From: an uncultured Porphyromonadaceae bacterium
GTDB taxonomy: Bacteria; Bacteroidota; Bacteroidia; Bacteroidales; Muribaculaceae
Assembly (NCBI GenBank): GCA_947174515.1
Contig: CAMWJD010000002.1
Coordinates: 1-33,377 of the forward strand
Reading direction: 5' to 3'
DNA: 33,377 nt
Shown here piece after piece: positions 1 to 33,377 of this stretch. The position numbers and the translations under genes were made by a program. The notes under the pieces are model-generated. The model saw only the letters and a list, made by a program, of their open reading frames with translations. It was not told the DNA's origin and ran no database searches. Position 1 is the stretch's first letter. Each line of letters starts with the position of its first letter.

Positions 1-2
1 CT

Positions 3-80
3 TGCCTTCTGCTCTCTCTCAATGGAATTGTCTCCTTCTTCATGAAGAAAAATCTACTCGAAAACCTGACGAAATATTAA
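3..80 (+). CDS. Possible 3' end of an upstream CDS (partial; CLLLSLNGIVSFFMKKNLLENLTKY*)
   Basis: Open frame entering from the window edge with a hydrophobic then basic C-terminus, ending in TAA at 78-80. Too short to be sure. Confidence 0.35.
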   Translation, partial: CLLLSLNGIVSFFMKKNLLENLTKY

Positions 81-125
81 TAAAAAAATAAGTTTAAACA
101 ACTTCTAAAGCAGAAAAGAGACATC

Positions 126-159
126 TTGTTGCAGATGAAGAAAAAAAATATTATTTTTG
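126..159 (+). promoter_or_regulatory. Bacteroidetes-type promoter for the Sel1-like gene
   Basis: TTG (129-131) - N20 - TATTTTTG (152-159), matching TTG/TAnnTTTG; ATG follows at 164. Confidence 0.5.
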
Positions 160-163
160 CATT

Positions 164-856
164 ATGAATAGGAAATGCATGATATTATATGCGTTATGCT
201 CGGCTATTTTCCCTTTGACCGCTTTTGCGTCTACTCCGGAGGAGGTAGCCCGGCAAGCAATGGAAGGGTATAGCCTGTTTATGAGGGATTCCTTGCCGGA
301 TGACCGAAGACAAGGTTACGAAATGATGCTATTGGCGGCTTGGGAAGGGGATGCGAAAGCTGCCAATAATGTAGGCTGGATATTGCAACATGGAGAATTT
401 GACAAAAAGGACTTGCAAGGGGCACTGAGATGGTATGAACGAGCTGCGGATCAAAATCTTCCGGTGGCAGCACTTAATTACATAGATTTGATTCTCAATA
501 ACACCGAAGACGTGGTTGGAGACAATCTTCCTGACAGAGAATTTCTGGCAAAAGCTTCTGCACTTGCGGGGACATCCCTTCTGATGGGAAGGGGCCTTCC
601 TTACGACTCAAAGCTCGGAGAGTCCATGCTGCTCAGGAGCGCGCTCTGGGGCAACAAAGATTCAATGATGACGATAGCTCAGCAATTGGAGATGTACCCT
701 GATTCGTTTTCATATCTTCCACTTGAAGAGATTGCCGCCCAATGTGATGAGCTATTGCAGGATGGTGATAAAAATGTGCCGTCAGGAATGGGACTTGCCG
801 AATTTGCAGATCTTATGCTGAGTCCTTCTTATTGGTATGAACGAATTGAAAAATAA
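164..856 (+). CDS. Sel1/TPR-like repeat secreted protein
   Basis: 230-aa ORF with N-terminal signal-like segment (MILYALCSAIFPLTAFAS) and Sel1-like motifs (AANNVGWILQHGEFDKKDLQGALRWYERAADQNLPVAALN). Confidence 0.75.
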   Translation: MNRKCMILYALCSAIFPLTAFASTPEEVARQAMEGYSLFMRDSLPDDRRQGYEMMLLAAWEGDAKAANNVGWILQHGEFDKKDLQGALRWYERAADQNLPVAALNYIDLILNNTEDVVGDNLPDREFLAKASALAGTSLLMGRGLPYDSKLGESMLLRSALWGNKDSMMTIAQQLEMYPDSFSYLPLEEIAAQCDELLQDGDKNVPSGMGLAEFADLMLSPSYWYERIEK

Positions 857-871
857 AATAATCATAACATC

Positions 872-3589
872 ATGAAAAAAGAATTTGTCAGAATGGTGGG
901 TATAGGAGCCTTATCTTTGACTGCAGCTACTGCAAGTGCCTCCGATACTCTGCTCGCCTTTCCCGGAGCCGAGGGTTTCGGACGGTACGCTACCGGGGGA
1001 CGTGGAGGTGAAATCTATCATGTGACCAATCTCAACGACAATGGCAAAGGATCGCTTCGCGATGCAGTGTCGAAGTCCAACAGAATAGTTGTGTTCGACG
1101 TCTCCGGAGTCATCAACCTTAAGAGCCGCCTTGTGTTTAAGAGCAATCTAACCATTCTCGGACAGACAGCGCCGGGAGAAGGTGTTCAAGTATATGGCAA
1201 TGGAGTGTCGTTTTCCGATGCCAACAATATCATAGTGCGTTATCTCCGTGTGCGAATGGGAGTCAACGGCGACAGCGGGAAAGATGCGGCAGGAGTTGCA
1301 TCAGGGCATGACATGATATTCGACCATATGTCGGTGTTATGGGGGCGCGATGAGAATTTCTCAGTCAGCAGCAACGACAAAGGATCCGGACCATCAAATG
1401 TGACCATCCAGAACTCAATCATCGGCCAGGGACTTCAACCCCACTCCTGCGGAGGCCTTATTCAGACAGATAATGGCGTGACTCTTTTCCGCAACCTGTA
1501 TATAGAGAATTCAACCCGAAATCCGAAGGTCAAAGGACTGAATCAGTTTGTCAATAACGTCTCATACAACTGGGGTAAGGAGGCCGCATATAACATGGGC
1601 GGTGACAGCGCCGGAGACTCCTGGGCAGAGATCACCGACAATTATTGGATCACCGGACCGTGGATAAAGGCCGCTTTCCCATTCGTGGGCGGCAACAACA
1701 ATTTCAAGTATTTCGCTCAAGGAAACTGGTATGATGAAAATATCGACGGCAAGCTTGATGGCCACGATATGACAGACGAAGAATATGAGAAATCAGGAGG
1801 ATACCGCGTATATGACACCGCGGATCTCGTGAAACACGGAGCTCCGAAAGGAGTGCCTGAAATAGCCGGCAGGATGACCGCTCCGGAAGCACTTGAATAT
1901 GTACTTGCATATGGAGGCGCATCACTCCCGGTGCGTGATGAAGTGGACCAATATCTGATCGATGAACTCTCGTCGTTTGGATCTTTTGGCACTACTGCCG
2001 GAATAGCAACCGAGAAAGCGCTTCCTCATAAAGGGACCGGGAAATTATTCGGTGGATATAAGCCCCTTGACTCTGACGGCGACGGCATCCCCGACGAATG
2101 GGAAATTGCCAATGGCCTTAATCCGCAAGATGCGACGGATGCCGCATCCATATCAGCCAACGGATATGCCAATATAGAGAACTATGCCTTTAGCATCGAC
2201 TCCGCTTATCCATATCTGAAGAATCCTACTGACTTAAGGTCTATAAAGAATGAAAAAAATGCCATCACGCTTGAATGGACCGATAATTCCGGAGAAGCAA
2301 CCGGTTTTGTAGTGGAAATTTCCACCGATGGATCGACATACGCGGAGGCATGCCGCACGGAAGCTTGCGAGACTACCCTAAAAATCGAAGGGCTCGAAGA
2401 AAACAAGCTATATTACTTCAGAGTGTATGCGCTTGGAGAAAACGGCATGAGATCGGTAGAGTCACCTGCACTCCAGACCATGACTTCCGAACCTTTTTAT
2501 CCGAACCAAACCACTCCCGTAGCACCCGCTGACGGCGCTGCCGAAAAAGTGCTTGACGTAGTGCTCAAATGGAAAAACGACACACAAGAATATTTCGGCA
2601 CATTGACCTACAACGTATATTTAGGCACTTCCGCCGACAATCTTGAGGAAATCGCCTCCGACTTGACCGACACCTCATTAAGACCCGGCGAATTGGAAGC
2701 TAACACCACTTACTTCTGGCGCGTGGATGCAGTCAACAATACCGGCGTGACAGAAGGGGATGTATGGAGCTTCAAAGCTTTAGCCGGAGGCACACTCTTC
2801 TACACCGATTTCCATACCACACCAGCATCTTTCGGCAATTCCGATTGGGGCACAATCATTTCCGGCAATCAGCTTGACATAATGAAGGGAGTAAAAGCCG
2901 AGGTTGCTTTCGACAATATGGTAATGGGCACGGACGGAGGTCGGCTTGTGGCTTTCGGAGCCCTCGGCCCATACACTTCTTATTCCTCAGCCGACAACGG
3001 AGCATCAAAGAATGCAGTCGGGTTTATCGGCAAGCAAGGCAATGTAGACAAATGCTATATTCAGGTCAACGACATTCAAGGACCATGGAAAATCACTCTT
3101 TATTGCGGCAATTCCGACAGCAGCGCCCAATCGGTGAAACTCAGTACAGGAACAGACGTGAATGGCGACGGAGTTGTGAATAGCAGCGATGATCTCGCCA
3201 CCTTTAAGTTTAAATCTTCAGAGAAGAAGACCTACAAATTTACACACACTTATGAAGGCACCGATCTGTGCAACATACGCATTGACCGGGCATCTCTCAG
3301 CAACAAAGGCATCAATTTCCATGATATCCTTATCGAACAGCATGTCATTGCCACACCGGACGCAGTAGATGAAATCCGGAATGTCCTTACGCCGGATATT
3401 GAAGTTTCCGGAGACGCTGTGACAGTCAATGGCCTTGATGGAAATGGATCGGTAGCTGTATATGACATGGCTGGAATGCTTGTCCATTCCGAAGCCTCGG
3501 TTGCGGGCGGTGTAGGATTCACGTTGGCCAAAGGCATCTATATCATCAAGGTAGACGGCATGGTTCCTGTCAAAATCATCATTTTATAA
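872..3589 (+). CDS. Secreted PL1-type pectate lyase-like protein with fibronectin type III-like domains and a possible T9SS type-A C-terminal domain
   Basis: FPGAEGFGRYATGGRGGEIYHVTNLNDNGKGSLRDAV opening typical of PL1-like beta-helix proteins; DSDGDGIPDEWE Ca-binding-like repeat; FN3-like segments; C-terminal GSVAVYDMAGMLVHSE..GIYIIKVDGMVPVKIIIL resembles a T9SS sorting domain. Confidence 0.85.
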   Translation: MKKEFVRMVGIGALSLTAATASASDTLLAFPGAEGFGRYATGGRGGEIYHVTNLNDNGKGSLRDAVSKSNRIVVFDVSGVINLKSRLVFKSNLTILGQTAPGEGVQVYGNGVSFSDANNIIVRYLRVRMGVNGDSGKDAAGVASGHDMIFDHMSVLWGRDENFSVSSNDKGSGPSNVTIQNSIIGQGLQPHSCGGLIQTDNGVTLFRNLYIENSTRNPKVKGLNQFVNNVSYNWGKEAAYNMGGDSAGDSWAEITDNYWITGPWIKAAFPFVGGNNNFKYFAQGNWYDENIDGKLDGHDMTDEEYEKSGGYRVYDTADLVKHGAPKGVPEIAGRMTAPEALEYVLAYGGASLPVRDEVDQYLIDELSSFGSFGTTAGIATEKALPHKGTGKLFGGYKPLDSDGDGIPDEWEIANGLNPQDATDAASISANGYANIENYAFSIDSAYPYLKNPTDLRSIKNEKNAITLEWTDNSGEATGFVVEISTDGSTYAEACRTEACETTLKIEGLEENKLYYFRVYALGENGMRSVESPALQTMTSEPFYPNQTTPVAPADGAAEKVLDVVLKWKNDTQEYFGTLTYNVYLGTSADNLEEIASDLTDTSLRPGELEANTTYFWRVDAVNNTGVTEGDVWSFKALAGGTLFYTDFHTTPASFGNSDWGTIISGNQLDIMKGVKAEVAFDNMVMGTDGGRLVAFGALGPYTSYSSADNGASKNAVGFIGKQGNVDKCYIQVNDIQGPWKITLYCGNSDSSAQSVKLSTGTDVNGDGVVNSSDDLATFKFKSSEKKTYKFTHTYEGTDLCNIRIDRASLSNKGINFHDILIEQHVIATPDAVDEIRNVLTPDIEVSGDAVTVNGLDGNGSVAVYDMAGMLVHSEASVAGGVGFTLAKGIYIIKVDGMVPVKIIIL

Positions 3590-3605
3590 TTTCATTATCT
3601 CCTTA

Positions 3606-4496
3606 ATGGCAAAAGACAAGTTATCACGCTATCTTTGGATTGTAGACACTATATTGAAATATAAGAAGATCTCAAAGGCACATTTGAATAAATTGTGGAT
3701 TGAGTCGGATTTTTCAGATGGCAATCCGCTTGCTGACCGGACATTCTACAAGTATCGTCGGGCCATAGAAGAAACCTTTGGAATAGATATAGTGTGTGAT
3801 TCAGATGGAAGTTACCGAATTGATTCCAAATGGTCACAGTCTGCAAAGCAAATCACCGACATGACACTGAATAATTCAGTGACTATAAAGACCATGCAGA
3901 AGCTTGGAGCATACTCCGATCGCGTAGACATGGAGGATGTGCCGTCAGCAAGGGAATATCTTCCATTGGTGGCGGAAGCAATGCATGACAACCTGAAGAT
4001 AGTGTTCACTTATTCCGGTTTTTCCCGATCACGTCCGGAAGTGGGAATTCTTTTTTCTCCCTATTTTCTTAAGCTGTATAAGCAGCGATGGTATATGTTC
4101 GGAGCAAAAGATGAACACACGTTGCGCACATATGCATTGGACAGGGTTAGTGAAATGGAATTGACCTCCGATAAGTTCGTAATGCCGCAGGGCATGACGA
4201 TCGATAAGTTTTTCGGTAATATTGTAGGGGTCACAACGTCAAAGGCACCCATAAGAAATGTCATCATTCAGACATCGCTAACCCGCGCAAAATATCTTCG
4301 TGCACTCCCTCTTCATCATACTCAGAAAGAAGAAGCCCATGATTTTTATTCAATTTTCAGCTACCACCTTCAAATAAATTATGAGTTGGTCAGCGAGCTG
4401 ATGACGATGGGGCCTGATATCACAGTGATTGCACCGCGCGAACTGCAGATGATGCTTCTGAATCGGCTTAAAGAGACACTTGACAATTATAAGTAA
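3606..4496 (+). CDS. WYL-domain transcriptional regulator
   Basis: N-terminal HTH-like region plus WYL-like core (LFSPYFLKLYKQRWYMFGAKDEHTLRTYALDRVSEMELT). Confidence 0.8.
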   Translation: MAKDKLSRYLWIVDTILKYKKISKAHLNKLWIESDFSDGNPLADRTFYKYRRAIEETFGIDIVCDSDGSYRIDSKWSQSAKQITDMTLNNSVTIKTMQKLGAYSDRVDMEDVPSAREYLPLVAEAMHDNLKIVFTYSGFSRSRPEVGILFSPYFLKLYKQRWYMFGAKDEHTLRTYALDRVSEMELTSDKFVMPQGMTIDKFFGNIVGVTTSKAPIRNVIIQTSLTRAKYLRALPLHHTQKEEAHDFYSIFSYHLQINYELVSELMTMGPDITVIAPRELQMMLLNRLKETLDNYK

Positions 4497-4497
4497 C

Positions 4498-4521
4498 TCA
4501 ACTTTCGCAAGCGAAAGTTGA
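4498..4521. repeat. Perfect palindrome TCAACTTTCGC-AA-GCGAAAGTTGA just after the WYL stop codon
   Basis: 11-nt arms seen directly; no T-tract follows. Confidence 0.6.
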
Positions 4522-4575
4522 AGGATAAGAAGGTTATAAGGTCAAGGGGTTATCACTTGAATATGAAAATGATGC

Positions 4576-4620
4576 AAAATAAATAATCCGCCCGGAAATC
4601 CGGACGGATTATTTATTTTG
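4576..4620. terminator. Bidirectional intrinsic terminator between convergent WYL and GltD-like genes
   Basis: AAAATAAATAATCCG..CCGG aaat CCGG..CGGATTATTTATTTT: long stem with A/T-rich flanks on both sides. Confidence 0.8.
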
Positions 4621-4665
4621 GTCTATTGTAAATTAGAGAATACAGGTCTAAAGGATTTGAATCTG

Positions 4666-5976
4666 TCAGCTAATGGCCTCGATCAGCTTTATTGCATCGA
4701 TATATTTGGCAATGCTTTCAGCCACTTTCTTTGCATCTTGCATGGCATGTACCACTGTCGCCGGACGGTTGGTGACGTCGCCACCGGCAAATACCCCTTT
4801 TCTTGTGGTCATACCGTAAGGGGTTTCTCGTGTCAAGACATATCCTTTATCATCCACTTCAATTCCCTCAGTGGAATCAACAATTCTGGAAGCAGGCGCA
4901 GATCCGACAGCCAATATTACACGGTCAACAGGCATTTCTTTTTCCTCTCCATTTTGATCGATGATTATGGAATGAAGACGCATACCCTCAGCTCCGTTCA
5001 CTTTCTTGACGGTTGTGTTCCAAAGGAACTTCACACCTTCTTCCACAGCTTCGTCATATTCAGCGCGAAGAGCCGACATGGTGTCGATTTCACGGTGGTA
5101 TATCACAGACACTTCCGATGCTCCCATTCTCAAAGCTGAGCGGGCGGCATCCATAGCGGTGTTGCCACATCCGATCACAGCAATCTTATCACCTTCTCCG
5201 ATTACGACTTCGTCTCTTTTGATGAATCCTGAGTTGAATAGGCTTACTCGACGCAAGAACCAAACAGCCTGACGCACTCCCGGGTGTGTGGCGCCTTCAA
5301 TCGGGAGTGTCTTTGGTCGGCTGGTGCCGGTTCCCATGAATATTGCATCAAATCCTTCTTCAAACAGTCGGTCGATAGTGTAGTTCTGTCCGATAGTGGT
5401 GCGCAGATGTATCTTCACACCGAGATTCTCTATTTTCTTGATCTCTCGCTTCACGACTTCTTTTGGAAGTCGATACTCAGGAATTCCGAATGTCAGCACA
5501 CCACCGGGCTCAATACCCATCTCGAAAATTTCAACATGAAATCCTTGACGGGCAAGATCGCCGGCAATAGTGAGACCGGCAGGTCCGGAGCCGATAACGG
5601 CCACGCGACCACGCGTCTTTTCAGGAATATTCTCATGGCTCCATCCGGCTTCGCTATCGAAGTCAGCCACAAATCTTTCAAGCTTACCGATGTGTATGGC
5701 CTCGCCTTTCTTTGCAAGCACGCAGTTTCCTTCACATTGGCGTTCATGCGCGCATACACGTCCGCATACAGCCGGGAGGTTGCTTCTGTTGTGGATGATC
5801 TCTATGGCATTGCCGAAGTTTCCGTGGGCAAGTTCTCCAATCCAATCAGGAATGTCATTGCTGATTGGGCAACCCTTCTTGCATCCGGGCACCTTGCAAT
5901 GAAGGCAGCGCTGAGCTTCTTTTATAGCTTCGGGAAGGGTAAAGCTTTCGGCAACTTCTTTAAATTCTTCGTTCAT
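4666..5976 (-). CDS. GltD-like NADPH-dependent glutamate synthase small-subunit family oxidoreductase
   Basis: CLHCKVPGCKKGCPISNDIP and CGRVCAHERQCEGNC Fe-S cysteine motifs, GSGPAGL and GCGNTAMD nucleotide-binding motifs, APASRIV..GVFAGGDV. Start taken at MNEEFKEVAE (5976) rather than the longer ORF. Confidence 0.88.
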   Translation of the reverse strand: MNEEFKEVAESFTLPEAIKEAQRCLHCKVPGCKKGCPISNDIPDWIGELAHGNFGNAIEIIHNRSNLPAVCGRVCAHERQCEGNCVLAKKGEAIHIGKLERFVADFDSEAGWSHENIPEKTRGRVAVIGSGPAGLTIAGDLARQGFHVEIFEMGIEPGGVLTFGIPEYRLPKEVVKREIKKIENLGVKIHLRTTIGQNYTIDRLFEEGFDAIFMGTGTSRPKTLPIEGATHPGVRQAVWFLRRVSLFNSGFIKRDEVVIGEGDKIAVIGCGNTAMDAARSALRMGASEVSVIYHREIDTMSALRAEYDEAVEEGVKFLWNTTVKKVNGAEGMRLHSIIIDQNGEEKEMPVDRVILAVGSAPASRIVDSTEGIEVDDKGYVLTRETPYGMTTRKGVFAGGDVTNRPATVVHAMQDAKKVAESIAKYIDAIKLIEAIS

Positions 5977-5977
5977 T

Positions 5978-6772
5978 TTATTTAGGTTGTTTGCCGATAT
6001 AAGCGAGAATGCCACCATCCACATAAAGGACATGGCCGTTTACGAAATCAGACGCATCAGAAGCAAGGAATACTGCAGGCCCCATAAGGTCTTCCGGAGT
6101 TCCCCAGCGTCCGGCGGGAGTTTTTGATATGATAAACTGGTCGAACGGATGTCTGGAACCGTCGGCCTGACGTTCGCGCAAAGGAGCAGTCTGGTCAGTG
6201 GCGATATAACCCGGGCCGATGCCGTTGCACTGGATGTTGGCTTCGCCATATTCCGAGCAAATGTTGCGTGTAAGCATCTTAAGTCCGCCTTTAGCCGCTG
6301 CATAGGCAGAGACAGTTTCTCTACCGAGCTCTGACATCATAGAGCAGATATTGATAATTTTTCCGTGTCCTTTCTTTATCATTCCCGGAATGACTGCCTT
6401 TGCACATATGTAAGGAGCCACCAGGTCTACATCGATTACGCGACGGAAATCTTCGACAGCCATTTCCTCCATCGGTATGCGTTTGATAATTCCGGCATTG
6501 TTGACAAGAATATCAATTGTGCCGACAGTTTTTTCAATGTCAGCCACCATAGACTTGACAGCTTCTTCATCAGTTACATCACAAAGATAACCCTTGGCAT
6601 CAATGCCAAGCTCCTTGTAAGCCTTCAGACCCCGGTCTACAGTCTCTTGACGTGAACAGTTGAATACAATTTTAGCGCCGGCTTCTGCAAAAGCCTGTGC
6701 GATAGCCAATCCAATGCCATAAGCAGCACCGGTGACGAGAGCAACTTTGCCCTCAAGTGAGAAATTAACCAT
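5978..6772 (-). CDS. SDR-family gluconate 5-dehydrogenase-like (KduD/Ga5DH-like)
   Basis: TGAAYGIG cofactor motif, NNAG, SAYAAAKGG active site and VNGHVLYVDGG C-terminus. Confidence 0.82.
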   Translation of the reverse strand: MVNFSLEGKVALVTGAAYGIGLAIAQAFAEAGAKIVFNCSRQETVDRGLKAYKELGIDAKGYLCDVTDEEAVKSMVADIEKTVGTIDILVNNAGIIKRIPMEEMAVEDFRRVIDVDLVAPYICAKAVIPGMIKKGHGKIINICSMMSELGRETVSAYAAAKGGLKMLTRNICSEYGEANIQCNGIGPGYIATDQTAPLRERQADGSRHPFDQFIISKTPAGRWGTPEDLMGPAVFLASDASDFVNGHVLYVDGGILAYIGKQPK

Positions 6773-6913
6773 TGTCTTAAATATTTAGGTTCTGTTCAGA
6801 AATAGTCTGTTTTTTTGTCTTGATATGCAAAATTAATAAATTAATTGGAATGTCGGTTATGTTTTGGTCTTTTTTTGCTTGATTGAAAAAAATCAATCGC
6901 CTTAGCCTTGATT

Positions 6914-8227
6914 TTACTCAACGACAAACTCCGAGACATTGATGAAGCAGTCCGTGCTTCCGAAGCGGTCTCCTTTTTTGTTGAACCATACAGGGTTCTT
7001 TCCGGTGACTTCAACTTCAAGGATGTAATCGCCTTCCGGATATGACTTGCTTACGAAGCGCGGACCTAAGTCTTCAGTCTTACTATAGAAATCCACAAGA
7101 GAGGTGTGCAACACATCTCCTTCTTTATTTTTTATCCTTACTTCCGCATAACCGGATTGATTATCTGATTTCCCTATTATGCTAATCCTTTGTCCATTGA
7201 ATGGCAGAGACAATTTGTCTCCGGGTGTATTTGACGACCATAAATGAGCGATGGATACGCCCTTTGACTCAGCTTTTGAAATGTAATCTACATCCCATGC
7301 CTGCCAATATTCCGGGATAAAGAGTTTGGTTCCGTCTGTCTGCATCGGGAGCCAGACGTATGTAGCGGCCGAAGCTTGATAAGGGAACGACCATCTGTCG
7401 CCCATATACATAGGTATCATTTCGCCGTTGTTTATCAATGGCAAAACGAAAGTACACTGTGAGTTGTAGGTCAGAGAACCCGGAGGACAGAATAATCCCT
7501 GATTTTCCCAAGGGCCTTCAATGGAAGACGCGGTGAAATAGTAATTATCATTGCGCTCCCAGCTTGTGGTGTGAGAGGTAAGGAGATAGTAGATGCCATC
7601 TTTCTTGAACATAGCAGGAGACTCCCCCATTCCCTTCACATCAGCGACTTTAGCCTCTATCGACCTATAATCTTTGCTTAGTCTGTAGATTGGACCATGG
7701 TGGATCAGAAGATATCCGGTTCCATCTTCGTCTTGAAATGTCCCCATATCCCAACGTTTGATTGGCTGCCCTTCATATTCTATGGTGCCAAGCAGTTCAT
7801 AATCGCCGTCAATTCGGTCGCATACGGCTATTCCGATGTTTGGATCCTTATATTTCATGTCGTCGGCATGCATCAGCATTATGTATTCCCCTGTAGAAGG
7901 ACATCGCATCACCTTCACCCGCTCCCCTACCCGTTCCGGGCCAAGGATTCCGTTTTGTTGCACGGGAAGCACCACACGTTCGAATTTCCAATCTACAAGA
8001 TTATCAGAAGAGTAGCATCCGAAGCCGGGGAAAGCATTTGATTCGTCTGATTTATACTCACCAAACAACCAATACTTACCGCCATCCTCCACTATGCAAG
8101 CGCCATGCGCGTTCACGATATTTCCATCAGCATCAAACCAAGGCACTCCATTTCTGATTATGTTTCCGGCGATACAGTCAGTCATGCCGGCTATAAAAAA
8201 AACGATTATCAATGTCAGGCGAATCAT
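6914..8227 (-). CDS. Secreted GH43-like glycoside hydrolase
   Basis: Signal-like N-terminus MIRLTLIIVFFIAGMTDCIAG; five-bladed GH43-like motifs (NAHGACIVEDGGKYWLFGEYKSDE, GESPAMFKKDGIYYLLTSHTTSWERNDNYYFTASSIEGPWE). Start moved to ATG 8227 because the GTG at 8248 overlaps a probable -7 element. Confidence 0.78.
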   Translation of the reverse strand: MIRLTLIIVFFIAGMTDCIAGNIIRNGVPWFDADGNIVNAHGACIVEDGGKYWLFGEYKSDESNAFPGFGCYSSDNLVDWKFERVVLPVQQNGILGPERVGERVKVMRCPSTGEYIMLMHADDMKYKDPNIGIAVCDRIDGDYELLGTIEYEGQPIKRWDMGTFQDEDGTGYLLIHHGPIYRLSKDYRSIEAKVADVKGMGESPAMFKKDGIYYLLTSHTTSWERNDNYYFTASSIEGPWENQGLFCPPGSLTYNSQCTFVLPLINNGEMIPMYMGDRWSFPYQASAATYVWLPMQTDGTKLFIPEYWQAWDVDYISKAESKGVSIAHLWSSNTPGDKLSLPFNGQRISIIGKSDNQSGYAEVRIKNKEGDVLHTSLVDFYSKTEDLGPRFVSKSYPEGDYILEVEVTGKNPVWFNKKGDRFGSTDCFINVSEFVVE

Positions 8228-8296
8228 AGATATAAAATTTCCGACCACAAAGTTAATAAAAAAATGTAATAATGCTTGGAAATTCTGTGATAACGG

Positions 8297-8329
8297 TTGT
8301 AGGAATATGATTTTTTTGTTGTAAATTTG
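8297..8329 (+). promoter_or_regulatory. Bacteroidetes-type promoter for the DUF362 gene
   Basis: TTG (8297-8299) - N22 - TAAATTTG (8322-8329). Confidence 0.5.
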
Positions 8330-8389
8330 CAGTTGTGATTCCGCTTTAACAAGTGAAGGGAGACGCTTATACCTTTTGAATTAATATAT

Positions 8390-9364
8390 ATGAATAAATT
8401 ATTTGCTTTTGTTGCCGGCACGTTGCTGACTTTGTCGTGCAACGCTCAGAATGTTTCCGAACAGACGAAGGGAAACACAGACGCGAAAGAGCCGTCGGTG
8501 GTGTATATGACTAAGGATATCTCTCCGGAGGCTATCGTAAAACTTTACAAGGCGCTTGGACGCGAGGCTACGGGGAAGGTGGCTATCAAGATCTCTACCG
8601 GCGAACCCGGAGGTCACAACTATCTTCAGCCGGCTCTGATCAAGGATTTTGTGGATCTGACCAAGGGCACGATCGTGGAGTGCAACACTGCTTATAACGG
8701 CAGACGTTACTCTTCTGTAGATCATCTTAAGGCGGCTGAGGAACACGGCTTTACTGCAATTGCGGATGTGGATATCATGGATTCCGACGGTGAAGTAAAG
8801 ATTCCGGTTGAAAATGGAAAGCATCTGAAATATGATATCGTTGGCTCACACTATCCGGATTATGATTTCACGGTGATTTTGTCGCACTTCAAGGGCCACG
8901 CAATGGGAGGCTTCGGTGGCGCCGTGAAGAATATGTCGATCGGCATAGCATCAGGCAACGGCAAGATGTATATCCATAGTGCAGGTGCTACTGAGACACG
9001 AGAAAACGGATGGAAGGCCGCGAAGCAGGATGATTTTCTTGAGTCAATGGCTGAGGCTGCGAAAGCCGTAGCGGATCATTGCGGCGACAATATCATCTAC
9101 ATCAGCGTTGCCAATAATCTTTCTGTCGACTGCGACTGCGATTCCCATCCTGCAGATCCGCAGATGCACGACATCGGTGTGCTCGCCTCTCTCGATCCTA
9201 TCGCGCTTGACAAGGCTTGCACTGATCTCGTGCGGTCGTCGGATGATCACGGGAAGGTGCATCTGATAGAGCGCATCGATTCGCGGCATGGCATGCATAC
9301 ATTGGATTATGGTGAAGAAATAGGTCTCGGATCGCAAAATTATAATATAATAAACCTTGATTAG
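8390..9364 (+). CDS. DUF362-domain protein, exported
   Basis: DUF362-like core (VAIKISTGEPGGHNYLQPALIKDFVD..TIVECNTAY..SHFKGHAMGGFGGAVKNMSIGIASGNGK..GVLASLDPIALDKACTDLV); N-terminal signal-like LFAFVAGTLLTLSCNAQ. Confidence 0.8.
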   Translation: MNKLFAFVAGTLLTLSCNAQNVSEQTKGNTDAKEPSVVYMTKDISPEAIVKLYKALGREATGKVAIKISTGEPGGHNYLQPALIKDFVDLTKGTIVECNTAYNGRRYSSVDHLKAAEEHGFTAIADVDIMDSDGEVKIPVENGKHLKYDIVGSHYPDYDFTVILSHFKGHAMGGFGGAVKNMSIGIASGNGKMYIHSAGATETRENGWKAAKQDDFLESMAEAAKAVADHCGDNIIYISVANNLSVDCDCDSHPADPQMHDIGVLASLDPIALDKACTDLVRSSDDHGKVHLIERIDSRHGMHTLDYGEEIGLGSQNYNIINLD

Positions 9365-9375
9365 TTAAGTATCTA

Positions 9376-10191
9376 ATGAAAAAAATCATTTTGCTAATTA
9401 TTTTGGTGATGACAACATTAAATATTATGGCACAGCAGAAAATAGTACAGACGGCGGGTCGTGACGCTCTCGGAGAATTTGCACCGGAGTTCGCCCATCT
9501 TAATGACGATATCCTTTTTGGTGAGGTCTGGAGCAGAAACGATCTTCTGTCGCTTCGCGACCGCAGCCTCGTGACAGTGACTTGTCTTATCTCACAAGGG
9601 ATCACCGACAGTTCTCTGACATATCATCTTCAGGAGGCAAAGAAAAACGGAATCACGCGCACTGAAATTTCCGAAATTATCACTCACATAGCCTTTTATG
9701 CAGGTTGGCCAAAAGCATGGGCGGCATTTCGCCAGGCGAAGGATGTTTGGAACGATGATATAAAGGGAGATGATGCCAAGGCACAGTTCCAGAAGGAGAT
9801 GATTTTCCCAATCGGGGAGCCTAATACCGCTTATGCGAAGTATTTCATCGGCAACAGCTACCTGGCTCAGATCGCTACTGAACAGATTCCGTTTGCCAAC
9901 GTGACATTCGAGCCACGCTGCCGCAACAACTGGCATGTTCATAAGGCTGAACAGGGTGGCGGACAGATGCTTGTAGGGGTTGCAGGACGAGGATGGTATC
10001 AGGAAGAAGGGAAGCCGGCTATCGAGATTCTCCCGGGTACCGTCATAAATATTCCCGCTAATGTAAAGCATTGGCATGGAGCCGCCAAGGACTCATGGTT
10101 CGCGCATCTCGCTTTTGGAGTACCGGGAGAAAACACTGACAATGTCTGGCTTGAACCCGTGTCGGATGAAGAGTATGACAAACTCCCTTGA
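9376..10191 (+). CDS. Carboxymuconolactone decarboxylase-like domain plus cupin fusion, exported
   Basis: RSLVTVTCLISQGITDSSLTYHLQEAKKNGITRTEISEIITHIAFYAGWPKAWAAF (CMD) followed by NVTFEPRCRNNWHVHKAEQGGGQMLVGVAGRGWYQEEGKPAIEILPGTVINIPANVKHWHGAAKD (cupin). Confidence 0.85.
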   Translation: MKKIILLIILVMTTLNIMAQQKIVQTAGRDALGEFAPEFAHLNDDILFGEVWSRNDLLSLRDRSLVTVTCLISQGITDSSLTYHLQEAKKNGITRTEISEIITHIAFYAGWPKAWAAFRQAKDVWNDDIKGDDAKAQFQKEMIFPIGEPNTAYAKYFIGNSYLAQIATEQIPFANVTFEPRCRNNWHVHKAEQGGGQMLVGVAGRGWYQEEGKPAIEILPGTVINIPANVKHWHGAAKDSWFAHLAFGVPGENTDNVWLEPVSDEEYDKLP

Positions 10192-10219
10192 TGATCTCAC
10201 GCCAAGAGAAAAAATAATT

Positions 10220-10250
10220 AAGACATGCCGGAAGGTGTGTCTTTTCTATT
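10220..10250 (+). terminator. Intrinsic terminator downstream of CMD-cupin gene
   Basis: AAGACATGCC-GGAA-GGTGTGTCTT (10-bp stem with two G-U pairs) followed by T-rich TTCTATTTATT. Confidence 0.65.
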
Positions 10251-10278
10251 TATTGTAAGAAAACGTCGCGGTGATTTC

Positions 10279-10309
10279 TTTGTGGATTGAAAAAAACTGA
10301 GTAAATTTG
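10279..10309 (+). promoter_or_regulatory. Bacteroidetes-type promoter for thioredoxin-like gene
   Basis: TTTG (10279-10282) - N19 - TAAATTTG (10302-10309). Confidence 0.65.
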
Positions 10310-10315
10310 CAATGT

Positions 10316-10789
10316 ATGATAAATAAGAATAGAATAATTGTTTGGTTGGCAGGCTTGTTAGCCTGTCTGACCGCGTGTGTCGCTGATAAAGAGGAGCCTG
10401 AATGGTATCTGCGGGCCGGTGATGAACTGCCTCTGTTTGAGGTGACGACTATAGATGGGGCGACGGTGAGTTCAGCCGATTCTTATAAGACGGAAATGAT
10501 AATCGTTTTCTTTAATACCACTTGTGCTGACTGCCGGAGAGAATTGCCGATTCTGCAGAAACAGTATGAGAATGATCAAAAGATTACGGAAGAGGCAAGG
10601 CCGCAGTATATATGCATATCAAGAGAGGAAGGGAGAGCCGATGTTGAACGATATTGGAAAGAAGAGGGTCTTACTATGCCGGTAGCCGCTCAGGACGACC
10701 GCATCCTGTATTCAAAATTCGCTTCGATCGGGATACCGAGGATCTTTTATGCCAAAGATGGGGTGGTAATCCGGAGTGAAATTAATTGA
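10316..10789 (+). CDS. Thioredoxin-like/TlpA-type lipoprotein
   Basis: LLACLTACVADKE lipobox; FFNTTCADCRRELPILQKQYE CxxC motif. ATG at 10316 preferred over TTG 10307, which lies inside the -7 box. Confidence 0.75.
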   Translation: MINKNRIIVWLAGLLACLTACVADKEEPEWYLRAGDELPLFEVTTIDGATVSSADSYKTEMIIVFFNTTCADCRRELPILQKQYENDQKITEEARPQYICISREEGRADVERYWKEEGLTMPVAAQDDRILYSKFASIGIPRIFYAKDGVVIRSEIN

Positions 10790-10792
10790 TAT

Positions 10793-10824
10793 TTTGGATA
10801 ATCCGATTATTTTTCTTAAATTTG
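10793..10824 (+). promoter_or_regulatory. Bacteroidetes-type promoter for the prolyl oligopeptidase
   Basis: TTTG (10793-10796) - N20 - TAAATTTG (10817-10824). Confidence 0.6.
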
Positions 10825-10846
10825 CGTTCAAAAGAAATATATCTTT

Positions 10847-12979
10847 ATGTCACGAACTAAAACTACATCAATCCTCGCGATTATGGCAATATCCATCGCC
10901 TCATGCTCAAAACAGGGGCAAATCTCCTATCCGGAGGCACCTAACGACGGGACGATAGACAATTATTACGGAATGGAAGTCAACGATCCCTACCGTCCGC
11001 TTGAAAACGACACAGCGTCTGAGACTCTTGCATGGGTCAAGGCGGAGAATGCTGTCACCCAGGAATATCTTTCCAATATTCCTTTCAGGGGAAAAATCCG
11101 CGACAGAATCGAGCAACTAAACAATTATCCAAAAATAGGACTCCCCTCCAAGAAGGCCGATGGAAAATACTACTATTACAAGAACGACGGACTGAAAAAC
11201 CAATCCATCTTATATCGTTCGGATACTCCGGACGGTGAAGGAGAGATTTTTATTGACCCTAATACACTTTCTGACGATGGCACCGTAGCACTTACCGGCG
11301 TATATCAATCGCACGACGGCAAATATACCGCTTACACCATCTCACGCAGCGGTAGCGACTGGACAGAGATATATGTAATGGACACCGCTACGGGAAAGCT
11401 TCTCGATGATCATATCGAATGGGCGAAATTCACCGGAGCCGCCTGGCACGGGGATGGCTTCTATTACAGTGCTTATGAAAAACCCGCCAAGGGAAAGGAA
11501 TATTCAAATGCCAACGAATATCACAAGGTGTATTATCACAAGCTCGGGACTCCTCAGAGCGCAGACAACGTAGTCTACGAAAACCGTAAAGAGCCGCTTC
11601 ACTTCCACAGTGTCGATATCACCGACAACGAGTCGACCCTGATCGTGATGGGTGGTGGCGCCGGAAACGGAAATTCACTTTGCATTAAAGACCTTACCAC
11701 CCCCGGGTCCAAATGGGTGACAGTGGAGGAATCACAAGACAATGATATAAGTGTCATAGATTCACGCGATGGCAAACTCATCATTTTCACGTCAGCGGAT
11801 GCTCCGAAATACCGTCTTGTGACAGCAGATTTAAAAGCGCCTCAACGTGAGAATTGGGTAGATCTTGTGCCTGAGAATAATTCAGCCGTCCTCGTAGACG
11901 CTCGCTTCGCGGGCGACAAGCTTATCCTCACCTACGACAAGGATGCTTCTCATCACGCTTATGTGTATGACTCTGAAGGGAACAGGGAACAAGAGATAAC
12001 ACTCCCCGGATATGGCACTTTGTCTTTCTCCACAAATCCGCATGACACCGAGACATTCTACGCTTTTTCTTCTTTCACCACCCCTTCTCAGATTATGGCT
12101 TATGATGCCGCCACCGGAAAAAGCAGATTATTCCGCACAACGGAACTTCAGGGCTTCAATCCGGAGGATTATGTGACCGAACAGGTGTTCTATCCTTCTA
12201 CCGACGGCACTAAAATACCAATGTTCCTAACCTATAAGAAAGGATTAAAGAAAAACGGGAAGAATCCGGTGTATCTGTATGGGTATGGTGGCTTCAACGT
12301 CACACTGAATCCCGGCTTCTCCGCCAACCGCCTTTTCTGGCTTGAAAATGGCGGTATCTACGCCCAGACAAATCTGCGCGGAGGTGGCGAATATGGAGAA
12401 GATTGGCACATTGCCGGAACAAAGCTTGAAAAGAAGAATGTGTTTGATGATTTCATAGCGGCCGCAGAGTATCTTATAGAGCAGGATTGGACCAGCAAAG
12501 ACCTGATTGCCATAGAAGGAGGCAGCAACGGCGGCCTTCTTGTGGGAGCCGTCACAAACATGCGGCCCGATCTGTTCAAGGTAGCAATACCGCGTGTCGG
12601 CGTCATGGACATGATGCGCTACCATCTATTCACCATCGGATGGAACTGGGCTCACGATTACGGCACATCCGACGACTCACAAGAAATGGCGAAATACCTC
12701 CTCTCATACTCCCCTCTTCACAACATAAAGAACGACGGGACGCGCTATCCTGCTATTTTGATTACCACAGCCGATCATGACGACCGCGTAGTGCCCGCCC
12801 ATTCCTTTAAATATGCCGCGACACTACAGGCTTCAGACACCGGCGACGCTCCAAAACTAATACGCATCGACAGCAATGCGGGGCATGGTTCCGGCAAGCC
12901 GATTACAAAGATCATTGATGAATACACCGATATATATTCATTTATTTTCAAAAATATGGGAATTACCCCAAAGGAATAA
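10847..12979 (+). CDS. S9 family prolyl oligopeptidase, lipoprotein
   Basis: N-terminal lipobox (SIASC); propeller PEAPNDGTIDNYYGMEVNDPYRPLENDTASET; catalytic GGSNGGLLVGAV; ITTADHDDRVVPAHSFKYAA; AGHGSGKP. Confidence 0.93.
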   Translation: MSRTKTTSILAIMAISIASCSKQGQISYPEAPNDGTIDNYYGMEVNDPYRPLENDTASETLAWVKAENAVTQEYLSNIPFRGKIRDRIEQLNNYPKIGLPSKKADGKYYYYKNDGLKNQSILYRSDTPDGEGEIFIDPNTLSDDGTVALTGVYQSHDGKYTAYTISRSGSDWTEIYVMDTATGKLLDDHIEWAKFTGAAWHGDGFYYSAYEKPAKGKEYSNANEYHKVYYHKLGTPQSADNVVYENRKEPLHFHSVDITDNESTLIVMGGGAGNGNSLCIKDLTTPGSKWVTVEESQDNDISVIDSRDGKLIIFTSADAPKYRLVTADLKAPQRENWVDLVPENNSAVLVDARFAGDKLILTYDKDASHHAYVYDSEGNREQEITLPGYGTLSFSTNPHDTETFYAFSSFTTPSQIMAYDAATGKSRLFRTTELQGFNPEDYVTEQVFYPSTDGTKIPMFLTYKKGLKKNGKNPVYLYGYGGFNVTLNPGFSANRLFWLENGGIYAQTNLRGGGEYGEDWHIAGTKLEKKNVFDDFIAAAEYLIEQDWTSKDLIAIEGGSNGGLLVGAVTNMRPDLFKVAIPRVGVMDMMRYHLFTIGWNWAHDYGTSDDSQEMAKYLLSYSPLHNIKNDGTRYPAILITTADHDDRVVPAHSFKYAATLQASDTGDAPKLIRIDSNAGHGSGKPITKIIDEYTDIYSFIFKNMGITPKE

Positions 12980-12999
12980 TTCCCAAAACATATAAAAAA

Positions 13000-13040
13000 C
13001 AAAAGTGGACTCATGCAGCGCGAGTCCACTTTTATTTTTA
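13000..13040. terminator. Terminator between convergent S9 peptidase and SGNH hydrolase genes
   Basis: AAAAGTGGACTC-atgcagcgc-GAGTCCACTTTTATTTTT. Confidence 0.8.
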
Positions 13041-13049
13041 TGACATCAG

Positions 13050-13748
13050 TTATTTCAAGACCGCCGACACCTGCTCCGCTATCTGCTTCATGCCGTGGAT
13101 ATTCGGATGACTCGCCGTCTTATCAATGTCCTTGAGCTGGATATAAGGCACACCATAGTGATCGCAAGCCTCCACAATTGAGTTGGTGATCTCCGGTTTC
13201 AGACCGTCGTTGATTATATACAGAAGTTCTGTATTGGGATAGCGGTCTACTATATATGAAAGCATGTAGGTCAACGCAGGACGGAATGATTTTAATTGCT
13301 CATCGGTCCAATCAGCCCACACGAATTCTCCTATTGGAGCATTAGCCCATGAGTCGTTAGTAGCACCAAAAATCAGAAGAATGTCAGGATTGCCGAGATT
13401 ATCCATCCGGGTAATAAAAGCCCTGTCAGAATAATCTTCACCTCTATATCCCGTGGTGCAGATTGTAGACCCGGAATAAGAGTTGTTCTTCTCAAGTTTA
13501 TAACCATTCTCCTTTATCAGCAGATGCCACCACGTCTGTTTCACATCGTCGACGTCAGTACGATTAGGTTTGGGATGGCGAAAATACCAAATCTCATTCC
13601 CTTTCGGCTCGATGTAGTTTTCAAAAGTGGAATATGAGTCGCCTAAGATAGAGACACTTGTCTTAACCTGTGCCGAAACCAGCGAACCGGCAGAAATCAA
13701 AATCGCAGATGCAATAGCCCCGATTTTTTTGATGAAATTCTTATTCAT
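13050..13748 (-). CDS. Secreted SGNH/GDSL-type hydrolase
   Basis: Signal-like N-terminus; ILGDSYSTFENY block I; ILLIFGATNDSWAN; HPNIHGMKQIAEQV. Confidence 0.8.
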   Translation of the reverse strand: MNKNFIKKIGAIASAILISAGSLVSAQVKTSVSILGDSYSTFENYIEPKGNEIWYFRHPKPNRTDVDDVKQTWWHLLIKENGYKLEKNNSYSGSTICTTGYRGEDYSDRAFITRMDNLGNPDILLIFGATNDSWANAPIGEFVWADWTDEQLKSFRPALTYMLSYIVDRYPNTELLYIINDGLKPEITNSIVEACDHYGVPYIQLKDIDKTASHPNIHGMKQIAEQVSAVLK

Positions 13749-13771
13749 TTTTTATATTTATTAATTTTCCA

Positions 13772-13803
13772 CAAATTTAGTGATTTTTATAATATCATCC
13801 AAA
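13772..13803 (-). promoter_or_regulatory. Bacteroidetes-type promoter for SGNH hydrolase gene
   Basis: On the minus strand TTTG (13803-13800) - N20 - TAAATTTG (13779-13772). Confidence 0.6.
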
Positions 13804-14040
13804 TAAGGCAACTCAACATTACACATGCCGGAAGTTGATCATACGGAAATCAGACCAACACTTCATCTCATAAATTATCTTAAAAAAACTTATAAGACGT
13901 TGTCGGTGACAATATGGAAAGTAGATTGCCGTTTTAATAACATACGCACACAAACAAGTGACCAATCCATAACTTTCAGGCGCAACGCCGCATTATAATT
14001 ATTTATGCAACTATCCTACAACACCCATATAATCAGAACC

Positions 14041-14316
14041 ATGCGCAACGCCATCCTGGCATTGCCTTCAGTTCTTGATCTAAAACGACAATTTGCCTTA
14101 GATTCTTTATCTATGGTATTGTATGCAATGGTAATCCTTGGCATTTCCGATCAGCTTCCCGCTGTCACCAACATACTCTTGCAGACTCTCTTCGTGATAA
14201 CCACAGTAGTGTCAACTATCCTTTTTTTATGTAGACGGTCAATATGCATGGTGCTGATAAAACTCATCATGCTCGCCAGCATCTATATAATGGATGCCGC
14301 CGCCTATATCATTTAG
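14041..14316 (+). CDS. Small hypothetical membrane protein
   Basis: Hydrophobic segments (LDSLSMVLYAMVILGISDQLPAVTNILLQTLFVITTVVSTILFL..); in-frame ATG at 14005 also possible. No family recognised. Confidence 0.4.
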   Translation: MRNAILALPSVLDLKRQFALDSLSMVLYAMVILGISDQLPAVTNILLQTLFVITTVVSTILFLCRRSICMVLIKLIMLASIYIMDAAAYII

Positions 14317-14373
14317 GCTCTATCTTAGAGCCGTATTAATCCATAACAATAGTTTGCCGTTCGGCCCGCATCA

Positions 14374-15327
14374 TCAAAGGTGCGGGTCGATGTCGTTTAT
14401 ATCCACAAGACCATGCAGGATGGCGAAGACCGTCAGTCCGGCTGCCGAATGGATATTGAGCTTCGCCGATATGTTACGTCTATAAGTGGTCACTGTGTTG
14501 ATGGAAATAAAAAGTTTATCCGCAATTTCCTTATTCTGCATTCCGCGCGCCACACAGCGCAATATGTCTTTCTCGCGCTCCGTCATGCTGTCGAGCAGCG
14601 AATCTTCGCCCTTGACCTCATCCACCTCAGGCTTTGCATCCCGCTCCTTGAGCTTCAGCGACCTTTCGAGACGAGACACTGCGGGTAGGAACATACGGTC
14701 TTCAATCTCGCAATGGGAGCACAGGTCGGAGTTGCAATCTATGATATCGTTAAGCGCGGAGACGAGCCACAGATTGTTCATGACATGATAATGACGTATG
14801 AATATATCCTTCAACTCATCGAGTTTCTCAGTCATGCTCGTGTGTGTTACGGAATAATCGGATATGCGGAACTCTTCAGAGACATTCCCTTCAAGAAGAC
14901 GATCGACATAACTGAATATGCTGTCATTCTCATGCTCCATGTGCCGGCGTACCTCGGCGCAGTAATCGTCAAAAAACTTAAGCAGCTGCAGCAGCACATC
15001 ATCGATCGGAAGGGCACTGACAGCAAGAAGAAGCTTGCGGCGTATGGAAGGCAACAGGAACTCAAGGAAATAAGAGTGGGCACTCCTCAGATAGCGCATC
15101 AGGGAGGTCAGCGACACCTCAACAGAATACGGACGACTGTCGATAAGATTGCACACGGCGAGAAACGTGTGCTCATCGACACTATCTTCGGCACAGACCT
15201 CCTTCACGGTCTTATCGCCGAAGCCGAGTGATATTCCGAATCTTGCTGCGACCATCATCAGGTCGCTGTTTTCGTCTATCAGGTCGCGAAGCCTGTCCGC
15301 CCCGGTATATGCTTTTGATTTTTCCAT
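14374..15327 (-). CDS. Hemerythrin-like (ScdA/RIC-like) domain fused to C-terminal LuxR/NarL-type HTH regulator
   Basis: C-terminal LuxR HTH: LDSMTEREKDILRCVARGMQNKEIADKLFISINTVTTYRRNISAKLNIHS. N-terminal His/Glu pattern LRSAHSYFLE..RRHMEHENDSIF..THTSMTEKL..HCEIEDRMFLPAV as in hemerythrin/RIC four-helix bundles. ATG 15327 preferred over TTG 15351. Confidence 0.82.
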   Translation of the reverse strand: MEKSKAYTGADRLRDLIDENSDLMMVAARFGISLGFGDKTVKEVCAEDSVDEHTFLAVCNLIDSRPYSVEVSLTSLMRYLRSAHSYFLEFLLPSIRRKLLLAVSALPIDDVLLQLLKFFDDYCAEVRRHMEHENDSIFSYVDRLLEGNVSEEFRISDYSVTHTSMTEKLDELKDIFIRHYHVMNNLWLVSALNDIIDCNSDLCSHCEIEDRMFLPAVSRLERSLKLKERDAKPEVDEVKGEDSLLDSMTEREKDILRCVARGMQNKEIADKLFISINTVTTYRRNISAKLNIHSAAGLTVFAILHGLVDINDIDPHL

Positions 15328-15348
15328 TTCCCAATCTATTTCTGGTTG

Positions 15349-15356
15349 CAAAAATA
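15349..15356 (-). promoter_or_regulatory. Probable -7 element for the hemerythrin-LuxR gene
   Basis: Minus strand TATTTTTG about 21 nt upstream of ATG 15327; no clean -33 match. Confidence 0.4.
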
Positions 15357-15378
15357 AGAAATATTATTTAACGATTCC

Positions 15379-15396
15379 ATACTCATTTTTGAGTAT
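15379..15396. promoter_or_regulatory. Operator-like dyad ATACTCA-TTTT-TGAGTAT (NarL-like 7-2-7 arrangement)
   Basis: Perfect 7-nt inverted repeat; TACTCAT-TT-TTGAGTA fits TACYYMT-N2-AKRRGTA at all but one position. Confidence 0.55.
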
Positions 15397-15398
15397 TT

Positions 15399-15415
15399 TG
15401 AGATCTATCATCTCA
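15399..15415. promoter_or_regulatory. Operator-like dyad TGAGAT-N5-ATCTCA
   Basis: Perfect 6-nt inverted repeat, 2 bp from the preceding dyad. Confidence 0.4.
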
Positions 15416-15438
15416 TTTATAACGTGTTTTTATCAAAT

Positions 15439-15461
15439 TTATTTAGAATTAGTCTAAATAA
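15439..15461. promoter_or_regulatory. Operator-like palindrome TTATTTAGA-N5-TCTAAATAA (metalloregulator-box-like)
   Basis: Perfect 9-nt arms, centre ATTAG, ending 6 bp before the -33 TTG. Confidence 0.6.
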
Positions 15462-15467
15462 TGGGTA

Positions 15468-15498
15468 TTGCCAGGCGATTTTTTCGATTGTAATTTTG
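15468..15498 (+). promoter_or_regulatory. Promoter of the porin/imelysin locus
   Basis: TTG (15468-15470) - N20 - TAATTTTG (15491-15498). Confidence 0.6.
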
Positions 15499-15521
15499 CA
15501 TCCGAAAAAAAACAACCAAAA

Positions 15522-16877
15522 ATGAAAGCATACTTTTCAGCTATACTTGGAATCGCAGCTATAGCCGCCGTCCAATCGCACGCCACATTTACAGCCGGCG
15601 CTGCGGAATACATGGAAAAACCGCTTGCTGCCACCCAGGCCGACACTGCAGGCTATCACAAATTCCGCTTCGGAGGCTACGGAGAGATGGTGGCATCTTT
15701 CAAAGACTACGGCATCAACCGCTTCGCCGGAACTGCAACAGGCAACACAAGAACGCACCGCAACTCCATATCGATTCCACGATTCGTGCTCGCTTTTGAC
15801 TATAAATTCAATTCTAAATGGATTCTCGGCGCTGAAATAGAGTTCGAGGCAGGAGGCACAGGCACAGCCGTAGAACTTGAGAACAGCGAGAATGGAGAAT
15901 ATGAGACCGAAATAGAGAAGGGAGGGGAAGTCGCCCTCGAGCAATTCCACATAACAAGACTCATAATTCCACAATTCAACGTTAGGGCAGGCCACATGAT
16001 CGTGCCCGTGGGGCTCACAAACGCACACCACGAGCCTATCAATTTCTTCGGGACCGTTAGGCCCCAGGCTGAGACTTCCCTCCTTCCCTCCACCTGGCAT
16101 GAGACCGGCATTCAGTTTTTTGGATCGTTTGGAAAAAGATTTACAAGGTTTGATTATCAGCTCATGATCACTGCCGGCCTCAATGCCAACGGTTTTAACC
16201 GTGATGAATGGATCATCGGAGGAAAACAGGGACTCTTCGAAACCGACAACTTCACATCTCCCGCATACATAGTCCGTATAGATTACAGCGGTGTGCCGGG
16301 ACTCCGCACAGGCGTGTCGTTCTACTATTGCCGTAATGCCGGAGCAAATTCCGACAAAGAGCACACCTACTCCGCAATAGGAAAGATACCCGTGGCAATC
16401 GGCACCTGGGACGCTCAGTACAGAAATAAATTCGTGACAGCCCGCGCCAACCTCACCTATGGTTATATAGGAAACTCTGCTGCTCTCAGCGACGCTAACA
16501 GGTTGCTCTCCAACAAATCACCCTACAGCCGTCTTATCCCGATTGCAAAAAATGCCCTCAGCTATGGAGGGGAAGTCGGCATAAATATAAAATCGCTCAT
16601 TAAGGGGATTTTTCCGACAATATATCCTTTCGCCCGGTATGAATATTACAATCCCCAGTATCGCGGAGAAGGCACCAAGACTACGATGGACCACCGCCTC
16701 GAAGTAAGCCAATGGCAAGCCGGACTCAACTGGTTCGCACTTCCAAATCTCGTGCTAAAGGCAGACTACACCACCCGACAGATCGGCACGGCAAAAGTAT
16801 TCGGCAAAGGTCGCTACAACTCTGAAAACGAATTCTCCATCGGCATAGCCTACATAGGTTGGTTTCTCTCAAAGTAA
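15522..16877 (+). CDS. Outer-membrane porin, phosphate-selective porin O/P-like
   Basis: Signal peptide-like start MKAYFSAILGIAAIAAVQSHA; FRFGGYGEMVASFKDYG; repeated beta-strand segments; terminal aromatic IAYIGWFLSK. Start at internal ATG 15522. Confidence 0.75.
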   Translation: MKAYFSAILGIAAIAAVQSHATFTAGAAEYMEKPLAATQADTAGYHKFRFGGYGEMVASFKDYGINRFAGTATGNTRTHRNSISIPRFVLAFDYKFNSKWILGAEIEFEAGGTGTAVELENSENGEYETEIEKGGEVALEQFHITRLIIPQFNVRAGHMIVPVGLTNAHHEPINFFGTVRPQAETSLLPSTWHETGIQFFGSFGKRFTRFDYQLMITAGLNANGFNRDEWIIGGKQGLFETDNFTSPAYIVRIDYSGVPGLRTGVSFYYCRNAGANSDKEHTYSAIGKIPVAIGTWDAQYRNKFVTARANLTYGYIGNSAALSDANRLLSNKSPYSRLIPIAKNALSYGGEVGINIKSLIKGIFPTIYPFARYEYYNPQYRGEGTKTTMDHRLEVSQWQAGLNWFALPNLVLKADYTTRQIGTAKVFGKGRYNSENEFSIGIAYIGWFLSK

Positions 16878-16890
16878 TTTTGAATTGAAA

Positions 16891-16935
16891 ATTAAGATCT
16901 TAAACTCCCTAAACTTTCTAAACACCATAAACAAA
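16891..16935. repeat. Degenerate 9-bp tandem array (YTAAACNNN), 5 units
   Basis: ATTAAGATC TTAAACTCC CTAAACTTT CTAAACACC ATAAACAAA read in register. Confidence 0.6.
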
Positions 16936-16946
16936 ACAATAAAAAT

Positions 16947-18104
16947 ATGAAAAAATACTTACTCTCATTTTCCGCGCTTTTCTGCGCAAGCGCAATGATG
17001 CTTACCGGATGCTCAAACAATGACGATCCGAAGCAGGAAGACAACAACAATGACAACGCCGCCACCCTCGACTACAACGAAAAGAACGCTGCAAGCTGGA
17101 GCAACTACATGCAGCAGGTGGCACTACTGCTGCAGATGGACTCCAATACCCTCTATGAGGCCTGGACAGTATCATACGACGGCGGAGCTCCCTTCGCCAC
17201 AAGCTTCAAGCAGCACAACGGCGGCGACTATTCAAGCGCACTCAGCTGCGTGGAGCAGATCATCGAAGGCTGCGCCGACATCGCAAACGAGGTAGGTACA
17301 GCCAAGATCGGAGACCCCTATAATCTCTATATATCAGGCGACACACAGGCTGCACTCTACTCTGTTGAATCATGGTATAGCTGGCACTCTCGCGAAGACT
17401 ATTCAAACAATATCCTCTCAATCCGCAATTCCTACTATGGATCGCTTGACGGCACTGTCAGCCCTAAGTCGCTTTCCGCACTTATCGCAACTGAAAATGC
17501 CCAACTCGACTCTGATGTGAAGGCTGCAATTGCCAACGCTTCAAACGCTATCCTCGCTATCCCGCAGCCTTTCCGCAATCACATCAACAGCAGCGAAAGT
17601 CGCTCCGCAATGACTGCATGCGCTGACCTTGAAGAACTGCTCTCAAAAGATCTTAAGAATGCTGTCAGCAAATTGGGCGACGACAGCCGCTATCAAGACA
17701 TAGTAGACAATTATGTGGATGTAGTGGTAGTGCCGACCTACAAGAGCCTGAAAGAACGAAACGAGGCTCTCTATCAGACTGTGCTTAAATTCAAAAACTC
17801 CCCGTCTGACGCCAATTTCGCCTCCGCTTGCAATGCCTGGCTTGAGGCACGCGAGCCTTGGGAGAAGAGCGAGGCATTCCTCTTCGGTCCTGTAGATGCA
17901 CTCGGCCTCGACCCCAATATGGACAGCTGGCCTCTCGACCAGGACAACATCGTGCAGATCCTCAACTCCGGCAACTACGACAATCTTGACTGGAGCGACG
18001 GAGATGACGACGACACCATCGAGGCTGTGCAATCCGTAAGAGGGTTCCACACTCTTGAATTCCTCCTTTTCAAAGACGGACAACCACGCAAAGTAAAGAA
18101 CTGA
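16947..18104 (+). CDS. Imelysin family (peptidase M75-like) lipoprotein
   Basis: Lipobox MLTGCSNN; REPWEKSEAFLFGPVDALGLDPNMDSWPLD and VRGFHTLEFLLF (GxHxxE) imelysin signatures. Confidence 0.9.
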   Translation: MKKYLLSFSALFCASAMMLTGCSNNDDPKQEDNNNDNAATLDYNEKNAASWSNYMQQVALLLQMDSNTLYEAWTVSYDGGAPFATSFKQHNGGDYSSALSCVEQIIEGCADIANEVGTAKIGDPYNLYISGDTQAALYSVESWYSWHSREDYSNNILSIRNSYYGSLDGTVSPKSLSALIATENAQLDSDVKAAIANASNAILAIPQPFRNHINSSESRSAMTACADLEELLSKDLKNAVSKLGDDSRYQDIVDNYVDVVVVPTYKSLKERNEALYQTVLKFKNSPSDANFASACNAWLEAREPWEKSEAFLFGPVDALGLDPNMDSWPLDQDNIVQILNSGNYDNLDWSDGDDDDTIEAVQSVRGFHTLEFLLFKDGQPRKVKN

Positions 18105-18112
18105 AAATATCT

Positions 18113-19549
18113 ATGATAAGTAAATCTCATTCCATCTATATCTGCCTCACGGGTATGGCGGCTTTATTGTCGGCCTGCGAGAGCGACGGACTGGATGTGC
18201 TTGACATTGAGGTTCCTGCCGGCTATGAGCTGTCGGCGGGAACTTCCACGATATTCCTTAACTCGTCGGTTGCATACGATAGCGAGGCGCCTTGGGTGAA
18301 GGGCGACTACCTGACCCGATTCGTGCGCGGCGACAGGCTCTATGACGATGTCCGCACTTCAACCAACGGACAAGGTGGAGGACTCGGACCCGTATATGCC
18401 GGATATTCATGCGGAAGTTGCCACCGAAATGCCGGACGCACACGCCCCGGGGTGTGGAACGACAACGGATCCGGTTCCTACGGATTCTCGGCGATGCTCG
18501 TCTATATCACACGCAAAAACGGCGCGTTTTTCCGCGACTACGGACGCGTGCTCCACGACCAGGCCATCTACGGCGTAAAGCCGGAAGGGAAATTGAAGGT
18601 AGACTGGAACTATCAGCAGTTCTCGTTTCCTGACGGCGACACATATGAGCTGGCATATCCATCATACACCATCACCGACTGGTATGCCGACGAGATCGCT
18701 CCCGAAGACCTCTTCTGCACCGTGCGGGTGCCTCTTCGGCACGTAGGCATGGGACAGCTGATGTCACTCGACCAGCACGAAATAGAACAGCTGGCTGCTA
18801 AAAGCAACTATCCGGAATGGGGCATCAGCGGACGCTGCAACTACATCAGCGAACGCGGTGTGACAAGCCTCGGCATCTCCGGGAACAAGGCTCAGCATGC
18901 CGACCTCACGGTGGAGCTCGGATTCTCAAGCGATATGGGCGTGACCAACAGCCGCTATCCTGAAGAAATCTGCGAGGGTCAGATACAGATGAACCAAGGA
19001 TCAATGATGGGTCTTTCCTACGACCAGCTCGACGTGTCTACGGAAGACATGGAAAACGTTGACCTCTACATGCAGTCGCTCGGTGTTCCCGCCCGTCGCA
19101 ACGTGAACGATCCTGACGTAAAGAGAGGCGAAGCTCTCTTCTTCCAGGCGGGATGCCATCTATGCCATGTGACTACACTACATACTCGCCCACGTGGCTC
19201 CACACTGCTTGCAGGCACCCAACTTCCTTGGCTGGGCAACCAGACTATCCACCCATACAGCGACTTTCTGCTGCACGACATGGGCTCAGAGATAATGGGA
19301 GTCGGGCTCAACGACAACTATGTGTCCGGGCTCGCCCGAGGCAACGAATGGCGCACCACTCCTCTCTGGGGCGTCGGTCTGCAGGAAAAGGTCAACGGAC
19401 ACACATGCTTCCTCCACGACGGCAGAGCACGCAACTTCACCGAAGCCATAATGTGGCACGGAGGGGAAGGGGAAGCCTCGAAAAACAAATTCAAGAACAT
19501 GCCGCGCAAAGACCGCGACGCCATAATAAAATTCCTCCAATCCCTGTAG
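18113..19549 (+). CDS. Di-heme DUF1111-type oxidoreductase/peroxidase-like lipoprotein
   Basis: Lipobox LLSACES; two CxxCH motifs (CGSCH, CHLCH); GQGGGLGPVYAGYSCGSCHRNAGR; TPLWGVGLQEKVNGHTCFLHDGRARNFTEAIMWHGGEGE. Confidence 0.9.
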   Translation: MISKSHSIYICLTGMAALLSACESDGLDVLDIEVPAGYELSAGTSTIFLNSSVAYDSEAPWVKGDYLTRFVRGDRLYDDVRTSTNGQGGGLGPVYAGYSCGSCHRNAGRTRPGVWNDNGSGSYGFSAMLVYITRKNGAFFRDYGRVLHDQAIYGVKPEGKLKVDWNYQQFSFPDGDTYELAYPSYTITDWYADEIAPEDLFCTVRVPLRHVGMGQLMSLDQHEIEQLAAKSNYPEWGISGRCNYISERGVTSLGISGNKAQHADLTVELGFSSDMGVTNSRYPEEICEGQIQMNQGSMMGLSYDQLDVSTEDMENVDLYMQSLGVPARRNVNDPDVKRGEALFFQAGCHLCHVTTLHTRPRGSTLLAGTQLPWLGNQTIHPYSDFLLHDMGSEIMGVGLNDNYVSGLARGNEWRTTPLWGVGLQEKVNGHTCFLHDGRARNFTEAIMWHGGEGEASKNKFKNMPRKDRDAIIKFLQSL

Positions 19550-19578
19550 CCCATAATTTATGATAAATAAAGCTAAAT

Positions 19579-19608
19579 CATGATTTATCATGCCATATCA
19601 TGATAAAT
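19579..19608. repeat. TCATG-containing ~10-bp direct repeats forming a hairpin ATTTATCATG-CCATAT-CATGATAAAT
   Basis: TCATGATTTA TCATGCCATA TCATGATAAA; inverted repeat at 19583-19608. Confidence 0.55.
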
Positions 19609-19637
19609 ACCCTAAAACCCGACAACCAAAAAAACTA

Positions 19638-20852
19638 ATGAAAAAAATAATACTCCCAGCCCTACTCTCCCTATTATTCTCTCCTCTCGTACACGCCCAG
19701 TACGACACCGACACTGAAAACGGCGTCGTGTCGCTTGCCGACCATCGGGGATTCACTTTCACCACCAAGAAAGGGGACTTCCTTTTCAAACCATATCTCT
19801 TAGTGCAGACCACTGCCAACTATAACTATTATGACGACGCAGGTCTTGACCCCGCCTACAATCAGGACAATGTCGCAAATTCCGGATTTGCCATTCCTTA
19901 CGCAGTGCTGGGATTCACGGGCAAGGCATTCAATATCGTCACCTTCAACCTGTCGATCAACGCGGCTGCCTCCGGTGGAGGTCTGCTGCAACAGGCATGG
20001 GCGGATGTCCGCCCCTCCGATGAATTCGGCGTCAAGATCGGTAAGTTCAAGACCCCATTCTCTCACGCCTACCTCACCACTCTCGGCGAGACTCTTTTCC
20101 CCGTGCTCCCGACTTCCCTGACTGCCTCAGTGATACTCCCCTACTCGCTCAACGCCGTGACTCCGCATATAGGCACCGGATTCGACCTCGGTGTGGAAGT
20201 ACACGGCATGATAAAGGAGAAATTCGGCTACCAGATAGGTCTTTTCAACGGCACCGGGGCAAGCGTGAACATAGCGACGAAGACCATCAGCGATGACTGG
20301 CATATCCCCTCGCTCCTCTATGCAGCCAGGCTCACATATCAGCCATTCGGTGTCATGCCGGCATCGCAGGGCGACCCGAGGCGCCTCAACAGCAATAAAA
20401 TGCTCGTAGGCGTTTCCGGATCACTAAATGTAGAAAGCGAGAACGAGAGCACCAACGATTTCCGTCTCGGACTGGAATGGTCGTGGATCAAAAACCGCTG
20501 GTATTTCGGAGCCGAGGTCTACTATATGAACGTTGGCTTCACAAAAAGACAGAAGATCGACACTTCCTACAATTATTTCGGAGGATACGGTCAGGCGGGA
20601 TATTTTATCACAAACAAACTCCAGGGATGTCTGCGTTATGATTTCTTTGAGCGAAACTCAACAAAGAAGGGTGGCTTCCTCAACATGCCTGCCATAGGAG
20701 CCAACTATTTCATCAACAGCATCAACCTTAAGCTTCAGGCGATGTACCAATATACCGGACGCACCGGACACGCACGCCAGATGGACCGCGATGAGGATAA
20801 TCTCGGACTCGCCACAAGCTCAGTGACTATAATGGCACAATATTCCTTCTAA
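19638..20852 (+). CDS. Second porin (phosphate-selective porin O/P-like)
   Basis: Signal peptide MKKIILPALLSLLFSPLVHAQ; FLFKPYLLVQTTANYNYYDD; ADVRPSDEFGVKIGKFKTPFSHAYLTTLGETLFP; terminal ATSSVTIMAQYSF. Confidence 0.78.
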   Translation: MKKIILPALLSLLFSPLVHAQYDTDTENGVVSLADHRGFTFTTKKGDFLFKPYLLVQTTANYNYYDDAGLDPAYNQDNVANSGFAIPYAVLGFTGKAFNIVTFNLSINAAASGGGLLQQAWADVRPSDEFGVKIGKFKTPFSHAYLTTLGETLFPVLPTSLTASVILPYSLNAVTPHIGTGFDLGVEVHGMIKEKFGYQIGLFNGTGASVNIATKTISDDWHIPSLLYAARLTYQPFGVMPASQGDPRRLNSNKMLVGVSGSLNVESENESTNDFRLGLEWSWIKNRWYFGAEVYYMNVGFTKRQKIDTSYNYFGGYGQAGYFITNKLQGCLRYDFFERNSTKKGGFLNMPAIGANYFINSINLKLQAMYQYTGRTGHARQMDRDEDNLGLATSSVTIMAQYSF

Positions 20853-20897
20853 TTCGACAATAAGACTTATTCGACTTATAAGACTTATAAGATTTAA
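20853..20897. repeat. 9-bp tandem array (AAGACTTAT-type), 5 units
   Basis: TTCGACAAT AAGACTTAT TCGACTTAT AAGACTTAT AAGATTTAA. Confidence 0.6.
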
Positions 20898-20910
20898 GTT
20901 ATGAATTTTT

Positions 20911-21615
20911 ATGAAATTCTATAATTACATTATCTTGGCATCTGTCTTTTTAGGTTCTTTCACATCTTGCGACGAGGGGCGCATCTACAATGATGACATC
21001 ATACAAACAGAAGATGGAGGAGCAGCCCACTTTTCAGGCATAGTGACAGGGACTGACACCTGGAGCCAAGGCTACACTCTCGCTTTGGCAGGGTTTGAAG
21101 ACGGCAACGAGTACGCCCTCATCAGCAAGAATATTGAAACGTCGGTAAGTGACGGAAAATGCGACATAACCCTTTCCGGCATTCCCGGAGAGGTGACCAA
21201 AATCGAACTGTGTGCTGTCGATCGCCTGCGTCGACGGGTAGCCACGTTTCTATCTACCGACTATAATCCTAAGGATGCGAACTTGCAGTTAAGTGCAGAA
21301 GTGGTTGATATGTCAATGTCCGCAGCTATTCAGACTGAAATATTCAACACTACATGTGTGCAATGTCATGGCGGCAACGGATATGCCGCAGCCGGTCTGG
21401 ACCTGCTCACCGGCAACAGCTTCAGAAACCTTATATCGGTTCCCTCGAGAAAGATTCCCGGGAAAGACCGTGTAGCACCGGGGAAAAGCGGAGAAAGCGA
21501 ACTTTTTATGATTCTTGACTCTGAAATATCGGCAGACTGGAACTATGATCATTCAGTAGAAGTGGTAAGGCAGGAAAAGCTGGATCTAATCCGCAACTGG
21601 ATCGATAACCTTTAA
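20911..21615 (+). CDS. Mono-heme c-type cytochrome-like lipoprotein
   Basis: Lipobox-like GSFTSCDEG; CVQCHGGNGYAAAGLDLLTGNSFRNLISVPS; C-terminal KLDLIRNWIDNL. Confidence 0.8.
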   Translation: MKFYNYIILASVFLGSFTSCDEGRIYNDDIIQTEDGGAAHFSGIVTGTDTWSQGYTLALAGFEDGNEYALISKNIETSVSDGKCDITLSGIPGEVTKIELCAVDRLRRRVATFLSTDYNPKDANLQLSAEVVDMSMSAAIQTEIFNTTCVQCHGGNGYAAAGLDLLTGNSFRNLISVPSRKIPGKDRVAPGKSGESELFMILDSEISADWNYDHSVEVVRQEKLDLIRNWIDNL

Positions 21616-21633
21616 TCAATGATCAACAATCAA

Positions 21634-21655
21634 CGCAAATCGCAATTAATTTGCG
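21634..21655. promoter_or_regulatory. Dyad CGCAAAT-N8-ATTTGCG overlapping a -33 element
   Basis: Perfect 7-nt arms; TTTG at 21650-21653 is the -33 of the following promoter. Confidence 0.45.
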
Positions 21656-21681
21656 CATCTCTAATAAAATGGTTATTTTTG
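21650..21681 (+). promoter_or_regulatory. Promoter for the Rid-like/CcsBA transcript
   Basis: TTTG (21650-21653) - N20 - TATTTTTG (21674-21681). Confidence 0.6.
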
Positions 21682-21697
21682 TGAAGAATTAAACAAA

Positions 21698-22813
21698 ATG
21701 CAATATATAAATATCAAATATGATGGTGCTGAGGCAGTTGTGGCTCTTTTTGAAAATGGCAGAAAAGAGGCGCATGCCTACATCACACCCACATCCGGCT
21801 CCGGAAATGCCTCTTCCCAGATAATGGCTATTGACACCGCCGTTAAAATGCTGGCAGATGAAACCGGACTCAAACCTGTATTCAAGCGTTATCTGCTTAG
21901 CGACCCATCCAATCAGACTCAGTATCTTCCGCAAGAGGAACCATGTGCCTGCTCTGTGTTAGGACAGTCACCGCTCAACGGCACCAAAGCCTCATTGCTT
22001 GTCCTTCTTGAGGAAGAGGCTGATTTCCGTCCATATGAAGGTGGACTTTGGGAAGACTCCAAAGGTCGTATATGGGTAGGAGACAGCACTGACATTGCGA
22101 CAGGCGACTCTCTGACAATGACTGTCGCTTATCTGGAACGTCTGTCTCTGATGCTGGCGCAAAGAGGTGCCTCCCTGAAAGACAATTGCCTGCGCACATG
22201 GTTTTTCGTACGTGATATCGACAACAACTACAAGGGGGTGGTGCAGGGGCGCAACAGTGTCTTCGCCCGTGAGGGCCTGACCTCAGACACTCATTTCATA
22301 GCATCGACCGGCATCGAGGGACAGGCAGCCGAACCCTCCCGGCTCGTAGCGTTCAATGCTTTTGCCGATACGCGGATCAAAGCGCCTCAGATCAAATACC
22401 TTTACGGCAAGACCCATCTTAATCCCACATATGAATATGGTGTGGCATTCGAACGCGCTACCGCCGTAGACTATGCCGACCGCCGCCACGTCTATGTATC
22501 AGGCACAGCAAGCATCGACAACAAGGGGCAAATTGTAGCCCCCGGCGACATAAAGGCACAGACTGACCGTATGCTTGAGAATATCGGTGTGCTTTTGGCT
22601 GAGGGCGACTGTGGTTGGGAAGATGTCGCCCATATGACGGTCTATATCCGCGATATTGCCGACCATGCACTCATAAGTCGAATTATGAGAGAGCGCTTTC
22701 CTGACATACCTAAATCGATAGTGCTCGCTCCGGTGTGCCGTCCGGGTTGGCTTATAGAAACTGAATGTATGGCTGTAAAGAAGGCTGACAATCGCGATTA
22801 TGAGCCGTACTGA
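21698..22813 (+). CDS. Rid/YjgF-like family protein (two-domain, FkbO/Hyg5-like architecture)
   Basis: HVYVSGTASIDNKGQIVAPGDIKAQTDRMLENIGVLLAEGDCGWEDVAHMTVYIRDIADHALI is Rid-like; extended N-terminal domain. Confidence 0.75.
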   Translation: MQYINIKYDGAEAVVALFENGRKEAHAYITPTSGSGNASSQIMAIDTAVKMLADETGLKPVFKRYLLSDPSNQTQYLPQEEPCACSVLGQSPLNGTKASLLVLLEEEADFRPYEGGLWEDSKGRIWVGDSTDIATGDSLTMTVAYLERLSLMLAQRGASLKDNCLRTWFFVRDIDNNYKGVVQGRNSVFAREGLTSDTHFIASTGIEGQAAEPSRLVAFNAFADTRIKAPQIKYLYGKTHLNPTYEYGVAFERATAVDYADRRHVYVSGTASIDNKGQIVAPGDIKAQTDRMLENIGVLLAEGDCGWEDVAHMTVYIRDIADHALISRIMRERFPDIPKSIVLAPVCRPGWLIETECMAVKKADNRDYEPY

Positions 22814-24716
22814 GATCATAGTATTTGTCTCAGCTGTAGTCATTTCTCTGCTGATAGGATTCTCCTCCCTGTTGCCGGCAGAAATATACTCTTCAGCTAT
22901 ATGGAAAATCCTTTGGATAGCGATAGCCGGGGTTCTTATTGTAGGAATAATAATGGGGCGTCTCTGGCGGAATGGTCCTGCTTTAATAATGCATATATCA
23001 TTTTTATGCATGATCGCAGGGGGCTTCTGCACTTCTCTCTTCTCCCGCCGTGGGACGCTCCATCTTTTCCCTTCCCAGACAGCAGATCATTTCATGACAT
23101 CTGACGGAAAGATGGAGAAACTTCCCTCTGCCGTCACCCTGCTGTCGTTTGCTCCGGAATATTATCCGGGAATGAATTTTCCAAAGGATTTCAAGTCGGA
23201 GCTGAAGACTGCATCGGGCGATACGATGAGGATATCGATGAATCATATCGGGCGTCTTGGTAATTACCGCTTTTATCAGACTTCCTACGATGACCGTGGA
23301 GGCACGCTGCTGACAGTCACACACGATCCTGCCGGCATTGCCGTGACATATACAGGTTTCCTTCTCTTTGCCATCGGAGGGCTTGCATGGCTTCTACGTG
23401 GAAAGATAAGGCAGGCAAAGAAAATATCACCCGTCATTATATTGCTATGCTTCATATGCGTAGGTGCGGACAATTTATATGCTGTTCCGGCTGTCGGCGC
23501 AGATATGGCTGACTCTTTGGCAACCAGGCAGGTGCTTTTCAACGGCACTACAATGTCGTTTGCAGGATTCGCCGACAAGCTTACATATAAACTCACCGGA
23601 CGGGGAAGTGTGTCCGGACTCTCACCGGAAGCTTTCACAGCATCCTTGATAAAATACCGGGAAGAATGGAGCAAGGTTCCCCTCCTTAAGGTGAAAAGCA
23701 AGGCTTTGAGAGAAGCCCTTGAGATCGACGGCAAATATGCATCAGTCTCGGATCTCTACGATGAAACGGGAGAATACATCCCTGCACGATTATACAAAGG
23801 GGGTGCCGGATCTCTCGACAAGGATATCCTCGCACTCGATGAAAAGATGGCTCTGCTCATTGATCTTTGGAACGGGGATCTCTTCACCCCACTCCCGCCG
23901 GGATCAGAAAACCTAAGGTCGGATTTTTCGATTAAATCGGAGATTTTATACCATAAGATCCATCCTGTCAAGATGCTTTTCATTTGCGCGATAATAATTG
24001 TCTCCTTCATTCTATTGTCGCGGATATTCAAAAAAGAGATCCCTGTTTTCCCGTTCATTGCAGTCTTGGGGATATTGGGGATAATAGTGTATGTATGGCT
24101 CTGGTATATATCGGGAAGCGTACCACTGTCAGACACTCCCGACATCATGGAGTTTGTCGGCATATGCATGATCCTATTGTCAGGAGTGGCGGCATGGCGT
24201 AAAGAATCCCGGCTTCTCGTGGCTCTCGGTATGGCAGCCGCCTCCTTTCTGCTGCTCGTGGCGTGGCTGGGGATAAAAGATCCTGTCTTGAGTCCCGTGA
24301 TGCCGGTGCTTGCCTCGCCATGGCTGTCGGTACATGTATCGCTCGTGATGCTGGCATACGCAGTTCTCGGATTCACGCTTCCGGTTGCCGTCACCGCACT
24401 TTCGGTGTCCTCTCAACGGGACAGGCTCGTACATCTTGCCATGTCCCTTCTTGCGCCCGGGATTTTTCTGTTGGGTCTCGGCATCATCACCGGAGCTATG
24501 TGGGCAAATGTGTCATGGGGCCGCTACTGGGCATGGGATCCCAAAGAGACATGGTCGCTCGTCACCTTGATGCTTTATTCCATCCCTCTGCATAAATATT
24601 TCCGGATGCAGCGTCTTCATAAATTCTGCTGCATTTATCTTATCCTCGCTTTCTCATCAATCCTGATGACTTATTTCGGTGTCAATCTCCTCCCGTCACT
24701 CCATGCCTACAACTGA
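22800..24716 (+). CDS. Cytochrome c biogenesis protein, fused ResB-like/CcsA(ResC)-like
   Basis: C-terminal WANVSWGRYWAWDPKETWSLVTLMLYSIPLHKYF (WWD-type CcsA signature), multiple TM segments, ResB-like N-terminal part. Overlaps the preceding stop by 14 nt. Confidence 0.9.
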   Translation: MSRTEIIVFVSAVVISLLIGFSSLLPAEIYSSAIWKILWIAIAGVLIVGIIMGRLWRNGPALIMHISFLCMIAGGFCTSLFSRRGTLHLFPSQTADHFMTSDGKMEKLPSAVTLLSFAPEYYPGMNFPKDFKSELKTASGDTMRISMNHIGRLGNYRFYQTSYDDRGGTLLTVTHDPAGIAVTYTGFLLFAIGGLAWLLRGKIRQAKKISPVIILLCFICVGADNLYAVPAVGADMADSLATRQVLFNGTTMSFAGFADKLTYKLTGRGSVSGLSPEAFTASLIKYREEWSKVPLLKVKSKALREALEIDGKYASVSDLYDETGEYIPARLYKGGAGSLDKDILALDEKMALLIDLWNGDLFTPLPPGSENLRSDFSIKSEILYHKIHPVKMLFICAIIIVSFILLSRIFKKEIPVFPFIAVLGILGIIVYVWLWYISGSVPLSDTPDIMEFVGICMILLSGVAAWRKESRLLVALGMAAASFLLLVAWLGIKDPVLSPVMPVLASPWLSVHVSLVMLAYAVLGFTLPVAVTALSVSSQRDRLVHLAMSLLAPGIFLLGLGIITGAMWANVSWGRYWAWDPKETWSLVTLMLYSIPLHKYFRMQRLHKFCCIYLILAFSSILMTYFGVNLLPSLHAYN

Positions 24717-24722
24717 TCTGTC

Positions 24723-25202
24723 ATGCACCAATATCGAACAATACACGGTTTCCTTGGGCATAAAATGCTCCTGAAAGCAGAAGGACACGTACTTACCCAA
24801 TGCAGATGGACATCTCCTGACTCTACGGGTTTCACGCCGGATGAACCGGGAAACGCAGTAATAGCCACGGCTGTGTCACAGATTTCGGAATATCTGGAAG
24901 GAAGACGAAAGGATTTCTGTGTTCCCCTGCGTCTGGTGGGCACTGAATTCCGAATGAAAGTATGGAATGAGATGCGCCGGATTCCATATGGAGAGACAAT
25001 AACCTACAAGGAACTGGCACGACGCATCGGCTCCCCTGATGCCTGCCGCGCTGTGGCGAATGCCTGCGGAGCCAACCCCTTCCCGATCATAATCCCCTGC
25101 CACCGCGTCGTTGCCTCCGGCGGCAAGCCCGGCGGCTACACCGGAGGTCTCGACATAAAGCTCGCATTGCTTGAGATTGAAAAACGAAACGCTCATCAAT
25201 GA
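24723..25202 (+). CDS. ogt: Methylated-DNA--[protein]-cysteine S-methyltransferase
   Basis: FRMKVWNEMRRIPYGETITYKELARRIGSPDACRAVANACGANPFPIIIPCHRVVASGGKPGGYTGGLDIKLALLEIE; PCHRV active site. Confidence 0.95.
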   Translation: MHQYRTIHGFLGHKMLLKAEGHVLTQCRWTSPDSTGFTPDEPGNAVIATAVSQISEYLEGRRKDFCVPLRLVGTEFRMKVWNEMRRIPYGETITYKELARRIGSPDACRAVANACGANPFPIIIPCHRVVASGGKPGGYTGGLDIKLALLEIEKRNAHQ

Positions 25203-25203
25203 C

Positions 25204-25240
25204 GAAGCCTCCTGCCGCATCGGATGTGGCAGGAGGCTTC
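25204..25240. terminator. Stem-loop between convergent ogt and PfkB-family kinase
   Basis: GAAGCCTCCTGCC-gcatcggatgt-GGCAGGAGGCTTC, 13-bp arms; only weak T-tract. Confidence 0.6.
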
Positions 25241-25263
25241 TGAATAAAAGTAGATAGATTTGA

Positions 25264-26142
25264 TTATTCCGTCAGATCGGAGGGAAGCACCGGCATCGCT
25301 CCTTTCTTGGTGCATACAAATGCTGATGTGCGCACTGCTATTGAATGTGCCTCTTCCACGCTCTTGCCCTTGAGTATGCTGGCAATGAAGGCTGCAGTGA
25401 ATGAGTCGCCTGCGCCTACAGTGTCAGCCACCTCCACTTTGGGAGTAGGCTGGAACGACACCTTGCCCGGAGTGAACACGTAACTACCGTTGACACCGCA
25501 AGTGAGGATAAGCATCTTAAGGTTGTATTTGCCAAGAAGAATCCAGCACTTGTCCTGAAGATCGATACCCGGATAGCCGAACATACGGCTCACAGTGACC
25601 AGTTCTTCATCGTTGATCTTGAGGATATTGCAACGCTCCATCGAATTTGTGAGGATTTCCTTGTTATAGAAGCCCTGACGGAGGTTGACATCAAACACCA
25701 CAAGATTGTCCTCGCCCTTCGGCATGGCGTAAAGAAACTTATTGATGGTCTCGCGTGACACTACATTGCGCTGTGCCAGCGAGCCGAAACATACAGCCTT
25801 GGTCTTCTTTGCCAGACCCTCCAGAGCCTCGTTGAAAGGAATATTGTCCCATGCAACGTTCTCCTTGATATCATACATCGGGATTCCTGCCTCGTCAAGC
25901 TCCACCTGGACGGTGCCGGTGGGATAAGGCACTACGGAGATAAGCTGGTTGAGACCCTTGGAAGTGAAATTGTCAAGGATTTCCTTGCCGAGATGGTCGT
26001 CGCCGACGGCGCTGACCACACAACTCGGGAGTCCGAACTGCGACACGTGATATGCGAAGTTTGCGGGCGCACCGCCGATTTTCTTTCCTTCGGGGAGGAT
26101 GTCCCATAGCGCCTCGCCCATTCCTACTACAAAGTCTTTCAT
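25264..26142 (-). CDS. PfkB-family carbohydrate kinase, probable fructokinase
   Basis: GEALWDILPEGKKIGGAPANFAYHVSQFG; VADTVGAGDSFTAAFIASIL. Start at MKDFVVGMGE (26142); the upstream extension is a low-complexity translation of the 9-bp repeat. Confidence 0.88.
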   Translation of the reverse strand: MKDFVVGMGEALWDILPEGKKIGGAPANFAYHVSQFGLPSCVVSAVGDDHLGKEILDNFTSKGLNQLISVVPYPTGTVQVELDEAGIPMYDIKENVAWDNIPFNEALEGLAKKTKAVCFGSLAQRNVVSRETINKFLYAMPKGEDNLVVFDVNLRQGFYNKEILTNSMERCNILKINDEELVTVSRMFGYPGIDLQDKCWILLGKYNLKMLILTCGVNGSYVFTPGKVSFQPTPKVEVADTVGAGDSFTAAFIASILKGKSVEEAHSIAVRTSAFVCTKKGAMPVLPSDLTE

Positions 26143-26154
26143 GTTATATATATT

Positions 26155-26225
26155 GTTTAATTGTTTGACAAGTTTAGGATGTTTAGGGCGTTTAAGGGGT
26201 TTAGAAGGGTTAGGAAGTTTCAAAC
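26155..26225. repeat. Degenerate 9-bp tandem array (GTTTAGNNN)
   Basis: GTTTAATT GTTTGACAA GTTTAGGAT GTTTAGGGC GTTTAAGGG GTTTAGAAG GGTTAGGAA GTTTCAAAC. Confidence 0.7.
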
Positions 26226-26260
26226 ATTCAGAGAGGAACGACATTAAGAGGGGTTAAGAC

Positions 26261-26314
26261 TTAACCCAATTAACCCAATTAAACTTCTTAAACCATCTAA
26301 ACCATTTAAACTAA
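26261..26314. repeat. Degenerate 9-bp tandem array (YTAAACNNN), 6 units, inverted relative to 26155-26225
   Basis: TTAACCCAA TTAACCCAA TTAAACTTC TTAAACCAT CTAAACCAT TTAAACTAA. Confidence 0.7.
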
Positions 26315-26319
26315 AACTC

Positions 26320-27498
26320 TTACGCGTTCTTGATCTTAAGCGTGTAGAACGCCAGATAAATCACGCCGAGTGTCATCACAGCCACTGCGCCGGCAACGCC
26401 AACGGCATCCTGTGCGAATCCCATGCAGAGAGGGAACACAGTGCCTCCGAAAAGACCCATGATCATAAGACCGGAAACCTCGTTCTTCTCCTTCGGTTGG
26501 CGGTTGAGAGCCTGTGCGAACACGACGCTGAAAATGTTGGAATTGCCGAAACCGATACAGGCGATAGCAGCAAGCACAAGGAACTGCGAGGATGACACGA
26601 AGAGTCCTATCATACCGAGCATCATGCAGAAGACACTGAATGCGAAGAAAGACTTGGCCGACATCTTGGCAAGGATGAAGGAGCCGAGCAGACAGCCGCC
26701 TGTGCGGAAATAGAAGTAGATCTGAGTACCTATTACTGCGTCTTCCACGCTGAGTCCGAACTTTTCTGTCAGAATCTGTGGAGCGAATGTATTGGTGCCT
26801 ACGTCGATACCCACATGACACATTATACCGAGAAAGCAGAGAAGCACGAAAGGTATGCGGAGCAATACAACACATTCCTTGAAGCCTGTCACCTTGTCAG
26901 GTTGTTCCTCGCTGATTGGAGTGGCACCAAGTGCAGCGATAGACAGGAGGCAGACAGCGGCAAAGATGGGGAAGACAACCCTCCATTCAAGTCCGAAAGT
27001 CGGCATCAGCATTGCGGCGCCCCACGCCATGAGATATGGAGCGAGAAGGGATGCAAGAGCCTTCACAAACTGACCGAAAGTAAGGGTCGAGGCAAGACGA
27101 TCAGGATTGATGAGACCCGAAACGAGGGGATTGAGCGATGTCTGCATCACGGCATTGCCTATACCCAGCAGCGAGAATGCTGCCAGCATCGTATAGTAGC
27201 CGGTATGGAACATCGGGATCACGAGTGAAACGAGTGTAAGCAGAAGCGACAGAAGAACGGTCTTCTTACGCCCTATCTTATTCATCAGTATCCCCGTAGG
27301 GACAGAGAAGATGAGAAACCAAAAGAATACAAGGGAGGGGATGAATCCTGCCTGAGCGCCGGAGAGATTAAGGTCGACCTTTACAAAATTAGTGGCTGAG
27401 CCAACGAGGTCTACGAAACCCATCGAGAAGAAGCAGAGCATTACCGGGATGATCTGCATCATAAATGATTTGCGGTCGGTTGCGACTGATTGTGCCAT
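26320..27498 (-). CDS. MFS sugar transporter (FucP/GlcP-like)
   Basis: About 12 hydrophobic segments; MGFVDLVGSATNFVKVDLNLSGAQAGFIPSLVFFWFLIFSVPTGILMNKIGRKKTVL; VQALNR-like C-terminal half with LMIMGLFGGTVFPLCMGFAQD. Confidence 0.87.
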   Translation of the reverse strand: MAQSVATDRKSFMMQIIPVMLCFFSMGFVDLVGSATNFVKVDLNLSGAQAGFIPSLVFFWFLIFSVPTGILMNKIGRKKTVLLSLLLTLVSLVIPMFHTGYYTMLAAFSLLGIGNAVMQTSLNPLVSGLINPDRLASTLTFGQFVKALASLLAPYLMAWGAAMLMPTFGLEWRVVFPIFAAVCLLSIAALGATPISEEQPDKVTGFKECVVLLRIPFVLLCFLGIMCHVGIDVGTNTFAPQILTEKFGLSVEDAVIGTQIYFYFRTGGCLLGSFILAKMSAKSFFAFSVFCMMLGMIGLFVSSSQFLVLAAIACIGFGNSNIFSVVFAQALNRQPKEKNEVSGLMIMGLFGGTVFPLCMGFAQDAVGVAGAVAVMTLGVIYLAFYTLKIKNA

Positions 27499-27505
27499 AT
27501 CGGAT

Positions 27506-29350
27506 TTATTTTGTTTTCAGTGAATATATCTTGAGATTGCTGATTTTAGACTTTCCTCCTGCAGAAGAAACGGAAAGAGTGCTGTAAGGTTCAACAGGGA
27601 AGACAAGATTTGTCATCACAAACTGTCCGTCGTTGCCGAATACCTCGATACTTGACTTGTCGACGAATATGCGAAGCGAGATTCTGCCATTGTTCTCAAA
27701 TGTCGGGGAAACTGTCACTGCAGGGAAGTTCTCGCTGAAATCTACGATTCCACTCACCTTTCGGTCAAACGACAAGGTATGTTTGTCTGAATCATATATC
27801 ATATCCACCTTGTTGCCGGCTTTATTGGAAAGAGTCAGTGTGACAGCATCTTTCCCGGCTGCATCGATGTCGAGAAGTATCTCGCATATTCCGCTGTTTG
27901 CAGCAGGGAGTGCAAAGCTGACGGGATTCTTGCCGGCCTTTACGCTTCCCTTGCTCAGTGTGAGTTTGCCTCTAAGTGCCGTAAGTTCGGGAGAAGGGGC
28001 GCTTGATGCATAAATCTGTCCGTCCGGCCCCTTGAAGAGTCCGATCTCGCGTGGCAGTGTGTTCGCACTGCGGAACTGCCGGGTCGGCACATCGGCGGCA
28101 TACTGCCAGTTGCTCATCCAGCCGATTGAGGTGCGCCGTCCGTCGGGCGCGTCGCTCCAGCTTACGAGCGCATAGTTGTCCTTGCCGTAGTCAAGCCATT
28201 TGGTAGGCACATTGCCCCGGGCATCGGTGTCTGCCTTGAAGGTCTTTCCGTCCCAGTCGCCTGTGAAATACTGGATTGCGGAGCCTCCGAACGGACCGCC
28301 GGGATTGATGTTGCAGATAAGCACCCATTTCTTCTCATTGGTTCCTTCTACCGGGAGCTGGAACAGGTCAGGGCACTCCCACACTCCGTCCTGACATCCC
28401 TCCCCTTTCCCGAAGCCGCTCTGCAGCGTCCAGTTCTTCAGGTCGGGGGAAGTGAAGAAAAGCATCTCGTGGTCGAGGGCATGGGCAAGCACAAGGTTCC
28501 ACTCCCCGGTATCCTTGTTCCAGAACATATTCGGATCGCGAGCCTCGCTTTCGAGGGTAAGAATGGGATTGCCGTCATATTTCGTGAAAGTCATGCCGTT
28601 GTCGCTGCTGTGCGCGAGGCTCTGCATCTGGCTTGTGCCGGCAGAGGTGTAGAGCGCGATCACCTCATCATTGCCAAAACCGGCTGTGCCCTCATGGTCA
28701 ATGACACAGCTTCCGCTGAATATTGAGCCGAGTCCGTCGGGGCGGATGGCGATTGGCTCATGCTGCCAGTTGACGAGATCTTTTGATGTGGAATGAGCCC
28801 ATGTCATGTTCTGCCACTTTGATCCGTAGGGATTGTACTGGTAATAGAGATGCCATACTCCATCTTTATAGAACATGCCGTTAGGGTCGTTCATCCAGCC
28901 ATAGAGTGGAGTGTGGTGGAATGCAGGACGGTATTGCTGCTCATTATCCTGAATGTCGAGGGTATTGGCGAGGGTGATCCCTTTCCAGCAGGCGTCTTCC
29001 TTAGCCTCGCGCACTGAACTGCGTCCCTGAGGTGTCACCACATCGAGAGTCACTTTTTTCCCCTTATATGGAGAAAGGTCGAATGGAACGAGATAATCGG
29101 TCTTAGACTTTGCAAGACGCACATAGATTGTCTCTGCGATCTTTCCGTCTACAAGCACATTGATGCGGGCGTCGTCGATATTTTCCTGTACGGGAAGCAT
29201 CAGATACTGATCGCCTCCCGCCACCCTTACGAGAGTGTTGTTGACTCCGAGATGGTCTATCTCAAGTCCGTCGGCAGCCGTGGCAGGAATCGCTGTAGCC
29301 ATCATTCCTATAGCTGTCATTGCAGTGATGAATCTTTTGATATCAGTCAT
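27506..29350 (-). CDS. Secreted GH32 fructan hydrolase (levanase/inulinase-like) with N-terminal DUF4980-like domain
   Basis: YGWMNDPNGMFYKDGVWHLYYQYNPYGSKWQNMTWAHSTSKDLVNWQHEPIAI; SGSCVID; EARDPNMFW; ECPDLF. Start at MTDIKRFITAMTAIG (29350). Confidence 0.95.
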   Translation of the reverse strand: MTDIKRFITAMTAIGMMATAIPATAADGLEIDHLGVNNTLVRVAGGDQYLMLPVQENIDDARINVLVDGKIAETIYVRLAKSKTDYLVPFDLSPYKGKKVTLDVVTPQGRSSVREAKEDACWKGITLANTLDIQDNEQQYRPAFHHTPLYGWMNDPNGMFYKDGVWHLYYQYNPYGSKWQNMTWAHSTSKDLVNWQHEPIAIRPDGLGSIFSGSCVIDHEGTAGFGNDEVIALYTSAGTSQMQSLAHSSDNGMTFTKYDGNPILTLESEARDPNMFWNKDTGEWNLVLAHALDHEMLFFTSPDLKNWTLQSGFGKGEGCQDGVWECPDLFQLPVEGTNEKKWVLICNINPGGPFGGSAIQYFTGDWDGKTFKADTDARGNVPTKWLDYGKDNYALVSWSDAPDGRRTSIGWMSNWQYAADVPTRQFRSANTLPREIGLFKGPDGQIYASSAPSPELTALRGKLTLSKGSVKAGKNPVSFALPAANSGICEILLDIDAAGKDAVTLTLSNKAGNKVDMIYDSDKHTLSFDRKVSGIVDFSENFPAVTVSPTFENNGRISLRIFVDKSSIEVFGNDGQFVMTNLVFPVEPYSTLSVSSAGGKSKISNLKIYSLKTK

Positions 29351-29381
29351 ATATGTAGTTTTGAGTTTTCCTTTTTGTTTA

Positions 29382-29422
29382 GTATCGGGAAGCGATCCTT
29401 TCAAGGGTCTGCCTCCCGATAC
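29382..29422 (-). other. Structured 5' leader hairpin upstream of GH32
   Basis: GTATCGGGA...TCCCGATAC outer stem with nested GATCCTT/AAGGGTC pairing. Confidence 0.55.
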
Positions 29423-29426
29423 AATC

Positions 29427-29476
29427 TTCGAACCTAACAATCTTCCTACTTAAGGATTTTCCTTATTCGAACCTAA
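29427..29476. repeat. 11-bp direct repeat TTCGAACCTAA flanking dyad TAAGGA-TTT-TCCTTA
   Basis: Copies at 29427-29437 and 29466-29476; dyad at 29451-29465. Confidence 0.6.
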
Positions 29477-29567
29477 TAAACCTAAATAATAATAAACCTA
29501 AACCTTTGTTTTCTCTCCATTCAGAAAAGATTCTCCGTTATTTGACAGTGATATCTTTTCGACACTG

Positions 29568-29598
29568 CAAAACTACTATATTTATCGGAAACAGTCAA
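29568..29598 (-). promoter_or_regulatory. Promoter for the GH32 gene/operon
   Basis: Minus strand TTG (29598-29596) - N20 - TAGTTTTG (29575-29568). Confidence 0.6.
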
Positions 29599-29674
29599 TT
29601 AAATTTTATGCATCATATGTAAAATTTGTTGCATCCCCCGTTTTTTTATACTTTCCACACTGTTTTTTATATAA

Positions 29675-29860
29675 GGGAGGGGATTAATCACCAACTATGG
29701 ACTGACCACCGGCGAAATCAACTATGTGTGTCTGTATGCCATCGGACTGAGGGGCAAGGAAGTGGGCAAGCAGCGCAACCGCCGCACCGAGATCATCATC
29801 ACCCCGAAGCTCGACGATTTCATGGACCTAATCGACCACGCCCCCGAATCCAACGACTGA
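29675..29860 (+). pseudogene. Chimeric gene remnant: HTH-type tail joined in frame to OmpA-like C-terminal tail, no start codon
   Basis: Frame reads ..GLITNYGLTTGEINYVCLYAIGLRGKEVG|KQRNRRTEIIITPKLDDFMDLIDHAPESND*; in-frame TAA at 29672-29674 and no upstream ATG. Confidence 0.6.
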
Positions 29861-29881
29861 CCCTCAACGATGAATATACGG

Positions 29882-29917
29882 TCCTCCGTCTCCCCCGAGA
29901 CGGAGGATTTTGTTTTT
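29882..29917 (+). terminator. Intrinsic terminator after the gene remnant
   Basis: TCCTCCGTCTC-CCCC-GAGACGGAGGA followed by TTTTGTTTTT. Confidence 0.85.
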
Positions 29918-29930
29918 GGTTCATTTTTTC

Positions 29931-29960
29931 TTTGATTTTCGAAGATTATTGCTAACTTTG
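29931..29960 (+). promoter_or_regulatory. Promoter for the hybrid two-component regulator
   Basis: TTTG (29931-29934) - N18 - TAACTTTG (29953-29960). Confidence 0.5.
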
Positions 29961-30008
29961 CAAGCGCAACCTGACATTTTTTTCGAACAACCTACAATCT
30001 CACAGTTA

Positions 30009-32807
30009 ATGCGGTCACGAATCAATATAAAAATTAACATAACGCTGGCATGGATTGCGATTGCCGTCTCCCTTCTGTATTTATCCGCATGCAAGGAAGA
30101 TAGGAAATACAGGATCGGAGTGTCGCAGTGCAGCCAGGACGACTGGCGCATGAAGATGAACGATGAGATACAACGCGAGATAATGTATCACGAGGATGCG
30201 GAAGTCGAAATCCGCTCCGCCGACGACAGCAGCAGCAAGCAGATCGACGATATCCGATATTTTGTAGACAACGGCTTCGACATCATAATAGTATCACCCA
30301 ACGAGGCGGCGACTCTGACGCCCGTCATAAAAGATGTGTACGACAGTGGTATCCCCGTCATAATCTTCGACCGCAACATCAACGGCGACAGCTACACCGC
30401 ACGCATAGGTGCCGACGATGAAGGGCTTGGAAAGGCAGCAGCACATTTTGCCCTGAGCGTGACAGGACAAAACCCACAGGCTATAGAAGTCTTCGGACTC
30501 AGGGGATCCACGCCGGCAGAAGGTCGACACAAGGGATTCTCTACTGAATTTATAGCTAACGGCGGCAAAATCCTTGCCGGAGCCACTGCCAACTGGAAGA
30601 AGGAAGACGCGACACCTGCCGTAGACTCCCTCCTGAGATCACATCCGGACATCGACGTGATATTCGCCCACAACGACCGTATGGCGATCGGAGCGTCAGA
30701 AGCCGCACGCGCCTTAGGACGAACAAACATCAAAATCATAGGCATTGACGCGGCTCCTGAAATCGGTATCAAAGCCGTAGCCGACAGCGTCATAGACGCC
30801 ACATTTCTCTACCCGACCGAAGGTCACCGCGTCATAAGGACGGCTCTCGCCATCCTGAAAGGGGAACCCTTCGAAAGGGTATCAATAATGCCTGCTTCTT
30901 CTGCAGTCGATATCGGCAACGCCGACATTCTTCTGCGCCAGAACGAGACACTCGTAGACGAGACCGACAAGATAATCATTCTGAAGAAACGAATCGACGA
31001 CTACTGGGCTCAGTATGCCACACAGAAATCTCTCTTCTATGCCTGCATAGCCATTATCCTGCTTCTCTTCGGTGTGGTGTTCCTGATTCTCCGCGTCTAC
31101 TGGCAGCATAAACGCCACCGAGAAGTGCTGCTGAAGCAAAACCGCGAACTGGAATCGCAACGAGACCAGCTCGCCGAGCAGCGCGACCAGCTTCAAGAAC
31201 TTAATCAGAAACTGGAAGACGCCACCCAGTCAAAACTCATGTTCTTCACCAATGTCTCTCACGACTTGCGCACTCCACTCACACTAATCGCGGAGCCGGT
31301 GGCACAGCTGGCGTCGGTCTCAAACCTCACCTCCTCACAGCGCACACTGATCAAGATTGCCGACAAGAATGTAAGGATACTCCAGCGATTAATCAACCAG
31401 ATCCTCGACTTCCGCAAATATGAGAACGGCAAGCTCGACCTGCATCTCACAGAAATAGATTTCCGGCAGATAGTCAACGACTGGACCGAATCATTCGTGC
31501 AGCTGGCTCGCAAGCGCAACATTAAGCTGCGTCTTGATGCTCCGGAAGGGGAAGCCCCGGTCAACATCGCCATCGACGTTGAGAAGATGGAGCGTGTCTT
31601 CTTCAATCTTGTATCCAATGCTTTCAAATATACCCGCGACAACGGTTCCATTACCATCTCATACAGCATCAACGAGGGAAAACTTACCCTCCGCGTAGCT
31701 GATACGGGAGAAGGTATCAGCGAGAGAGACCTTGGAAACATCTTCGACCGCTTCTATCAGGTCGACAGAATACATCCCAAAGGCTCCGGAATTGGTCTTT
31801 CGCTTGCAAAAGCTTTCGTGGAGTTGCACGGAGGTTCCATCGAAGTGGAAAGTGAACTCAATAAAGGATCCGTCTTCGTCGTCACTCTGCCTATAGTGCA
31901 TATAGCAGAGACATCCCAGACTGTCGACAAGCAGATCGGCACATCAGCTGTGGAAGCTGAACTTGACAACATCGAAGGAGATTCCGGTTTTGAGAGCGAC
32001 AAGCCACTCGCACTTGTGATCGACGACAACCGCGATATCCGTGAGATGGTAGGTGAACTGCTGCGTGCCGACTACAACATAATTACGGCAGTCAACGGTG
32101 CTGACGGCGTGAAGAAAGCTGTCAAATACGTGCCCGACCTTATCATATGCGATGTCATGATGCCCGTAATGGATGGTCTGGAATGCTGCCGACGCCTGAA
32201 GATGGAGCCCGTCACCTCCCACATCCCGGTGCTTATGCTTACCGCCTGCTCCATGGACGAGCAGCGCGTGCAGGGATACGAAAATGGAGCCGACGGGTAT
32301 CTGTCAAAGCCCTTCTCTGCCGATGTGCTGAAAGCTCGAAGCGCAAGCCTTATAAAAAACCGTCGCCTTATAAAGGACCTCTGGCAGAATCCGGTAAATA
32401 AGGCAATGGAATCGGAATCGCAAAAACCGGTTGCCTCGAATGTTCCTCACAAAGATGGTGAAAACCTCCACGCTAAAGACGTTGACAACGAATTTTACTC
32501 CCGGTTCCTTAAGATCTTCTATGAAGACATGAGCAGCACCGAAATGACGGTCGACAGCCTTGCCGCCAAGATGGGGCTGGAGCGCACGCAGTTCTATAGA
32601 AAGATAAAAGCTATCACCAACTATTCCCCTGTCGAGCTCATACGCACCCTCCGCCTGAAGAAAGCCCGTGCTATGGTGACCGGATCAGAGAAATCCATCT
32701 CCGAAATCTGCTACGAAGTCGGCTTCTCCACTCCCGCCTACTTCACCAAATGCTACCGCGAGGCCTATGGCGAGACCCCGACCGATACCCGCCAGAAACT
32801 CCAATAA
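30009..32807 (+). CDS. Hybrid two-component system regulator with periplasmic sugar-binding-like sensor (BT1754-like), histidine kinase, receiver and AraC HTH
   Basis: LacI/RbsB-like sensor (YRIGVSQCSQDDWRMKMNDEIQREI..IIVSPNEAATLTPVIKDVYDSGIPVIIFDRNI); FFTNVSHDLRTPLTLIAEPV H-box; GSGIGLSLAKAFVELHGG; receiver VIDDNRDIREMV..ICDVMMPVMDGLECCRRLK; AraC HTH ISEICYEVGFSTPAYFTKCYREAYGETPTDTR. Confidence 0.95.
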   Translation: MRSRINIKINITLAWIAIAVSLLYLSACKEDRKYRIGVSQCSQDDWRMKMNDEIQREIMYHEDAEVEIRSADDSSSKQIDDIRYFVDNGFDIIIVSPNEAATLTPVIKDVYDSGIPVIIFDRNINGDSYTARIGADDEGLGKAAAHFALSVTGQNPQAIEVFGLRGSTPAEGRHKGFSTEFIANGGKILAGATANWKKEDATPAVDSLLRSHPDIDVIFAHNDRMAIGASEAARALGRTNIKIIGIDAAPEIGIKAVADSVIDATFLYPTEGHRVIRTALAILKGEPFERVSIMPASSAVDIGNADILLRQNETLVDETDKIIILKKRIDDYWAQYATQKSLFYACIAIILLLFGVVFLILRVYWQHKRHREVLLKQNRELESQRDQLAEQRDQLQELNQKLEDATQSKLMFFTNVSHDLRTPLTLIAEPVAQLASVSNLTSSQRTLIKIADKNVRILQRLINQILDFRKYENGKLDLHLTEIDFRQIVNDWTESFVQLARKRNIKLRLDAPEGEAPVNIAIDVEKMERVFFNLVSNAFKYTRDNGSITISYSINEGKLTLRVADTGEGISERDLGNIFDRFYQVDRIHPKGSGIGLSLAKAFVELHGGSIEVESELNKGSVFVVTLPIVHIAETSQTVDKQIGTSAVEAELDNIEGDSGFESDKPLALVIDDNRDIREMVGELLRADYNIITAVNGADGVKKAVKYVPDLIICDVMMPVMDGLECCRRLKMEPVTSHIPVLMLTACSMDEQRVQGYENGADGYLSKPFSADVLKARSASLIKNRRLIKDLWQNPVNKAMESESQKPVASNVPHKDGENLHAKDVDNEFYSRFLKIFYEDMSSTEMTVDSLAAKMGLERTQFYRKIKAITNYSPVELIRTLRLKKARAMVTGSEKSISEICYEVGFSTPAYFTKCYREAYGETPTDTRQKLQ

Positions 32808-32830
32808 CTGTCTTGCAAACGTGAAATAAA

Positions 32831-32862
32831 TTTGCCGGAGCTCCGAAAAAACATTATATTTG
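32831..32862 (+). promoter_or_regulatory. Promoter for the AAA-ATPase-like gene
   Basis: TTTG (32831-32834) - N20 - TATATTTG (32855-32862). Confidence 0.65.
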
Positions 32863-32878
32863 CAAAAATTAGACTATT

Positions 32879-33377
32879 ATGAACGACTCCAATAATTATC
32901 CGATAGGACAGCAAGATTTTAAGATTCTGCGCGAAGGGGGTGCCCTCTATATCGACAAGACTGTTTTTGTTGAGAAAATAGCCAGAAGTCAAAGTAAATA
33001 TTATTTCCTTGCTCGTCCACGTCGCTTCGGGAAAAGTCTGTTTCTGTCTACTCTCCAGTATTTCTTCGAGGGGAAACGAGATCTCTTCAGAGACCTATAT
33101 ATAGATTCCACTGATTGGGACTGGGAATCTTATCCGGTGGTGCGTCTCGACCTGAACAGAGACAGTTATGAAGAGCCCGGTCTGCTTGATGCGCAACTTG
33201 AAAAGATATTCAGTAAATTGGAGGATAAATATGAAGTGACCGACATTGCCGGATCATACGCGACCCGGTTACAGACAATTATCGAGACAGCTCATGAGAA
33301 GACCGGAAAACCAGTCGTGATTCTCGTGGATGAATACGACAAACCCCTCGTAGCCAACATTCACAATAAGGAAAATA
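32879..33377 (+). CDS. AAA-ATPase-like/DUF1703 (PD-(D/E)XK-associated) protein, partial (runs off window)
   Basis: MNDSNNYPIGQQDFKILREGGALYIDKTVFVEKIARSQSKYYFLARPRRFGKSLFLSTLQYFFEGKRDLF...VVILVDEYDKPLVANIHNKEN; family-typical RPRRFGKSLF and DEYDKPL. Confidence 0.9.
   Translation, partial: MNDSNNYPIGQQDFKILREGGALYIDKTVFVEKIARSQSKYYFLARPRRFGKSLFLSTLQYFFEGKRDLFRDLYIDSTDWDWESYPVVRLDLNRDSYEEPGLLDAQLEKIFSKLEDKYEVTDIAGSYATRLQTIIETAHEKTGKPVVILVDEYDKPLVANIHNKEN

Follow-up and report, generated by a model that had tools for sequence, protein, structure and literature searches.

The closest described relatives of the regulator analysed here are hemerythrin-regulator systems of Bacteroidales whose expression follows iron. 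In Porphyromonas gingivalis (PG1236-PG1237, hemerythrin-CdhR) and in Bacteroides thetaiotaomicron (BT_0519-0520) the hemerythrin and the regulator are encoded as a split pair, and passages of a 2023 paper report that these genes are induced, along with their suspected targets, when iron is low (PMC10434189). The same passages describe a fused hemerythrin-regulator in P. intermedia, PIN17_RS10465, so the fused architecture is already known from that species, and they delineate a shared low-iron stimulon comprising fldA/DUF2023, hmu and TetR-ABC loci. They also report that BT2473-82, which encodes CcsA, a porin, a thiol oxidoreductase, an M75 protein and an HTH regulator, is increased 63- to 324-fold at low iron, and they name iron as the master signal in the response of Bacteroidales to gut inflammation. 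The word 'motif' is absent from the paper and no operator is described in these passages, and we found no text in the open-access literature that joins hemerythrin, LuxR and Bacteroid-.

CdhR controls hmu haem uptake, for which it has been termed an activator (PMC10101095); this conflicts with a description of PG1237 as an hmu repressor (PMC2671838). Expression of cdhR and hmu drops together under microaerophilic conditions (PMC10101095), and O2 may therefore act directly on the system. The title of a reference listed in the same article states that SigCH regulates cdhR in P. gingivalis. Among eukaryotes, the hemerythrin-like di-iron domains of FBXL5 in animals and BRUTUS in plants report iron and control its uptake, which provides a precedent for iron sensing by such centres, and the plant sensors react also with O2 and H2O2 (PMC12022348).

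We analysed a window of 33,377 nt, the whole stretch of DNA considered here, from an uncultured member of the Muribaculaceae (contig CAMWJD010000002.1). The gene of interest (14374-15327, minus strand) encodes a protein of 317 aa whose start codon is the ATG at 15327; the TTG at 15351 is an alternative start for this ORF, but it lies upstream of the predicted transcription start. Pfam identifies a Hemerythrin domain (PF01814; residues 79-216; 8e-8, 33.2 bits against a cut-off of 25.3) and a GerE domain (residues 246-302; 1e-19, 70 bits against 23.5). A Pfam scan of the protein gives no further match over cut-off, and in particular no receiver domain with a phospho-acceptor Asp. The AF2 model (mean pLDDT 86) comprises a small helical N-terminal domain, a four-helix bundle, a linker and then the HTH. 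We assign these parts as an ScdA_N-like N-terminus (about residues 1-72), a RIC-like hemerythrin four-helix bundle (about residues 73-230; long helices 73-105, 110-145, 162-179 and 186-230), a flexible or disordered linker (residues 232-241) and a LuxR/NarL HTH (residues 242-304).

When the model was compared with the PDB by Foldseek, the N-terminal part matched Escherichia coli YtfE on top and Staphylococcus aureus ScdA next, the ScdA superposition giving a TMt of 0.76-0.78 with an rmsd of about 3 Å. The C-terminal part matched the DNA-binding domains of LiaR-type (LuxR) proteins with a TMt of 0.92 and an rmsd of 1.0 Å. With the whole model the E-values are modest (3e-3 at best), for which a difference in the orientation of the two domains is the probable reason. 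An initial sequence-only reading had proposed a one-component regulator in which a RIC/hemerythrin-like sensor is joined to a LuxR HTH with no receiver domain, and had named an AlphaFold prediction as a check. Both the Pfam matches and the predicted folds agree with that proposal.

The presumptive metal ligands follow the order H84, H129xxxE133, H162 and H205xxxE209. In an alignment of 117 homologues, H84, H129, E133, H205 and E209 are present in all 117 and H162 in 111, such that the complete six-ligand set is found in 111/117; retention on this scale is not attributable to chance. Among the His/Glu residues that had been picked out in the sequence-only reading, H132 within 'HMEHEN' is not conserved. 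With four His and two Glu, the set is that of RIC proteins, and this composition rules out a classical O2-binding hemerythrin with five His. The remaining six homologues, all fused proteins (L144, L146, L149, L150, L151 and L153), carry Asp or Asn in place of H162, and most of them lie close to an imelysin/DHOR operon.

RIC proteins also carry a DfCCgG cysteine motif (PMC9268430). This ScdA_N motif is absent from the window protein, where the aligned position reads LGFGD (positions 34-37 were counted over the 117 sequences), as expected from the earlier description of an ScdA_N-like N-terminus that lacks a cysteine pair. The window protein also scores 32 bits against the NCBIfam RIC equivalog TIGR03652, far under its cut-off of 204.7. 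An NO-detoxifying RIC enzyme was rejected on account of the missing Cys pair and this score. Despite the loss of the RIC pair, all 117 homologues retain one cysteine of the ScdA_N-like part, Cys45, which may have a role in metal binding or redox chemistry. A profile built from the split homologues matches YtfE at 1.4e-4 in an alignment that spans the ligand region. The protein therefore shares with RIC/YtfE/ScdA its fold, its ScdA_N-like N-terminus and the H/HxxxE/H/HxxxE ligands, but differs from them in lacking DfCCgG, in falling under the RIC cut-off and in being fused to an HTH; by this contrast it is a regulator and not a repair enzyme.

Homologues of the regulator were identified in 265/384 good Bacteroidales genomes, the closest sequences being from Muribaculaceae at 91% identity. 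They are rare beyond this order: a phylum-wide draw gave a match in only 10/297 genomes, seven of which are not Bacteroidales. The hemerythrin-LuxR loci comprise 78 fused and 41 split cases. In the split form a hemerythrin protein of ~235 aa is followed by an adjacent gene for a LuxR protein of ~200 aa, whose N-terminal half resembles a receiver in a profile comparison (VraR) but, in the alignment, lacks the acidic pair that is conserved where strand 1 ends. On a tree of the 117 hemerythrin domains, changes between the fused and split states number at least two and parsimoniously six. That the two genes have fused repeatedly argues strongly that the hemerythrin domain acts on the HTH part.

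The regulator gene is divergent from an operon on the plus strand that extends from 15522 to 24716. Its first gene encodes a Porin_O_P outer-membrane porin (15522-16877) and is followed by genes for an imelysin (peptidase M75, 16947-18104), a di-haem oxidoreductase (DHOR, also termed 'thiol oxidoreductase', 18113-19549) and a second Porin_O_P porin (19590-20852), and then by those for a small protein that has one CxxCH haem-binding motif (CVQCH) and no Pfam match (20911-21615), a RidA-like (Ribonuc_L-PSP) protein (21698-22813) and a CcsBA-type cytochrome c assembly protein (ResB plus Cytochrom_C_asm, 22800-24716). The gene types of this operon are the same as those reported in passages on BT2473-82 (PMC10434189). 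The imelysin, DHOR, CxxCH protein and CcsBA (16947-24716) form a conserved set, which suggests a cytochrome-dependent outer-membrane or periplasmic system for iron or haem uptake. Farther along the window (25264-32807), a sugar kinase, an MFS transporter, a GH32-like hydrolase and a hybrid two-component regulator were recognized by eye as a fructan-type utilisation locus.

Gene neighbourhoods were counted at 34 split loci and at 69 fused loci whose upstream sequence spans 4 kb or more. An imelysin/DHOR-type operon adjoins 21/69 fused and 3/34 split loci, hmu/PepSY haem-uptake genes adjoin 8/69 and 0/34, respectively, and FeoB/FeoAB adjoins four further fused loci. Neighbour labels confirmed by Pfam include HmuY, CobN/HmuS, TonB receptor and PepSY_TM. 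At roughly half of the fused loci no neighbouring gene is recognised as iron-related, which counts against a role in iron control.

Counting words de novo in the regions that precede the regulators reveals a candidate operator. The leading 8-mer upstream of fused regulators is AATACCTA (20 occurrences versus 0.5 expected), and the same word leads upstream of split regulators (14 versus 0.5); the other leading words are promoter -7 boxes. The half-site is thus common to fused and split regulator promoters, and it forms part of the palindrome ATACYYA-N4-TRRGTAT. NarL half-sites follow the consensus TACYYM in a 7-2-7 arrangement, and the candidate operator resembles them in both respects. Matches of at least 12/14 are present in 39/74 fused upstream regions (0.8 in shuffles) and in 18/39 split upstream regions (0.55 in shuffles).

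The position of the operator relative to the promoter is also fixed. It lies exactly 22 nt upstream of a Bacteroides-type -7 box (TAnnTTTG) at the promoters of 36 fused and 10 split regulators and at 21 divergent promoters, whereas each set, when shuffled, contains about two operator-box pairs across all 61 possible spacings. In 54/68 sites the operator is followed directly by TTG, the -33 element. This fixed phase, abutting the -33 element and 22 nt upstream of the -7 box, corresponds to a class II activator position, and LuxR/NarL-type regulators that occupy such positions are usually activators.

Two predicted operators lie between the divergent genes of the window. Operator 1 (15379-15396) is the perfect palindrome ATACTCA-AAAA-TGAGTAT and is located 22 nt from the predicted regulator -7 box TATTTTTG, which is of the TAnnTTTG type (15349-15356, minus strand). 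It is the sole copy without mismatch in the 2.29 Mb assembly, which is 79% complete, and a perfect match occurred in none of 100 shuffles of the window. Operator 2 (15451-15468, plus strand), AGTCTAA-ATAA-TGGGTAT, is degenerate; it is followed by TG of the -33 TTG and lies 22 nt from TAATTTTG, the predicted -7 box of the divergent operon promoter (15491-15498, plus strand). Its three mismatches count against control of the operon by the regulator. The sequence-only reading had pointed to dyads at 15379-15415; the one at 15379-15396 is real and conserved, but the second, GAGAT..ATCTC at about 15400-15415, was rejected as an operator since, among the deduplicated upstream regions, it was found only in that of the window.

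In the genome that carries the window, the combined operator-promoter pattern with up to three mismatches is found at seven sites (none in the control). The palindrome alone with up to two mismatches is not enriched in this genome (83 versus 97 in the control), and a genome-wide regulon for the window regulator was rejected on this ground. This lack of enrichment implies that the window copy is probably a local regulator with a single target and not a global one. Another site in the same genome with operator, TTG and -7 box and three mismatches (G000:C6:902-949, locus L260) is a possible second target. A divergent clade of fused proteins (L163, L167, L170, L174 and L175) does not have the common operator upstream, and its DNA specificity may differ.

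Across the family, 20 Bacteroidales genomes that encode the regulator contain 84 combined sites (7 in the control) and 20 genomes without it contain 7 (16 in the control); the genomes with the regulator were taken from high-scoring rows and the counts ignore phylogeny. In two Bacteroides genomes, perfect operators precede a porin-imelysin-DHOR operon that has no adjacent regulator, and in both the regulator found is a split one located elsewhere. The best sites in B. fragilis precede a TonB receptor with HmuY and PepSY, a TonB receptor with PepSY, and further TonB receptors. Sites in other genomes precede FeoAB, flavodoxin with DUF2023, TetR-methyltransferase-ABC loci and hemE-hemA, some of these being assigned by eye. 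A target in B. caecigallinarum that had been taken for NrdD is a pyruvate formate-lyase-like protein according to Pfam.

To list a family regulon, sites with at most one mismatch in the 20 genomes with the regulator were collected and the first downstream gene was chosen mechanically. At 34 sites there is a first gene within 600 bp, and in 18 cases it belongs to the listed iron-type, regulator or porin classes: TonB receptors (six), TetR (three), PepSY_TM (two), FeoAB (two), flavodoxin (one), the hemerythrin regulator itself (two) and porins (two, read from sequence as the imelysin-operon type and having no Pfam match). Cation-efflux proteins account for three more of the 34; two of these and one TetR were assigned by eye from near-identical N-termini. 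The targets are mostly TonB receptors, hmu, FeoAB, flavodoxin and TetR loci, in agreement with the published iron stimulon. Operators also occur before genes unexpected in an iron regulon (L347, L349, L351, L270, L226 and L352), namely cation-efflux genes in three genomes, enolase in two and a histidine-phosphatase-family/phosphoglycerate mutase-like gene in one.

Collectively, gene neighbourhood, operator, regulon and published transcriptomics favour iron starvation over the other signals that had been suggested for this protein, O2 and NO. We conclude that the window gene probably encodes a one-component transcription activator that responds to iron starvation and is switched by occupancy of its di-iron site. 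The RIC-like bundle would hold the di-iron site and a dimer of the LuxR/NarL HTH would bind ATACYYA-N4-TRRGTAT. When iron is plentiful, the loaded bundle would keep the regulator in a non-activating form. When iron is scarce, the site would empty or change state, and the regulator, presumably as the apo-protein, would activate its own promoter and the divergent porin-imelysin-di-haem-oxidoreductase operon. The direction proposed, active when iron is scarce, derives from published induction in relatives and from the activator geometry; both the regulon and activation by this regulator are inferred from sequence.

Alternatively, a permanently loaded di-iron site could sense O2, H2O2 or NO and block iron uptake under oxidative or nitrosative conditions. 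The RIC-type ligand set, a potentially redox-active Cys45 in 117/117 homologues, the lower expression of cdhR and hmu under microaerophilic conditions (PMC10101095) and the reactivity of plant hemerythrin iron sensors with O2 and H2O2 (PMC12022348) are consistent with such a function. We consider it unlikely, as the RIC Cys-Cys motif (PMC9268430) is gone, the targets are genes for iron acquisition or sparing (flavodoxin, FeoAB, hmu) rather than typical NO or O2 defence, and passages of PMC10434189 report a response of regulators and targets to iron depletion. A second possibility is that the hemerythrin part survives only as a structural or dimerisation element of a constitutive activator controlled by its level, with the iron signal arriving via Fur, an ECF sigma factor or TetR. 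The regulator genes are themselves iron-regulated according to the same source, SigCH is named as a regulator of cdhR in a reference title (PMC10101095), and an operator at the regulator's own promoter means that positive feedback alone could strengthen a signal that originates elsewhere. Highly diverged members keep the six metal ligands almost without exception, which makes this improbable, and the recurrent hemerythrin-HTH fusion, which replaces a degenerate receiver, argues for a working sensor.

Two further alternatives concern the operator. Its location abutting the -33 element would also suit a repressor site at which the iron-loaded protein blocks promoters in the manner of Fur. This appears no more probable than a remnant sensor, because the 22-nt spacing is fixed at 67 promoters and places the operator outside the -7 box in the class II activator position, from which regulators of the LuxR/NarL type usually activate. 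Published designations for the P. gingivalis protein fall on both sides, PG1237 having been termed a repressor of hmu (PMC2671838) and CdhR an activator (PMC10101095). Least likely of all, the operator could be the site of a different transcription factor with the same iron regulon, the hemerythrin regulator being merely adjacent. The link between operator and regulator is indeed a correlation, but the 7-2-7 half-sites of the NarL form (TACYYM) are those expected for the HTH of the window protein, and the site is present at the promoters of both regulator forms and is found in genomes together with the regulator.

The window protein shares features with further known systems. Like the CdhR system, it couples a hemerythrin domain to a LuxR-type HTH, and passages of PMC10434189 report low-iron induction of that system and fusion in the P. 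intermedia protein; homology to these named proteins rests on architecture and on the same passages. CdhR-type split members in our survey have the same operator as fused ones, but their HTH protein is separate and carries a degenerate receiver, which the window protein lacks. With NarL/LuxR response regulators (VraR, LiaR and NarL) it has in common the HTH (~1 Å to LiaR) and the TACYYM 7-2-7 site, but it has no receiver or phosphorylation site and its input domain is hemerythrin-like. FBXL5 and BRUTUS use a hemerythrin-like di-iron domain to report cellular iron (PMC12022348), but they are ubiquitin ligases and not transcription factors, and homology is proposed for the hemerythrin fold only.

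The novel elements of this analysis are the operator and its constant geometry at promoters, the predicted regulon, the recurrence of fusion and the reading of the window protein as a local switch with a single target. Iron sensing in Bacteroidales is largely unexplained, and the hemerythrin-LuxR family is the best candidate for its iron-starvation regulator. The wider proposal that these proteins are Fur-independent master iron regulators of Bacteroidales, with di-iron occupancy directly gating an activator, split members acting globally and repeated fusion having given rise to dedicated local copies such as that of the window, seems to us about evenly poised. The proposed operator and regulon make the question directly testable. 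If the proposal is true, hemerythrin iron sensing in a transcription factor would constitute a new class of bacterial metalloregulator, and would represent a bacterial counterpart of eukaryotic FBXL5 and BRUTUS with a definable operator and regulon.
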